The notes beneath the pieces are model-generated. The model was not told the DNA's origin. It saw only the letters and a program-made list of their open reading frames with translations, and did not search any database. Shown here piece after piece: positions 1-57,786 of a DNA stretch of 57,786 nt. The position numbers and the translations under genes are program-made. The stretch's first letter is position 1, and each line of letters starts with the position of its first letter. Where the stretch lies: positions 22,634 to 80,419 of the forward strand of contig JAJQAA010000004.1 of the NCBI GenBank assembly GCA_021204045.1, given 5' to 3'. This DNA is from Clostridiales bacterium. GTDB taxonomy: Bacteria > Bacillota > Clostridia > Lachnospirales > Lachnospiraceae.

Positions 1-480
1 TGCTTGCACATTTTCCGCTTCTTCTTTCGCTCGCGCACGGCTTGGCGATCGCGGGGCCATTCGCCGTGCCGCTCACGCGCGGAGGCGCGCTCGCTGTCGG
101 GCTAACGCCCTATGCTCGCTCATGAAGAAGCGGAGAAATGTGCTTGCACATTTTCCGCTTCTTCTTTCGCTCGCGCACGGCTTGGCGATCGCGGGTGCCA
201 TTCGCCGTGCCGCTCACGCGCAGAGGCGCGCTCGCTGTCGGGCTAACGCCCTATGCTCGCTCATGAAGGAGCGGAGAAATGTGCAAGCACATTTTCTGCT
301 TCTTCTTTCGCTCGCGCACGGCTTGGCGATCGCGGGTGCCATTCGCCGTGCCGCTCACGCGCAGAGGCGCGCTCGCTGTCGGGCTAACGCCCTATGCTCG
401 CTCATGAAGGAGCGGAGAAATGTGCAAGCACATTTTCCGCTTCTTCTTTCGCTCGCGCACGGCGAATGGCTTTGGTCACA
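1..480. repeat. 140/141-bp tandem repeat array with internal palindromes
   Basis: Nearly identical copies begin at about 1, 141, 282 and 423. The last copy is cut short at about 460 and runs into sequence that is the inverted complement of an internal part of the unit (GCACGGCGAATGGC against GCCATTCGCCGTGC). Across each unit junction lies a near-perfect inverted repeat (arms GAAGAAGCGGA and TCCGCTTCTTC around AAATGTGC/GCACATTT), so each junction can form a long hairpin. Copies 1-2 differ from 3-4 in the loop (TGCTTGCA against TGCAAGCA). The array may extend beyond the left edge. The 141-bp copies keep an open frame of 47 codons, but its low-complexity Arg/Ala product is not credible as protein. 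Confidence 0.9.
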
Positions 481-676
481 TTATACCCGTTTTCTTGGGG
501 TTTGTCACCTTTGTGTGTAAATTGATTTTTGAGATGACTTTTCTGTTGGTATCATTCATGGCTTCTACCCACTGGGGCATTGAGGAGACCCAGTGGGGCG
601 GGGCGTCTTGTCGGGTTTTATCGAATTCATGTATACTGATTCTGGTATAAATTCTGTATGATGAGGAGGTTCTTTT
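481..676 (+). promoter_or_regulatory. Leader region of first hydrolase gene with hairpin and promoter
   Basis: A hairpin (CCCACTGGG/CCCAGTGGG, 568-597) without a T-run precedes a plausible sigma-A promoter, TTGTCG (608-613), 18 bp, TATACT (632-637). A strong ribosome binding site (GAGGAGG) lies just before the ATG at 677. Nothing else recognisable lies between the repeat array and the gene. Confidence 0.45.
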
Positions 677-2472
677 ATGAAAACAAAGGGACACCATATC
701 CTGGCGTTTGTGGTCTCGCTGGCAGTTCTTGTTTTCTGTTCACTGATTAACTGGGGTATTGTTTCGGATTGGGGAAATGTGCGGATTGAACGTATTAAAT
801 TGACCGGTGACAATGGACAGGAATATAGTGCGCTTATGTATATTCCAGACGATGCAACCAATGAAACTCCTGCGCCTGCGATTGTAATGTACCATGGCGG
901 CAATGGAAATGCCAGAAACCATGAATCATGGGCTGTGGAATTTTCCAGACGGGGTTATGTGGTTCTTTCCGTGGATTGGAACGGCGCCGGGAATTCGGAG
1001 ACATCGACCTACTACACAACAGAGAGTTCTTCTAATATAGATGCCTGCAGTTATTTTTATGAATATCTTACGATCTGTCCTTTTGTTGATTCGGATCAGA
1101 TTATTGCTTCCGGGCATTCTGCCGGATCGGAAATGGCGCTTTTAGTTGGTATTAAGTATAATAGTGCCGCGATTCTTGCCTGCAGCGGGATCCGGCCGCT
1201 TTCTTCCTATGGATATGAGAAGGGAATCTGCAGGCTTCCCTCGGTTCCGTCGAACCGTATGATTCGGAGGAAGACGGGCTGGAGGTATTTACGGAGAACG
1301 CGCGGCTGTCCGGAATTGATATTCCGGAGGGAGAGTATGTCGAATATGATCGGATTTATGGCAGTTTTGAAAATAAAAATGCTCACAGGTATCTGATGAT
1401 TGAAAATCAGATTCATGAAGGTGTTTTTATTGATAAGAATCTGATTCGCGAAATTTTATGGTTTTCTCAGGAGGCGGTTCCCGTTTCCAATCCGATTGAC
1501 TGTGACGACCAGATCTGGCAGGCAAAGGACGTCGTTGGTCTGATCAGCATGTTTGCGTTTCTTGCGTTCATTCTCTGTACCGCGGTGCTTTTGATGGAAC
1601 AGGTAGCTTTCTTCCGGGATATCAGGCAGCCTGTGCCAAGAAATATCGGTCTGCGGGGAAAGGGACTTGTTATCAGTATCGTTGCGGCTGTTGCATTCCC
1701 CATTATCTGCATTTTCACCGGAAGCTTTGGCTTGACGAAGCTGCTGGGGACAAAGAATACGGGGTTCTGGTTTTCCCTGGGCCAGTCGAATCGCGGTTTT
1801 TCCATGATGGTCGGTTTAACGGTTCTTGGAATTTTAATGCTGCTGTTGTTTGTTTTTACGGACGGTAAAAAAGCCCAGGCTAAATTGTATGATTATGGTC
1901 TGACCCGGCCTGGTATGGATAAGCTGGATTTTAAATTAATCGGGAAAGCGTTTCTTCTGGCAGTTATTGTAATTTTTATCGCTTTTACCTACCTCAGTAT
2001 TGTTGAGGATGTGCTTGGTACCGATATTTATTGCCTTTTCTTCGGTTATAAACCCATCCCGAGTAACCGGCTGATTTATTACCTTCCGTATATGGTTGTC
2101 TTTATGATTTGTTTTGTATTTTCTGCTCTTGGAATGAATGTGGAACGGCGTTTGCCTTCTACCGGGAATGAGACGAAGGATCTGGTTATTGCCATGGTGT
2201 TCAATTCGCTTCTTTTTACCGCGGGCGTCTCCATCATGATTTTTATTCAGAATTATATGCAGGTAAATGTTGTACCCGGCGGTACGTTTGCCTTAAAAAA
2301 CCTGGGAATTGATGTCACCCGGCTGTGGGGTATGCCGGTCAGCATGATGATTGCTGGCACCGGATCGACATTTCTTTATCGGAAATCCGGTTCGGTATGG
2401 CTTGGCGCTTTTACGATGGGAATGTTGTGTGCCTTAGGCTGTGTGCTTTATGGAACGCATATTTTCGGATAG
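677..2472 (+). pseudogene. Alpha/beta-hydrolase with C-terminal membrane domain, frameshifted (copy 1)
   Basis: The first part (677 to about 1220) encodes an N-terminal membrane anchor and an alpha/beta-hydrolase core with oxyanion motif MYHGGNGN and nucleophile elbow GHSAG. At about 1215-1226 the frame changes: downstream codons continue the homology to the paralogue at 2529 in another frame (YGSFE, NAH and NQIHEG, matching YGSYE, NAH and NQIHEG). Loss of one G in the AAGGG run at 1220-1224 would explain this; restoring it reads through without interruption into about eight membrane segments with the shared GMNVERRLPSTGNET motif, ending at 2472. Repaired length would be close to 600 residues. 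The substrate is unknown; the hydrolase part resembles dienelactone-hydrolase-like enzymes. A sequencing or assembly error is the main alternative to a real pseudogene. Confidence 0.8.
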
Positions 2473-2528
2473 GAAGAAGTGGTAGCTGGAATTGTGAGAA
2501 GATTTACAAAAAGGAGGAGGTTTGATCT

Positions 2529-4355
2529 ATGTCAGGAAACAAGAAAACAACAAAGAAGCATTCAATAAGAACGTCTACGCGGATACTTCTGGCGTCTCTC
2601 TGTCTGATGATCTTGTGCTCTGTGGTCAACTGGGGGATTGTGACCGGCTGGGGAAATGTGCGGATCACGCGGCTTTCGCTGGTAGGAGACGATGGCATGC
2701 GTTATTCGGCCTTGATGTATGTGCCGAAGAATGCGACGAATGAAACGCCGGCGCCCGGTATCATGATGTATCATGGGAATTCCGGCAACGCGCGCAATCA
2801 CGAATCCTGGGCGGTGGAATTCAGCCGCAGAGGGTTTGTGGTTATCTCCATTGACAATCTGGGCGCGGGCAACGGGGAATACAGCAGTGTGATCGGATAC
2901 ACCGCGACGCCCAGGCTTTTTACGGATTACATGTATTCGCTGCCGATCGTGGACACGGATAATATTATTTTCTCCGGCCATTCCATGGGCGCGAATATCG
3001 TCAACAGGATGGCGCTGATTTATCAGCCCAAAGCCTGTATGAATTCGGACGGCGGCGGTGGCCGGATGGGAGCGGATCCGTTCAATGTCGAAGAAAAATA
3101 CAATGGGAGTTATCTGGTAATCAACGGCGGCGCGGACAAACTGAATCAGATCGACAGTTACTCGGCCCTTTACAATCAGGCGTTCGCGAACGATGGCGTC
3201 AAGTCCGCAGATGAACCTCTGGTAATCGATGAGCTTTACGGTTCCTACGAGGCGGGGAACGCGCACATGATGCGGCTGGTTCCGAATCAGATTCATGAAG
3301 GCGCGTTTGTAAACAACACGCACATTACTTATCTGCTGGATTTCGCGCAGAACTGCGTCGCTGCGCCCAATTACATTGACGCACAGAATACGATCTGGTA
3401 CTGGAAGGACTGGGCCGGACTGGCCGGTATGATTTTGTTTGTCAATTTTATTATCCAGATGCTGCTATGGGTTCTGGACACATTCCCCTTCTTTGCAGGA
3501 GTGCGCCAGGAAATGCCCCGCAACATCGGCATGTGAGGCAAGGATCTGGCGATCTCCATTATCTGTGCGGTCCTTTTCCCTGTTCTGACGCTTTATACCG
3601 GCGCGTTTGGCCTGATTACGCTTGTGGATGCTCTGCCGATCTTTCATTTGCGCTGGACGAATATATCCATGCCGGTTGTGCTGGCGTTGAATCTGTTTGG
3701 TTTGATTATGTTCTGCCTGTTCCATAAGGTATGGGGAAAGAAACGGTTTCACGCTACGCTTCGTGATTATGGCCTGACCTCGGAGGGCACTGCGGGCATG
3801 GACTGGGGGCTTGTCGGAAAGTCGCTGTTTGCTTCCATGATCGCGGTCGGAATTGGTTTTGCGTACATGCAGCTGCAAAGCGATGTGCTTGGTACGGATT
3901 TTTACTGCCAGTTCTTTGGCTTCCGGGCAATTCCCATCTATCGTATGAATTACTACATACCGTATGTTATTGTGTGGCTGCTCTGCTTTGTTGTGGCGTC
4001 TCTGGGTATGAATGTGGAACGCCGTCTGCCTTCTACCGGAAATGAAACGGCCGATACCGCGATTGCCATGGTCTTTAACGGCGGCCTGGCGACCTTTGGC
4101 ATCACTGCAATGACGATTATCGAGAACGCGGTTCAGATTCACCTGGGAACCAGCGGCGTGGCGCTGGCAAGCTGGGGTACGGATATTACACGCCTGTGGG
4201 GCATGACGGTCGGTATGTTTCTGGGCGGAGCGGGTTCTACCTATGTCTATCGAAAGACCGGATCGGTCTGGCCGGGCGCTTTCGTCATGGGATTTGTCTG
4301 CGCAATGTCCGCCTGCCTGTATGGACAGATTCAGTTTGGGGGAACGGGATTCTGA
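2529..4355 (+). pseudogene. Alpha/beta-hydrolase with C-terminal membrane domain, in-frame TGA (copy 2)
   Basis: Paralogue of the preceding gene, 56 bp downstream, with RBS AAGGAGGAGG. Codons 1-335 give an N-terminal transmembrane segment, the hydrolase core (MYHGNSGN, elbow GHSMG, late NAH histidine) and the first membrane helix after the hydrolase domain. A TGA at 3534-3536 (after RNIGM) stands where copy 1 has an Arg codon (RNIGL-R-GKG), which fits CGA to TGA. The same frame then stays open from 3537 to 4355 with the rest of the membrane domain (VLGTDFYC, GMNVERRLPSTGNET). Intact length would be 608 residues. The downstream half has no RBS of its own. If the stop is real the gene makes only a 335-residue hydrolase with about two membrane helices. 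Confidence 0.8.
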
Positions 4356-4387
4356 GGAAATGTTAATGAAGAAAATATTATTGCGAT

Positions 4388-4430
4388 AAAAAATGGCCGG
4401 AGAGTCGTCCTGTACTCTCCGGTCATTTTT
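4388..4430. terminator. Bidirectional intrinsic terminator
   Basis: AATGGCCGGAGAG (4392-4404) pairs with CTCTCCGGTCATT (4415-4427), with an A-run on the left and a T-run on the right. It can terminate both the hydrolase gene (plus) and the histidine kinase gene (minus), whose stop codon it touches. Confidence 0.9.
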
Positions 4431-5727
4431 ATGGTTGCTGTGAGACGGGAAACGGAAGAAGGATCGTCAGGGAAAATTGTTCCGGGACGGAGAGATCGAT
4501 TTCTGTGACGCCGCCGTATCTCTGAACGGTTCTGCGCACATTGGACAGGCCGAGGCCGTGCCAGCGGGAATCGTTTTTGGATGTGACGGGCAGTCCACGT
4601 TTCATCTGAGGCGGATCGCCGCAGTAGGAATTTACAAATGAGAGGATGAGCTGGCCGGCGGCGATCTCACTGTGGATGTTGAGAAAGCGTTTCTCGGATG
4701 GTTCTACCTTCAGGCAGGCTTCAATGGCATTGTCAATGAGATTCCCGAAAATCGTGCATATGTCCATGTCGCGGATGAAACGGATATTCCGGAAATCAAG
4801 GATAACATCATGGCTGATTTTATATTTCTGTAAAAACGGAAGCTTCTGGCATAAGAGACCGTCCAGCGTGGGATTGCCGGTTTCGATGGTTACCGGCGTT
4901 TCCTGAAGCTGGTGGATCAGGCTGTCCAGATAGAGCTCCAGCTGTCCGTTCGTATCCGCTGTCATAGAGCGGATCGCCAGCAGATGATTTTGCATATCAT
5001 GGTGGAGGCTGCGGATGTTTTTGTCCGCCCGGTACTGGGATTCATAGTGCCGGAGACGTTCTTCGTTGAGGGCATTCTGAAGGCGGGTCCGGTGTTCCTG
5101 ATTTGTGACATGGCGTTCGCGCTCAGACATAACCAGAAAGAGCAGCATAAATATCTGCAGCAGGATAAATAACAGGTTGCCGGAATCCGAGAAATCGTTT
5201 CCACTCCAGCGCAGATTCCGTGTTGCCATGACGCACAGAACCGTGACGCCAAGAGAAAGCCAGGCAGGGAGCGTTGGCTCTCCAATGTGATCCAGAGGGA
5301 GGAAAAAACGTACGGGGAGAAGCACCAGGGAGTGGATCACAATGCTGAGAAACGGGGTAACCCAGGGGGAGAGCGTTGTAAGCGCAGGCAGTTCCCGCAG
5401 GGCATAGGTAACGGGGCTGAGAAAAATATTCTGGCCAATGACGAAGCAGGAAGCGGTAAATATCGAGAGAAACAGGCCCCGGCGGCCCCGGATGCCTTTG
5501 GCACATGCCAGATAAAGGACATAGCAGACGGCTCTCAGAAAAAAACGGGTCAGCGTGAACACGCCGAGTTCATGGATTGCCAATGGAATCAACAGCAAAA
5601 GAATACCAAAGGAAACTCGTTTCCGGAATTGTGGAATGTCCCGGTCGTCGTCCGCAGTGGAAAAGTAATACTGGGCAAGAAAGGCGTCCGCGATGGGACC
5701 CAGCGCGTCAAACAGTGAGAGAGTCAT
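4429..5727 (-). CDS. Sensor histidine kinase, AgrC/LytS-like GHKL type
   Basis: This is a 432-residue membrane kinase. Residues 1-200 hold about six hydrophobic segments, followed by a basic coiled-coil linker (about 205-240). The phospho-acceptor histidine lies in SLHHDMQNHLL (about residue 243), the N box in GNLIDNAIEAC and the G box in HGLGLSNV near the C terminus: the GHKL ATPase layout of AgrC-like kinases. The ATG overlaps the stop of the response regulator gene (ATGA, 4 bp), so the two are translationally coupled. The lack of a large extracellular domain suggests it senses through its membrane helices. No agrB- or agrD-like gene is adjacent, so the signal is unknown. Confidence 0.9.
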   Translation of the reverse strand: MTLSLFDALGPIADAFLAQYYFSTADDDRDIPQFRKRVSFGILLLLIPLAIHELGVFTLTRFFLRAVCYVLYLACAKGIRGRRGLFLSIFTASCFVIGQNIFLSPVTYALRELPALTTLSPWVTPFLSIVIHSLVLLPVRFFLPLDHIGEPTLPAWLSLGVTVLCVMATRNLRWSGNDFSDSGNLLFILLQIFMLLFLVMSERERHVTNQEHRTRLQNALNEERLRHYESQYRADKNIRSLHHDMQNHLLAIRSMTADTNGQLELYLDSLIHQLQETPVTIETGNPTLDGLLCQKLPFLQKYKISHDVILDFRNIRFIRDMDICTIFGNLIDNAIEACLKVEPSEKRFLNIHSEIAAGQLILSFVNSYCGDPPQMKRGLPVTSKNDSRWHGLGLSNVRRTVQRYGGVTEIDLSVPEQFSLTILLPFPVSQQP

Positions 5728-6437
5728 AGCAGCTCCTTTCGGTAGAGCGCGTAAGCGGAAAGAAATTCCCTGCGCCGGTGTTTGCTGAGAGGAACAGAAC
5801 TGCCGTCGAGCATGGAAATGCTGTCTTCGCCGATCAGGCGAATGCTGCCCATATTGACCAGATAGCTTTTGTGGCAGCGAAAAAACCCACAGCCGGCCAG
5901 CTGCAAAGAAAGGTCGGAGATGGTAGCTTCGCTTTCAAAGAAGGAAAACTGAAGACAGGCAAAGCGGATCTTATGACGAAAGGACTCAATGTAGCAGACC
6001 TCGTTGGTGTTGACCTGTATGATGCCGTCCGACGTATGAAATGTCAGTGTTTGTCCCGCGGAGCGTTTCAGAGAATGGAGCGCATCCTGCATCCGCGCCG
6101 CAAAGATTTCGTACCGGATAGGTTTTTCCAGGAAACTGAAGGCATGTACTTCATATCCTTCCATGGCATACCGCGTCATGGAGGTAATAAAGAAAATGAT
6201 CGCCTGACAGCCGCGCTGGCGCAGTTTACGGGCGGCATTCATGCCGTTCATTTCTCCCATCTGAATATCTAACAGCAGAATATCATAAGAACATTCTGCG
6301 GCCAGTAAATCCTCGGCATTGAAAAAAGTCCGGATTTCAAGCTTTTCCCGGTGCTGAGCAGAGAACTGATCAAGATAGTTTTGCAGCTGCTGGCAGGCAG
6401 GGGCTTCGTCATCGCAGATCGCAATTCTCCAGGCCAT
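5724..6437 (-). CDS. LytTR-family response regulator
   Basis: A 237-residue regulator: REC domain with acidic pocket ICDDE (residues 8-11), phospho-acceptor Asp57 in LLLDIQMGEM and conserved Lys in the FLEKPI segment, then a LytTR DNA-binding domain (about residues 135-235) of the AgrA/VirR type. The start at 6437 is chosen because GGGAGGATTGCTT precedes that ATG and the REC fold begins at once; an upstream in-frame extension has no RBS. It is the first gene of the two-gene operon with the kinase. Its targets cannot be read from the sequence. Confidence 0.92.
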   Translation of the reverse strand: MAWRIAICDDEAPACQQLQNYLDQFSAQHREKLEIRTFFNAEDLLAAECSYDILLLDIQMGEMNGMNAARKLRQRGCQAIIFFITSMTRYAMEGYEVHAFSFLEKPIRYEIFAARMQDALHSLKRSAGQTLTFHTSDGIIQVNTNEVCYIESFRHKIRFACLQFSFFESEATISDLSLQLAGCGFFRCHKSYLVNMGSIRLIGEDSISMLDGSSVPLSKHRRREFLSAYALYRKELL

Positions 6438-6464
6438 AAGCAATCCTCCCGTTTTCCTGTTTCC

Positions 6465-6501
6465 GGTATCTATGTTAGTTGTTCTCAATGGGAAATGTCA
6501 A
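6465..6501 (-). promoter_or_regulatory. Promoter of the LytTR two-component operon
   Basis: On the minus strand, TTGACA (6501-6496), 18 bp, TAACAT (6477-6472) lies about 35 bp before the regulator start codon. Confidence 0.55.
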
Positions 6502-6578
6502 GTGTTAAATGCGGGAATGATTACGCCGAATATCGTCATCATTCCGGCACAATCCTGCGCAAAATACAGCGGAGAAAG

Positions 6579-6645
6579 TCAAAAATGTCTACTTCAACAT
6601 CAAAAATGTGGGTGTGGAAATTTAGCGAAATAACGTAAAATAAAT
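6579..6645 (+). promoter_or_regulatory. Direct-repeat activator site and promoter of the ABC/cupin operon
   Basis: TCAAAAATGT occurs twice (6579-6588 and 6600-6609) with a 21-bp period, two helical turns, the arrangement typical of AraC-family binding sites. A -10 candidate (TAAAAT, 6636-6641) follows with no good -35 box, as expected for an activator-dependent promoter. The likely binder is the AraC-type response regulator encoded at the far end of the operon (inference). A separate inverted repeat (GGAATGAT 6514-6521 / ATCATTCC 6538-6545) lies further upstream. Confidence 0.5.
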
Positions 6646-6705
6646 GAGAAAAACAGTAAATATATACAGTTTGCAAGAGGAAAACCAAGGAGGGATAGTA
6701 CATAT

Positions 6706-7596
6706 ATGACAGCGAAAACACAGAAAAAACTAAGAAATGTTATGAATTATGTCATGTTTATGGGGCCGGCGGTTCTGCTGTTTGTAGTGATCGGACTTAT
6801 CCCGTTTTTCTATGAGATCGGTTATTCCTTTACAAACTGGGACGGCATTCATGCGGATTATGATATTGTGGGCCTGAAAAATTATATCGACGTATTTACG
6901 AACGATACGAAATACTGGCACGCTATGTGGTTTACGATCAAATTCGCGGTCTGTGTCCTGATCTTTTCCAATCTGCTGGGGTTTGTCTGGGCGTATGGAC
7001 TGTCAAAAAAGATTCCGTTCCGGAATGTGATGAGAGCCGGGTTTTACATTCCGCGTATTGTCGGAGGCGTTATCCTGGGCTTTCTGTGGAGATTTATTAT
7101 CACGGAGCTGTTTCCGGTGATCGGTGACGTTACGGGGATCGGCTGGTTTTCTCAGAAATGGTTTCAGACGGAACAATCTTCGTTCTGGGCGATGGTGATC
7201 GTTATGACCTGGAGCATGGCGGGGTATATGATGATTATCTATGTGGCGGGTCTGACGTCCATTTCCAACGACTATATTGAGGCCGCCACGATCGACGGCG
7301 CTTCGTCCGCATGTGTTCTCCGCCATATTATCCTGCCCCTGCTGATGCCTTCTATCACGCAATGCCTGTTTTTGAGCGTGGTCAATTCCCTGAAGGTGTA
7401 TGACCTGAATATTTCTCTTACAAACGGCAACCCGTTCCGATTATCGGAGGCGGTCACGATGAATGTGTATCAGACGGCGTTTTCGTCCAATCAGATGGGG
7501 TACGGCAGCGCCAAGGCGCTGATTCTGGTGCTTGTGATCGCGGGGATCAGCCTGGTACAGGTGGCGATTACGTCCAGTAAGGAGGTGGAGCTGTAA
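6706..7596 (+). CDS. Carbohydrate ABC transporter permease, MalF/UgpA type
   Basis: 296-residue inner-membrane permease with six predicted helices (first at about 16-36). The cytoplasmic EAA loop, EAATIDGASSACVL (about residues 192-205), contacts the ATPase. RBS AAGGAGGG precedes the ATG. It shares one nucleotide (TAATG) with the next gene. No ATPase gene is present in the locus, which is usual for CUT1 carbohydrate importers in Firmicutes that use a shared MsmK-like ATPase encoded elsewhere. It starts the operon that continues through the cupin and epimerase genes, so the imported compound is probably their substrate. Confidence 0.93.
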   Translation: MTAKTQKKLRNVMNYVMFMGPAVLLFVVIGLIPFFYEIGYSFTNWDGIHADYDIVGLKNYIDVFTNDTKYWHAMWFTIKFAVCVLIFSNLLGFVWAYGLSKKIPFRNVMRAGFYIPRIVGGVILGFLWRFIITELFPVIGDVTGIGWFSQKWFQTEQSSFWAMVIVMTWSMAGYMMIIYVAGLTSISNDYIEAATIDGASSACVLRHIILPLLMPSITQCLFLSVVNSLKVYDLNISLTNGNPFRLSEAVTMNVYQTAFSSNQMGYGSAKALILVLVIAGISLVQVAITSSKEVEL

Positions 7597-8426
7597 TGAA
7601 AAAAAAGAAAACGATGACGATGAGTTTAACATTTGCCGCTCTGCTGATCTGCCTGCTTATTGTGCTTGTGCCGTTTTACATTATTGTGACGAACTCGTTT
7701 AAGCCATATTCTGAGATCGCGCAGCATATTTTCGGCCTGCCGCAGGCTTTCACCTTAAAGAATTACACGGAGGCGTGGAGACGGCTGAATTTCGCCAATT
7801 CACTGAAAAATACGTTTATTATTTCCGTGCTTTCCAACATAGGCGGCGTCGTGTTTTCCAGCATGTGCGGTTACTGGATTACGAGACATTCCAATAAAGG
7901 TACAAAACTGGTGTTTTACGTGTTGATTGCGTTTATGTCAATTCCGTTTCAGGCGCTGATGATTCCTTTCGCCAAGATTACCAGCAAAATGTACCTGACC
8001 AACAGCCTGGTCGGCTTAAGCATCTGTTTCTGGGCGCTCACCGTGCCGATCAGTACGTTTATTACAGCCGGAGCGGTAAAAAGTGTGCCGGTGGAGATCG
8101 AGGAATCCGCACTGATCGACGGATGCTCCCATCTGAAAATGTACTGGATCATCGTGTTCCCGCTGATCCGGGCCTCTGTGTTTACATTTGCGACGATCAA
8201 TACGCTGTGGTTCTGGAATGACTATCTGATGACGCAGCTGATGCTGTCGAAAAAAACGCTGCGCACAATTCAGATTTCCATGCAGGCGTTGTTTAATGAG
8301 GCGTTCTTCGCGTGGGATGTGGCGCTGGCAGCCTTGACGCTGGCAATCCTTCCGTTGTTTGCGTTTTTCGTGATTGCCCAGAAGCAGGTGCTGGAGGGCG
8401 CGTCGGCGGGAGCCGTAAAGGGCTGA
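7596..8426 (+). CDS. Carbohydrate ABC transporter permease, MalG/UgpE type
   Basis: 276 residues, six predicted helices and the second EAA-type loop, ESALIDGCSHLKMYW (about 170-184). N-terminal motif VPFYIIVTNSFKP is typical of MalG-like subunits. It overlaps the first permease by one base, so the two are translationally coupled and should form a heterodimeric channel in the cytoplasmic membrane. Confidence 0.93.
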   Translation: MKKKKTMTMSLTFAALLICLLIVLVPFYIIVTNSFKPYSEIAQHIFGLPQAFTLKNYTEAWRRLNFANSLKNTFIISVLSNIGGVVFSSMCGYWITRHSNKGTKLVFYVLIAFMSIPFQALMIPFAKITSKMYLTNSLVGLSICFWALTVPISTFITAGAVKSVPVEIEESALIDGCSHLKMYWIIVFPLIRASVFTFATINTLWFWNDYLMTQLMLSKKTLRTIQISMQALFNEAFFAWDVALAALTLAILPLFAFFVIAQKQVLEGASAGAVKG

Positions 8427-8438
8427 CCTGCGCGGCAA

Positions 8439-8502
8439 CAGAAGACTGATGAACCAGAAAATTGATGGAACAGAAGATTGACGAATCCGAAGATTCGTGA
8501 AC
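8439..8502 (+). repeat. Four 16-bp degenerate direct repeats between permease and binding-protein genes
   Basis: Consecutive 16-mers start at 8439, 8455, 8471 and 8487 (consensus CAGAAGATTGATGAAC) with no spacer. The last two also contain a hairpin, ACGAATC-CGAA-GATTCGT (8481-8498). It lies in the 129-bp gap before the binding-protein gene, where a stem could shield the upstream transcript end and allow higher expression of the binding protein (inference). Confidence 0.6.
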
Positions 8503-8561
8503 CGGGAATGTATCAGCATGTGCTGTTACAAATATAAAAAATTTATAAGGAGGACATGACT

Positions 8562-9920
8562 ATGAAGAAATGTTTGGCACTGACACTGGCGGCTGTGTTG
8601 GCGGCATCGACATTGGCAGGCTGCGGCGGAGGTTCGACGACGACAGCGGAGACGACGACGGCTGCGGCGGCAAGTGCAGCGGAGAGCAGCGCGGAAACGA
8701 CAGAGGCTGCGGCTGCCGCCGAGAGAGAGCCGGGTTCCGTGAATCTGAGCATCATGCTGGCTCTGGGACAGTGGACGGACAATTTTGATTCTGTCATCGA
8801 GGATTACAAGAAGGACAACCCGCAGATCGGTACGATCGAGTATGAGTTCCCCAGCTCGTCTACGTACTGGGATCTGTTGAAGGGATATCTTTCGGCGGGA
8901 ACCATGCCGGATATCTTCGGCTGCGGTTTTGGCGAGCAGATTGAAAACTGGAACGAGTACCTGGCGGATTTGAGCGACCTCAATGCGGCGGCCGATCTTA
9001 CGGACGAGCAGGTGGCGATGTGTTCTCTGGACGGCAAGACGATCCAGGTAATGCCGATGGTCATGGAAGGCTGGGGCATTCTTTACAACATGAAATACCT
9101 GAATCAGGTCGGCTGGGAGAAGACGCCGGAGACGATCTCCGAGCTGGAGCAGCTCTGCAAAGACCTGGAGGCGGCCGGCATTCAGCCGTTTATCCATCAC
9201 TATGCGGAGACCTCGCTGAGCCTGACAAACCATCTGGGATCTACCTGGATTACGGTGAAGGACGATCCGCTGGGATATTTTGAGGAGCTGAAATCCGGCA
9301 AGGATATGAATCTGGCAGAGGATGAGGATCTGAACGCGATGCTGGATTACTATGATCTGGTTCTCCAGTACGGCAATGACGACGTGATCGCGACGGACAA
9401 GTGGACCGGGAGAAACTCTTTCTTCTTGGAGGAAGGCGCCATGGTTGATGACGAAGGTTCCTGGGAGATCCCGAATATCATGGACGTAAACCCGGATCTG
9501 GCGGATCATGTGGTTCAGGGTCTTGTGCCGATTTCGGATGACGCATCCAAGAACAAGCTTCAGACGGCCTCCATCTGCGCGGCGGTATATAAGGACAGCC
9601 CGGAGCTTGAGGAAGCTAAGAAATTCCTGGATTATCTCACAAAGAGCGACTACACCGCGTACTGGCATCAGGACGTCATGGGCAATATCCCCTGCCTGTC
9701 TACCGTTCCGGTATCGGAAAACCTCGCCTGCCTGGGCCAGGATGTGTTCGCGCTGATGCAGGATGGCAAGACGCATGAAGTGATGACTCCGTGGACGCCG
9801 GATGAGGTGAAGGACAGTCTCGGAGAGGTCTGGTCGCTGTATGTAGGAAAGCAGATCGACCGTGCACAGTTCTTTGAGCAGTATCAGGCGGTCTGGACAA
9901 ACTACGCGGCGAATAAGTAA
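8562..9920 (+). CDS. Extracellular solute-binding lipoprotein of the carbohydrate ABC importer
   Basis: 452 residues. A lipoprotein signal peptide ends in lipobox LAGC (lipidated Cys21), followed by a Thr/Ala/Ser/Glu-rich tether (about 22-60) and a family-1 solute-binding fold. The ATG at 8562 is preferred over the one at 8556 because GGAGG (8549-8553) is 8 bp upstream of it. Aromatic-rich stretches (SSSTYWDL, NYAANK end) are typical of sugar binders, but the ligand cannot be named. Placing the binding protein after both permeases and just before the cupin genes ties import to the enzymes encoded downstream. Confidence 0.92.
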   Translation: MKKCLALTLAAVLAASTLAGCGGGSTTTAETTTAAAASAAESSAETTEAAAAAEREPGSVNLSIMLALGQWTDNFDSVIEDYKKDNPQIGTIEYEFPSSSTYWDLLKGYLSAGTMPDIFGCGFGEQIENWNEYLADLSDLNAAADLTDEQVAMCSLDGKTIQVMPMVMEGWGILYNMKYLNQVGWEKTPETISELEQLCKDLEAAGIQPFIHHYAETSLSLTNHLGSTWITVKDDPLGYFEELKSGKDMNLAEDEDLNAMLDYYDLVLQYGNDDVIATDKWTGRNSFFLEEGAMVDDEGSWEIPNIMDVNPDLADHVVQGLVPISDDASKNKLQTASICAAVYKDSPELEEAKKFLDYLTKSDYTAYWHQDVMGNIPCLSTVPVSENLACLGQDVFALMQDGKTHEVMTPWTPDEVKDSLGEVWSLYVGKQIDRAQFFEQYQAVWTNYAANK

Positions 9921-9947
9921 ATCAGGATATAGGAGGAGGAAAACGCG

Positions 9948-10697
9948 ATGGCGATTTATATTGCGCGCAAGGAAGATCTGGCTGCCGAGTATAATTCCAG
10001 CGGTTTTGCCAGCAAGGAGGCGCTTCCCGGTACTTATGAAGGCGGAATCCGGAATTACAAATGCTTCCTGAAGGCCGGGTGCCAGGTTTCTCCTGAGATG
10101 TATGCGGATAAGCTTGTTCTCTTCTTTTTCGGAAAAGGAAGGGGATATGTGACGGACAAAAAGGACGCTTACGCCATTGAAGAGCTCTGCTTTTACGCTC
10201 CGGAATTTGACAAGACGGCATATGCCATTCACGCCATTGAGGATATGGAATTTATGATGTGCGTGGTGGAGATGAATCAGTGGGACTGGAAGGTCTATGA
10301 GGGATCTCATGTGCGTCTTCCGTTCTTCCGGACCGTCAGCAAATGCGTCAAATACGATCAGGACTGCAAGGGCCCGAATACAACCTCCTGGTTTGTGCTG
10401 ACCGGGCAGCAGCTTGGCCGGATCATGGTAGGCATGGTGCGCGCCGTGGGGGAAGGAACCACGGAGAAGGGCCACCCGGCAGTAGAACAGTGGAATTACT
10501 GCGTGGGAGATTCGGATTTCAAGATCACTGTGGACGGAGAGACGACGGAGCACAGAGCAGGCGAATGGAGCTATGTGCCGGCCGGACTGGATCATTCTCT
10601 GGTGGCGGAACCGGGCAAAGAAGTGTATTATGTGTGGTTTGAGCATTTTACAAAGGAAAAGGATTTCATCGTAAAGCCTCTTCCGGAAGGCTTCTAA
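9948..10697 (+). CDS. Bicupin protein, first of three tandem paralogues
   Basis: 249 residues, predicted cytoplasmic. Two cupin-like halves: the N-terminal half (GGIRNYKCFLKAG, VSPEMY) lacks metal-binding histidines, and the C-terminal half carries GTTEKGH (His176) and a perfect cupin motif 2, GEWSYVPAGLDH (His216). Glu180 (PAVEQWNY) stands where both paralogues have His. RBS GGAGGAGG. Cupins of this size include sugar isomerases and ureidoglycine-type aminohydrolases, but the precise family is not recognised. It probably acts on the sugar-like substrate brought in by the adjacent importer (inference). Confidence 0.8.
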   Translation: MAIYIARKEDLAAEYNSSGFASKEALPGTYEGGIRNYKCFLKAGCQVSPEMYADKLVLFFFGKGRGYVTDKKDAYAIEELCFYAPEFDKTAYAIHAIEDMEFMMCVVEMNQWDWKVYEGSHVRLPFFRTVSKCVKYDQDCKGPNTTSWFVLTGQQLGRIMVGMVRAVGEGTTEKGHPAVEQWNYCVGDSDFKITVDGETTEHRAGEWSYVPAGLDHSLVAEPGKEVYYVWFEHFTKEKDFIVKPLPEGF

Positions 10698-10710
10698 GGA
10701 GGGCAAGGAT

Positions 10711-11481
10711 ATGGAGAAATATTATCTGGCAAAAGCGGAGGACATTCCCTGTGATTATGATGAGAACGGGTTTGCGATCAGCGAGCTGCTCGCGGGAAGC
10801 TATGACGGCGGGATCCGGAATTATAAATGCTTTCTGAAGGCGGGCTGCACGGTTTCTCCGGAGCTTTACGGGGAAGAGACGGTTATCCTGATGTTCGGTA
10901 AGGGGAAAGGCTATCTGCATTCCGAACATGAAATGCACAATATCACGGAGCTCTCCTTTTACGCTCCGAAATTTGACAAAGAGCCCTACACGATCTACGC
11001 CATCGACGATATGGAATTTATCATGAGCGTGGTGGAGATGAGCCAGTGGGACCGGGCGCTGTATGAGGCCTCCCATGTGCGTCTGCCGTTCTTCCTTTCG
11101 ATCAGTGACGCGGTCAAATATGATCAGGACTGCAAGGGTCCGAACACGACCTCCTGGCATATATTAAGCCCGAAACAGCTTGGCCGTATCATGGTCGGGG
11201 TCGTGCGCGCCACCGGAGAGGGGACCACAGAAAAGGGTCATCCGAAGGTACATCAGTGGAATTACTGCGTGGGGGATTCCGATTTTAATCTGACGGTCGG
11301 CGACTGCCCCACCGTGAAGCATAAGTCGGGAGACTGGAGCTTTATTCCCGCGGGACCGGATCATGCGCTGGTGGCAGATCCGGGAAAGGAAGTTTATTAT
11401 GTCTGGTACGAACAGTACACCAGAGAGAAGGACTTCTGCATTTCGTTGGCTAAAGGCGAGGAATTTGACGGTCCGTATTGA
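10711..11481 (+). CDS. Bicupin protein, second of three tandem paralogues
   Basis: 256 residues, 13 bp after the previous stop with its own AAGGAGGG site. Strongly similar to its neighbours throughout (GGIRNYKCFLKAGC, YDQDCKGPNTTSW, QWNYCVGDSDF, PAGPDH). The predicted metal site in the C-terminal half is complete: EKGHPKVHQWNY supplies two His spaced by four, and PAGPDH supplies a third. It lacks the FEHF histidine of the other two (YEQY instead). This kept metal site with altered pocket residues suggests three specialised enzymes or a hetero-oligomer rather than simple dosage (inference). Confidence 0.8.
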   Translation: MEKYYLAKAEDIPCDYDENGFAISELLAGSYDGGIRNYKCFLKAGCTVSPELYGEETVILMFGKGKGYLHSEHEMHNITELSFYAPKFDKEPYTIYAIDDMEFIMSVVEMSQWDRALYEASHVRLPFFLSISDAVKYDQDCKGPNTTSWHILSPKQLGRIMVGVVRATGEGTTEKGHPKVHQWNYCVGDSDFNLTVGDCPTVKHKSGDWSFIPAGPDHALVADPGKEVYYVWYEQYTREKDFCISLAKGEEFDGPY

Positions 11482-11538
11482 TGTGCGAAACGGGTTTTGC
11501 TTTTATTACACATACCTATACAAGGAGGCTTTTCTGTC

Positions 11539-12312
11539 ATGAAAAAGGAGTACGAGAAGAACTATTACGTAGTCAAGGCGGAGGACGTGGAAAAAAAGTT
11601 TGACGACAACGGGTTCTCCAAAACCGAGCTGCTGCCGGGAGTGTACGATGGCGGTATCCGGAGCTACAAATGTTTCCTGAAACCCGGCTGCAGCGTGTCC
11701 CCGGAATTATATAAGGATAAGGGCATCGTGATGCTGTTTGGCCAGGGAAAGGGCGTACTGAAGGATAAGGACGGAGAACATGCGATCACGGAACTGGCTT
11801 TTTACGTGCCGGATTTTGACAGGGACGCGTTTACGATCCACGCGGAAGAGGAGATGGAATTCGTCATCAATGTGATCGAATTTAATCAGTGGGACTGGGA
11901 AGGATACAATGCCTGGCACATCCGTCTGCCCTATTTCCGCCTGCACAGCGAATGCACCCAGTACATCCAGGACTGCAAGGGTCCGAACACCGAGGCTCGT
12001 ATGGTTCTGTGCCCGAAGTGGTTTGGACGCGTGCTGATGGGCACGACGAGAGCGGACGGAGAAGGAACCGTGGAGAAAGGCCATCCGGCCGTGCACCAGT
12101 GGAATTATTGTGTCGGCAATTCCGATTTCACCATGAGCGTCGGATACAAGGCAAAGAACAGCATGGAGAATGTAAATCACAAGGCGGGAGACTGGAGCTT
12201 TATTCCGGCGGGAGCCGACCATGATCTGGTATCTGAGCCGGGCAAGGAAGTATATTATGTGTGGTTTGAGCATTTTACCGATGAAAAGAAATTCGCGAAG
12301 GAAGGAAACTGA
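11539..12312 (+). CDS. Bicupin protein, third of three tandem paralogues
   Basis: 257 residues from the ATG at 11539, which has AAGGAGG 10 bp upstream; an in-frame extension to 11497 has no RBS. The C-terminal metal motif is complete (EKGHPAVHQWNY, PAGADH, FEHF). It is the most divergent copy, with a small insertion before the motif 2 strand (SMENVNHKAGDW) and NTEARMVLCP replacing NTTSW. A terminator-like hairpin follows, so transcription of the epimerase genes may be reduced relative to the cupins. Confidence 0.8.
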   Translation: MKKEYEKNYYVVKAEDVEKKFDDNGFSKTELLPGVYDGGIRSYKCFLKPGCSVSPELYKDKGIVMLFGQGKGVLKDKDGEHAITELAFYVPDFDRDAFTIHAEEEMEFVINVIEFNQWDWEGYNAWHIRLPYFRLHSECTQYIQDCKGPNTEARMVLCPKWFGRVLMGTTRADGEGTVEKGHPAVHQWNYCVGNSDFTMSVGYKAKNSMENVNHKAGDWSFIPAGADHDLVSEPGKEVYYVWFEHFTDEKKFAKEGN

Positions 12313-12373
12313 CGTGTGAGCGTGTTCCCGGAATTTCCGGAACGAATCACCAGATGAACGAAGAAACGCCATA

Positions 12374-12414
12374 AAAAGATAACCGAACTCACATTGTGAT
12401 TTCGGTTATCTTTA
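12374..12414 (+). terminator. Intra-operonic terminator-like hairpin
   Basis: AAAGATAACCGAA (12375-12387) pairs with TTCGGTTATCTTT (12401-12413) around a loop containing a second dyad (TCACATTGTGA). The T-run is short. The RBS of the next gene (GGAGG 12418-12422) follows at once, suggesting partial termination or mRNA processing rather than a full operon end. Confidence 0.6.
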
Positions 12415-12426
12415 TCTGGAGGAAGT

Positions 12427-13275
12427 ATGGGCGGAGTAGAGAGAGCAGATATAGCAAATTCCAATACGCATTACCGGTTTTATCCGTTTGAAGTCTTCCT
12501 GGAGCGGCAGAGAGATGTCGGCTTTCGGAAGGTTGACCTGTTCGGCGCGACGCCTCACGTGTGGATTGACGCGTACGAGGCTACGGATGGAAAAGAAATC
12601 CGGAAAAAGATTCGGAACGCGGGCCTGGAGACCGGGGTGTTTATCCCGGAATTTTCGTCCATGCGCTATACGCTGGGCAGCCTGGGCGCGGCGCGGGAAA
12701 AAACCCGGGACTATCTGAAACGCTGTTTTGAATTTGCGTCCGGACTGGGATGTGATGTGCTGGTGATCGGGGCCAACGGGTTTTCCCTGGATCGGGAGGA
12801 AGATGAGCGTGGCCTGCAGTTTGAGGAGTCCTTAAGCTGCGTCTGCGCGATGGCCCGTGCCTTTGGGATGAAGATTGCCCTGGAAAATCATTTCAGCGAC
12901 GGGACGGACATGATCCGCACGATCGAGGATATGAGACAGTGTATGAGCAGACAGAAGGAAGAGAATTTGTTCGTGGCGGTTGACACGGCGTCGGTTTATG
13001 AGGCGAAAGAGACGCTGGGACAGTGGTTTGACGCATTTGGAGACCGGGTGATCTATGTCTGCCTGTCCAATACCCGGTTCGACGGAGCCAGACGGTACTG
13101 GGGAGACGGGTATCTGAATCTGCAGGAACTCGTGGATACTCTTGACGGGAACGGATATCGGGGAGCCATTGGGTGCGACTGCATGGTGCGGGAGTATCTG
13201 TCAGCGCCCTGGAAGGCGGATGAAAGTACGGCGCGGATGCTGGACTGGGTACTGAAGCGGAGGGAATCGAAGTGA
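12427..13275 (+). CDS. Sugar phosphate isomerase/epimerase-like TIM-barrel protein
   Basis: 282 residues of the xylose-isomerase-like TIM-barrel superfamily (AP-endonuclease family 2 fold). Barrel-strand motifs visible are KVDLFGATPHVW, VLVIGANGF, KIALENHFS (metal-ligand Glu), FVAVDTASVYEA and VIYVCLSNTRFD. Metal-dependent members isomerise or epimerise sugars and keto-inositols. RBS GGAGG precedes the ATG. The stop overlaps the GTG start of the next, paralogous gene. The reaction is unknown; context suggests successive steps on the imported substrate. Confidence 0.82.
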   Translation: MGGVERADIANSNTHYRFYPFEVFLERQRDVGFRKVDLFGATPHVWIDAYEATDGKEIRKKIRNAGLETGVFIPEFSSMRYTLGSLGAAREKTRDYLKRCFEFASGLGCDVLVIGANGFSLDREEDERGLQFEESLSCVCAMARAFGMKIALENHFSDGTDMIRTIEDMRQCMSRQKEENLFVAVDTASVYEAKETLGQWFDAFGDRVIYVCLSNTRFDGARRYWGDGYLNLQELVDTLDGNGYRGAIGCDCMVREYLSAPWKADESTARMLDWVLKRRESK

Positions 13276-14108
13276 GAGACCGAATAAAAAGAAGTCAGGT
13301 TGCCGGGATGAATCTGATGTATCGGTGGTATTCTTTTGAGTATTTCCTGGACGCGATGGAGAAACTGGGATTTGAGAGTATTTCCATCTGGGGCGGCCCG
13401 CCGCATTTTGACTGTGACTGCATGGGATATGAAGACTGCGCGCGGATTCGCAGGGAAGTGGAGAAACGGAATCTGGCGATCACCGGTTTTCTGGTTACGG
13501 CGTCAAATTACCGTTATCAGATCGGGGTGGAGGAACACGATCAGCGGGAGCGCGTTTTCCGGTATTTTCGCAACGGCATTCTGGCGGCGGAGGAGCTGGG
13601 CAGCCCTTATATGTCCGTCAATTCCGGATGGGGCTATTGGAATCACGACCGTGAGGAAGCGTTCCGGCGCGCGGCGGACATGCTTTATCGTCTCTGCTGC
13701 GAAGGGGAGAAGCATCATGTGAAGATTGTCATGGAAAGCCTGAAAAGTCTGGAGACGCAGCTGGTGGTGACGCTCGAGGACACAAAACGCATGGAACAGG
13801 CGGTCTCACATCCGTATTTCCGGCTGATGGCGGATACGGGGGCGCTGGCCTACAACGGGGAGTCTCTGGAGGACTGGTTTGCGTGTTTCGGGGACCGGAT
13901 TGAAGCCATGCATTTCGTGGATGGCATGCATCTGACATGGGGAGACGGAGGCTCGCCGCTGGATGAGATGATGGTTTCTCTGATCAAGCACAATTATCAG
14001 GGTTGTCTTGCCCTGGAGACATCCGGCGCGCGGTATTTTGCCGATCCCATGGCCGCGGACAGAAAGGCGCTGCAGATTCTGGGACGTTTCCTTACTCCGG
14101 AGAAATAA
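13272..14108 (+). CDS. Sugar phosphate isomerase/epimerase-like TIM-barrel protein, paralogue
   Basis: 278 residues, same fold as the preceding protein: SISIWGGPPHFDC, YMSVNSGWGYW, KIVMESLKS (metal-ligand Glu), LMADTGALAYN, AMHFVDGMH, ALETSGARYF. It starts with GTG in a GTGA overlap and has GGAGGG 7 bp upstream; the N terminus then aligns with that of the first epimerase (RYRFYPFEVF-like RWYSFEYF), supporting this start. The retained metal-binding Glu, Asp and His positions suggest both copies are active. Confidence 0.82.
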   Translation: MRDRIKRSQVAGMNLMYRWYSFEYFLDAMEKLGFESISIWGGPPHFDCDCMGYEDCARIRREVEKRNLAITGFLVTASNYRYQIGVEEHDQRERVFRYFRNGILAAEELGSPYMSVNSGWGYWNHDREEAFRRAADMLYRLCCEGEKHHVKIVMESLKSLETQLVVTLEDTKRMEQAVSHPYFRLMADTGALAYNGESLEDWFACFGDRIEAMHFVDGMHLTWGDGGSPLDEMMVSLIKHNYQGCLALETSGARYFADPMAADRKALQILGRFLTPEK

Positions 14109-14110
14109 GA

Positions 14111-15460
14111 ATGCATATGGACAGAGCGATGTTTTCAAAAAAACAGATATATGATATCATAATACCGTTGATTCTGGAACAGCTGTTCATGGCGGCGATC
14201 GGCATGTTCGACATCGTCATGGTCAGCGGAATCGGAGAGAACGCCATTTCGGCCGTGTCTCTGGTGGATTTTATCAATCAGCTCATTTACAGTGTGCTGA
14301 ATGCCCTTTGTACCGGCGGAGCCATCGTCTGCTCCCAGTTTCTGGGACAGAAGGAAAAGGGGAGCGCACGGGCGGCTGTGCAGCATATGATCATGCTGGC
14401 GGTATGCGCCGGCTCCGTGCTGATGATGGCAGGGCTGGCGGGGAACGGGCCGATCCTGCGGGTGCTGTACCGCTCCATCGCGCCTGAGGTTATGTCTAAG
14501 GCACGCGTGTATTTTGCGTTATCGTCCGTTTCCTGGCTGTTTATCGGGCTGTTCTGCTGCAGCGCGGCGACACTGCGGGTGCTGGGATATACCAGGATTT
14601 CCTTTCATACCTCGCTGTGCATGAACGTGATCAACATCGGCCTGAACGCGCTTTTTATTTTCGGCCTGAAATGGGGCGTCTTTGGCGCGGGTCTGGCTTC
14701 CCTTATTTCCAGGGTGGTTGTAAGCCTGTTCATGTTCCGGGCGGTTCTGTGCAGGCAGAAGATGCTGGATATCGGGATGCCGTGGAAATGGAAGCCCGCC
14801 AGGAAATTTTTCGTAACCGTCTTAAACTGCGCGATTCCGACCGGATTGGAGAGCAGTATATTTTATATCGGGCGTCTGCTGGTACAGACCGTGGTAACGG
14901 AGTTTGGGACTTCTGCGATCGCCGCGAACGCGGTAGGTCTGACGGTGACGGAGTTCCTGCACATGCCGGGCTCCGGGGTGAGCATCGGTATGATTACGAT
15001 TGTCGGACGCTGCGTCGGAGCGGATGAAAAAAAGCAGGCCCGCTCTTATGCCCGCTATCTGATCGGGGTGGTTTATGTGAGCCAGGGAATTCTGAACGTG
15101 ATCGTGGCGATATTGTCGCCCTGGATCGCGGATAGGTACCATCTGATGCCGCAGGCGAAGGAGCTGCTGATCCTGATGCTGGTGACGCACGCCGTGATTT
15201 CCACAATATTCTGGCCGATGGCCTTTACCGGCGCGAGCGCCCTGAAAGCGGCTGGCGACATCCGCTATGCCATGATCGTGGCGGTCTCGACCATGTGGAT
15301 TTTCCGTGTTGCGGGGAGCTGGCTGCTGGTTCATCTGGTTCCGCAGTGGGGAGTATTAAGCGTATGGTATGCCATGTATGCTGACTGGATTGTCCGCGCC
15401 ATGCTGGAATGGAAAAGGATGCACGGAGAAGTCTGGCTCAATAAAAGGATTCAGGTCTGA
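14111..15460 (+). CDS. MATE-family efflux transporter
   Basis: 449 residues with about 12 membrane helices in two repeated halves, the layout of MATE (NorM/DinF-like) cation-coupled antiporters. The ATG at 14111 sits 2 bp after the epimerase stop, and its GGAG lies inside the end of that gene, so it is part of the operon. In this setting it may export a toxic intermediate or end product of the cupin/epimerase pathway, but a drug-efflux role is equally possible. Confidence 0.88.
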   Translation: MHMDRAMFSKKQIYDIIIPLILEQLFMAAIGMFDIVMVSGIGENAISAVSLVDFINQLIYSVLNALCTGGAIVCSQFLGQKEKGSARAAVQHMIMLAVCAGSVLMMAGLAGNGPILRVLYRSIAPEVMSKARVYFALSSVSWLFIGLFCCSAATLRVLGYTRISFHTSLCMNVINIGLNALFIFGLKWGVFGAGLASLISRVVVSLFMFRAVLCRQKMLDIGMPWKWKPARKFFVTVLNCAIPTGLESSIFYIGRLLVQTVVTEFGTSAIAANAVGLTVTEFLHMPGSGVSIGMITIVGRCVGADEKKQARSYARYLIGVVYVSQGILNVIVAILSPWIADRYHLMPQAKELLILMLVTHAVISTIFWPMAFTGASALKAAGDIRYAMIVAVSTMWIFRVAGSWLLVHLVPQWGVLSVWYAMYADWIVRAMLEWKRMHGEVWLNKRIQV

Positions 15461-15494
15461 ACGGGATAAGCGGCCAGAACGGAGGAGATTACGG

Positions 15495-16388
15495 ATGAGT
15501 AAAAAAGACGGCCATAGCTCTCTTTATGTGCTTTCTCTCACGATGGGAAATATTTTATTTGGTTTTGGGCCTGTTCTTCAGAAATTTACGTTCCCTTACG
15601 GCGGAAGCGGACTTTTGACAGCGTTTTATTCGTCCGCGTTCGGGCTCATCCCTCTTTTTATTCTGATAAAATACAATCATCTGTCGCTGAAGTCGGTCCG
15701 GCCGATTGCCGGAAAACTGGCTGTGCTTTGCATCGGCAGTTCCGGGGCGCTTCTGTTTCTGTGGTCGTCCTATAATTATATTCCGACGGGACTTGCGACT
15801 ACATTGCATTACATATATCCCATGGCGATCGCCGTCGCGATGACCGTATTTTATCATGAACCGTTTACCGGAAAAAAGGCGGTCGCGCTGCTGCTTGTTC
15901 TGTGTGGGATTGCGAGAATAGGCGCTTCCGGGGGCGCCACCCTGAATCCGACCGGTATGGTGCTTGCACTGGTGTCAGGCTTTTTCTGGGCGTTTTACAT
16001 CATATACATGGAAAAATCGGGTTTGTGTGAGCAGCCGTCCCCGCTGATCAGTTTTTGTACCACGTTTGCCAATGTCCCGCTTGCACTGCTCGTATGCGCG
16101 GTTACCGGAAAGCTTGTGCTATACAGCGCTCCCTGCGCCTGGGGAATCGTAGTCGCGGTCGCGCTGCTGCACAGGACAGTGGCCTGCAGCCTGTTTCAGA
16201 TCGGGTTAAGACGCGTGGAACCGGTTTCCGCGGGAATCCTCTGTACGTTTGAACCGGTTTCCGCGCTTGTGTTCGGGTACTTTCTGCTCGGGGAAGCCGT
16301 CAGCGCAAGGCAGCTGTCCGGACTTATATTCATATTATCCGGAATCATTGTCAATGTGCTGGCCGGTAAAAAACGTTCCGGCAGCTGA
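15495..16388 (+). CDS. EamA/DMT-superfamily transporter
   Basis: 297 residues, ten predicted helices in two EamA repeats (second repeat from about residue 150), with the conserved C-terminal GYFLLGEAVSARQLSG segment. The ATG at 15495 has GGAGGAG 8 bp upstream. It is the last gene of the operon and ends 8 bp from the stop of the convergent response regulator gene, with no terminator between. Such permeases export amino acids, nucleosides or sugar derivatives; the substrate is unknown. Confidence 0.87.
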   Translation: MSKKDGHSSLYVLSLTMGNILFGFGPVLQKFTFPYGGSGLLTAFYSSAFGLIPLFILIKYNHLSLKSVRPIAGKLAVLCIGSSGALLFLWSSYNYIPTGLATTLHYIYPMAIAVAMTVFYHEPFTGKKAVALLLVLCGIARIGASGGATLNPTGMVLALVSGFFWAFYIIYMEKSGLCEQPSPLISFCTTFANVPLALLVCAVTGKLVLYSAPCAWGIVVAVALLHRTVACSLFQIGLRRVEPVSAGILCTFEPVSALVFGYFLLGEAVSARQLSGLIFILSGIIVNVLAGKKRSGS

Positions 16389-16396
16389 TGCCGGAA

Positions 16397-17992
16397 TTAA
16401 GTTTTCTTTTGTTCCCGTTGCAGTGTCGCCCGGTAATCTCCCGGCGTGGCGCCGGTCAGTTTTTTGAATTGTTTCGCAAAGTATTTTTCGTCCTTAAATC
16501 CGATGGCATACGCGATGTCCTGAATTTTCAGGGAAAAATCTCCCAGAAGCTCTTTGGCGTGGCGGATGCGGATCTGGTTTAGGTAAGTCAGCATACTGAC
16601 ATGAAAAGTACTGGTAAATCTGCGGCTCATATAGTCCTTGTTCATGTAAAACAAACTGGCGTACTCGGACTGAATGAACGGCTTGCTGTAGTTGGATTCC
16701 ATGTAAAGCGCGATCTGGTGCATGACGTCCGTGGAAGAATTGTGTTTCATCCGGGCGGAAATGGAAAACAACGTAGAACAGATGGCTTTGCTCATGAGCC
16801 TGCGGGAAAACAGAAAATGTTCGTCCATCATATCCGCGTAAACCAGAGGGCATTCATTGATGTCCCAGGAAAACGAAGGATTTTTCTTTTTGATTGAGAA
16901 AATCCAGTGGTTTAAAAGACGATAAAACCGTTTTATCGCGGAATCAATCGGTTGCAACGTGATGTTCTTTTCAGGAAGGACAGAGACGATCCAGTCCTCT
17001 GCGCAGCGCTCGATTTCCGCCTGATTTCCGGTGAGAAGGGCGGAAAAGATCGGATCCTCGCGTTCCTGGAGTGCAGAGGAAGAATCGGAGGGCGCAGAAG
17101 GCGTGAGGGGCTGATCCAAAGTCGCGATCATGGAAGGACGGGTATCCGCGTAAACGTTTAAAAAGCTGTTTTTCGCCTGCGCATAGGCAAAACGAAACTG
17201 ATCCGGGAACGGAAGCTGCACGCTGACTCCCAGATGGAACGGAAAGGGTGTATTAAAAAACAGAGATCTGGACTCCTGGGCTATGGAGAGCAGCGTGCGC
17301 TCTGTGCTGCCATAGAGAAAGAGGATGGTCTCACCGGCGCGTTCGGGGTTGGAAAGCATGATGCCGTTGTCGGGCAGTAAAAGCTGGCGTACGCGCTGTT
17401 CCCAGCCTTTCATCAGACCGGAAAACGGAGAATGGTTCATGGGAAACCAGTTGGTGTCATAATAAATAATTTTGTGGGAGAAAATCGCGGAAAAGCTGGG
17501 ATTCTCCCGTAAAAGCTGCTGATAAACCGTTTCTTCCTTTGCCGGATCCAGCATCTTGTAAAGCAGGGAAGCGGAGTAGAAGGCTGAGAGCGTGTGGATT
17601 CTCAGCTTTGATTCGTGATCTCTGTTCCAGCTCTGGATCGCGCTGCGGACGGTCCGGATTAATTTGGACGGTTCCAGGGGCTTTAAGAGGTAATCCAGGC
17701 AGCCCTTGGTCAGCATAGCGCGCACATACTCAAATTCTCCGTAGCCGGAGACGGCGATTATTTTGGTGGAAGGATAGCGGGAGGCGATGAAGTCCATGAT
17801 TTCGATCCCGTTTTTGTCCTCCATGACAATGTCAGTGATGACAATTTCAGGAACTTCCTGACAGATGAGTTCCAGAGCCTGCGTTCCGCTGGAAGCGGTC
17901 AGTATTTTGTCAACGCCCAGTTCTTCCCAAGGAACCAGAAGTCGGATCGCCTGGATCACATGGTATTCATCATCGGTAATCAGTACCTTCAT
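16397..17992 (-). CDS. AraC-type response regulator, YesN-like
   Basis: 531 residues. An N-terminal REC domain (ITDDE, phospho-acceptor Asp54 in ITDIVMED, Lys in LLKPLEPSK), a long central region of unassigned fold (about 130-420) and a C-terminal AraC double HTH (about 430-525; KDYMSRRFTSTF, IQDIAYAIGFKDEKYFAKQFKKLTG). Its ATG overlaps the kinase stop (CCATGA), so the pair is coupled. YesN-type regulators usually control adjacent carbohydrate ABC operons. The convergent operon at 6706-16388, with its 21-bp-period direct repeat, is the natural target (inference). Confidence 0.93.
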   Translation of the reverse strand: MKVLITDDEYHVIQAIRLLVPWEELGVDKILTASSGTQALELICQEVPEIVITDIVMEDKNGIEIMDFIASRYPSTKIIAVSGYGEFEYVRAMLTKGCLDYLLKPLEPSKLIRTVRSAIQSWNRDHESKLRIHTLSAFYSASLLYKMLDPAKEETVYQQLLRENPSFSAIFSHKIIYYDTNWFPMNHSPFSGLMKGWEQRVRQLLLPDNGIMLSNPERAGETILFLYGSTERTLLSIAQESRSLFFNTPFPFHLGVSVQLPFPDQFRFAYAQAKNSFLNVYADTRPSMIATLDQPLTPSAPSDSSSALQEREDPIFSALLTGNQAEIERCAEDWIVSVLPEKNITLQPIDSAIKRFYRLLNHWIFSIKKKNPSFSWDINECPLVYADMMDEHFLFSRRLMSKAICSTLFSISARMKHNSSTDVMHQIALYMESNYSKPFIQSEYASLFYMNKDYMSRRFTSTFHVSMLTYLNQIRIRHAKELLGDFSLKIQDIAYAIGFKDEKYFAKQFKKLTGATPGDYRATLQREQKKT

Positions 17993-19986
17993 GGCAATTC
18001 CTCCTTTCGTCGATTCTTATAAGATAAAACCAGATGAACCGTAGTTCCGCCCAGTTCATTGGAATACAGTTCCATGGAGCAGTCCGAGCCGAAATTCAGC
18101 AGCATGCGCAGCAGGACGTTGGACAGGCCGATGTTGCTGGTCGCGTAGAGATTTTCCGTGGCGTTTTTAATATCGGGCTCGTTCTGCGGCGGTGTCGGCT
18201 GCGCTTCGCGGTTGTCGTCGATGGAAGAAAGACGATGCGGCGTGAGGAGACGGTGGATGCATTCTTTTCGCAGCTCAGAGAGCCGTCGGTTGATATCAGC
18301 CAGTCGTTCGTCGGAGGGAGCGCGGCCGTTATCGATGACGTACAGGTGGAGAAACAAATCCTCATCCGTCAGAACCCGGACGCAGAGACTTCCATGTTCT
18401 TTTTTGAAAAGATTGCCATGCTTAAAGGAATTTTCAATCAGAGGCTGGAGCAGCATTTTCGGCACAATGATCTGCCGTACGGATTCATCCGCCTCAAAAA
18501 GCACGGACAGGCGGCTGGTGAAACGCATTTTCTGCAATTCGATATATCGCTCGATATAGGACAGCTCATCATTTACGGTTACCAGTGTGCGGCTGGTGTC
18601 CGTGGAATACTGCAACAGCTGCCCGAAGGAAGAAATATAATCATACTGTTCTCTGTCATGATGTTCCAGCGATTTGGTCGCAAGGCACTGAAGCGTATTA
18701 TAGATAAAGTGCGGATTGATCTGCGCTTCCAGCATTTTCAGTTCCGTGGAACGGTTGACAAGTTCGAGTTCATACTGCCGGATAACAAAATTGTTGATCG
18801 TATCGATCATTTCTTCCAGGGAACGGAAAAGGATACCGATTTCATCTTCATAGTTGTAGGTCACATACTCAGACAGCCTGGAATTCAGATTCTGCGCCTG
18901 CGTGTTGATGGAGTTTAAGTAAATGGTGGCTTTTTTCAGCGGCGTGGTAAAACGCAGAATGGAAAAGCTGTTGATCAGAACAGTAATCAGCAGGCATATG
19001 CCGAAGGTGATCAGCAGAATTGCCAGCTGCGCGTTCGAGCTCTGATAAATCAGATGTTTCGGTACGGACTTTATCATATACCATTCACAATAGTCTCCCG
19101 GTAATTTCTGGCAGATTCTGAGAAAATCATCCGAGCCGGCGCTGATAAAGGAATCGGGGGTTTCCTCGGCCTGCCGGATGAGTGTCCATATCCAGTCCTC
19201 GGACGTCTGGGATCCGATGCAGGTGGAATCGGAGGAAAAGATAATATGTCCGTCGGAATCCACAATGTAAAACTGTTCGGACGGATTGTAGAAAAAGTCA
19301 CATAGTTTTTCAAAAAAGTCCGTGGAAATATCAATGCGCAGGCATCCGATGGGAACGTTGGGGCTGGGCATATGATAGATGGGGAGACATACGGTAAAGA
19401 CCAGGCTGTCCGTTCCGGAAGGCTGCGATGGCGTTGCGTTTTGGGGCGGGGTCGTATGATCGAGCCGGTGACCGTAGTTATCCTGCGCGTGGGGAGGCAG
19501 GATGTACGCCTGAAACGTGGGAACGGGGGAGGTAAATTCGCATTCCTGCGGAGTGAGCACGCGCAGATATCGCTGCAGATTTCTGGTGGTAATCAGGAAG
19601 CTGTTGGCGGTTTTAAATGAAGAAAACTGTATCTGAGTCGCCTCCGGAGTCATGGAGCTGATGTTCGTCAAATAGGAGAAGATCAGGGAGGAATTGGCGG
19701 ATTCCGCGTAAAAAAATGTAGTGTTGTCTCTGGAAAAAAGCAGGTCCTGTATGGTCCGGTTGAGATAAATCCCCTTATTGGCTGTGTCGATACTGGTAGA
19801 CAGAGAATGGTCGATGTTGGCCGCAATGATCTGCCAGGTGTTGGTCGCCTGTTCGATATAGTTTTTCTCTGCGGTCTGCCTCATGTTAAAAGAAATGAAC
19901 AGGCAGTAGACCATGAGAGGTAGGGTAGTGGCGATCACCAGGGTTGAGAGGAGTTTATAGCTTATACTCTGAACGTGCTTTTTCAT
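17989..19986 (-). CDS. YesM-like sensor histidine kinase
   Basis: 665 residues. Membrane helices at about 10-30 and 319-341 flank a large extracellular sensor region of Cache-like appearance, followed by a HAMP-like linker, the His_kinase motif QINPHFIYNTLQ (His at about 426) and a GHKL ATPase domain (QPLIENSFKHG N box, SNIGLSNVLLR G box). The ATG at 19986 (MKKHVQS) is preferred; the RBS there is weak. A Pro/Asn-rich insert (about 165-195) lies in the sensor region. It is expected to sense an extracellular compound related to the importer substrate. Confidence 0.92.
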   Translation of the reverse strand: MKKHVQSISYKLLSTLVIATTLPLMVYCLFISFNMRQTAEKNYIEQATNTWQIIAANIDHSLSTSIDTANKGIYLNRTIQDLLFSRDNTTFFYAESANSSLIFSYLTNISSMTPEATQIQFSSFKTANSFLITTRNLQRYLRVLTPQECEFTSPVPTFQAYILPPHAQDNYGHRLDHTTPPQNATPSQPSGTDSLVFTVCLPIYHMPSPNVPIGCLRIDISTDFFEKLCDFFYNPSEQFYIVDSDGHIIFSSDSTCIGSQTSEDWIWTLIRQAEETPDSFISAGSDDFLRICQKLPGDYCEWYMIKSVPKHLIYQSSNAQLAILLITFGICLLITVLINSFSILRFTTPLKKATIYLNSINTQAQNLNSRLSEYVTYNYEDEIGILFRSLEEMIDTINNFVIRQYELELVNRSTELKMLEAQINPHFIYNTLQCLATKSLEHHDREQYDYISSFGQLLQYSTDTSRTLVTVNDELSYIERYIELQKMRFTSRLSVLFEADESVRQIIVPKMLLQPLIENSFKHGNLFKKEHGSLCVRVLTDEDLFLHLYVIDNGRAPSDERLADINRRLSELRKECIHRLLTPHRLSSIDDNREAQPTPPQNEPDIKNATENLYATSNIGLSNVLLRMLLNFGSDCSMELYSNELGGTTVHLVLSYKNRRKEELP

Positions 19987-20085
19987 AAACAGCAGTCTTC
20001 TTTCGGCAGTCTTCTTTCCGATAGGGAAGTATATCAACAGATGAAGTTGTTTACTGTCATTTTGGCTTCGGAATCTGTTTCAAAT

Positions 20086-20135
20086 AGTATACCCGTTCAA
20101 AACCTGATTGTAAATAATAAAAAAACGATTATAAT
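20086..20135. promoter_or_regulatory. Divergent overlapping promoters of yesMN-like operon and recJ
   Basis: Minus strand: TTTACA (20114-20109), 17 bp, TATACT (20091-20086). Plus strand: TTGTAA (20108-20113), 16 bp, TATAAT (20130-20135). The two -35 boxes overlap, so the promoters should compete. Confidence 0.6.
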
Positions 20136-20169
20136 ATTTGTCAGATCAGACAAAGGAAGGAACGATATT

Positions 20170-21906
20170 ATGACAGACCATGCCCGGACAACCTGGATGC
20201 TTCAGACAAAGCGTGCGGATTTTGACGCGCTCTCACGTGAGTTTTTAATCAGCCCGGTGACTGCGCGGATTATCCGCAACCGCGATGTGGTCGGCGAGGA
20301 GGCGGTGCGCCGTTATCTGTACGGCACGCTGGAGGATCTGCATGATCCGCACAGCCTGAAGGATATAGATCTGGCGGTCCGCATTCTGCGCCGGGCGATT
20401 CTGGAGAAAAAGCGCATCCGCGTGGTTGGCGATTATGATATTGATGGGGTATGTTCAACGTATCTGCTGCTCAAGGGTCTGCGCCGCTGCGGCGCGCGGG
20501 TGGATTACCAGATTCCGGAGCGGATCCGGGATGGTTACGGGATCAATGAGGCGATTATCGAGCGGGCGGCCGCGGACGGGATTGATCTGATTCTGACCTG
20601 CGACAATGGTATCGCCGCGCTGGAGCAGATCGCGCTGGCGAAGAAGCTGGGTATGACGGTCATCATTACCGATCATCATGAAGTGCCATGCGATGAGATG
20701 GGAGCGGAAATGCTGCCGCCCGCGGATGCGATCGTCAACCCGAAGCAGGCGGCCTGTACCTATCCGTTTGCAGGAATCTGCGGAGCCATGATTGCTTACA
20801 AGCTTGTGCAGGTGCTGTATGAGGATTTTGGCGTGGCAAAAGAAGAATGGGAGGCCATGCTGGAGTTTGCTGCGATCGCCACGGTGGGTGATGTGATGAA
20901 GCTGCAGGATGAGAACCGCATCGTGGTGCGCTATGGCCTGCGCCGGATGCCGCAAACGGAGAGCATTGGGCTGCGGAGGCTTGTGGAAGCCTGCGGCCTG
21001 GATATTCATGCGCTGACGGCTTATCATATCGGTTTCGTGATCGGTCCCTGCCTGAATGCCAGCGGCCGGCTGCAGACGGCGAAGCTGGCCGTGGAGCTGC
21101 TGCTCTGCGAGGACGAGGAGCTTGCCGGGGAGCTGGCGGCGCAGCTGCAGCAGCTCAATGAGGAACGCAAGGATATGACAAAGCAGGGCGTTGATGAGGC
21201 GCTTGCCCAGGCGGAGGCCTGTTATGCCAATGATTCCGTTCTGGTTCTCTTCCTGCCCGATTGTCATGAATCTCTGGCGGGGATTATTGCCGGCCGCGTG
21301 CGCGAGGCCTGGAACCGGCCGGTTTTTGTGCTGACGCGGAGCGAGGAGGGCGCGAAGGGTTCCGGGCGCTCGATCGAAGCCTATCACATGTACCAGGGGC
21401 TGTGCGGCGTGAGGGATCTGCTCCTCAAATTCGGCGGGCATCCGATGGCGGCCGGGTTTTCTCTGAGAGAGGAAGATATCGGTGAATTCCGTCGTCGCCT
21501 GAATGAGCAGGCGCGGTTGAAGCCGGAAGACTTCATTCCGAAGATCTGGGTCGACGTGGCGTTGCCATTGGAGTACATATCGGAAGCTCTGGTTCAGGAA
21601 ATCCGGCAGCTGGAACCGTTTGGCAACGGGAACGAAAAACCGCAGTTTGCCCAGAAGGGACTATATATCCGCAGTGCGCGTGTGTTCGGCAAGCGCCGCA
21701 ATGTGGTGAAGCTGTCACTGGTAAGTCCGAAGGGGACGGCGATGGACGGGCTGCTGTTTGCGGATGGAGATCGTTTCCTGGAAGAACTGGGAAATCAGAA
21801 GACGATCGATATTGTCTATTATCCGGATGTAGACGAGTACAACGGCAGACGCAGCCTGCAGCTTGTGATCCGGGAGTACAAGCTGCGGCCGGAAAAAACA
21901 ATTTGA
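20170..21906 (+). CDS. recJ: Single-stranded-DNA-specific exonuclease RecJ
   Basis: 578 residues. DHH phosphoesterase motifs GDYDIDGVCS, DNGIAA and TDHHEV, then the DHHA1 domain with GGHPMAAGFS and a C-terminal OB-like domain. Catalyses 5'-3' degradation of single-stranded DNA in recombination and mismatch repair, with Mn/Mg bound by the DHH aspartates. The ATG at 20170 follows AGGAAGG. At 578 residues it is shorter at the C terminus than long Bacillus forms. The stop codon lies inside the -35 region of the following trp promoter. Confidence 0.95.
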   Translation: MTDHARTTWMLQTKRADFDALSREFLISPVTARIIRNRDVVGEEAVRRYLYGTLEDLHDPHSLKDIDLAVRILRRAILEKKRIRVVGDYDIDGVCSTYLLLKGLRRCGARVDYQIPERIRDGYGINEAIIERAAADGIDLILTCDNGIAALEQIALAKKLGMTVIITDHHEVPCDEMGAEMLPPADAIVNPKQAACTYPFAGICGAMIAYKLVQVLYEDFGVAKEEWEAMLEFAAIATVGDVMKLQDENRIVVRYGLRRMPQTESIGLRRLVEACGLDIHALTAYHIGFVIGPCLNASGRLQTAKLAVELLLCEDEELAGELAAQLQQLNEERKDMTKQGVDEALAQAEACYANDSVLVLFLPDCHESLAGIIAGRVREAWNRPVFVLTRSEEGAKGSGRSIEAYHMYQGLCGVRDLLLKFGGHPMAAGFSLREEDIGEFRRRLNEQARLKPEDFIPKIWVDVALPLEYISEALVQEIRQLEPFGNGNEKPQFAQKGLYIRSARVFGKRRNVVKLSLVSPKGTAMDGLLFADGDRFLEELGNQKTIDIVYYPDVDEYNGRRSLQLVIREYKLRPEKTI

Positions 21907-21931
21907 CTTTTCCCGCACAGGGTGTTATAGT
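21903..21931 (+). promoter_or_regulatory. Promoter of the T-box/trp operon
   Basis: TTGACT (21903-21908), 17 bp, TATAGT (21926-21931); the -35 box overlaps the recJ stop codon. Confidence 0.7.
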
Positions 21932-21939
21932 TTAGAAAG

Positions 21940-22215
21940 TTGAAAGAGAAAACCGTTGAAGCGGAGATAACGGCAGTTATGGCCTCACAGAGAGCCGGCG
22001 ATGCTGAGAAGCCGGCAGATCCCAGATTGTCAAATGGACCGCTGAGGGCGCAGTCAAAGGAGTGATCCGAGTATTCTGCGACGCGGAGCCGGCGTTAGAG
22101 GGCCGACAGTATGCTGGTACTGTACAGAGGGGCACAGTTTTTCTGTGAAAGCAAGGTGGCACCGCGGTTTATCCGTCCTTGATGAATGGAGTTCCATTCA
22201 TCAGGGGCGTTTTTT
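21940..22215 (+). promoter_or_regulatory. Tryptophan T-box riboswitch with terminator
   Basis: The conserved T-box (AAGGTGGCACCGCG, 22153-22166) is followed by a terminator (CCTTGATGAATGGA/TCCATTCATCAGGGG, T-run 22210-22215). Stem I has its distal AGAGAGCCGGC...GCCGGC arm at about 21988-22019, and a TGG followed by ACC at 22035-22037 fits the specifier position for tRNA-Trp. Uncharged tRNA-Trp should pair with specifier and T-box and favour the antiterminator. Placement directly before trpB supports Trp specificity. Confidence 0.93.
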
Positions 22216-22249
22216 ATGAAGAATAAAGAATAAAAAAGGAGGCAATGTT

Positions 22250-23440
22250 ATGTCAAATCCAAATGGCCGTTTCGGCGTCCATGGCGGTCAGTACATTCCG
22301 GAAACGCTGATGAATGCCGTCATTGAGCTGGAGGAAGCCTACAATCATTACAAAAATGATCCGCAGTTCCAGGCAGAACTGACGGCGCTGCTGAATGACT
22401 ATGCGGGCAGGCCGAGCCGTCTCTATTTCGCGGAAAAGATGACGAACGATCTCGGCGGCGCGAAGATTTACCTGAAACGCGAGGATTTAAACCACACCGG
22501 CGCGCACAAGATTAACAACGTGCTGGGACAGGCGCTGTTGGCGAAGAAGATGGGTAAGACCCGCCTGATCGCCGAGACTGGGGCCGGACAGCACGGCGTG
22601 GCTACGGCCACGGCGGCGGCACTGATGGGTATGGAATGCGTCGTTTATATGGGCGAGGAGGACACGAAGCGTCAGGCGCTGAACGTCTATCGCATGCGAC
22701 TGCTGGGGACGACCGTGATCCCGGTGAAGACCGGTACCGGCACGCTCAAGGACGCCTGCTCCGCGTGCTTCCGTGAGTGGACGAACCGCATCAGCGATAC
22801 CCATTACTGTCTGGGGTCGGTGATGGGGCCGCATCCGTTCCCGACGATTGTGCGCGATTTCCAGGCGGTGATCTCAAAGGAGATCAAGGAGCAGCTGCAG
22901 GAAAAGGAAGGACGACTCCCGGATGTGGTGATGGCCTGCGTCGGCGGCGGTTCCAACGCGATCGGCGCGTTCTACCATTTTATCAATGATCCGTCGGTGC
23001 GTCTGATCGGCTGCGAGGCGGCCGGGCGCGGTGTCGATACCGCGGAGACGGCGGCGACGATCGCCACCGGACGGCTGGGAATTTTCCATGGCATGAAGTC
23101 CTATTTCTGCCAGGATGAATATGGCCAGATCGCTCCGGTTTATTCCATTTCCGCCGGTCTGGATTACCCGGGGATCGGCCCGGAGCACGCGATGCTGCAT
23201 GATACCGGCCGGGCCGAGTATGTGCCGGTCACGGACGAGGAGGCGGTCGAGGCCTTTGAATACCTTTCCCGTACGGAAGGCGTGATCCCGGCAATCGAAT
23301 CTGCCCACGCGGTGGCTCACGCGAGAAAGCTTGCGCCGACGATGCGAAAGGATCAGATTATTGTCATTAATCTCTCCGGACGGGGAGACAAGGACTGCGC
23401 GGCGATTGCGCGTTACAGAGGGGAGGATATTTATGAGTAA
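22250..23440 (+). CDS. trpB: Tryptophan synthase beta chain
   Basis: 396 residues, the usual length for TrpB1. Catalyses PLP-dependent condensation of indole with serine. PLP Lys87 in HTGAHKINN, substrate loop ETGAGQHG, phosphate-binding [17 protein letters not shown] precedes the ATG. First gene of a three-gene operon under the Trp T-box. Its last 8 bp overlap trpA, coupling synthesis of the two subunits of the alpha2beta2 complex. Confidence 0.97.
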
Positions 23441-24218
23441 TCTGTATAAGGCGTTTGCGAATGGCAAGGCATTTGTGGCGTTTATCACGAGCGGCGATCC
23501 CGACCTGGAGACGACCGAGCGGCTGGTAGTCGCTATGGAGGAAGCGGGCGCGGATCTGATTGAGCTGGGGATCCCCTTTTCCGATCCGACAGCGGAAGGC
23601 CCGGTGATTCAGGAGGCCAATATGCGGGCGCTGGCCGGAGGCGTTACCACGGATAAGATATTTGATATGGTGCGTCGGCTGCGCAGAACCGTGAAAATTC
23701 CCATGGTGTTTATGACTTACGCGAATGTCGTTTATTCCTACGGTTCCGAGCGTTTTATCTCGACAGCGGCGGAGATCGGCATCGACGGCCTGATCCTGCC
23801 GGATGTGCCGTTTGAGGAAAAAGAGGAATTCGAGCCGATCTGTAAGCAGTATGGTCTGGATCTGGTATCGATGGTGGCGCCGACTTCGGAGCAGCGGATT
23901 GCGATGGTATCGAAGGAAGCGACCGGTTTTATCTATGTGGTATCCTCACTCGGCGTCACCGGCGTGCGCAGCGAGATTACGACGGATATCGGGGCGCTGG
24001 TGAAGCAGATCCGTGCCAACACGGATACGCCTTGCGCGGTAGGCTTCGGCATCTCTACGCCGGAACAGGCTGAGAAGATGGCGCGGCTTTCCGACGGCGC
24101 GATCGTCGGCAGCGCGATTGTGCGCATCATCGCCGAGCATGGACGTGAGAGCGTTCCTTATGTGGTGGAGTACGTCAGAAGCATGAAGGCGGGCGTTATG
24201 AGAGGACAGGAAGCATAA
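23433..24218 (+). CDS. trpA: Tryptophan synthase alpha chain
   Basis: 261 residues. Splits indole-3-glycerol phosphate to indole and glyceraldehyde 3-phosphate. Catalytic Glu44 lies in ELGIPFSDP, and the phosphate site is in the GFGIS and GSAIV loops. Where well-studied TrpA proteins have Asp60 (ADGP), this one has Glu55 (TAEGP), a conservative change at a catalytic position. The ATG at 23433 has GAGGAT upstream inside trpB; longer in-frame starts lie within trpB and have no homology. Confidence 0.95.
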
Positions 24219-24222
24219 AGCA

Positions 24223-25029
24223 ATGAGCGAGACGATATTGCAGGAGCTGGCGGCTTACGCGGCGGTCCGGGTGGAGCGGGATAAAGAGAAAATCCCGTTT
24301 CCGGAGATGAAATGGCGCGCTATCGCGCTTCCGCGCGGCAGCTTCCGTTTTGAAAAAGCTTTGAAGGAGTCGGGGCTTTCTTTCATCTGCGAGGTGAAAA
24401 AGGCGTCACCCTCGAAGGGCCTGATCGCGCCGGATTTCCCTTATCTGGATATTGCCAGAGCATATGAGGAGGGCGGTGCGGCGGCGGTTTCCTGCCTGAC
24501 TGAGCCAAAATGGTTTCTCGGTTCGGACGCGATTTTTGAGGAGATCCGCGGCGCGATCGACCTGCCGATGATCCGCAAGGATTTTACGGTTGACGCTTAT
24601 CAGATTTATCAGGCGCGCTGTATGGGCGCGGACGCTGTCCTGCTGATCTGCGCGTTGCTCGAGGAAGCGACGGTGCGCGAGTACCTTGCGATCTGCGATG
24701 AGCTGGGACTTACCGCGTTGGTGGAGACGCACAACGAGACGGAGATCGCGATGGCGCTGGCGGCCGGTGCACGGGTGATCGGCGTAAATAACCGCAACCT
24801 GAAAAATTTTACCGTTGATTTTTCCAACGCGGCTCGGCTGCGCAGTCTCATCCCGGCGGACAGAGTATTTGTCGCGGAGTCGGGCGTTTCCTCCGTGGAG
24901 GACGCGGTTTCCCTGCGGGCGATCGGAGCGGACGCCGTGCTGGTCGGGGAATTTCTGATGCGCGCGGACGATCCGCAGGAACTTCTTAAGGAGCTGCGGA
25001 AAAACACATCGCAGGAGACTGAGAGTTAG
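24223..25029 (+). CDS. trpC: Indole-3-glycerol phosphate synthase
   Basis: 268 residues, TIM barrel. Converts 1-(2-carboxyphenylamino)-1-deoxyribulose 5-phosphate to indole-3-glycerol phosphate, the TrpA substrate. Motifs: FICEVKKASPSKG (catalytic Lys), IRKDFTVDAYQI, ALVETHNE, GVNNRNLKNF, VAESGVSS. It starts 4 bp after trpA. Order B-A-C with no trpE, G, D or F nearby is unusual. A small hairpin (GCGGGA/TCCCGC, 25072-25087) without a T-run follows. Confidence 0.96.
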   Translation: MSETILQELAAYAAVRVERDKEKIPFPEMKWRAIALPRGSFRFEKALKESGLSFICEVKKASPSKGLIAPDFPYLDIARAYEEGGAAAVSCLTEPKWFLGSDAIFEEIRGAIDLPMIRKDFTVDAYQIYQARCMGADAVLLICALLEEATVREYLAICDELGLTALVETHNETEIAMALAAGARVIGVNNRNLKNFTVDFSNAARLRSLIPADRVFVAESGVSSVEDAVSLRAIGADAVLVGEFLMRADDPQELLKELRKNTSQETES

Positions 25030-25120
25030 GTTGAGCTGACTGGATACAGCGGCATATTTGACCGGGATGCAGCGGGAGCGTTCCCGCCTGAACTATAGAA
25101 AGACACTTGGAGGAAGGAAC

Positions 25121-25588
25121 ATGAGCGTAGAACTGGCGAGAGTGGATGAACGTCTGGTGCACGGGCAGATTATGACGGCCTGGGTCCGGCGGTTCTGGAT
25201 ACAGAGAATCGTCTTGGTTGATGATGAGATCGCGCGCGATGAATTTATGAAGCAGCTGTTGGCGATGTCCGCCCCGGCGGGCGTGACGGTCGAGGCCAGA
25301 AGTGTTGCGGATACAGCGGAAATCCTGAAAACGGAGAGCGGCGAGAAGACGATGTTACTGTTCAAGGAGATTGGCGGAGCGCTCGCGCTGGTCGAGCAGG
25401 GGTATGATTTAAAGGAGTTAAACATCGGTAACATCGGCAGTACACCCGCCCGCAAGGCGATCACCAGGGAGGTATATGTCTCTCAGGAGGAGAAAGAGAT
25501 GCTGCGCAGGCTGCAGGCTGCGGGTGTGGAGAGCTATATCCAGAAGCTGCCGCAGGATAGCCGTGTTGACATTATGAGCAAAATCTGA
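25121..25588 (+). CDS. PTS mannose/fructose/sorbose-family EIIB component
   Basis: 155 residues. The phospho-accepting His15 lies in VDERLVHGQIMTAW, the hallmark of mannose-family EIIB. Receives phosphate from EIIA and passes it to the sugar during transport. The ATG at 25121 has TTGGAGGAAGG upstream. It forms a pair with the fused EIICD protein 79 bp downstream. No EIIA gene is present in the window, so EIIA must be supplied from elsewhere. It may be partly co-transcribed with trpC, as no terminator is seen before it. Confidence 0.93.
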   Translation: MSVELARVDERLVHGQIMTAWVRRFWIQRIVLVDDEIARDEFMKQLLAMSAPAGVTVEARSVADTAEILKTESGEKTMLLFKEIGGALALVEQGYDLKELNIGNIGSTPARKAITREVYVSQEEKEMLRRLQAAGVESYIQKLPQDSRVDIMSKI

Positions 25589-25591
25589 ATG

Positions 25592-25629
25592 ACCATCCCG
25601 GCCTGTTTTGTCTGTGTGGGCGGGATGGT
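25592..25629 (+). promoter_or_regulatory. Hairpin between EIIB and EIICD genes
   Basis: ACCATCCCG (25592-25600) pairs with CGGGATGGT (25621-25629), GC-rich and without a T-run. Probably an mRNA-processing or stability element that sets the ratio of EIIB to EIICD (inference). Confidence 0.5.
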
Positions 25630-25667
25630 TGGGGTAACAAATTATATATTATCAGGAGGGAACCGGT

Positions 25668-27269
25668 ATGTCACTATTATTTCACGCGATTCTGATGTCT
25701 TTTTTGGCCTGGATGAGCAAGACAGGCGCGCCGATGTGGACGAAATGGTCGCTGGCACTGGGCGCACCGCTGATTTCCGGCGTGCTCAACGGCATTATTC
25801 TGGGAAACATTTCTTACGGTCTTGAGATGGGCGCGACGGTAATGCTGGTGTACATCGGCGTTACGGTTATCGGCGGCACGGTCGTCAGTGATGTGATGCT
25901 GGGCGGCTACCTGGGCGTCACGATGTCGATGATCGCCGGAGTGGAACCGGCGGTAGGCATCACGGTGGCTTCGACGCTCGGCCTGCTGGGAACCCTGATT
26001 TCCCCGGTCGAGAAGACATTAAACACGATCTGGGTGGCGCAGGCGCGCAAATACGCCGCAAAGGGCGATACCCGCGGTATCGGGCTGATGAATGTGGTCG
26101 CGCCGCTGCTGTGGGGCTTCCTGATCTATTTTCTTCCGGGCTTTATCCTGATTTATTTTGGCAGCGGAACACTGGATCAGATTCTGAATGCCGCGCCCAT
26201 GTGGGTGACGAAGGGCCTGGCGGCTGTCGGCCATCTGCTTCCTGCGCTCGGCCTTGCGATGCTGATGAATCTGCTGTATTCCGGGAAGCTGGTCGCGTTC
26301 TTTATCATCGGTTTCGGCGCCAGCGTTTATCTTGGCCTTGGAGTGACGCCGATCGCGATATTTGGTGTGGCTCTGGCTATGCTGCATTACTTCTATATTG
26401 GTAAGGATGATTCCTCACCAGAGGCGCCGGCTGCGACGGCGGCAGAGGAGAAGACCGGCCTGATCCGCCTGGAAAAGAGCGATCTGAATAAATCCTGGCT
26501 GCTGTGGATCTGTTTTGGCCAGCAGTGTTACAATTTTGAAATCATGCAGGGCGTGGGCTTCTGTCACGCGATGACGCCGATCATCCGCCGTCTGTACCCG
26601 GATGACGCCGAAAAACGGCGGGAAGCGCTGGAACGCCATCTGGTTTATTACAATACTGAGAACAACTTCGGCGCGGCGATCGCCGGTATCACAGCTTCGA
26701 TGGAAGAAGAGATTGCGGGCGGCGCGCAGATTTCCAGCGCGGCGATCAACAGTATTAAGGCGGCGCTGATGGGTCCGCTGGCCGGTATCGGCGACACCGT
26801 CACACAGAGTCTTGTGAAAACGGTTTTCCTCGGCATTGCCTGCGATATGGCTCTGAACGGAAGCGCCTTCGGCCCGGTGTTTTTCATTCTGACAATGTCG
26901 GTATACGCGCTGATCCTCAGCAACCGCGCGTTTTACCTGGGCTATTATTCCGGCAGAACCTCGATTCTGCGCATGCTGAGCGGCAGGCGCATGAAACAGG
27001 TGACGGAGGCGATGAGCGGCCTGGGGCTTATGGTGCTTGGCGGACTGGTGGCTTCCAGTATTGCGGTCAGCACGCCGCTTACGATCGCGGCCGGTGAGAC
27101 CAGCGTTGTGCTCCAGGATGTGCTCAACGCAGTTCTGCCGGGGATGCTTCCGCTGATCGCGTTCCTCCTGATTTACCGACTGGTCAACAAGGGTGTGAAA
27201 CCGGTGCGGATCATCCTGATTATCTTTGTGGTTGGATTTATCGGTTCGCTGCTGGGAATTCTGGCGTAG
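25668..27269 (+). CDS. PTS mannose-family EIIC-EIID fusion protein
   Basis: 533 residues that combine two normally separate subunits. Residues 1-245 form the EIIC channel domain (about eight helices; GAPLISGVLNGIILGN, GVEPAVGI). A Pro/Ala/Glu linker (about 246-264) leads into EIID (about 265-533; KSWLLWICFGQQCYNFE, MTPIIRRLYPDD, YYNTENNFGA, GPLAGIGDT). The reading frame is continuous with no stop or start at the junction. Specificity within the mannose/fructose/sorbose/galactosamine group cannot be assigned. RBS CAGGAGGG. Confidence 0.92.
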   Translation: MSLLFHAILMSFLAWMSKTGAPMWTKWSLALGAPLISGVLNGIILGNISYGLEMGATVMLVYIGVTVIGGTVVSDVMLGGYLGVTMSMIAGVEPAVGITVASTLGLLGTLISPVEKTLNTIWVAQARKYAAKGDTRGIGLMNVVAPLLWGFLIYFLPGFILIYFGSGTLDQILNAAPMWVTKGLAAVGHLLPALGLAMLMNLLYSGKLVAFFIIGFGASVYLGLGVTPIAIFGVALAMLHYFYIGKDDSSPEAPAATAAEEKTGLIRLEKSDLNKSWLLWICFGQQCYNFEIMQGVGFCHAMTPIIRRLYPDDAEKRREALERHLVYYNTENNFGAAIAGITASMEEEIAGGAQISSAAINSIKAALMGPLAGIGDTVTQSLVKTVFLGIACDMALNGSAFGPVFFILTMSVYALILSNRAFYLGYYSGRTSILRMLSGRRMKQVTEAMSGLGLMVLGGLVASSIAVSTPLTIAAGETSVVLQDVLNAVLPGMLPLIAFLLIYRLVNKGVKPVRIILIIFVVGFIGSLLGILA

Positions 27270-27338
27270 ATCCATCGTCGCTTTGAGGTAGAGCAGATCC
27301 GACAGATTATAATTTTTGGCATATGCCCAAAACAATGC

Positions 27339-27367
27339 TTGACATCTGCCGGAGACAATGGTATGAT
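27339..27367 (+). promoter_or_regulatory. Promoter of rubredoxin gene
   Basis: TTGACA (27339-27344), 17 bp, TATGAT (27362-27367): near-consensus sigma-A promoter, giving a leader of only about 20 nt. Confidence 0.8.
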
Positions 27368-27395
27368 ACCACAAACAGAAAGGATGGTGAAAATC

Positions 27396-27551
27396 ATGAA
27401 GTATATCTGCGATGTGTGCGGCTACGAATATGATGAAGCTCTTGGCGATCCGGATCATGGGATCGCGCCGGGGACGAAATGGGAGGATCTTCCGGAAGAC
27501 TGGGTTTGCCCGCTTTGTGAGGTCGGCAAGGATCAGTTTAGTCAGGCGTAA
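27396..27551 (+). CDS. Rubredoxin
   Basis: 51-residue electron carrier with one Fe held by four Cys in two loops, CDVCGYEYD and CPLCEVGKD. Conserved Trp in [11 protein letters not shown]. The ATG at 27396 has AGGATGG upstream. Monocistronic from a strong promoter. In strict anaerobes rubredoxin commonly donates electrons to peroxide and superoxide detoxifying enzymes. Confidence 0.96.
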
Positions 27552-27578
27552 TGCAGCTCATTCCGAAAGGATGATAGG

Positions 27579-27643
27579 ATAAGGTGACAGGATAAGGCGA
27601 TTGTATAAGACGATGGTATAAGATCATCGGATAAAGCGATCGG
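27579..27643 (+). repeat. Five 13-bp degenerate direct repeats
   Basis: Contiguous 13-mers start at 27579, 27592, 27605, 27618 and 27631, each beginning ATAAGR (last ATAAAG) and containing a central GA. They fill the start of the 291-bp gap between rubredoxin and the next gene; no ORF is credible there. The rest of the gap holds a possible promoter (TGGAAT, 17 bp, TATGAT at 27796-27801). Confidence 0.65.
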
Positions 27644-27842
27644 CCTGGCAGACAAAAGTGGCGCTTACCGCAGAGAATTTCGGTTTTTTGCGGCAGACGC
27701 CGTTTTGATTGTATCCGGCAGATCCGCGTGCTGAATTCAGAAAAGCGCAAGAGATTGTTCATCGAAAATTTATGGAATTTGTCGTTGAATTATGGTATGA
27801 TTTTCTAAAGCTTCTCTAAGGATTCTTTAAGGAGGAAATGTG

Positions 27843-28370
27843 ATGGATAAAGCAAGAAGATTAGGCGTATGGCTGCTGGCGGCGCTGCTGGTGGCCGGTA
27901 TGTCCATGACGGTGTGGGCGGGCCAGTGGCAGGAAGATGAGGCCGGCGCCCGATATTATGCAGAAGACGGCGTGATTGTGTCGGGCTGGCAGGAGATCGA
28001 TGGGGACTGGTATTATTTTGACGCAGACGGCGTGATGCAGACCGGCTGGGTACGGACTGCGGACAATGGTAAGTGGTATTATCTTGATGCGGAGACCGGC
28101 GTTTGGATCAGCAAGCCGCAGCGTTCGCAGGAGACGGTGTGCCACCTCCTGGAAAACTGGCATATTGACAACCATTATTATCAGACGGAGACGGAAGAAG
28201 TCCTGTATTTTGTAACCCATGAGGACAACAAGGAATATCAGATTCAGGTCTGTTATGAGGATCTTCCGGAGCATTATGTCGTGCTGAACCGGTACACGGT
28301 GCGTAAGAGTACCGGGAAAACCACGGATGAAAACGCGGGCCATAATTTTGTGATGGGGTTTGCAAAATAA
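27843..28370 (+). CDS. Secreted protein with cell-wall-binding (choline-binding-like) repeats
   Basis: 175 residues. Signal peptide with hydrophobic core WLLAALLVAGM and probable cleavage after VWA (about residue 26). Two to three aromatic repeats follow (ISGWQEIDGDWYYFDADG, MQTGWVRTADNGKWYYL), of the type that binds choline or cell-wall polymers, then an unassigned C-terminal domain of about 80 residues. The ATG at 27843 is chosen because GGAGG lies 7 bp upstream. A related repeat protein lies at the right end of the window. Confidence 0.85.
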   Translation: MDKARRLGVWLLAALLVAGMSMTVWAGQWQEDEAGARYYAEDGVIVSGWQEIDGDWYYFDADGVMQTGWVRTADNGKWYYLDAETGVWISKPQRSQETVCHLLENWHIDNHYYQTETEEVLYFVTHEDNKEYQIQVCYEDLPEHYVVLNRYTVRKSTGKTTDENAGHNFVMGFAK

Positions 28371-28409
28371 AGGGCGCAGGTAAGAAGAAGCATTTTGAAA
28401 TGGCTATAG

Positions 28410-28441
28410 GAAAGGGCGCTATTTGTACCCTTTCTTTTTTT
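28410..28441 (+). terminator. Intrinsic terminator
   Basis: GAAAGGG (28410-28416) and CCCTTTC (28428-28434) form a stem followed by seven or more T. A TATAAT (28454-28459) downstream probably belongs to the promoter of the kinase gene. Confidence 0.88.
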
Positions 28442-28553
28442 GCCTGAATTTGCTATAATAAAAATGATTGGCGCTTCGGAGACCGAGACACGACCGAGCG
28501 CTTTGTGGAGATGAGGATCCACGGAAATAAAAGAACGAAAGTGAGGGGAGCAT

Positions 28554-29642
28554 ATGGAACATTTCAATCCTCTGTTGCAGGACAACAAGGACTCCAAAAA
28601 GTTTTTTACGATCGGCGAGATTATGCTGCGTTTAAGCCCGCCCAATTATGAGAAGATCCGTATGGCGAGCAGCTTTGAGGCAAGCTACGGCGGAAGCGAG
28701 GCGAATATTGCGCTGGCGTTGGCGAACCTGGGTATTGACAGTACCTTTTTCAGCGTCGTTCCCAACAACAGTCTGGGCAAGAGCGCGGTGCGTATGCTGC
28801 GCAGCAACGACGTGCACTGCACGCCGGTGATCTTAAGCGGCCCGGAGGACACGCCGACCTGCCGCCTGGGAACCTACTATCTGGAGACCGGTTACGGCAT
28901 CCGCGCGAGCAAGGTGATTTACGACCGCAAATACAGCGCGTTCACGGAGTACGATTACAGCAAGGTCGATCTGAAAGCTTTGCTGGCCGACTTTGACTGG
29001 CTGCATTTAAGCGGAATCACCCCGGCGCTGGGGCCGAACTGTCAGGGACTGATTCTCGAGAGCCTGAAGGCGGCGAAGGAGCTGGGACTGACGGTCAGCT
29101 TTGACGGCAATTTCCGTAGCGCTCTGTGGACCTGGGAGCAGGCGCGGGATTTCTGCACGAAGTGCCTGCCGTACGTGGATGTACTGCTGGGCATCGAGCC
29201 GTATCATCTCTGGAAGGACGAGGAGGATCACGACAAGGGTGATTATAAGGACGGCGTGCCGCTGCAGCCTTCCTATGAGCAGCAGGATATGGTTTTCCAG
29301 GCGTTTGTGGAGCGTTATCCGAACCTGAAGTGTATCGCGCGCCATGTGCGCTACGCGCACAGCGGCAGCGAGAACAGCCTGAAGGCCTTTATGTGGTATC
29401 AGGGACATACCTTTGAAAGCCGGCTGTTCACGTTCAATATTCTTGACCGGGTCGGCGGCGGCGACGCGTTCGCGAGCGGCCTGATCTACGCGATGATGCA
29501 CGATTACCGGCCGATGGACATGATTAATTTCGCCGTGGCCAGCAGCGCGATCAAGCATACGATTCATGGCGATGCCAATATTACAGATGATGCGCAGAGC
29601 ATCCGCAATCTGATGAATATGAATTACGATATTAAGAGATAA
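28554..29642 (+). CDS. PfkB-family sugar kinase, probable 2-dehydro-3-deoxygluconokinase
   Basis: 362 residues. Ribokinase/PfkB fold with N-terminal IGEIMLRLSPPN, substrate-side GGSEANIALALANLG and the ATP/catalytic signature GGGDAFASG. The opening motif, SFDGNFRSALW and EPYHLW segments fit KDG kinases, which make 2-keto-3-deoxy-6-phosphogluconate. Longer than typical KdgK (about 310-340) because of an N-terminal extension of about 18 residues and an acidic insert (EEDHDKGDYKDG). No KDPG aldolase is adjacent, so specificity is tentative. Confidence 0.82.
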   Translation: MEHFNPLLQDNKDSKKFFTIGEIMLRLSPPNYEKIRMASSFEASYGGSEANIALALANLGIDSTFFSVVPNNSLGKSAVRMLRSNDVHCTPVILSGPEDTPTCRLGTYYLETGYGIRASKVIYDRKYSAFTEYDYSKVDLKALLADFDWLHLSGITPALGPNCQGLILESLKAAKELGLTVSFDGNFRSALWTWEQARDFCTKCLPYVDVLLGIEPYHLWKDEEDHDKGDYKDGVPLQPSYEQQDMVFQAFVERYPNLKCIARHVRYAHSGSENSLKAFMWYQGHTFESRLFTFNILDRVGGGDAFASGLIYAMMHDYRPMDMINFAVASSAIKHTIHGDANITDDAQSIRNLMNMNYDIKR

Positions 29643-29669
29643 TCAAGTATAGCAAAGGAGCTATCCGTA

Positions 29670-30647
29670 ATGGATTTGAATTTTAAGCCGATTGAGGCAG
29701 GGGACATCGAGGCGATTTCAAAATATTTTTGCCGGCGGCCGAATAAAACCTGTGACAGCGTATGTCTGGACAGTTTCCTCTGGCGTGATTATTACCATGT
29801 GCAGTTCGCAGTCAGCGACGGGAAAGCATTGCAGTGGCTGATGGAGGAGGACGGCGTGAAGCACAGCGCGATGCCGATGTGCACGCAGGAGGAGCTCCCG
29901 CACTATTTTTATGAGATGGTGGATTACTTCAACAAGGTGCTGAAGCTTCCGTTCAAGGTATATCTGGCGGATGAAGAAGCGGTGGAGTACCTGCATCTGC
30001 GCGAATCGGATGACTTCGAGGTGGTCGAACAGGAGGATCTGAAGGATTATCTTTACGAGGGGGAAGCGCTGCGCACGCTGGCGGGCAAGAAGCTCCACAA
30101 GAAGAAAAACCACTTAAACAGCTTTTTAAAAGAATATGAGGGCAGATATGAATACCGCCGCATGGGCTGCAGCGATCGCGAGAGCGTCTGGAAATTCCTC
30201 GACCGCTGGCGTGCGGATAAGGGCGAGGACGCCGAGGTACACCTCGATTATGAGGTGCATGGTATCCATGACCTGCTGAAGCATTGCTGCGAGATCGGGA
30301 CGCTGCGGATGGCGGGTGTGTTTGTTGACGGTGAGCTTGAGGCGTTTACGATCGGGAGCTACAACCCGTATGAAAATATGGCGGTGATCCATATTGAGAA
30401 AGCGAATGCGGAGATTCGCGGTCTGTATCAGTTTATTAATCAGCAGTTCCTGATTAATGAGTTCCCCGACGCGCAGCTGGTGAACCGGGAGGACGATCTG
30501 GGGCAGGAAGGACTGCGCCGGGCGAAGGAATCCTATTATCCATGCGGATACGCGCGGAAATATCTGGTGCTGCAGAAAAACTTCGATCCCGAAGAACGAA
30601 AGGAAACAGGTTATGATAAGATATCTGGAGGGAAAGGAGAAGGTTAA
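29670..30647 (+). CDS. DUF2156 (LPG synthase C-terminal-like) protein
   Basis: 325 residues with the GNAT-like double fold of the DUF2156 family, related to the catalytic domain of phosphatidylglycerol lysyltransferase but lacking its membrane domain. Visible: KKNHLNSFLKEY, AGVFVDGELEAFTIG, IHIEKANAEIRGLYQFIN, NREDDLGQEGLRRAKESY. Probably transfers an aminoacyl or acyl group; substrate unknown. It overlaps the next acetyltransferase gene by 35 bp, implying a two-gene unit. Confidence 0.85.
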   Translation: MDLNFKPIEAGDIEAISKYFCRRPNKTCDSVCLDSFLWRDYYHVQFAVSDGKALQWLMEEDGVKHSAMPMCTQEELPHYFYEMVDYFNKVLKLPFKVYLADEEAVEYLHLRESDDFEVVEQEDLKDYLYEGEALRTLAGKKLHKKKNHLNSFLKEYEGRYEYRRMGCSDRESVWKFLDRWRADKGEDAEVHLDYEVHGIHDLLKHCCEIGTLRMAGVFVDGELEAFTIGSYNPYENMAVIHIEKANAEIRGLYQFINQQFLINEFPDAQLVNREDDLGQEGLRRAKESYYPCGYARKYLVLQKNFDPEERKETGYDKISGGKGEG

Positions 30648-31656
30648 TACGCGCGGCCTCTGGGGGGAGGCCTTTGGGGAAGATTCCGAGAGCTTTAAGG
30701 ATTATTATTATTCGGAGAAAGTGAAGGATAACCGTATCCTGGTGTGGGAGGATCAGGGGCGGATTGACGCGATGGTGCAGCTTAATCCGTATCTGCTGCA
30801 GGTACGCGACCGCCGCTGGCGCGTCGACTATCTGGTCGGCGTCGCGATGAGGGAAGAATGTCGGCATCACGGGTATATGCGGAGGCTTTTGTGCCGCGCG
30901 ATGACGGATATGCGCCAGGAGCTGATGCCGTTTTGCTTTCTGATGCCGGCTAACGAGGCGATCTATCGGCCGTTTGGATTTACTTATATTTTTGATCAGC
31001 CGCAGGTACAGCTGGCGCAGCCGTCGCGTGTGCTGGGACGACAGATTCTCCCATGGCTTGACATTATGGGAGGACCGTGGTTTCTGGACGCGCTGTCCGA
31101 CTGGATCAACAGCTGGATTTCGCAGAGCTGCCAGGTGTACGCGGTGCGCAGCGAGGCGTATCTGCTGCGGTTGTTTAAGGAGCTGGAAAGCGAAAATGGC
31201 AGTTTTAACGTGATTTATGACGGCAATGTGATGGTCGGGGTGCTTGCCGACTGGGGATGGCAGAAGCGGGAACAGCGTCTGCTTTACGCAAAACCGGATT
31301 ATGTCATGGAGACCGGGGCAGCAAAGCCGGCAATCATGGCGCGCATTATCACGCCGGAGATCTTTATGCGGGTAATCCATCTGAGCGCGGACGCGCCGGA
31401 GGAGATGGAAATCCGGCTGCAGATTTCGGATCCGTTGATTCCGGAGAATGATGGGCTGTGGCGCTGGTGCCTCAATCACGAGGCGTCCTGGCTTTTGCGG
31501 CCGGAGCGGGGCATGGACGGGGGCGCGCCGGAGCTTGTGCTCACGATCGATGAACTGACTTCCTGGCTTTTCGGTTATGGAGTACCCGAGGCAGCCGGGG
31601 CGTACCGTGATCGGATCGAGCCGCTGCGGGGCGTGTTTCTGGACGAGGTGGTATAG
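30613..31656 (+). CDS. Eis-like GNAT N-acetyltransferase
   Basis: 347 residues. N-terminal GNAT domain with acetyl-CoA loop REECRHHGYMRRLL (about 78-91), catalytic-region YRPFGFTY, a second degenerate GNAT domain and a C-terminal sterol-carrier-like domain: the three-part Eis architecture. Eis enzymes acetylate amines, including aminoglycosides in mycobacteria; the substrate here is unknown. It begins inside the upstream gene with AAAGGAAAC as its site. Confidence 0.85.
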   Translation: MIRYLEGKEKVNTRGLWGEAFGEDSESFKDYYYSEKVKDNRILVWEDQGRIDAMVQLNPYLLQVRDRRWRVDYLVGVAMREECRHHGYMRRLLCRAMTDMRQELMPFCFLMPANEAIYRPFGFTYIFDQPQVQLAQPSRVLGRQILPWLDIMGGPWFLDALSDWINSWISQSCQVYAVRSEAYLLRLFKELESENGSFNVIYDGNVMVGVLADWGWQKREQRLLYAKPDYVMETGAAKPAIMARIITPEIFMRVIHLSADAPEEMEIRLQISDPLIPENDGLWRWCLNHEASWLLRPERGMDGGAPELVLTIDELTSWLFGYGVPEAAGAYRDRIEPLRGVFLDEVV

Positions 31657-31730
31657 CGGATGGATCCCGGCAGCAGGGTTATCCAGGAATGACCGGGACA
31701 GGCGATTTGTCCGGGGGAGGTGCGAGTTTC

Positions 31731-32453
31731 ATGAATGAGATCGAGCAGTTAAAGCAGTGGATACAGGAAAGCGATAATATTGTCTTTTTTGGCGGAGCGG
31801 GCGTTTCCACGGAGAGCGGCATTCCGGATTTCCGCAGTGTAGATGGCCTGTACAATCAGAAATACGACTATCCGCCGGAAACGATCATCAGCCACAGTTT
31901 TTATGTGCGCAATCCAAAGGAATTTTACCGGTTTTATAAGGACCGAATGCTGTTTACCGACGCGAAGCCCAACGCGGCGCACCGTGCGCTGGCCGCGCTG
32001 GAGGCGCAGGGGAAACTGAAGGCCGTGATCACGCAGAACATCGACGGGCTGCACCAGGCGGCCGGGAGCCGGGAAGTGCTGGAGCTGCACGGTTCGGTCC
32101 ATCGCAATTACTGTACGCGGTGCGGGAAATTCTACAGTCTTCAGCAGGTGATCGACGCGGAAGGCGTGCCGACCTGCGATTGCGGCGGCACGATCAAGCC
32201 GGATGTGGTTCTGTATGAGGAGGGACTTGACCAGCGCACGCTGCAGAGAGCGGTGGACTACATCCGCAACGCGGATGTGTTGATTATCGGCGGCACCTCG
32301 CTGGTGGTGTACCCGGCGGCCGGCCTTGTGGATTATTATCGCGGCAGCAAGCTTGTGGTGATCAACAAGACCGTAACTCCGCGCGATAATTTCGCCAATC
32401 TTGTGGTGAGCGGAAAGATCGGCGAGGTGTTTGCACAGGGCATGGACGTATAA
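31731..32453 (+). CDS. NAD-dependent protein deacylase, Sir2 family
   Basis: 240 residues. NAD motifs GGAGVSTESGIPDFRS and TQNIDGLHQAAG, catalytic His in ELHGSVHRN, a four-Cys zinc site (YCTRCG, PTCDCGG) and GGTSLVVYPAAG. Removes acetyl or other acyl groups from lysines using NAD. The ATG at 31731 has GGGGGAGGTG upstream. It sits next to two acyltransferase-type genes and is followed 11 bp later by the DUF951 gene. Confidence 0.96.
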   Translation: MNEIEQLKQWIQESDNIVFFGGAGVSTESGIPDFRSVDGLYNQKYDYPPETIISHSFYVRNPKEFYRFYKDRMLFTDAKPNAAHRALAALEAQGKLKAVITQNIDGLHQAAGSREVLELHGSVHRNYCTRCGKFYSLQQVIDAEGVPTCDCGGTIKPDVVLYEEGLDQRTLQRAVDYIRNADVLIIGGTSLVVYPAAGLVDYYRGSKLVVINKTVTPRDNFANLVVSGKIGEVFAQGMDV

Positions 32454-32464
32454 GGAGGCGGAGC

Positions 32465-32671
32465 ATGGATCAGCGCTGGGTCTATGAGGTCGGAGATATC
32501 GTCAAACTGAAAAAGCCGCACCCTTGCGGCAGCTGTGAGTGGGAGATCCTGCGGGTCGGCGCCGATTTCCGCCTGCAGTGTCTGGGCTGCGGGCGCCAGG
32601 TCATGACGGCGCGACGTATGGTAGAAAAAAACGCCCGCGCGCTGCGCAAGAAAGAGACAGAACAGGGATAG
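32465..32671 (+). CDS. DUF951-family protein
   Basis: 68 residues, cytoplasmic. Conserved VGDIVKLKKPHPCGSCEWEI, two CxxC pairs (CGSC, CLGC) that could bind zinc, and a basic C-terminal helix. DUF951 genes commonly precede rpsF in Firmicutes and may bind nucleic acid; no function is established. Confidence 0.92.
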   Translation: MDQRWVYEVGDIVKLKKPHPCGSCEWEILRVGADFRLQCLGCGRQVMTARRMVEKNARALRKKETEQG

Positions 32672-32769
32672 CGGCTCCGAGAAATACCCGAAAAATACCA
32701 TTTTGAAAAAATGTTCCGGAAAATACTCTCAGAAAGCTCGCAAAATGGCTGTAAATGCCGAAAAACCGC

Positions 32770-32798
32770 TTGCATTTAAAGGAAAAATCGGTTAGAAT
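32770..32798 (+). promoter_or_regulatory. Promoter of rpsF-ssb-rpsR
   Basis: TTGCAT (32770-32775), 17 bp, TAGAAT (32793-32798). Confidence 0.7.
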
Positions 32799-32820
32799 AT
32801 TTTACCGTGACACAAATATT

Positions 32821-32861
32821 CCTTGCTCCCGGACTGAAGCCGGGGGCCGGAGACCACAAGG
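32821..32861 (+). promoter_or_regulatory. Candidate S6:S18-binding leader element of rpsF
   Basis: Outer stem CCTTG (32821-32825)/CAAGG (32857-32861) includes the start of the rpsF ribosome binding site, and the inner stem CCCGG/CCGGG is followed by GCCGGAGACC. The position and CCG-containing internal loop match the known autoregulatory S6:S18 motif that mimics 16S rRNA helix 22. Binding would block rpsF translation. The assignment is from layout, not from a covariance search. Confidence 0.6.
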
Positions 32862-32871
32862 AGGTAAAGCA

Positions 32872-33165
32872 ATGAACAAGTACGAATTAGCAGTTGTTCT
32901 GAGCGCAAAACTCGAGGATGAGGAGAGGGCGGCTGCCCTGGAGAAGGTTCAGGGTTACATTACCCGTTTCGGCGGCGTTGTGACCAACGTGGATGACTGG
33001 GGCAAGAGAAGACTTGCCTATGAGATCCAGAAGATGAAAGAAGCCTTTTATTACTTTGTCCAGTTCGAGTCTGAGAATTCCGATTGCCCGAATGAAGTGG
33101 AAGCACATATCCGCATCATGGAGCCGGTTATCAGATATCTTTGCGTGAAGCGCGACGAGGAGTAG
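32872..33165 (+). CDS. rpsF: 30S ribosomal protein S6
   Basis: 97 residues, full length for S6. Motifs MNKYELAVVLSAKL, GKRRLAYEIQKMKEAFY and EPVIRYLCVKRDEE. The ATG at 32872 has AAGGAGGT upstream, partly inside the leader stem. Binds 16S rRNA together with S18, encoded two genes downstream. Confidence 0.98.
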   Translation: MNKYELAVVLSAKLEDEERAAALEKVQGYITRFGGVVTNVDDWGKRRLAYEIQKMKEAFYYFVQFESENSDCPNEVEAHIRIMEPVIRYLCVKRDEE

Positions 33166-33200
33166 CAGCTGACTGGCAGTATAAAAGAAAGAGTGATGGT

Positions 33201-33698
33201 ATGAATAGAGTAATCCTGATGGGCAGATTGACCAGAGATCCGGAAGTGCGGTATTCGCAGGGAGAGCGATCGATGCCGATTGCGCATTATACACTGGCGG
33301 TGGACCGCCGGGGACGCAGAAATCAGAACCAGGACGGTGAGCAGGGACAGACGGCGGATTTTATCAATATTGTCGCGTTTGACCGTTCCGCGGAGTTCGC
33401 GGAAAAATATTTTCACCAGGGCATGCGGGTGCTGGTTTCCGGCCGGATTCAGACGGGAAGCTATACCAACAAAGAGGGTCAGCGTGTTTATACCACGGAC
33501 GTCATAGTGGATGATCAGGAATTTGCGGACAGCAAAAATTCCGGCAACAGCGGCAATGGAGGTAACAGCGGCAATTATGGCGGCGGTTACGGCGGCGGCT
33601 ATCAGCAGACAAGCCGTCCGGCACCCTCCAGCGCGATCGGAGACGGATTCATGAACATCCCGGATGGTGTGGAAGATGAGGGTTTGCCTTTCAACTAA
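33201..33698 (+). CDS. ssb: Single-stranded DNA-binding protein
   Basis: 165 residues. OB fold in residues 1-110 (MNRVILMGRLTRDPEVRYSQ, DFINIVAFDRSAEF, VSGRIQTGSYTNKEGQRVY), a Gly/Asn-rich linker with GGY repeats, and an acidic tail EDEGLPFN. The usual tail ends in LPF as the final residues; here one extra Asn follows. Coats ssDNA at forks and recruits partners through the tail. The ATG at 33201 has only a weak GAGTGATGG site. Confidence 0.96.
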   Translation: MNRVILMGRLTRDPEVRYSQGERSMPIAHYTLAVDRRGRRNQNQDGEQGQTADFINIVAFDRSAEFAEKYFHQGMRVLVSGRIQTGSYTNKEGQRVYTTDVIVDDQEFADSKNSGNSGNGGNSGNYGGGYGGGYQQTSRPAPSSAIGDGFMNIPDGVEDEGLPFN

Positions 33699-33752
33699 GC
33701 CGCGGGTTTAGCGCTGAGAGGCACGAGCGAATTCAATAAGGAGGCAGTACCA

Positions 33753-34019
33753 ATGGCATTCAATAAAACTGACAGACCGGACGGAGCCAAGCCGAGAAGA
33801 GGCGGCATCCGCAGGAGAAAAAAAGTATGCGTATTCTGCGGTGAGAAAAATGGCGTAATCGATTACAAGGACGCCAACAAGCTCAAGAGATACGTATCCG
33901 AGCGCGGCAAGATCCTTCCGAGAAGGATCACCGGCAACTGTGCGAAGCACCAGAGAGCCCTGACCGTGGCGATCAAGCGTGCGCGTCACATTTCCCTGAT
34001 GCCGTATACAATGGAATAA
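33753..34019 (+). CDS. rpsR: 30S ribosomal protein S18
   Basis: 88 residues. Basic N terminus then [29 protein letters not shown]-type core, [16 protein letters not shown] and [13 protein letters not shown]. The CxxC near residues 27-30 marks a zinc-type (C+) S18. RBS AAGGAGG. Last gene of rpsF-ssb-rpsR. Confidence 0.98.
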
Positions 34020-34030
34020 ATGACAGGTTC

Positions 34031-34057
34031 GCTCCCCGGGGATTACCTCCGGGGAGC
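34031..34057 (+). terminator. Terminator hairpin after rpsR
   Basis: GCTCCCCGG/CCGGGGAGC followed by GTTGTTGTG, a weak T-rich tract, 12 bp after the rpsR stop. Confidence 0.65.
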
Positions 34058-34133
34058 GTTGTTGTGTGTGGAGCAGCTGATTTTTATATGTGCTGGAGCG
34101 ATATGTGATAGTCGCGGCAATGAAGCAGCCGGT

Positions 34134-35474
34134 TTACTGCGGATGCGTCATCCTCCGGCATCGGATGAAGTAATATGGAATTTCCACAAGCAGCATCACA
34201 CTCCAGCCGATGGCGCACGCGAAGGCGATACCGTAGATGCCGGTGCGCGGAGCGAGGAACCAGGTGGCGATGACACGCAGGCTGGTCTGGATGAAGGTGC
34301 CGAGCAAAGTCATTTTCATCATGCCCATGCCGCGGTAGAAACCCTGAAAGCCGTTCGTGAAGGCCGGGTAAATATAGAAAAACGCCATCGTTCCCAGATA
34401 CTGCGCGCCCAGAGCGACGATCGCCGCGGCGCTTTCCCCGGTGACAAAGAGACTGATGATCGGGCGGCGCAGAAGGAGCGTGGCAAGGCAGATCAGAATC
34501 CAGTAGCCAAACTCGAGCAGGAGGCCGCGGCGGAATCCTTTCCGCATGCGGTCGTATTGTTTTGCGCCTCGGTTCTGGGCGATAAAGGTAGTAATACCGT
34601 GGGAAATGCTCTGTTCCGGCAGGCAGGCAAAGTCGTCGACGCGGGTTACTGCGTTGTAGGCGGCGATGACGTCGACGCCGAGCGTGTTTACAGCTCCTTG
34701 GATCAGGAGCTTTCCGATGGGCTGGCAGGACTGTTGCAGCGCCGTGACGGAGCCGTAGCGCAGCGTTGTTTGCAGCAGACTTCCATCAATGCGCAGTTCA
34801 TGTGAGCGCAGCTGCAGCGCCGGGATGTGGCGATAGACATACCAGACGGACAGGCCGGCCGAGAGCGCTTCTGCGATCACGGTGGTGATGGCCGAACAGA
34901 GAATGCCAAAGCCGAACAGACCGATGAAGATCAGGTCGAGCACGGCATTTAAAATGGAAGAAATTATCAGAAAACGCAGCGGAGTTTTCGAATCGCCGAC
35001 GCTTTTCAGCGCGGAGGCCAGCGCATTATAAAAATAGGTAAACGGCGCGCCGAGAAAGATGACGCGCAGATAGACGGTCGTCATCCGCATCAGCTCGTCC
35101 GGGACGTTTAATGCGCGCAGAAGCAAGGGTGTAAAACCGATGCCGAGCGCGATAACCGCCAGAGAAAACCAGAAGCCGAACAGCACGGCTGTGGCCATTT
35201 CTCGCTTGAGCTTATCATATTGCCCGGCGCCGAAAAACTCGCTCATCAGCACGCCGGCGCCCATGCAGATCCCTGAGATGCCCAGGATGACAATATTCAT
35301 CACCGGGCTGGCCATGCCCTCGGCGGCCAGCGCCTCCCTGCCAATAAAACGCCCGGCGATAATGGAATCGACCGCGTTGTAGGTGAGCTGAAAAATATTG
35401 CCCAGAATTAACGGGACCGAATAATGAACCAGATGCCGGGTAATATTACCCTCCGTCATATTTACTGCTGCCAT
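34134..35474 (-). CDS. MATE-family efflux transporter
   Basis: 446 residues, about 12 helices, with MATE motifs PLILGNIFQLTYNAVDSIIAG near the N terminus and NALASALKSVGDSKTPL after helix 4. The ATG at 35474 is chosen because GTGAGG precedes it and the MATE fold starts at once. It is transcribed away from gdpP, from TTGCCT-17-TATAAT. Substrate unknown. Confidence 0.9.
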   Translation of the reverse strand: MAAVNMTEGNITRHLVHYSVPLILGNIFQLTYNAVDSIIAGRFIGREALAAEGMASPVMNIVILGISGICMGAGVLMSEFFGAGQYDKLKREMATAVLFGFWFSLAVIALGIGFTPLLLRALNVPDELMRMTTVYLRVIFLGAPFTYFYNALASALKSVGDSKTPLRFLIISSILNAVLDLIFIGLFGFGILCSAITTVIAEALSAGLSVWYVYRHIPALQLRSHELRIDGSLLQTTLRYGSVTALQQSCQPIGKLLIQGAVNTLGVDVIAAYNAVTRVDDFACLPEQSISHGITTFIAQNRGAKQYDRMRKGFRRGLLLEFGYWILICLATLLLRRPIISLFVTGESAAAIVALGAQYLGTMAFFYIYPAFTNGFQGFYRGMGMMKMTLLGTFIQTSLRVIATWFLAPRTGIYGIAFACAIGWSVMLLVEIPYYFIRCRRMTHPQ

Positions 35475-35505
35475 GATGATAACCTCACTGGAAGATACTG
35501 TATTC

Positions 35506-35571
35506 ATTATAACAATCCGCCCAAAACAAGGCAATCAAAAGATGGACGAAAATCGATGGTTATGGTACAAT
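35506..35571. promoter_or_regulatory. Divergent promoters of the MATE gene and gdpP-rplI-dnaB
   Basis: Minus: TTGCCT (35534-35529), 17 bp, TATAAT (35511-35506). Plus: TGGACG (35543-35548), 17 bp, TACAAT (35566-35571). The -35 boxes are about 8 bp apart back to back. Confidence 0.65.
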
Positions 35572-35609
35572 ATGAAGAATAAGCCGTGCGTGAGCGAAGG
35601 AGGATAGTG

Positions 35610-37652
35610 ATGAAGGATAAGATCAGGGTCCGTGGCCAACTGAATATTTATCTGACCTGGCCGCTGTGGCTGTCGCTTTTCTTCCTGTTTGGCAATTTTG
35701 CGGTTGCGTTGGTCAGCGTGCGCGGGGCGCTGGTTCTGTTCCCGTTTACGCTTTGTTATGTGGTACTGGCGATCTGTATTTATCGTTACCGCCGGAAACG
35801 GATGCTGGGCGGTCTGGTGGAGTTTTCCGCCGAATATGCCTGGATACAGCGCCAGCTACTGGAGGATATGGAGCTGCCCTATGCCCTGGCGGATTGCGAT
35901 GGGAAACTGTTGTGGATGAACCGCGCGTTCAAAGATATTATGAAGGCGGAGAAGGGCAACAGCCGCAGTCTGCTGTCGGTTTTCCCGGAGGTGACGAAGA
36001 CGGACCTGATGACGGAAAAAGAGGTCTCGCGCGTTCACGCCACTTATGGAAATTATAAATTCCAGGTGGATATCCGCCCGGTTTATGTCGAAGGTCCGGA
36101 AGAGGCATCGGAGCAGCTGCTTTCAGGCGAACAGAAGCTGCTGGCGGTATATCTGTTTGATGAGACGGAGATTCTGCGTTACCGTCAGGAAATCACCAAC
36201 GAGAAGCTGGTCGCCGGACTGATCTACCTTGACAATTATGATGAGGCGTTGGAGAGCGTCGAGGAAGTGCGGCGTTCGCTGCTGACAGCGTTGATTGACC
36301 GGAAGATCAACAAATATATATCCAGCATGATGGGGATTGCCAAGAAGCTGGAAAAAGACAAATATTTCTTTGTGATTAAGCAGAAATACATTGATCAGCT
36401 TCAGGAAGAGCGTTTCTCGATTCTGGAGGATGTAAAGTCGGTCAATATCGGCAATGAGATGGCGGTGACACTGAGCATCGGCATCGGTATGAACGGTGAC
36501 AGCTATATTCAGAATTACGATTATTCCCGCGCGGCGATCGATATGGCGCTGGGGCGCGGCGGCGACCAGGCGGTCATCAAGGACGGCAGCCGTATTCAGT
36601 ATTTCGGCGGCAAGGCGCAGCAGCTGGAGAAGGCGACGCGCGTCAAGGCCCGCGTCAAGGCGCATGCGCTGCGCGAGCTGATAGAGACAAAGGACCGCCT
36701 GCTGATCATGGGGCACCGGCTGGGGGATATCGATTCGTTCGGTTCTTCCATCGGCATTTACCGGATCGCCACGGCATTAAATAAAAAATCACACATTGTG
36801 ATCAATGAAGTGACCTCATCGGTACAGCCGATGATCGACCGTTTTGTGAACAATCCGGACTATCCGGACGACCTGATTTTGACAGGCGCGCAGGCGGCGG
36901 AGCTGGTTGACGGGAACACGATGCTGGTCGTGGTCGATGTGAACCGCCCGAGCATCATGGATGCGCCGGAGCTGCTGCGCATGGTGAAGACGATCGTGGT
37001 GCTGGATCATCATCGCCAGAGCAGTGAGGTGATCGGCAATGCGGTGCTTTCCTATGTCGAGCCTTACGCGTCCTCAGCCTGTGAGATGGTCGCGGAGGTG
37101 CTGCAGTATATTGCGGACGGTATCAAAATTAAGGCCGCGGAGGCCGACGCGATGTACGGCGGTATCGTGATCGACACGCAGAATTTCACGAACCAGACAG
37201 GTGTGCGCACTTTTGAGGCAGCGGCCTGGCTGCGGCGCAACGGCGCGGACGTCACGCGCGTGCGCAAGCTGTTCCGCGATGAGATGGTGGAGTACAAGGC
37301 CAAAGCCGCGGCGGTGGCGGCAGCCGAGGTTTACCGCGAGGCGTTCCTGATCAGCGTGTGTTCATCGGAGGGGCTGCACAGTCCGACGATCGTCTGTGCG
37401 CAGGCGGCGAATGAGCTGCTGGAGATCCGCGGGATCAAGGCGTCGGTTGTATTGACGGACTATCAGAATACCATCTATGTCAGCGCGCGTTCGATTGATG
37501 AGGTTAACGTGCAGGTGATGATGGAGCTTTTGGGTGGCGGCGGCCACCGCACGATCGCCGGAGCGCAGCTGCAGGGTGCGACCATTGAGGAAGCGAAGGC
37601 GCGCGTCAAAGAGGTGATTGATCAGATGCTAGAGAAGGGAGATGTGTCATAA
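35610..37652 (+). CDS. gdpP: Cyclic-di-AMP phosphodiesterase GdpP (YybT)
   Basis: 680 residues. Two N-terminal helices (about 12-55), a PAS-like domain (about 70-160), a degenerate GGDEF domain (about 165-300) and DHH/DHHA1 catalytic domains ([39 protein letters not shown]). Hydrolyses c-di-AMP to pApA at the membrane and so affects wall and osmotic homeostasis. The ATG at 35610 has AAGGAGG upstream. The stop shares one base with rplI. Confidence 0.97.
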
Positions 37653-38098
37653 TGGATATCGTATTACTGGAGGATGTAAAAAGCCTGGGGAAAAAGGGCG
37701 AGCTTGTGAAGGTGAGCGACGGTTACGCGCGCAATTTTATCCTTCCGAAAAAGCTGGGCGTGGAAGCTACGCCGAAAAATTTAAATGACTTAAAGCTCAA
37801 AAAGGCCAATGAAGCGAAGCAGGCTGCGGAGCAGCTGGCAGCCGCGAAAGAGCTGGCAGAGAAGATTAACAAACTTTCCGTAAGTCTTACGATGCGTGCG
37901 GGCGAAGGCGGACGGGCGTTCGGCTCGGTTTCCGGCAAGGAAATCGCCGTGGCGGCCGCGGAGCAGCTGGGGCTTGAGATTGATAAGAAAAAGATGATCC
38001 TGCCGGAGCCGATCAAGACGTTCGGCGTCCATGAGGTGCCGATCCGTCTGCACCGCGAGGTGACCGCAAAGCTGACGGTGAAGGTGACTGAGGCGTAA
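37652..38098 (+). CDS. rplI: 50S ribosomal protein L9
   Basis: 148 residues, full length. N-terminal domain [29 protein letters not shown], long connecting helix rich in Ala/Lys, and C-terminal rRNA-binding domain ([31 protein letters not shown]). Coupled to gdpP by a TAATG overlap. Confidence 0.98.
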
Positions 38099-38173
38099 GT
38101 GGTTGCTTGCGAAGAGAGATAAGCAGCCGTTCATGAAGAGAGAACTACGAAGGGAGGCCCGCAGGGGAAAGCG

Positions 38174-39505
38174 ATGGATGAGGCGTTATTAAAACGGGTA
38201 CTCCCGCACAGCATCGAAGCGGAACAGTCGGTGATCGGCTCCATGCTGATGGACAAGGAAGCGATCGTCACGGCGTCGGAAATCGTCGCGGTTGACGATT
38301 TTTATCACCGGCAGTACGGCGTGATGTTTGAGGCGATGATCGAGCTTTTTAATGAAGGAAAGCCGGTCGACCTGATTACGCTGCAGGATCGTCTGAAAGA
38401 AAAGGATGTGCCGCCGGAGGTCAGCAGTCTGGAATTTGTACGGGATATTATTACGACGGTGCCGACGTCGGCGAATGTGAAATCCTATGCCAATATTGTA
38501 CATGAGAAAGCGGTGCTGCGCCGTCTGATCCGTGTAAATGAGGAAATTGCCAACGCCTGCTACGCAGGGAAGGAGCCGCTGGAGCAGATTCTCGCGGACA
38601 CGGAGAAATCCATATTTGATCTGCTGGAAAACCGCAATTCGCGGGAGTTTGTGCCGATCCGCAAGGTGGCGCTGGATGTACTGGAGCAGATTGAGACGGC
38701 CTCGAAAAATCCGGGTTCCGTCACGGGACTTCCGACCGGCTTTATTGATCTGGATTATAAGCTTTCCGGCCTGCAGCCTTCGGATCTGGTATTGATCGCG
38801 GCGCGCCCATCCATGGGCAAGACCGCGTTTGTGCTCAATGTGCTTGATCATGTGTCGGTGCGAAAGGGTCTTCCCTGCATGATTTTCAGCCTGGAGATGT
38901 CCAAGGAGCAGCTGGTCAATCGTATGCTGGCGATGGAATCGAATGTGGATTCCCAGAAGCTGCGCACAGGCAGCCTGACGGACGCCGACTGGGACGCGAT
39001 TGCCGAGGGGATCGGCGTGATCGGCGGTTCGCAGCTGATCATCGACGATACGCCCGGCATTACGATCACGGAGCTGCGCTCCAAATGCCGGAAGATGAAG
39101 CTGGAACGCGGCCTCAGCCTGATCGTGATCGACTATCTGCAGCTGATGTCCGGCTCCAGCAGAAGTTCGGACAACCGCCAGCAGGAAATTTCGGAGATTT
39201 CGCGTTCTCTGAAGGCTCTGGCGCGCGAAATGAAGGCGCCGGTTGTGGCGCTTTCGCAGCTGAGCCGCGCCTGTGAGACGCGCAACGATCATCGGCCGAT
39301 GCTTTCGGACCTGCGTGAGTCCGGAGCGATCGAGCAGGACGCGGATGTAGTCATGTTTTTGTACCGCGATGATTATTACAACAAAGATACGGAAAACCCC
39401 AACGTCGCAGAGGTGATTATCGCCAAGCAGCGAAACGGCCCGATCGGCACGGTAAATCTGCTCTGGAAACCGGAATATACAAAATTTGTTAACCTGGCAA
39501 AATAA
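38174..39505 (+). CDS. dnaB: Replicative DNA helicase DnaB
   Basis: 443 residues. N-terminal DnaB domain (RVLPHSIEAEQSVIGSML), RecA-like ATPase with Walker A ARPSMGKTAF, Walker B LIVIDYLQLM and the SQLSRACE loop. Hexameric 5'-3' helicase that unwinds the fork. Third gene of the gdpP-rplI-dnaB unit, 75 bp after rplI. Confidence 0.98.
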   Translation: MDEALLKRVLPHSIEAEQSVIGSMLMDKEAIVTASEIVAVDDFYHRQYGVMFEAMIELFNEGKPVDLITLQDRLKEKDVPPEVSSLEFVRDIITTVPTSANVKSYANIVHEKAVLRRLIRVNEEIANACYAGKEPLEQILADTEKSIFDLLENRNSREFVPIRKVALDVLEQIETASKNPGSVTGLPTGFIDLDYKLSGLQPSDLVLIAARPSMGKTAFVLNVLDHVSVRKGLPCMIFSLEMSKEQLVNRMLAMESNVDSQKLRTGSLTDADWDAIAEGIGVIGGSQLIIDDTPGITITELRSKCRKMKLERGLSLIVIDYLQLMSGSSRSSDNRQQEISEISRSLKALAREMKAPVVALSQLSRACETRNDHRPMLSDLRESGAIEQDADVVMFLYRDDYYNKDTENPNVAEVIIAKQRNGPIGTVNLLWKPEYTKFVNLAK

Positions 39506-39630
39506 CTTAAGCATAATTCTCAACCTTCGCTCATACATTGTTATTAAGCATGAGAGTCCGGCGTCCGTGTGCCCAGCGCGCGTCCGCGTGGACCGCACGG
39601 CGAAAATCGAAAAAAGCGAAGGAGAGAATT

Positions 39631-40305
39631 ATGGAGGACATACATTATTCCATATCGGAGGCGGGAAAACTGGTCGGGGTGGAATCCCACGTGCTCCGGT
39701 ACTGGGAGGACGAGCTGCAGATTGAAATACCGCGCAACGGAAAAAGTCACCGTTATTATACGGAGTTACATATTCGCTTATTTCAGAAAATCAAAGAACT
39801 GAAAGAGAAAGGCTATCAGCTGAAAGCCATCGAACAGGTATTGAAGAAAATGATTGAAGGAGATGAGAATATGAACCCGGACGAGGTGCTGGAGAAAAAC
39901 GCGGTGACCATCCTGCGAGAGAGCGGCGCGGGAGATATGTCGGAGAATGAGGCGGGGCTGCGCCTGGTGCAAAGGAAAGAAACGGCGGCTGTGGCCATCA
40001 GCCAGGAGAAGATGGAACAGTTTCAGCAGATTATGAACCAGGTTATCGGACGCGCGGTCGGACAGGCCATGCAGGAAAACAACAGCGCGCTCTGCCAGGA
40101 GATCAGCCGGCAGGTGAATGATCGTATGGTTCAGGAAATGGAATATATGATGCGTATCAGCGACGAGCGTGAGGAAGAACGTTTCAAGCTGCTCGACGAG
40201 ACGCTGCGCGCTTACCAGAAAGAAAGCAAGAGCAAGGCGGAAGCCGCCGCGACGAAGCTGCCGTTTTTTAAGCGGCGCTTTGGCAGGAACGGAAAGAAGC
40301 TGTAA
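39631..40305 (+). CDS. MerR-type HTH domain protein
   Basis: 224 residues. N-terminal MerR winged HTH (SISEAGKLVGVESHVLRYWEDE, HRYYTELHIRLFQKIKELKEKGYQLKAIEQVL), then a long polar helical region rich in Gln/Glu/Met (about 95-200), probably coiled coil, and a basic C-terminal tail (KLPFFKRRFGRNGKK). The ATG at 39631 has AAGGAG upstream. No effector-binding domain of a known MerR class is recognised. The first 126 bp after dnaB contain no clear terminator. Confidence 0.87.
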   Translation: MEDIHYSISEAGKLVGVESHVLRYWEDELQIEIPRNGKSHRYYTELHIRLFQKIKELKEKGYQLKAIEQVLKKMIEGDENMNPDEVLEKNAVTILRESGAGDMSENEAGLRLVQRKETAAVAISQEKMEQFQQIMNQVIGRAVGQAMQENNSALCQEISRQVNDRMVQEMEYMMRISDEREEERFKLLDETLRAYQKESKSKAEAAATKLPFFKRRFGRNGKKL

Positions 40306-40356
40306 ATAGCAGGATCCGCGAAGAAACCATGCCGGTCTTGCATGGAAAACGAAAGT

Positions 40357-40388
40357 GCCGTCGCTGTCAGCGGACAGCGGCGGCTTTT
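40357..40388 (+). terminator. Intrinsic terminator of the MerR-like gene
   Basis: GCCGTCGCTGTC (40357-40368), loop AGCG, GACAGCGGCGGC (40373-40384), then TTTTAT. The right arm overlaps the 3' end of the convergent hydrolase gene. Confidence 0.8.
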
Positions 40389-41152
40389 ATAAATTCTGTA
40401 AAAATCGCTGCGGCGGCTGGATCCTGTGGCCAGAGATATTCCGGATGCCATTGGACGCCGAGAAAGAAGGCGGGGTAATCAGGTTTTTCGACCGCTTCAA
40501 TCAGCCGCGAGGGGGCATAGGCGGACGCGGACAGTCCGGATCCCAGGCGGCGGATTGCCTGGTGGTGCATGCTGTTAACCTGAAGCCGCAGGGGGATGTG
40601 CGGGGCGGCATCAGAAACTTCGGTTTTGTCTGCCGTTCGTCCGAACCGCGTGGCGTTCGCGGCGATCCGCGCAAGCAGTGTGCCGGGGAGAACGTCAACG
40701 GTATGGGAGGGAATTTCATAGGCGAAAGGCTGGGTGTGCGCGATCGGGAAATCCTCGGGGAACTGGCTGGGAATATCCTGATAGATATCGCCGCCGAGAG
40801 CGATGTTGAGAAGCTGGATGCCGCGGCAGATCCCGAGAATCGGTTTTCTGGCAGCCATGGCCAGCGGAAGCAGCGCGAGTTCCATCTGGTCACGTTCCAG
40901 ACAGACGTTGCCGCTGTGAGCCTGTGTCTGTTCACCGAAATAAAAGGCGTGAATGTCCGGCCCACCGGTGAACAGAAAGCCGTCGAAGACTGAGGCGGTC
41001 TGACATAGTTCCTCTGACGATTGCCCCAATGGCAGAATCAGGGGTATACCACCCGCAGCGCGGATGGCAGCGATGTAAGCGGGCCGCATGAAGGGTTCTT
41101 TCTTATCATTATAATAAGGGGTCAGAGCAATCAGGGGATGTTTGGTTTGCAT
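40367..41152 (-). CDS. Gamma-glutamyl-gamma-aminobutyrate hydrolase-like class I glutamine amidotransferase (peptidase C26)
   Basis: 261 residues. Nucleophile Cys109 in LGICRGIQLLNIALGG, with His236 and Glu238 in VQWHPE completing the triad; FTGGPDIHAFYFGE is typical of the PuuD-like family. Likely hydrolyses gamma-glutamyl amide bonds. GGAGG precedes the ATG. Stands alone between convergent genes, so the physiological substrate is open. Confidence 0.92.
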   Translation of the reverse strand: MQTKHPLIALTPYYNDKKEPFMRPAYIAAIRAAGGIPLILPLGQSSEELCQTASVFDGFLFTGGPDIHAFYFGEQTQAHSGNVCLERDQMELALLPLAMAARKPILGICRGIQLLNIALGGDIYQDIPSQFPEDFPIAHTQPFAYEIPSHTVDVLPGTLLARIAANATRFGRTADKTEVSDAAPHIPLRLQVNSMHHQAIRRLGSGLSASAYAPSRLIEAVEKPDYPAFFLGVQWHPEYLWPQDPAAAAIFTEFIKAAAVR

Positions 41153-41240
41153 AGAGGTATCCTCCGGTAATCATTTTATTCATGGTTATATTCGATGATG
41201 AACGATGGTTTGCGCCTGATTTTATATTTATAGTTTTTAT

Positions 41241-41280
41241 GAAAAAAGCCCCTCCTGCAATGCTTGCGGGAGAGGCTTAT
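41241..41280 (-). terminator. Terminator of the ferredoxin gene
   Basis: On the minus strand AGCCTCTCCCGCAA pairs with TTGCAGGAGGGGCT and is followed by TTTTTT. Confidence 0.9.
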
Positions 41281-41301
41281 GTATTTCTGTTGCTGAGAAA
41301 A

Positions 41302-41478
<177 letters not shown>

Positions 41479-41525
41479 TTACCTCCTTGAATGATCGTTA
41501 TTGTTTGAACAACTCTTATGCGCCT

Positions 41526-41554
41526 ATTTTATAACAATCGTTGCGATTATTCAA
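41526..41554 (-). promoter_or_regulatory. Promoter of the ferredoxin gene
   Basis: Minus strand TTGAAT (41554-41549), 17 bp, TAAAAT (41531-41526). Confidence 0.75.
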
Positions 41555-41598
41555 GAGGAAAATGTTGTACAAATGGATAAAATCAGAAACAATATTCA

Positions 41599-41636
41599 GT
41601 TAGCTATAGGTAACTTGCGGTTAGCAATGAGTAACT
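41599..41636. promoter_or_regulatory. Paired dyad repeats, candidate operator
   Basis: Two 17-mers, GTTAGCTATAGGTAACT (41599-41615) and GTTAGCAATGAGTAACT (41620-41636), repeat with a 21-bp period; each has GTTA/TAAC ends. They lie between the ferredoxin and DUF1858 promoters (TTGCCA 41733-41738, 17 bp, TATAGT 41756-41761). Nothing else is recognisable in this gap. Confidence 0.45.
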
Positions 41637-41794
41637 ACATGAAAATTTTCTCAAAAGCGCACAATTTGGGAAGGTAAAACAGAAACGGTATAAGGAGGAT
41701 ATTGGGAAACAGAAATTTGCGGGAAAGCTGGCTTGCCAAATGGGGGAAAAAGTATTATAGTAAGCCTTAGTATACGAGGAAGGAGGGATTCAAG

Positions 41795-41995
41795 ATGCAG
41801 ATTAGCAAAGACATGCTGATCGGTGAGCTGATCATGAAAAACGAGCTGATCGCACCGATGCTGATGCGTGCCGGCATGCATTGCCTGGGCTGCCCGGCCT
41901 CCCAGATGGAAAGCCTGGAGGAAGCCTGCATGGTACACGGGATTGATTGCGACAGCCTGGTAAACGGGATCAATGAGGTGCTTGCTGATAAGTAA
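41795..41995 (+). CDS. DUF1858 domain protein (hybrid-cluster-associated disulfide type)
   Basis: 66 residues, [18 protein letters not shown] start, with [22 protein letters not shown] carrying the redox-type CxxC. The family is annotated as a hybrid-cluster-protein-associated disulfide domain and binds or reduces unknown partners. RBS AAGGAGGG. Neighbouring ferredoxin gene fits a redox role (inference). Confidence 0.9.
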
Positions 41996-42038
41996 AAATG
42001 ATTTGCCATACGCCGCGCTGCTACGCGTGCCGTCCGAA

Positions 42039-42077
42039 GGGGCCATACGCCGGATGAGATGACTGGCGTGTGGCCCC
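42039..42077 (+). terminator. Hairpin downstream of the DUF1858 gene
   Basis: GGGGCCATACGCC pairs with GGCGTGTGGCCCC. It is strong but has no T-run, so it may act as an mRNA 3'-end stabiliser rather than an intrinsic terminator. Confidence 0.5.
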
Positions 42078-42252
42078 TGATGGTTGAAAGAGCGCTGCAA
42101 AAAAGCGTTATGTGAAAGTCGTTAAGTGAAAAATGAGGCACAATTTGTGCGAAAATTACTTTAAAAATGGAAATTTGTATTGTATAATTAAACTATAAAT
42201 AAAGAATACAGACAACATATGACAAATAATAAACCGGGATAAGGAGGTATCT

Positions 42253-42675
42253 GTGGTGGGAGATAATAATTGTATTTTTTGTAAGATCGCAAATGGCGAG
42301 ATTCCGTCGGCGACCGTGTATGAGGACGGCGATTTCCGGGTGATTCTGGATATGGGGCCGGCATCAAAGGGTCATGCGCTGATACTGCCAAAGGAGCATT
42401 ATAAGGATTTGTGCGAGGCGGACACGGCGGTCGCAGCGAAGATCCTGCCGCTGGCAGGCCGAATCGGCGCCGGGATGAAGAAGGGGCTTGGCGCGAGCGG
42501 GTTTAATGTTGTACAGAATAATGGTGCGAGCGCGGGTCAGACGGTATTTCATCTGCATGTGCACGTGATTCCGCGCTACGAGGGCGGTCCGGCGATGGTG
42601 AGCTGGGAGCCGGGTAGCGCCGATGCCGAAGTGCTTGCGCAGACGGCGAAGGCGATAAGCGCCGCCATGGAATAA
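42253..42675 (+). CDS. HIT-family nucleotide-binding hydrolase
   Basis: 140 residues. N-terminal CIFCKIANGEIPSATVYED and the histidine triad HLHVHVIPRY near residues 98-107. HIT hydrolases of this type cleave nucleoside phosphoramidates or dinucleotides. The start is GTG (GTGGTG at 42253 or 42256) after AAGGAGG; no ATG is available. A TATAAT (42183-42188) lies upstream. Confidence 0.94.
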   Translation: MVGDNNCIFCKIANGEIPSATVYEDGDFRVILDMGPASKGHALILPKEHYKDLCEADTAVAAKILPLAGRIGAGMKKGLGASGFNVVQNNGASAGQTVFHLHVHVIPRYEGGPAMVSWEPGSADAEVLAQTAKAISAAME

Positions 42676-42760
42676 AAAGGAAAAGAAAGAAAAAACCGGA
42701 CCGGAAGACGATCTTTTTTGTGAGGTTTACGAAAAGAAGCTTCCGGTTCTTTGCGCCCTG

Positions 42761-43228
42761 GTGAGAAAGTATGGTGTGTCGGAAAGGGATGTGGAAGATA
42801 TTGTCCAGGAAGCGTTTTGCGCCTATTACAGTCATCGGTACACGCTGACGGAGGCGGGCATGTGGGCGGTGCTGACAAAGATTTTGCATAATCTGAGCAT
42901 GGACTATCTGCGTAAGCAGAAAATGCACCCGATTATTACCGGGGAAGAGGTGTTGCCAGAAGAGAAACGCGTGATTGCGGGCAGACGTATAGGCAGAGAT
43001 TGTCTGCTCATCCTGCTGGAACGCCAGGAGTATGAGGAGATAGCCAAAGCACTGAATGAGCTGAGTGAAGATGGGAGAGAGATTCTGCGACTTTGTGCAA
43101 TTGAAGGAAGATCCGTGCGCGAAGCCAGCAGGCTGCTTGGAATTTCGGAGGGAGCCTGCCGGGTGCGCCTGTACCGGGCACGCAAACGTATGCGTGAATT
43201 GCTGCGGGAATATGATGAAGACAGGTGA
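42761..43228 (+). CDS. Sigma-70-family (ECF-like) RNA polymerase sigma factor, start uncertain
   Basis: 155 residues from the first canonical start (GTG at 42761). Region 2 (ERDVEDIVQEAFCAYY, LHNLSMDYLRKQK) and region 4 (GRSVREASRLLGISEGACRVRLYRARKRM) are clear. In-frame codons upstream from 42659 give more region 2.1-like sequence (DLFCEVYEKKLPVLCALV), but no ATG, GTG or TTG exists there, and GTG 42761 has no Shine-Dalgarno. The open frame overlaps the HIT gene end. No anti-sigma gene is seen nearby. Confidence 0.8.
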   Translation: MRKYGVSERDVEDIVQEAFCAYYSHRYTLTEAGMWAVLTKILHNLSMDYLRKQKMHPIITGEEVLPEEKRVIAGRRIGRDCLLILLERQEYEEIAKALNELSEDGREILRLCAIEGRSVREASRLLGISEGACRVRLYRARKRMRELLREYDEDR

Positions 43229-43277
43229 CAGGTATGGTACCTGCGACCGGAAATAGCCGCGGGCAAAACGGTTTCCG

Positions 43278-44342
43278 CTATTCCGCGTAGGAGGTGATCA
43301 GGTCAATGATGGTACCGACCGCGTCCGTGAGCGCGCTTTGGCTCATGGCGTCAATAAATTTGCGACGGTTCTCATAAGTATTGCGGATCGCGGACAACAG
43401 GGCCTCTTCGGTCAGTTCTTCTTCCTCGAGCACAGTGGAAAAGCCCTGCTTTTCGAAGGATCGGGCGTTGAGAATCTGGTCGCCGCGGCTGGCGTGAGCC
43501 GAGAGCGGGATCAGTACGTTGGGCTTGCGCAGGGCGAGCAGCTCACAGATCGCGTTGGCGCCGGCGCGAGAGAGAACGATGTCGGCCGCGGCAAACAGGT
43601 GCCGCAGCGGCGCGTCGACATATTCATACTGTACATATCCGGGGCGGCCGATCAGGCTCTCGTCGAGATTGCCCTTGCCGCAGATGTGGATTACCTGACA
43701 TTCTTTCAGAAGGCGGGGAAGCAGGGCGCGCACGGCGTTGTTGACCGTGACGGAGCCGAGGCTGCCTCCGATGACGAGAAGGATCGGACGACTGGCAGAC
43801 AGACCCGTATACTGCAAGCCGGTCAGCCGGTCGCCCGTGAGCAGCTCGCGGCGGATCGGCGAGCCGGTGAGAACCGCGCGGCCCTCCGGAAGCGAGGAAA
43901 GTGTCTCCGGAAAATTGCAGCAGACTTTTGCCGCGGAGGGCAGACAGATGCGGTTGGCCAGACCGGGGGTCATGTCGGATTCGTGAATGATCGTGGGGAT
44001 CCGGTAATGTCTTGCTGCCAGGACGACGGGGACGGCCACAAAGCCGCCTTTGGAAAAGACAACGTCCGGCTGGTATTTTTTCAGAAGCTTCCGTGCCTGG
44101 GCGCAGCCTTTGAGGACGCGGAACGGATCCGTGAAGTTTTTCAGGTCAAAATAACGGCGGAGTTTGCCGGAGGAGATGCCGTCGTAAGGAATACCGGCGT
44201 CCTCGATCAGCTTGCGCTCCATGCCGTTGCTGGAACCAATATAATGAATCTCATAACCGCGCTCCTGCAGCGTGGGAATCAGAGCCAGGTTGGGGGTAAC
44301 ATGCCCGGCGGTACCGCCGCCGGTCAGAACGATTTTTTTCAT
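43278..44342 (-). CDS. murG: UDP-GlcNAc:undecaprenyl-PP-MurNAc-pentapeptide GlcNAc transferase MurG
   Basis: 354 residues, GT-B fold. LTGGGTAGHVTPNLAL and GSSNGMERKLIEDAGIPYDGI (N-terminal acceptor side), IGGSLGSVTVNNAVR and SRAGANAICELLALRKPNVLIPL (UDP-GlcNAc side). Makes lipid II on the inner face of the membrane. GGAGG precedes the ATG. It stands alone, outside any division and cell wall cluster. Confidence 0.95.
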   Translation of the reverse strand: MKKIVLTGGGTAGHVTPNLALIPTLQERGYEIHYIGSSNGMERKLIEDAGIPYDGISSGKLRRYFDLKNFTDPFRVLKGCAQARKLLKKYQPDVVFSKGGFVAVPVVLAARHYRIPTIIHESDMTPGLANRICLPSAAKVCCNFPETLSSLPEGRAVLTGSPIRRELLTGDRLTGLQYTGLSASRPILLVIGGSLGSVTVNNAVRALLPRLLKECQVIHICGKGNLDESLIGRPGYVQYEYVDAPLRHLFAAADIVLSRAGANAICELLALRKPNVLIPLSAHASRGDQILNARSFEKQGFSTVLEEEELTEEALLSAIRNTYENRRKFIDAMSQSALTDAVGTIIDLITSYAE

Positions 44343-44510
44343 ACAGGCCTCCAGATACTCTCAAAAGAGGAATTTAAGCGATTTTAGTTAAGCGTGCCAG
44401 AACGGTTACGTATCTTCCTGGCCTGGCGCCACTTTTCATTATCCACCCGGAACAGGGGGAAAGTCAACAAAAATTCTGCACAAAAATTCGCCGGAAAATG
44501 AATAAAAGCC

Positions 44511-44539
44511 TTGACGCAAAAGCGCGCCTATGTTATAGT
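44511..44539 (+). promoter_or_regulatory. Promoter of rpmG-secE-nusG
   Basis: TTGACG (44511-44516), 17 bp, TATAGT (44534-44539). The 170 bp between it and murG hold no credible gene. Confidence 0.75.
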
Positions 44540-44559
44540 TAGGAAGCGAATGGAAGAAG

Positions 44560-44594
44560 CCAGGGCTTTTTTTTATGCTCAAAAAAGACCCTGG
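44560..44594 (+). promoter_or_regulatory. Leader hairpin of rpmG
   Basis: CCAGGG plus a T-run (44560-44574) pairs with an A-run plus CCCTGG (44581-44594). It sits about 20 bp before the rpmG RBS and close to the expected transcript start. Confidence 0.5.
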
Positions 44595-44625
44595 GGCAGA
44601 GAAAAAACAATTGGAGGTGGAAGTC

Positions 44626-44775
44626 GTGCGCACGAGAATCACACTGGCATGCACAGAATGCAAGCAGCGTAACTACAACATGACGAAGGATAAAAAGACG
44701 CATCCGGACCGCATGGAAACAAAGAAGTATTGCAGATTCTGCAAAAAGCATACTTTACACAAGGAAACGAAGTAA
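44626..44775 (+). CDS. rpmG: 50S ribosomal protein L33
   Basis: 49 residues with zinc-binding CTEC and CRFC pairs ([17 protein letters not shown] start). The start codon is GTG at 44626, with GGAGG 8 bp upstream; in-frame codons upstream do not match L33. Followed 11 bp later by secE. Confidence 0.96.
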
Positions 44776-44786
44776 GGAGTGTGGCT

Positions 44787-44990
44787 ATGGGAGATACTGC
44801 AAATACCGGGAAGGCTCCCAAAAAGAGCCTGATCAAAGGGTTAAAGTCTGAGTTTGGCAAGATCGTATGGCCGGATCGGGAGACCGTTGGTAAGCAAACC
44901 GTGGTTGTGATCGTCATTTCCGCTATTCTGGCGCTGGTGATCGCAGTTCTGGATCTGATTATCAAGGGCGGTCTCAGCTTCATCATTTAA
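44787..44990 (+). CDS. secE: Preprotein translocase subunit SecE
   Basis: 67 residues. Amphipathic segment EFGKIVWPDRETVGKQ and one C-terminal membrane helix (VVVIVISAILALVIAVLD), the short single-helix SecE form. The ATG at 44787 has AAGGAG upstream. Cotranscribed with nusG. Confidence 0.96.
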   Translation: MGDTANTGKAPKKSLIKGLKSEFGKIVWPDRETVGKQTVVVIVISAILALVIAVLDLIIKGGLSFII

Positions 44991-45007
44991 GGGACGAGGG
45001 AGATATT

Positions 45008-45532
45008 ATGTCAGAAGCGTCAGAAGCAAAATGGTATGTCGTCCATACCTATTCGGGCTACGAGAACAAAGTAAAGGTCGATCTCGAGAAGACCATTGAG
45101 AACTGCCGTCTGCAGGAGCAGATCCTGGACGTATCGGTGCCGACTCTGGAGGTTTCCGAGCTGAAAAACGGCGTCGAGAAGCTGGCCGACAAGAAGATGT
45201 TCCCCGGCTACGTGCTGATTCATATGATTATGAACGATGAGACCTGGTATGTGGTGCGCAACACGCGCGGCGTCATGGGTTTTGTCGGACCGGGTTCCAA
45301 ACCGGTGCCGCTTGACGACGAGGAGATGGCTAGCCTGGGCTTCGGCCGCAGGGATGTGGTTTCGGCGTTTGCCATCGGCGATCCGGTCGTCGTGATTTCC
45401 GGCGCGTGGAAAGATACCGTCGGCGCGATCAAGGCGCTCAATGAGAACAAAAAGACTTTGACCATCAATGTTGAGATGTTCGGCCGGGAGACCCCGGTTG
45501 AGCTGAGCTTTACAGAGGTTCGAAAAATGTAA
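45008..45532 (+). CDS. nusG: Transcription termination/antitermination factor NusG
   Basis: 174 residues. NGN domain (AKWYVVHTYSGYENKV, KMFPGYVLIHM, YVVRNTRGVMGFVG) and C-terminal KOW domain (IGDPVVVISGAWKDTVGAI). Binds RNA polymerase. Standard gene order secE-nusG-rplK. Confidence 0.98.
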   Translation: MSEASEAKWYVVHTYSGYENKVKVDLEKTIENCRLQEQILDVSVPTLEVSELKNGVEKLADKKMFPGYVLIHMIMNDETWYVVRNTRGVMGFVGPGSKPVPLDDEEMASLGFGRRDVVSAFAIGDPVVVISGAWKDTVGAIKALNENKKTLTINVEMFGRETPVELSFTEVRKM

Positions 45533-45572
45533 CAGATATCGGCGCGTTGCTTTTTGAGCCGCGCGTTCGATC

Positions 45573-45600
45573 GTGGGAGGGACATCCCCGGCAATACCAC
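45573..45600 (+). promoter_or_regulatory. L1-binding mRNA motif before rplK
   Basis: GTGGGAGG (45573-45580), then GACATCCCC and GGCAATACCAC (to 45600). The flanking GTGGGAGG and AATACCAC strands match the L1-binding site of 23S rRNA (helices 76-78), the known basis of L1 autoregulation. Confidence 0.8.
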
Positions 45601-45619
45601 AATAAGGAGGTCATTTATC

Positions 45620-46045
45620 ATGGCAAAGAAAGTAACTGGTTACATCAAATTGCAGATTCCGGCAGGCAAGGCAACTCCGGCTCCCCCAGTCGGACCGGCT
45701 CTGGGTCAGCATGGCGTCAACATCGTGCAGTTCACGAAAGAGTTCAACGCCAGGACCGCCGATCAGGGAGATCTGATCATCCCGGTCGTGATCACGGTCT
45801 ATGCGGATCGGAGCTTCAGCTTTATCACCAAGACTCCGCCGGCGCCGGTTCTGCTGAAAAAGGCATGTAAGATCAAATCCGGCTCCGCTACGCCGAACAA
45901 GACGAAAGTAGCCAGCATCTCCAAAGCGGATCTGCAGAAGATCGCAGAGACCAAGATGCCGGATCTGAACGCGGCCAGCCTCGAAGCGGCGATGAGCATG
46001 ATTGCGGGTACAGCGCGCAGCATGGGCATCACAGTTGAAGAATAA
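45620..46045 (+). CDS. rplK: 50S ribosomal protein L11
   Basis: 141 residues, full length. [20 protein letters not shown] (target of N-terminal methylation in the family), [12 protein letters not shown], and [13 protein letters not shown]. The ATG at 45620 has AAGGAGG upstream. Confidence 0.98.
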
Positions 46046-46059
46046 CAGAGAAACGAGAC

Positions 46060-46087
46060 GTGGGAGGGACATCCCCGACAATACCAC
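46060..46087 (+). promoter_or_regulatory. Second L1-binding mRNA motif, before rplA
   Basis: GTGGGAGGGACATCCCCG followed by ACAATACCAC, differing by one base from the rplK copy (GGCAAT to GACAAT). It ends 16 bp before rplA, so L1 binding would directly block its own translation start. Confidence 0.8.
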
Positions 46088-46102
46088 CAGGAGGTTATCA
46101 TT

Positions 46103-46798
46103 ATGAAACATGGAAAGAGATATATTGAGGCCGCGAAGGCGGTAGACCGTACCGTCCTTTATGATGCAGCAGACGCGATCGCTCTGGTAAAAAAGACTGC
46201 GGTTGCCAAATTTGATGAGACCGTTGAAGTACATCTGAGAACCGGTTGTGACGGACGTCATGCGGATCAGCAGGTTCGTGGTGCGGTTGTACTGCCGCAC
46301 GGCACCGGAAAGACCGTCCGCATCCTGGTATTCGCCAAGGGCGCGAAAGCAGATGAGGCGGAGGCCGCGGGCGCGGATTTCGTGGGTGCGGAGGAGCTGA
46401 TTCCGAAGATTCAGCATGAAGGATGGCTGGATTTTGACGTGGTTGTGGCTACCCCGGATATGATGGGCGTGGTTGGCCGTCTGGGCCGTATCCTTGGACC
46501 GAAAGGCCTGATGCCGAACCCGAAAGCCGGTACCGTCACGATGGACGTCACCAAGGCGATCAACGAAATCAAAGCCGGTAAGATCGAGTATCGGTTAGAC
46601 AAGACAAATATTATCCACGTGCCAGTGGGAAAAGCTTCTTTCACAGAGGAGCAGTTAGCGGACAACTTCCAGACGCTGATGGATGCAATCATTAAGGCAA
46701 GACCGAGCACGCTCAAGGGCGCTTTCATCAAGAGCGCGACCATGACCTCAACGATGGGCCCGGGCATCAAGCTGAATGTCGCAAAGCTTGCGAATTAA
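46103..46798 (+). CDS. rplA: 50S ribosomal protein L1
   Basis: 231 residues. [14 protein letters not shown] start, [23 protein letters not shown]-type core, [19 protein letters not shown] and [10 protein letters not shown] end. RBS CAGGAGG. L1 forms the L1 stalk and represses its own operon. Confidence 0.98.
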
Positions 46799-46806
46799 CA
46801 AACTGA

Positions 46807-46963
46807 TTGACAATCCAAATCCAATATGATACAATTTTTCACGACTGCCGTAGACAGCAGGCGCCGCAAGGCGTAAGGCACAGCCGCCTGCCGAGGAAGA
46901 CAAGATTCATTTTATGAATTTTCAGGCCTCTTTGTCTTTGCGGACAGAGAGGCCTTTTCTTTT
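46807..46963 (+). promoter_or_regulatory. Promoter and L10 leader with attenuator of rplJ-rplL
   Basis: TTGACA (46807-46812), 17 bp, TACAAT (46830-46835). The leader holds the GC-rich L10-leader-like core (about 46845-46905) and a terminator, AGGCCTCT (46924-46931)/AGAGGCCT (46948-46955), followed by TTTTCTTTT. L10(L12)4 binding should control read-through or translation. Confidence 0.85.
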
Positions 46964-47004
46964 GAACCACGCGCAGTCCAACATTCTGACAGGAGGTAAG
47001 ATTC

Positions 47005-47523
47005 ATGGCAAAGGTTGAGTTAAAGCAGCCGATCGTGGACGAGATTTCTGCGCTGCTTGACGGAGCGGCTTCTGCCGTGGCGGTAGACTATCGCGGTCTG
47101 ACTGTCGCGCAGGATACGGAGCTCCGCAAGACGCTCAGAGAAGCCGGCGTTACTTATAAGGTTTATAAGAACACGCTGGTTAAGCGCGCCACGGAAGGCA
47201 CGAGCTTTGCTGCCCTGGATGTCAATCTCGAGGGACCGACCGCGCTGGCCGTATCCAAAGAGGATGCGACGGCTCCGGCACGGCTCCTGGCTGAGTTCGC
47301 CAAGAAGGCGGATAAGCTGGAGATGAAGGGCGGTATTGTCGAGGGCGATTATTATGACGCTGCAGGCATGCAGAAGATCGCCACGATCCCGAGCAGAGAG
47401 GTGCTGCTGGGCAGACTGCTTGGTTCCATGCAGTCTCCGATCGCGAACTTCGCCCGTGTGCTTAATCAGATTGCTGAGAAGCAGGGCGGTGGAGCTGAGG
47501 AAGCACCCGCACAGGAAGCGTAA
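47005..47523 (+). CDS. rplJ: 50S ribosomal protein L10
   Basis: 172 residues. KQPIVDEISALLDGAASAVAVDYRGLTV-type N terminus, VYKNTLVKRATEG, then the C-terminal helix that binds L12 dimers. ATG after ACAGGAGG. Regulates the rplJL unit through the leader. Confidence 0.98.
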   Translation: MAKVELKQPIVDEISALLDGAASAVAVDYRGLTVAQDTELRKTLREAGVTYKVYKNTLVKRATEGTSFAALDVNLEGPTALAVSKEDATAPARLLAEFAKKADKLEMKGGIVEGDYYDAAGMQKIATIPSREVLLGRLLGSMQSPIANFARVLNQIAEKQGGGAEEAPAQEA

Positions 47524-47652
47524 TTTTTGAAACGATTGACACCGCGAGGGTCGATGGTTTCGGAAAATCCGTTGTTCGGCGTCTGATGAGCACCGGACAA
47601 TCTCAATGATTAACAATTAGATAACGATCAAATTTAAATGGAGGAAATGAAA

Positions 47653-48027
47653 ATGGCAAAGTTAACCACTGCTGAGTTTATCGAAGCGATCAAGGAACTG
47701 TCTGTTCTGGAACTGAACGAGCTGGTAAAGGCCTGTGAGGAAGAGTTTGGCGTGTCCGCAGCAGCGGGCGTAGTTGTGGCGGCTGCTGCCGGCCCGGCTG
47801 AGGCTGCTGAGGAGAAGACCGAGTTTGATGTTGAGCTGACCGACATCGGCCCGAACAAGGTTAAGGTTATCAAGGTTGTCCGTGAGATCACCGGCCTTGG
47901 CCTGAAGGAAGCGAAAGACGTTGTTGATAACGCTCCGAAGACCATCAAGGAAGGTGCTACGAAGGAAGAGGCTGAGGAGATCAAGACCAAGCTCGAGGCC
48001 GAGGGCGCTAAGGTTACCCTTAAGTAA
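47653..48027 (+). CDS. rplL: 50S ribosomal protein L7/L12
   Basis: 124 residues. N-terminal dimerisation helices, Ala/Val-rich hinge ([19 protein letters not shown]) and C-terminal domain ([22 protein letters not shown]). The ATG at 47653 has GGAGG upstream. Followed by a terminator instead of rpoB. Confidence 0.98.
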
Positions 48028-48048
48028 AAACAATACAAATCTGAGAGA

Positions 48049-48094
48049 GAAGCAAAATCAGAGTCTGATGACTCACGGTTTCGCTTCTTTTTTT
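48049..48094 (+). terminator. Terminator after rplL
   Basis: GAAGC (48049-48053)...GAGT/ACTC...GCTTC (48083-48087), followed by a run of T to 48094. Confidence 0.85.
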
Positions 48095-48114
48095 GCGTTT
48101 TCTGCACAAAAATC

Positions 48115-48143
48115 TTGCAAAACTTCTAATAATCGTCTACAAT
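48115..48143 (+). promoter_or_regulatory. Promoter of the lysR-like gene
   Basis: TTGCAA (48115-48120), 17 bp, TACAAT (48138-48143), about 70 bp before the start codon. Confidence 0.6.
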
Positions 48144-48211
48144 AAAAACATCGAAAAAATTGAAGTATAAAATAAAATCCATCGAAATTAATGAAATAAA
48201 AGAGCGGCCGC

Positions 48212-49228
48212 ATGGAAATTAGAAATCTGATTACATTCACAAAGGTAGCGGAAGCGCAAAGCCTGTCCGGTGCGGCAAAGCAGTTGGGATATGCACAATC
48301 TACAGTGACGATGCAGATGCAGCAGCTGGAGCAGGAGATCGGCGCTCCGCTGTATGAGCGGGTCGGCAAGCGGATTCGCATCACTCAGGCGGGTGAAGCA
48401 CTTCTCCGTTATGCTGTCCCGATTATTCAGCTGTCTGAGGAAGCACTTTCGGTCGGACAAAACGAAGTACGCGCTCCGGAGGGGGAGTTGCGTATCGGAG
48501 TCGCGGAAGCCTGCCGGGACGAACGGTTCACGCGCAGCCTGGCGGAGTTTGCGGGGGCCTATCCGCAGGTACATGTGGAGGTTTGCGGCGGGAGAGGGGC
48601 AGACGAATTAAACTATCAGCTGATGCACAATGAAATTGATCTGATGATGACGGTTGGGGAATATCTGGACGACTCAGCTTTCGTGCATGCGTGGGAAGAA
48701 GAAGAACGGCTGGTGATTGTGGGAACAAAAGAGCTGCAGGGAGCGCAAAGATTGCCAGGAATGCGGGAATCCCAGAGAGCCAGGGAGGACCAGGGAGCCA
48801 GGGAGGACCAGGGAGCCAGGGAGGATCCGGGAGCGCAGGAGATCCGGGAAGCGCGTGACGATGCTTTGCAGTTTCGAGGCTGTCCGTGGATATACAGCGG
48901 TTTTGGAGTCGAAGAAACACGTTTTGAACGGTGGCTGCGGGGCACAGGGGAGAGTGACGTCGCGGAGCGAAAAATAATCCGGGTTTCGGATCTGCGCCTG
49001 GCGCTGGAGCTTGCAGTGCGGGGGAGTGGTTTTACATTAGCACCCGAGCAGATGGCGATACCGTGGCTGCGGCAAGGGAAACTTCAGATTTTCGATTGTT
49101 CCTGGCCGGGCGGTAAGGTGTGGCGTCAGATCATGTATCATCGTAATAAATGGAAGACAGCGGCGATGGACGCATGGATAAAAATGTGGGAGCAGAATAA
49201 AGAACAGAAAGAAAAGAGGGACGTATGA
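48212..49228 (+). CDS. LysR-family transcriptional regulator with tandem-repeat insertion
   Basis: 338 residues, about 40 longer than typical. N-terminal winged HTH (NLITFTKVAEAQSLSGAAKQL, STVTMQMQQLEQEIGAPLYERV) and a periplasmic-binding-like effector domain (about 90-330). Residues about 175-215 carry an inserted charged segment with GAREDQ repeated three times, encoded by three 18-bp DNA repeats (48777-48830). The start is weakly supported by an upstream AAAGAG. Its stop overlaps the next gene by ATGA. Confidence 0.88.
   Translation: MEIRNLITFTKVAEAQSLSGAAKQLGYAQSTVTMQMQQLEQEIGAPLYERVGKRIRITQAGEALLRYAVPIIQLSEEALSVGQNEVRAPEGELRIGVAEACRDERFTRSLAEFAGAYPQVHVEVCGGRGADELNYQLMHNEIDLMMTVGEYLDDSAFVHAWEEEERLVIVGTKELQGAQRLPGMRESQRAREDQGAREDQGAREDPGAQEIREARDDALQFRGCPWIYSGFGVEETRFERWLRGTGESDVAERKIIRVSDLRLALELAVRGSGFTLAPEQMAIPWLRQGKLQIFDCSWPGGKVWRQIMYHRNKWKTAAMDAWIKMWEQNKEQKEKRDV
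48777..48830 (+). repeat. Three 18-bp tandem repeats inside the lysR-like gene
   Basis: Units at 48777-48794, 48795-48812 (identical) and 48813-48830 (two changes), with a degenerate fourth unit following. The period keeps the reading frame and adds six residues per unit. Confidence 0.92.
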
Positions 49229-49665
49229 GCGCAGTCAGGGGAAATACCACGAGAAAGACAAAGAACCGGCCGTATGAGTTCCATCTGGACAAAAAAAGCG
49301 GCGGACTGTACCTGCGGCCGGAGCGGCCGCCATTCTGGGGCGAGCTCCCTTATGCCAGCGCGCTTGTGGTTACCGTGCTCTTTGCGCTGCTGTCCTGTTT
49401 TCAGTATATTCATGTCCGCACGGAGGTGGAAACGCACCTCAGAAGAACGGAGGCGCTGGAACGGCAGTATATCCTTCAGCAGAACGAGAACAGCCTGGCG
49501 GAGAAGGTTATTTTTCAGATTCCGAGTCTGGATGAGGTTTATGAAATTGCCACGGTTGAGCTGGGGATGGTTCCGGCCGGTTCGGAGAATGTGTTCGTGT
49601 ACGAGCGCAGCAACAGTGAATTTATTTATCAGACGGACAATATTCCCAGCATCGGGTATCATTAA
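49225..49665 (+). CDS. FtsL/DivIC-like bitopic membrane protein
   Basis: 146 residues. Basic cytoplasmic tail, one helix (about 43-63), then a coiled coil (about 65-95) and a short extracellular end (ELGMVPAGSENVFVYER), the arrangement of septal FtsL/DivIC proteins. Sequence similarity is too weak to choose between them. The ATG overlaps the LysR stop, so translation is coupled, an unusual partner for a division protein. Confidence 0.7.
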   Translation: MSAVRGNTTRKTKNRPYEFHLDKKSGGLYLRPERPPFWGELPYASALVVTVLFALLSCFQYIHVRTEVETHLRRTEALERQYILQQNENSLAEKVIFQIPSLDEVYEIATVELGMVPAGSENVFVYERSNSEFIYQTDNIPSIGYH

Positions 49666-49726
49666 AACAGCATTCCGATTTGTGGATTTACTTCCGGATG
49701 TATTCCGAAAATTGAGCTGAAATCGC

Positions 49727-49755
49727 TTGACAGAGTTTGCGGAAAATGCTATGAT
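49727..49755 (+). promoter_or_regulatory. Promoter of the cold-shock gene
   Basis: TTGACA (49727-49732), 17 bp, TATGAT (49750-49755): near-consensus. It implies a 5' UTR of about 130 nt. Confidence 0.85.
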
Positions 49756-49784
49756 CAAATCGTATTTTGTTATGAACTTTTGAT

Positions 49785-49838
49785 TCACATATTTTTGTAA
49801 GTCATGAAGTGCATTTCACGATTTACAAAAATATGTGA
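49785..49838 (+). promoter_or_regulatory. Long 5'-UTR hairpin of the cold-shock gene
   Basis: A perfect 16-bp stem, TCACATATTTTTGTAA (49785-49800) with TTACAAAAATATGTGA (49823-49838), closes a further partial stem (TCATGAA/TTTCACGA) around the loop. A/T-rich helices of this kind could melt or refold with temperature (inference). Confidence 0.75.
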
Positions 49839-49892
49839 TTTTATGTTTCAGAGAAAATACAAAATATTTTTAATTTTCAGGAGGGAACTGAA

Positions 49893-50099
49893 ATGAATAA
49901 CGGAACTGTAAAGTGGTTCAACGCAACCAAGGGCTATGGCTTCATCACCAACGATGCGACGGGCGAAGAAGTATTTGTACATTTTTCCGGCATCATCGCT
50001 GATGGCTACAAGACCCTGGAAGATGGCCAGAAGGTGACCTTTGATACCACAGAGGGTAATCGTGGCATGCAGGCTGTCAACGTTCGCGTTGTTGCTTAA
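49893..50099 (+). CDS. Cold-shock protein (CspA family)
   Basis: 68-residue OB-fold RNA chaperone. RNP1 KGYGFIT and RNP2 VFVHFS are present after the typical [14 protein letters not shown] start. RBS GGAGGG, strong promoter and long structured leader as in other csp genes. Confidence 0.97.
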
Positions 50100-50126
50100 T
50101 CACGGACAGTACAAACAAAAGATAAT

Positions 50127-50169
50127 AAAAGCTCCGCGCTGCCGGGTTCCCGGCGGGACGGAGCTTTTT
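50127..50169. terminator. Bidirectional terminator between csp and MATE genes
   Basis: AAAAGCTCCG...CCGGG/CCCGG...CGGAGCTTTTT. The A-run on the left and T-run on the right suit both strands. Confidence 0.92.
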
Positions 50170-50228
50170 CAATACAGTGAGAGATGCCGGGGAGCGTGGA
50201 TGCCCGGGGGCTGGAGATTGTCTGTGCG

Positions 50229-51641
50229 TTATATGCCTTTGGCTGTAACGTTCAGCTTCCGTTTTATTTCCCTGCGGATACTGACAAAGCTGTATATGGC
50301 CGCCAGCGGCTCGGAGATCCACATCGCGAACCATGCGCCAGAGAGACCAGATATCCGGATAAACAGTCCAATCAGCGGCACAAGAACGATGAGTTGGCGG
50401 ATCGCGCCACTGACCATATTGATGGTGCCGTTTCCGAGTCCGGATCCGAAATATCCGGTTATGATTGTGAACGTCGCAAAGACAAAGGTCACGGAAATGA
50501 TCCGCAATGCTGGGACACCGATCGCCATCAGATCGTCACTGGCCGCAAACAGGCCAAGAAGCTGGCGCGGGAATGCCAGAAAAATGGCAGTACCCGCCAG
50601 TGACATGACAATGCCGGCGCGGACCGTACACTTCCGGGCCTGGAGGATACGGTCGGTGTTTTTGGCACCGTAATTGTATCCGACAATGGGGATCGCTGCC
50701 TGCCCGAGTCCATTCATCGGCATCATAAGGAAATTCTGTAGCTTATAGTAAACGCCGAAGAACGCGACGGCGGTCGTGGAAACAGATATCAGAACCGCGT
50801 TTACACTAAATGTCATGATGCTTCCGATTGCCTGCATGATGATCGTCGGCATACCGACGCGGTAAATTTCCCTCACATCCGTCCAGTGAAAGCGATATCC
50901 GGAAAGCCGCACATGGATTACCGGATTTTTGACCCGGTTGCAGATCAGGCCTGTAATTGCGCCGACCATCTGGCCGATAACTGTCGCAATGGCGGCTCCG
51001 CGGATTCCCATGGCGGGGCAGCCCAAAAGGCCGAAAATCATAATCGGGTCAAGTATGATATTGGTAATGGCGCCTGCGATGAGGGAACACATGCTCAGTA
51101 CCGTATCGCCAACCGCCTGCAGCAGTCGCTGCGCGTATGTTTGGAGAAAAATACCATAGCAAAAGATTACGCAGACCTGCATGTATTGTACGCATAGCTC
51201 TCGCAGTGACGGATCAGCAGTCATCTGTCCGGCGATCGGCTCCGAAAAAAGGATGCCGATCAGTGAGAAAATCAGAGCGGATGCAAGATTGAGAATCAGT
51301 CCTGTCGTCGCGACAACACACGCCTCAGATTCTCTTTTGGCGCCAACATAGCGGGACAGGAGTGCGTTCAGGCCGACATTGGTACCGACGGCGACCGCGA
51401 TCATGAGAAACTGTATGGAATAGACCAGGGAAGCGGCGGTCAGGGCCTCCTCACTGAGCTTTGCGACGAAAATGCTGTCCACGATATTGTAGAGAGATTG
51501 TACCAGGAGCGAGAGCATCAGAGGTACCGACATATTGAATAGCAATCGGTTCATCGGCATCACGGCCATTTTATTCTGCCGGGATGCCTGGGGGTTCTTA
51601 TTGTTTTGCCTGATTTCGTTTTGGCCAGATTCATGTTCCAT
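50229..51641 (-). CDS. MATE-family multidrug efflux transporter
   Basis: 470 residues, about 12 helices (NMSVPLMLSLLVQSLYNIVDSIFV near the N terminus; QAVGDTVLSM; ALRIISVTF). A polar N-terminal stretch of about 27 residues precedes the fold; the start at 51641 has AGGAG 12 bp upstream. It overlaps the preceding MarR gene by 11 bp, so MarR probably controls its efflux. Confidence 0.93.
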   Translation of the reverse strand: MEHESGQNEIRQNNKNPQASRQNKMAVMPMNRLLFNMSVPLMLSLLVQSLYNIVDSIFVAKLSEEALTAASLVYSIQFLMIAVAVGTNVGLNALLSRYVGAKRESEACVVATTGLILNLASALIFSLIGILFSEPIAGQMTADPSLRELCVQYMQVCVIFCYGIFLQTYAQRLLQAVGDTVLSMCSLIAGAITNIILDPIMIFGLLGCPAMGIRGAAIATVIGQMVGAITGLICNRVKNPVIHVRLSGYRFHWTDVREIYRVGMPTIIMQAIGSIMTFSVNAVLISVSTTAVAFFGVYYKLQNFLMMPMNGLGQAAIPIVGYNYGAKNTDRILQARKCTVRAGIVMSLAGTAIFLAFPRQLLGLFAASDDLMAIGVPALRIISVTFVFATFTIITGYFGSGLGNGTINMVSGAIRQLIVLVPLIGLFIRISGLSGAWFAMWISEPLAAIYSFVSIRREIKRKLNVTAKGI

Positions 51642-52107
51642 CGTTGTGCACTTCTCCTGTCAACATTGTAGTTTCTTCAGTTCCGTCTTCATTTAGATGT
51701 TTCAGATTTTCATACATACGATCCAGAAGTTTCATAAACTGCTCTTTTTCCGCAGGAGAAAACCCGTGAAACGCCGTCTCGTCCATCCGCTCGATGTATA
51801 CGGTCATTTCCGACCACAGACGGGAACCCTTTGGCGTGAGCCAGAGCCTTTTTTTGCGCTTATCTTTGTGTGCCTGCTCCGTCCGGATCAGTCCGTCACG
51901 CTCCATGCGTTTCACAAGACCGGCGACGGTAGATCGATCCAGCTCCCACGCCTCACAGATCGCGGATTGGGCGCAGCCATCGTCGGTCGCGAGATATTCC
52001 AACACGCGTGGCTGCCCCGGAGAAAGACCGGCTTCCTGTGCTCTTTTCAGGATATAACTGGCAAATCTTCCTTTAATCAGGTTGATCCGGTAATGTACTC
52101 CCTGCAT
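51631..52107 (-). CDS. MarR-family transcriptional regulator
   Basis: 158 residues. Winged HTH with QSAICEAWELDRSTVAGLVKRMERDGLI and the wing DKRKKRLWLTPKG. Expected repressor of its own operon with the downstream MATE gene through the dyad at 52139-52170. Confidence 0.93.
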   Translation of the reverse strand: MQGVHYRINLIKGRFASYILKRAQEAGLSPGQPRVLEYLATDDGCAQSAICEAWELDRSTVAGLVKRMERDGLIRTEQAHKDKRKKRLWLTPKGSRLWSEMTVYIERMDETAFHGFSPAEKEQFMKLLDRMYENLKHLNEDGTEETTMLTGEVHNDGT

Positions 52108-52138
52108 AGATGCTCCGTTCCCTTTCTAGCCATAAAAG

Positions 52139-52170
52139 TTGGCATAGAAACAAAATTGTTTGCATGCCAA
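52139..52170. promoter_or_regulatory. Candidate MarR operator
   Basis: A 32-bp dyad with one centre: TTGGCAT/ATGCCAA ends (52139-52145, 52164-52170) and an inner AAACAA/TTGTTT pair; 13 of 16 positions are symmetric. It lies about 30 bp upstream of the marR-like gene. Confidence 0.6.
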
Positions 52171-52422
52171 TCATTTTAATGCGGGAAACTGGAAATGTCA
52201 AGAGAAAAAATGTGGCTTAGGGATTTATAAAAAAACGAAAGGATGAATATATTGTGACGGTCACCTGCTGCGTCAGCCTTTTAAAATAAATTTGTTGATA
52301 CTAAATTTCTGTGAATATCTATGACTTATTAAGATAAATGGAAAACATGAACCTGCCCGGATGAATTCCGGGCGATTTTAATACTTGAGGATACACCTGT
52401 TGTATCACCAACAATAAGAATC
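52171..52422. other. Non-coding gap with hairpins
   Basis: A/T-rich sequence with no credible gene. It holds GTGACGGTCAC (a short dyad at about 52255-52265), a GCCCGG/CCGGGC hairpin (52355-52373) followed by GATTTTAAT on the plus strand, and a small GATACA/TTGTATC hairpin at about 52390-52406. Confidence 0.4.
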
Positions 52423-53307
52423 TTACTGTGATGCAGGCTCTGTAATCTCCGCCTCATGAGACAAACCATACTCCGCAATCAATTCCTGCTGATATGCCGG
52501 ATCCTCTATTGATCTGCGTAAATCATCCAGGCGATTATCATCCAGCAGCTTTTTAATCAATTCTTTGCCTTCAGCTCTGCCTTTCGCTCTACCTTCAGCT
52601 CTGCCTTCCGCCATTCCTTCTGCTCTGCCTTCTGCGCGAGCTTCTTCGCGTTCTACGATTAAGAAATCCAACATCATTTCGTAATTTCTCTCCCTTCCAC
52701 GTTCTCGCTTGATTGTGGCCACCCTTGTCTCGATATCCGTAAGAAGAGGGTCGCCTTTACAATCAGACGGAATCTGCGCTGCATCAACATATCGCAGGAA
52801 GTCAAGCAGATCCGGCGGAACTTCCGATTCGTTTTCTCCTTTTGTATTCAGGAAAATACGGCAGGTATCATCATCGAATGATTTGCCACTTCCATCGAAC
52901 GTCGGTCTCACTCGATAGCAATAACGTCCATCACCAAAGGGATCAAACGTGCAGATGAAAATAATAAAGCTTTTCGGAAGTGTTTTGTAGCTTTGCCCGG
53001 GATCCAGGCACATGGTATCCATCATTGACTGGATATAACGGCTGCGTTTCGGCAGCTCATTTTTTTGTCCCGTCTGCATCTCAATGTCATACACAGTATT
53101 GCCGTCATAAGCATAAGCGTCCATGCGGATACCGTGCACCTCCGGGTTCCAGGAAAACGGAGCCTCCGTACGTACAGTAACCTTACATATCGGAATTTGC
53201 AGAATACGCTCTAGAACCCGGCGACAAAGGTCTTCCTCCTCCATCACGGCAACAAACATAAAATCATCGCAAAATTGTAAATCTTTAAATGGTTTCCTTT
53301 GTACCAT
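52423..53307 (-). CDS. Rpn/PD-(D/E)XK nuclease-family protein
   Basis: 294 residues. RKPFKDLQFCDDFMFVAVM start and the nuclease core RMDAYAYDGNTVYDIEMQTG, with Asp and E-x-Q matching the PD-(D/E)XK fold of recombination-promoting nucleases. The C-terminal region has a low-complexity RAEG-type tetrapeptide series (about residues 225-248). The ATG at 53307 has GGGAGG 5 bp upstream. Such genes often occur in many copies per genome and are associated with mobility. Confidence 0.88.
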   Translation of the reverse strand: MVQRKPFKDLQFCDDFMFVAVMEEEDLCRRVLERILQIPICKVTVRTEAPFSWNPEVHGIRMDAYAYDGNTVYDIEMQTGQKNELPKRSRYIQSMMDTMCLDPGQSYKTLPKSFIIFICTFDPFGDGRYCYRVRPTFDGSGKSFDDDTCRIFLNTKGENESEVPPDLLDFLRYVDAAQIPSDCKGDPLLTDIETRVATIKRERGRERNYEMMLDFLIVEREEARAEGRAEGMAEGRAEGRAKGRAEGKELIKKLLDDNRLDDLRRSIEDPAYQQELIAEYGLSHEAEITEPASQ

Positions 53308-53727
53308 CATCACCTCCCGGCTGCGCAGCAGATGAGTGGCCGTCCTGATAGTATTATAAAAGCATATAGAGAAAAATGCAATAGAAAAATACGAATATTT
53401 AAATATTTTAATGATTAATCGGATACGAACCATTGCAGTTTTTTCAGTTGAATACCGTTATCTGCAAAATTCAGAATATATGAGACAAGCTGTACGTCAA
53501 GGGAAATGAAACGGTTGTGGTTTGTAGTTTTATCTCTTAAACGAAAAAATACCTATATATTTACACAGGAATTGCATAATGAATAAAATAACAGTATAAT
53601 ATTGTCTAAAGATAATTGATTATCTCACAGAACCTGTTGTATTTATTTTGAGGCAAATAATTGCATAATGCAATTTGAATGTCCAAAAAACAGACTCCAA
53701 GATTAAGAAATAAAGGGAAGTGCTTAT
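53308..53727 (+). promoter_or_regulatory. A/T-rich control region of the uridine phosphorylase gene
   Basis: A 420-bp gap that is much richer in A/T than its surroundings. Promoter TTGCAT (53572-53577), 17 bp, TATAAT (53595-53600). AATTGCATAATG occurs over the -35 box (53570-53581) and again downstream (53659-53670), where it forms part of the dyad ATTGCATAATGCAAT (53660-53674). Confidence 0.65.
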
Positions 53728-54534
53728 ATGGTTGTTTCAGATAAAGAATTTCACATTCAATTAAATAAAGAAGATTTGTGCGGTGCGAAATATGCGCTTA
53801 TGCCGGGTGACCCGGGGCGCGTGGAAAAAATAGCGCGGCACCTTGAAAATCCGCGCTTTCTGAATTCAAATCGTGAATACACAAGTTATCTGGGCGCACT
53901 GTGCGGTGAAAATGTTATTGTGATGAGCCATGGCATAGGTGGCCCGTCAACGGCAATTGCGGTTGAAGAGCTTGCGGCTTTGGGCGTGAAGACGTTTATA
54001 AGGGTTGGCACCAGCGGGGGTATGCAGCCTGATGTTTTGCCGGGCGATATAATAAATGTTAACGGCGCGATACGCGCAGAAGGCACATCAAAAGAATATG
54101 TAATGGTTGAATATCCTGCCATATCCGATTTTAAAGTTACAAGAGCCATATATGACGCAGCCGTGGCTCTGGGTGTGCGCCAGCACACGGGCGTGGTACA
54201 TTGCAAAGATTCGTTTTATGGACAGCATTCGCCTGAGCGCATGCCGGTTGCGAAAGAACTTGAGGAAAAGTGGAATGCATTTATAAAAACGGGGGCGCTG
54301 GCATCTGAAATGGAAACGGCAACACTGTTTATTGTCTGCTCAACCTTAAGAGTACGTGCGGGCGCTGTAATGCTTTGTGTTTGGAATCAAATGCGGACGC
54401 AGGAAAATTATAAAGATCACGGCGTGTTTGATACCGAAAACGCAATAAGGGTTGCAGTTGAGGCAATGAAACGGTTAATAAAAGACGATAAGGAAGAAGA
54501 AGGAAAAAGCTTTTTGTCCTTATACCTTACTTAA
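53728..54534 (+). CDS. udp: Uridine phosphorylase
   Basis: 268 residues. NP-1 family phosphorylase: MPGDPGRVEKIA, MSHGIGGPSTAI, RVGTSGGMQPD and ALASEMETATLF. Splits uridine to uracil and ribose 1-phosphate. Uses ATA codons and A-ending codons far more than neighbouring genes, suggesting recent acquisition. The last 15 bp overlap the 3' end of the convergent uridine kinase gene, which supplies an unusual C-terminal tail (SFLSLYLT). Confidence 0.94.
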   Translation: MVVSDKEFHIQLNKEDLCGAKYALMPGDPGRVEKIARHLENPRFLNSNREYTSYLGALCGENVIVMSHGIGGPSTAIAVEELAALGVKTFIRVGTSGGMQPDVLPGDIINVNGAIRAEGTSKEYVMVEYPAISDFKVTRAIYDAAVALGVRQHTGVVHCKDSFYGQHSPERMPVAKELEEKWNAFIKTGALASEMETATLFIVCSTLRVRAGAVMLCVWNQMRTQENYKDHGVFDTENAIRVAVEAMKRLIKDDKEEEGKSFLSLYLT

Positions 54535-55128
54535 CAGATACTGCCGCAAAATATCAATTCCCACTGCGTTCTCCCCGCCTTCCGGAATAATGATATCCGC
54601 ATGCATTTTGGTAGGTTCCACAAACGCCTCATGCATGGGGCGTACGGTTTCCTGATATTGTGTTAATACAGATTCCAGTGAGCGTCCGCGTTCTGCAATA
54701 TCTCTTCGGATTCTCCGCGCTAACCGTTCGTCTGCCGGCGTATCCACAAAAATTTTCACATCGATCAGTTCGCGCAGCCGTACATCGTAAAAAAGCAGAA
54801 TACCTTCCAGTACAATTACTTTTTTAGGCACAATCCGCAGAGTCTGTTTGGAACGGTTATGGATGCTGTAATCATAGGTCGGGATGTCCACCGGCTTTCC
54901 TTCCTTCAGTTTCAGCACATCCGCTACCATCAGTTCTGTGTCAAAAGAATTCGGATGATCGTAATTCAGATGCGTCCGTTCCTCGTAGGTCATATTGTCA
55001 TGAGCCTTATAATAATTGTCATGCCCGATTACCACAATGTCATCTTCAAAATATTCCTTGATCCGTTCCACCACGGTCGTTTTGCCGGATGCGCTTCCCC
55101 CCGCAATTCCCACTATCAAAATACCCAT
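54520..55128 (-). CDS. udk: Uridine kinase
   Basis: 202 residues. P-loop GIAGGSASGKTT (about 7-18), VIGHDNYYK, the RIRRDIAERGR lid and PTYDYSIHNR. Phosphorylates uridine/cytidine with NTP, forming a salvage counterpart to the convergent phosphorylase. The ATG at 55128 is chosen since the fold starts there. Confidence 0.95.
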   Translation of the reverse strand: MGILIVGIAGGSASGKTTVVERIKEYFEDDIVVIGHDNYYKAHDNMTYEERTHLNYDHPNSFDTELMVADVLKLKEGKPVDIPTYDYSIHNRSKQTLRIVPKKVIVLEGILLFYDVRLRELIDVKIFVDTPADERLARRIRRDIAERGRSLESVLTQYQETVRPMHEAFVEPTKMHADIIIPEGGENAVGIDILRQYLLSKV

Positions 55129-55202
55129 CTTCCGTGCTCCGTTTTCTGTAATGTTAGAAATACTATAGCACATTTTAAAACGATATGATTTTTCTGTCAA
55201 GG

Positions 55203-55254
55203 TCACCAGCCTACAATCCGGTTGACGTCTCACCAGTCCACAATCCGGTTGATG
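55203..55254. repeat. Direct repeat of the recombinase 3' end
   Basis: Two 25-bp copies (55203-55227 and 55230-55254) match at 22 of 25 positions. The right copy encodes the final residues of the recombinase (INRIVDW and stop); the left copy would encode VNRIVGW and a stop. Confidence 0.85.
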
Positions 55255-56075
55255 ATGGCCTGCTGCTCCGTGCTTGTCTTGCGCAGGTAAATGCGCGTCG
55301 TCTCAATGCTTTCGTGCCCCATCAGGTCGGCAAGCATGGAGAGATCGCTGTAGCGTTCGAGAAAACTCTTGGCAAAACGATGACGGAACGAGTGCGGATA
55401 AATTACCGTCGGATCGAGACCGTATTTTGCACCGAGTTTTTTCAGATGTACGGCAATACCGCGGCTTGTGATGCGTTCCCCACGGGGATTTACAAAGATA
55501 AAACCACTGGTGCGGCTGATACCTTTAAGCCAGGCCAGTGCCTCTTTCTGCAGAGGCGCAGGAATGTAGATGCGGCGCAGCTTCCCGCCCTTGGAATAGA
55601 GGTCAAGGTAACCGGTTTTCACATGCTCCACTTTGATCTGCGTGAGTTCGCTGACACGCGCGCCGGTAGCGGCAAGAAAACGGATCACAAAATACCAGTA
55701 CATTTCCTTATCATGCAGCAGGCAGTTTTTAAAATAGAGATAATCCGCCTCACTGATCACATTTTCCAGAAATGGTTTCTGCTGCGTTTTGATTGTGGCC
55801 AGCCGCAGATCTTCGCGATGCAGAAATTCCAGGTAGCAGTTCAGGCCGCGGATGCGCAAGTTGATGGTCTGTGGTTTGTAATGGTCGATCAGATATACCT
55901 TGAATTCGTTCAGATATTGCTGGTTGATTCGCGGATAATGGTTGTGGTATTGCCGGACCGCGGTGAGATAAGACGCGATCGTATTTTGCGAAAAGCTGTT
56001 CTGGTAAAGATAGTCCTGGAAGCGGTCGATGGAATTGGCCGCCGGTTCTTCTGTTGCTTCTAAAGCCTGTATCAT
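55230..56075 (-). CDS. Tyrosine recombinase (phage-integrase family)
   Basis: 281 residues. SAM-like N-terminal core-binding domain (about 15-95) and catalytic domain with Arg140 (TGARVSEL), Lys165, His228 and Arg231 (HSFRHRF), His254 (LMGHES) and Tyr263 (TTRIYLRK), the complete active site. Site-specific recombination, target unknown. The ATG at 56075 has GGGGGA upstream. No other phage or conjugative genes accompany it. Confidence 0.93.
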   Translation of the reverse strand: MIQALEATEEPAANSIDRFQDYLYQNSFSQNTIASYLTAVRQYHNHYPRINQQYLNEFKVYLIDHYKPQTINLRIRGLNCYLEFLHREDLRLATIKTQQKPFLENVISEADYLYFKNCLLHDKEMYWYFVIRFLAATGARVSELTQIKVEHVKTGYLDLYSKGGKLRRIYIPAPLQKEALAWLKGISRTSGFIFVNPRGERITSRGIAVHLKKLGAKYGLDPTVIYPHSFRHRFAKSFLERYSDLSMLADLMGHESIETTRIYLRKTSTEQQAIINRIVDW

Positions 56076-56461
56076 ACTATAATCCCCCGTGAAAGAGACA
56101 CAAAACAAATGATGCGTCTCAGGAAAATGGTAACTGGGTTGTTGGATGCGATGAAATACTATTTATGTTAATCTCGTTTTTTTAACGAAATGTTGCCGCA
56201 TTCTAAAATCCCGATGGAAAATCAAAAATATTTATGTAATTTTTATATAAATTTTGAAAAATATAATCAAAATAGCAGAAAAAGTTTATAATGTCAGCAT
56301 AATTAGCCACAAAAGGCAGAGCCTCCGAAGAAGCCCTGCCTCAAAACCAACATCTTTAATTGGAAAGATTTTATTGGCTTTTACATTTGCAACTCAGATA
56401 ATACATCTGTATTAATGAAGCGCTGTGTTAATAGCTGTGTTGCCAACTATCGCGGGAAGTT
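56076..56461. other. A/T-rich gap between recombinase and surface-protein genes
   Basis: Contains the surface-gene terminator at 56315-56340 and otherwise A/T-rich sequence (about 56215-56300) that probably holds recombinase control signals. No gene is recognised. Confidence 0.4.
56315..56340 (-). terminator. Terminator-like hairpin after the surface-protein gene
   Basis: On the minus strand GGCAGGGC and GCTCTGCC form a stem followed by TTTTG, about 120 bp after the stop codon. Confidence 0.65.
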
Positions 56462-57786
56462 TTACTGCACAGTTACATAACTTGCAATATCTGACGACTT
56501 TTTGACTTCATCCCACAGATCGCTCAGGTCAGACTGAGAGCTTGTATACGGATCCAATTCCTTCTCGCTGGTATACATTATGACTCCCCGGCCGCTGCTG
56601 CTCTTTATCCCGTACCAATACCAGTCATCGCCATCCTTCTTAGCGCTCATCTTGCTTGTCTGGATTTTGCCGCTTGTATTCACCAGGTACACTGCGATGT
56701 CGGTATCTACATTCCCGGTCATTGCATCAAATCCATAGATAACCCGAACGGTATCGCCGTCTTCGTTTTTATACGTACCATATTGAATTGCGCCTGACAT
56801 CAGATTATCTGCATAACTGTCTCCGCTCGTGCCGTTGGTCGCATACTTGCGGATATCAGAACTATCGAACGGATAAACGGTGACGCCGTCATCCCCGGTG
56901 CTTCCATCTGCATATACGAGGATATATTTCTCATCAGACTCTGCTTTTATCTTCAGGCCAAACCGGTAGATATAGTCGCCATCTTCAATTCCGTGCAGAC
57001 CGCGGCCGCGGCTCTCGGTGCCACCGCTCTTCTTGAAGTAGAACTGGTAGCTGTCGCCATCCAGCTTGATTGTGGTAGAACCGGTCTTCATTGCGCCGTC
57101 GCTATCGGCATCGTCATCGTCGCCGAAGTAATACAGATAATAATCCTCGCTCACTTTACCAGCTTCTACGTCATCGAAGAAATCATCGAGATCATCGGAA
57201 TCCATGTCAATACCAGCGCTTCCGTTCCAGATATCTTTGATATCAGAACCGTCCATTTCCAGCGCACACAGACCCGTCAACATACGGCCGGCCCAGTCGC
57301 CTTCCGGTGCGAAGCCATAATATTTGCCTTTGATCTTCTTGATTTCGCCGGATACCAGACCCGTATCATCCGCATAGTACCAACGCTCGGATTCATCCTC
57401 AGAATCTTTTTTCGCGAAGGTATAGCTGTCGCTGTCCTCTTCAAGGAACGTATTGTCCTCGTTAGGCGGAGCAACCTTGAACCAGCCTTTATAGTAACGG
57501 GCGCCTTCCTCCGGGCTTCCGAAGTAGTTCCAGTTTGCAGCCGACGCGTAGACGTTGGAGCCGGTCTCTTCGTCTGTGTTGTACCATTCGTAGATCATAA
57601 CGCCGCGACTGTCAAATGCATAGTACTTGCTATTGAGTTTCTTTTGCGTCTCATTTGTTCTCTTCTTACCATTGGATTTGAAGTTGAACCAATAATCGTA
57701 GTCGTCATCCTTGTTGTCTTCGTCATCATAGACGGTGATCTTCTGCCAGCCGGTCTTCATCGCGCCGTCTTCCCAGCTGCCGAAGT
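56462..57786 (-). CDS. Large cell-wall-binding-repeat surface protein, N terminus beyond window
   Basis: 441 residues of C-terminal sequence are present; the frame is open through the right edge. Glucan/choline-binding-like repeats are interrupted by acidic inserts (AMKTGWQKI, GKYYGFAPEGDW, AMKTGSTTIKLDGDSYQFYF, GLHGIEDGDYIYRFG). Asp-rich stretches (DSDDLDDFFDD, GDDDDADSDG) make it very acidic. It is probably secreted and wall-associated, like the small repeat protein at 27843. Confidence 0.85.
   Translation of the reverse strand, partial: FGSWEDGAMKTGWQKITVYDDEDNKDDDYDYWFNFKSNGKKRTNETQKKLNSKYYAFDSRGVMIYEWYNTDEETGSNVYASAANWNYFGSPEEGARYYKGWFKVAPPNEDNTFLEEDSDSYTFAKKDSEDESERWYYADDTGLVSGEIKKIKGKYYGFAPEGDWAGRMLTGLCALEMDGSDIKDIWNGSAGIDMDSDDLDDFFDDVEAGKVSEDYYLYYFGDDDDADSDGAMKTGSTTIKLDGDSYQFYFKKSGGTESRGRGLHGIEDGDYIYRFGLKIKAESDEKYILVYADGSTGDDGVTVYPFDSSDIRKYATNGTSGDSYADNLMSGAIQYGTYKNEDGDTVRVIYGFDAMTGNVDTDIAVYLVNTSGKIQTSKMSAKKDGDDWYWYGIKSSSGRGVIMYTSEKELDPYTSSQSDLSDLWDEVKKSSDIASYVTVQ

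Follow-up and report, generated by a model that had tools for sequence, protein, structure and literature searches.

What does a gut bacterium do with an operon in which a carbohydrate-type importer is followed by three tandem bicupins, two tandem TIM-barrel proteins, and two exporters? This question is raised by a locus within the window, a 57,786-nucleotide stretch of Lachnospiraceae DNA, in which the operon genes adjoin one another. The initial annotation of the locus proposed the import of an unusual sugar, polyol or conjugate, successive isomerization steps, and the export of a by-product. As an observation, it is confirmed: all ten open reading frames had been placed correctly (Table 1), and the importer, bicupin trio, TIM-barrel pair, and MATE/DMT exporters are all present, with every family over its Pfam cut-off except for the cupins. 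Its interpretation is partly supported: an uncharacterized carbohydrate-type operon, with cupins below every Pfam and NCBIfam cut-off, is borne out, whereas two successive epimerase steps are doubtful. Our favored reading, to which we assign a probability of roughly 40%, is that the operon is induced by its substrate and serves to catabolize an acidic sugar compound, be it a uronide, a ketouronate, or a sugar-acid conjugate. By inference, the originally suggested range of substrates narrows to acidic sugars and sugar-acid conjugates.

Table 1. Features of the operon and its downstream two-component system (positions within the window).
Feature	Position	Strand	Evidence
permA, CUT1 ABC permease	6706..7596	+	PF00528 72.2 bits
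permB, CUT1 ABC permease	7596..8426	+	PF00528 62.5 bits
Extracellular solute-binding lipoprotein	8556..9920	+	SBP_bac_8 67.7 bits
cup1, bicupin	9948..10697	+	H176, E180, H216 at likely ligand positions
cup2, bicupin	10711..11481	+	H176, H180, H216 (cup1 numbering); model pLDDT 94.4
cup3, bicupin	11539..12312	+	H176, H180, H216 (cup1 numbering)
Strong hairpin, T-rich 3' arm	12375..12413	+	fold -23.9 kcal/mol, z -6.38
epi1, AP_endonuc_2 TIM barrel, degraded metal site	12427..13275	+	PF01261 94.9 bits
epi2, FrlC-type AP_endonuc_2 TIM barrel, intact EDHE site	13272..14108	+	PF01261 102.4 bits
MATE family exporter	14111..15460	+	TIGR00797 195.1 bits, cut-off 147.4
DMT (EamA) family exporter	15495..16388	+	PF00892 91 bits
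YesN-like response regulator, AraC-type domain	16397..17992	-	PF00072, PF12833
YesM-like histidine kinase	17989..20037	-	PF06580 78.3 bits

Gene content, linkage and regulation

The first three genes have the make-up of a CUT1 carbohydrate ABC importer, namely two BPD_transp_1 permeases together with an SBP_bac_8/SBP_bac_1 binding protein, all over their Pfam cut-offs. No ATPase gene lies inside the cluster, and by convention a shared MsmX-type ATPase from elsewhere presumably powers the importer. PermA is 53–88% identical to copies in 15 other cupin loci, across which PermB is 48–87% identical, while the binding protein shares 29–33% identity (202–246 bits) with binding proteins adjoining cupins in three loci (L073, L079, and L086). 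PDB searches with two binding proteins returned generic relatives; for the one encoded in the window, the best (9xor) is named simply as a maltose-binding protein. At the other end of the operon, the MatE and EamA proteins both exceed their Pfam cut-offs and the MATE exporter is 57–59% identical to copies in L013–L015. From a reading of the sequence, ATG codons are the likely starts of the MATE and DMT genes as tabulated, as well as of cup3, whose longest open reading frame begins at 11497.

Cupins of this family are present in 11 of 397 family genomes and their surroundings were compared among 51 context loci, several of which end early at contig ends. Locus counts refer to 39 of these, after the removal of three duplicates (L071, L077, and L084) and nine distant loci (L040 and L097–L104). 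A permA more than 50% identical occurs together with at least two family cupins in 16 of the 39, a MATE gene lies near the cupins in 28, and an AP_endonuc_2 gene is counted in 22, or 25 once L012, L039, and L078 are added. Linkage of the operon, whose absence from other genomes would have counted against the initial annotation, is conserved but patchy: many other loci combine importer and cupin genes with a MATE gene and a gene for an AP_endonuc_2 protein, whereas the full set, with both a cupin trio and a tandem epimerase pair alongside a CUT1 importer, recurs in no other locus among those examined. Within a plasmid collection, relatives were found in Subdoligranulum and Microvirga only, and the gene set is described in no paper among the matches listed in the open-access literature. 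A chance neighborhood can be ruled out by the placement of the AP_endonuc_2 genes, four of the genome's eight adjoining its two family-cupin loci, and by 12 control windows around 13 other Cupin_2 matches in the same genome. BLAST of these windows revealed neither a related binding protein nor an AP_endonuc_2 gene belonging to these clusters; a MATE was present in three of the 12 (one being 72% identical to a MATE of the set) and a permease in one.

Two-component systems do occur on both flanks, a GHKL/LytTR pair at 4429–6488 and a YesN/YesM-like pair at 16397–20037. The upstream LytTR system belongs to no shared cluster among the 51 context loci, one weak LytTR relative (35% identity) being found in L010. 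The downstream regulator has relatives near the cupins in 21 of the 39 loci and the kinase in 20, and in L010 the regulator has a relative of 58% identity and the kinase is matched by pieces of 61% and 70% identity. Given these shared-cluster and locus counts, a single operon inclusive of both systems was set aside; the downstream system alone travels with the operon, and its YesN-like AraC-type protein is likely the operon regulator. Whether the ten genes form a single transcription unit is uncertain, due to the strong hairpin between cup3 and epi1 (z about -6.4), a possible partial terminator or mRNA-end signal that is missing from a consensus terminator scan. Rfam searches of positions 5500–20500 yielded no match at gathering thresholds.

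Comparison with known systems and candidate substrates

By the terms of the initial annotation, it would have been refuted by profile searches that placed each cupin within one known enzyme family with a known pathway. This did not occur, as no Pfam or NCBIfam model claims any of the three. Cup1 reaches 20.2 bits with Cupin_2 (PF07883; cut-off 27.2), for which cup2 and cup3 have no score, and its best PDB sequence match has an E-value of only 0.042. Cupin profile A3 retrieved generic cupin structures, the best being 2vqa (1.4e-5). KduI/IolB proteins (PF04962) resemble the window cupins in their bicupin fold, similar length, and the uronate-type genes that neighbor them in related loci, but differ from them in that the latter occur in tandem sets of two or three and have an H176-x3-H/E180 pattern. 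Cup2 scores 13.5 bits against the PF04962 cut-off of 23.9, and cup1 and cup3 have no match at an E-value of 1 or better. Since a canonical KduI is encoded elsewhere in the genome, we set aside the notion that the cupins are a plain second KduI. The (S)-ureidoglycine aminohydrolase/DUF861 bicupins show only 9–11% identity (TIGR03214, cut-off 200 bits: cup1 19, cup2 and cup3 none), and Pfam reveals no purine genes among the ten.

Epi1 and epi2 group with FrlC-like proteins. FrlC, the fructoselysine 3-epimerase, is the best NCBIfam profile for both (NF007360, cut-off 305 bits: epi2 95.7, epi1 69.5) and epi2 shares its EDHE site, but unlike FrlC, epi2 is paired with a paralog having a degraded metal site. 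Against the IolO/LguG 5-keto-L-gluconate 4-epimerases, each member of the pair scores just 35.7 bits (cut-off 300), and PDB searches of both returned generic relatives.

The FrlC affinity, albeit below cut-off, suggests that the imported compound could instead be an Amadori- or opine-like conjugate of a sugar and an amino acid, the cupins and epi2/epi1 isomerizing the sugar so that the amine is freed and the amino part exported by the DMT and MATE proteins. Among other Lachnospiraceae, as read on L149, an FrlC-like relative is accompanied by an FrlB-like gene scoring 73.7 bits against a cut-off of 430 and an FrlD-like gene scoring 194.3 bits against a cut-off of 247. L018 has a pair of FrlB-like genes, along with genes for a GntR regulator and an FrlC-like protein, 2.7 kb past the MATE that comes after its cupin trio. 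Consistent with an amino-acid moiety, polar amino-acid type ABC importers are paired with cupins and epimerases on another contig of the same genome (C62) and in L013–L015, as well as with tandem FrlC-like genes in L142 and L144, and hydantoinase A/B genes occur near cupins in L075. However, the best FrlB and FrlD scores in the host genome (36.3 and 68.6 bits) are far below those of the relatives. The classical frl pathway was set aside on these low scores, although the control is weak: none of 14 control genomes passes either cut-off, and the absence of Frl genes from the host is therefore not firm. In addition, neither L009 nor L010, both of them close relatives, has an FrlC-like pair; each instead encodes one IolO-like-cluster protein ahead of the importer (in L009, 195.8 bits to the IolO/LguG model, cut-off 300). 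In various loci, the related cupins adjoin GH88/GH28 genes, importers of the TRAP type, or proteins resembling IolO, and an amino-acid conjugate leaves the pectin-type genes beside family cupins unexplained. On balance, we consider such a substrate rather doubtful.

Altered metal sites among tandem paralogs

Cup1 shares 64% identity with cup2 and 57% with cup3, and the pocket differences noted initially are correct: E180 in cup1 is His in cup2 and cup3, and WFEHF contrasts with WYEQY. Where three copies from the main cupin group lie side by side, we speak of a trio. Each of 12 such trios has exactly one copy lacking His180, and the altered copy differs by trio rather than always being the same paralog. 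Not counted as trios are L013–L015, which combine a divergent copy with two main ones (E, H, E), and L025/L026, where two main copies are joined by a divergent one (H, H, Y). These cupin data and the epimerase data below were tabulated from six-frame translations, which recover cup1 of L010 and one epimerase of L072. In three genomes, cup1 and cup2 are fused. Structure prediction had been proposed as a check, and cup2 alone is predicted to fold as an ordinary bicupin; the cup1–cup2 fusion yields a model of pTM 0.51 without a confident interface, most of its second half being covered by three rows.

A parallel situation exists for the TIM-barrel pair. Relative to the E-D-H-E ligand positions, which we take from tagatose epimerases, epi2 retains the complete set, while epi1 has EDCD and keeps two of the four. 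One copy is altered at the metal site in 13 of 14 tandem epimerase arrays, as compared to 0 of 27 epimerase genes outside arrays; the array search was queried with epi1-type sequences, and the array sample may consequently favor altered copies. Of 28 other genomes matched, 12 were sampled, six with at least two matches and six with one; among the other two genomes with at least two matches, G291 was already covered (L083) and G342 was left out. In L085, the altered copy is a short open reading frame of 165 amino acids. With its degraded metal site, epi1 looks like a partner of epi2, and it is for this reason that successive epimerization by the two proteins is doubtful.

It is conceivable that these patterns reflect ordinary paralog divergence among three redundant or sequential cupins and two sequential epimerases that form no hetero-oligomers. 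The low pTM of the fused model is consistent with this, as is His180 in both main copies of the cupin pairs L025, L026, L028, and L029. Moreover, motif knowledge suggests that E180 may itself be a metal ligand, in which case cup1 need not be defective, and epi1 has not lost all of its ligands. Nevertheless, we find simple divergence unlikely, as it would have to account for exactly one altered copy in every trio, on different paralogs, for epimerase metal sites that are altered in tandem arrays only, and for the continued conservation of epi1 and its three orthologs (mean column identity 70%). Our tentative suggestion, admittedly against the odds, is that two unrelated folds both operate as mixed complexes of differentiated paralogs, a bicupin trio in which one copy bears a changed residue at a likely metal-ligand position, a role that shifts from paralog to paralog over time, and an active/metal-deficient TIM-barrel pair, isomerizing an acidic sugar or conjugate by an undescribed route.

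A proposed route for acidic sugar catabolism

The least probable of the alternatives is that epi2 is a metal-dependent beta-eliminase/lyase acting upon 3-keto-glycosides, with the cupins processing the freed keto sugar and the MATE protein exporting the aglycone. According to two reports, TIM-barrel Mn2+-site enzymes, which include C- and O-glycoside deglycosidases, cleave 3-keto glycosides, the C-glycoside deglycosidases acting as heteromers (PMC10628242, PMC8563793), and L039, L099, and L100 join family cupins, GFO/IDH-cluster oxidoreductases, and AP_endonuc_2 proteins; the frequent MATE linkage would fit as well. We judge this highly unlikely, since the window operon has neither an oxidoreductase nor a 3-oxidase, the GFO/IDH cluster occurs in eight of the 51 loci and never alongside a window-type importer, the profile that epi2 matches best is that of a ketose epimerase, the deglycosidase partner is a beta-sandwich protein rather than a second TIM barrel, and the word cupin does not appear in the main texts of those reports.

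Returning to an acidic sugar compound as the substrate, the operon may function as follows. The YesM/YesN-like pair would sense the compound, which would be taken in by the CUT1 permeases and binding protein, presumably driven by a shared MsmX-type ATPase encoded elsewhere. In the cytoplasm, the bicupins are presumed to be metal-dependent aldose/ketose (ketouronate) isomerases, with the three paralogs forming one differentiated hetero-oligomer. Epi1 and epi2 would then epimerize the ketose adjacent to its carbonyl, with catalysis by epi2, whose partner epi1 would be non-catalytic or reassigned. Finally, the MATE and DMT proteins, whose direction we infer, might expel a released aglycone or by-product.

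If correct, this would reveal a so far unnamed route by which gut Lachnospiraceae exploit an acidic sugar from the diet or the host, and would add a family of bicupins scoring below the cut-offs of all Pfam and NCBIfam models. It would also provide a natural series of repeated metal-site losses in tandem epimerase genes, in which to ask why an inactive copy is retained alongside its active counterpart.

Gene content and flanks of the cluster

The initial annotation had described a catabolic cluster, an observation that is sound, and an ORF check found all ten genes where it had placed them: two permeases (permA and permB), a binding protein, three tandem bicupins (cup1 to cup3), two epimerase-like TIM barrels (epi1 and epi2), and MATE and DMT transporters. 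The domains it assigned were confirmed, except that no Pfam or NCBIfam model reaches its cut-off for cup1, cup2 or cup3 in a profile search. The residue differences reported among the cupins proved correct; cup1 shares 64% identity with cup2 and 57% with cup3, and epi1 and epi2 share 27% identity. Two-component systems do lie on either side of the cluster. Near cupins, the downstream regulator and kinase have relatives in 21 and 20 of 39 context loci, respectively, while the upstream pair falls in no shared cluster of these loci and the upstream LytTR protein has a single weak relative, in L010. The gap between cup3 and epi1 holds a hairpin whose 3' arm is T-rich (-23.9 kcal/mol, z -6.4) and which is absent from the output of the consensus terminator scan; due to this hairpin, the genes from epi1 to DMT may be expressed at a level different from that of the importer and cupin genes.

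Coordinates of additional features in the window and at two related loci
Location	Positions	Content
Window	25058-29642	PTS genes of the mannose type (IIB, fused IIC-IID), followed by a PfkB kinase similar to 2-keto-3-deoxygluconate kinases
Window	27840-28370	Small ORF between PTS genes and kinase; weak matches to glucan-/choline-binding repeats
L036 (contig C62, own genome)	1-5359	Second own-genome cassette: two distant family cupins, amino-acid-type ABC ATPase, altered and intact epimerase pair, SBP_bac_3-like protein
L018	15783-19520	Two FrlB-like SIS proteins, GntR regulator, FrlC-like gene; 2.7 kb past the MATE gene following a cupin trio

Genomic contexts and distribution of the related cupins

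The loci encoding related cupins can be arranged into five context types, labelled here A to E, and the window is a hybrid that combines the importer and cupin trio of type A with the epimerase pair and MATE of type B. Once duplicates are removed, 15 other loci have a permA 53-88% identical to that of the window, and all of them encode two or more family cupins. Among the resulting 16 type A loci, some of which are shortened by contig ends, MATE lies within 8 kb of the cupins in 13 and an AP_endonuc_2 gene is present in 10, that of L016 being within its pectin-type half. Counted by eye on the locus maps, 20 of 39 loci have a binding protein gene immediately preceding the first cupin.

Context types around related cupins
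Type	Content	Members	Profiles read on
A	CUT1 permeases, binding protein, cupins	16 loci, window included
B	Cupins, polar amino-acid type ABC importer, tandem FrlC-like pair	L013-L015 (also LysR and MATE), L072, L083, L036	L014
C	Binding protein, cupin, second binding protein, GH88, permeases, GH28, AP_endonuc_2, MATE	L073, L079, L086; partial in one half of L016	L086
D	More distant cupins with glycyl-radical enzyme and activase, MPI-like cupin; in some loci also AP_endonuc_2 and GFO/IDH proteins		L100
E	TRAP importers	L040; L075, L076, L081 by clustering

Individual loci show further features. L085 has the FrlC-like pair and no gene labelled as an amino-acid importer, and the loci L074 and L087 combine amino-acid-importer genes with a nearby cupin but lack the pair. 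At L074, L080 and L087, a binding protein and cupin lie directly 5' of a histidine kinase and regulator, away from permeases, as if they were part of a sensing unit. At L099, L100, L101 and L102, an uncharacterised glycyl-radical enzyme of ~735 aa and its activase adjoin two cupins, one a distant family member and the other MPI-like.

As same-genome controls, 12 windows around the 13 other Cupin_2 matches were compared by BLAST with the context-locus clusters. This comparison detected neither an AP_endonuc_2 gene nor a related binding protein; it found MATE in three windows (one 72% identical to a MATE of the set) and a permease in one. Of the eight AP_endonuc_2 genes in the genome, four adjoin its two family-cupin loci.

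A collection scan placed related cupins at 22 loci, with most records from Lachnospiraceae genera or unclassified Clostridia and single records from a Clostridiaceae, a Ruthenibacterium and an unclassified Bacillota. Using a 14-row profile, family cupins were detected in 11/397 genomes of the window's taxonomic family (E 1e-15 or better) and in 10/391 at class level (1e-12, own genome included), the nine others there reaching only 4.5e-36 to 1.3e-27. The only other genome of the same genus in the sample lacks them by this profile. Given these few genomes and the same-genus absence, the trait is accessory.

Tandem epimerases with altered metal sites

The four ketose 3-epimerase metal ligands (EDHE) are kept in epi2 and its orthologs, whereas epi1 and its orthologs carry EDCD, LDNH, QDCF or LDCF in sequences that are still well conserved. 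One altered copy per array is found in 13 of 14 tandem arrays (13/31 genes; L142 is the exception), compared to 0/27 genes outside arrays (Fisher p 7e-5, in a test that ignores relatedness and with a selection of loci that may favour altered copies). On a 56-row tree built with the ligand columns excluded, the metal-site state changed at least five times. We read the arrays as repeated evolution of an active and a putatively inactive epimerase pair. The cupin trios, with one changed copy apiece, echo this pattern. It extends to arrays having no detected family cupin nearby: tandem FrlC-like genes occur at six such loci (L139-L144), with an altered site in five (L139-L141, L143 and L144). Several of the six share FGGY-kinase-, BtpA/SgcQ- and FrlB-like neighbours (profiles read on L140 and L149).

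Candidate substrates and standing of the cluster

An acidic sugar is our first choice of substrate, with a probability of roughly 40%. In other loci, GH88, GH28, 2-hydroxyacid dehydrogenase, TRAP and IolO-like proteins lie beside family cupins and point to acidic sugars; however, permeases from pectin-type loci share just 25-30% identity with those of the window. The window also encodes, 12 kb downstream, a protein resembling 2-keto-3-deoxygluconate kinase (191.8 bits against a cut-off of 440); this and a canonical KduI in the genome make a route for uronate products plausible. A sugar-amino acid conjugate, our second choice, is a distinctly less probable substrate. Both epi1 and epi2 are akin to FrlC, and amino-acid-type importers adjoin FrlC-like pairs elsewhere, two features that favour such a conjugate. 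The best FrlB and FrlD matches in the genome score only 36.3 and 68.6 bits; the absence of these two proteins is not firm, since the control genomes also all fall below the cut-offs.

Relevant precedents concern the chemistry of the 5-keto-L-gluconate 4-epimerases IolO and LguG (PMC12632266), TIM-barrel deglycosidases as heteromers (PMC8563793), beta-eliminases (PMC10628242) and KduI/DhuI clusters (PMC12838403). No description of this gene set was among the matches listed in the open-access literature. The cluster is a genuine catabolic unit, uncharacterised and conserved in part, even though its general kind is already known, and its most interesting aspect, which the initial annotation did not see, is that tandem epimerase genes repeatedly include a partner with an altered metal site.
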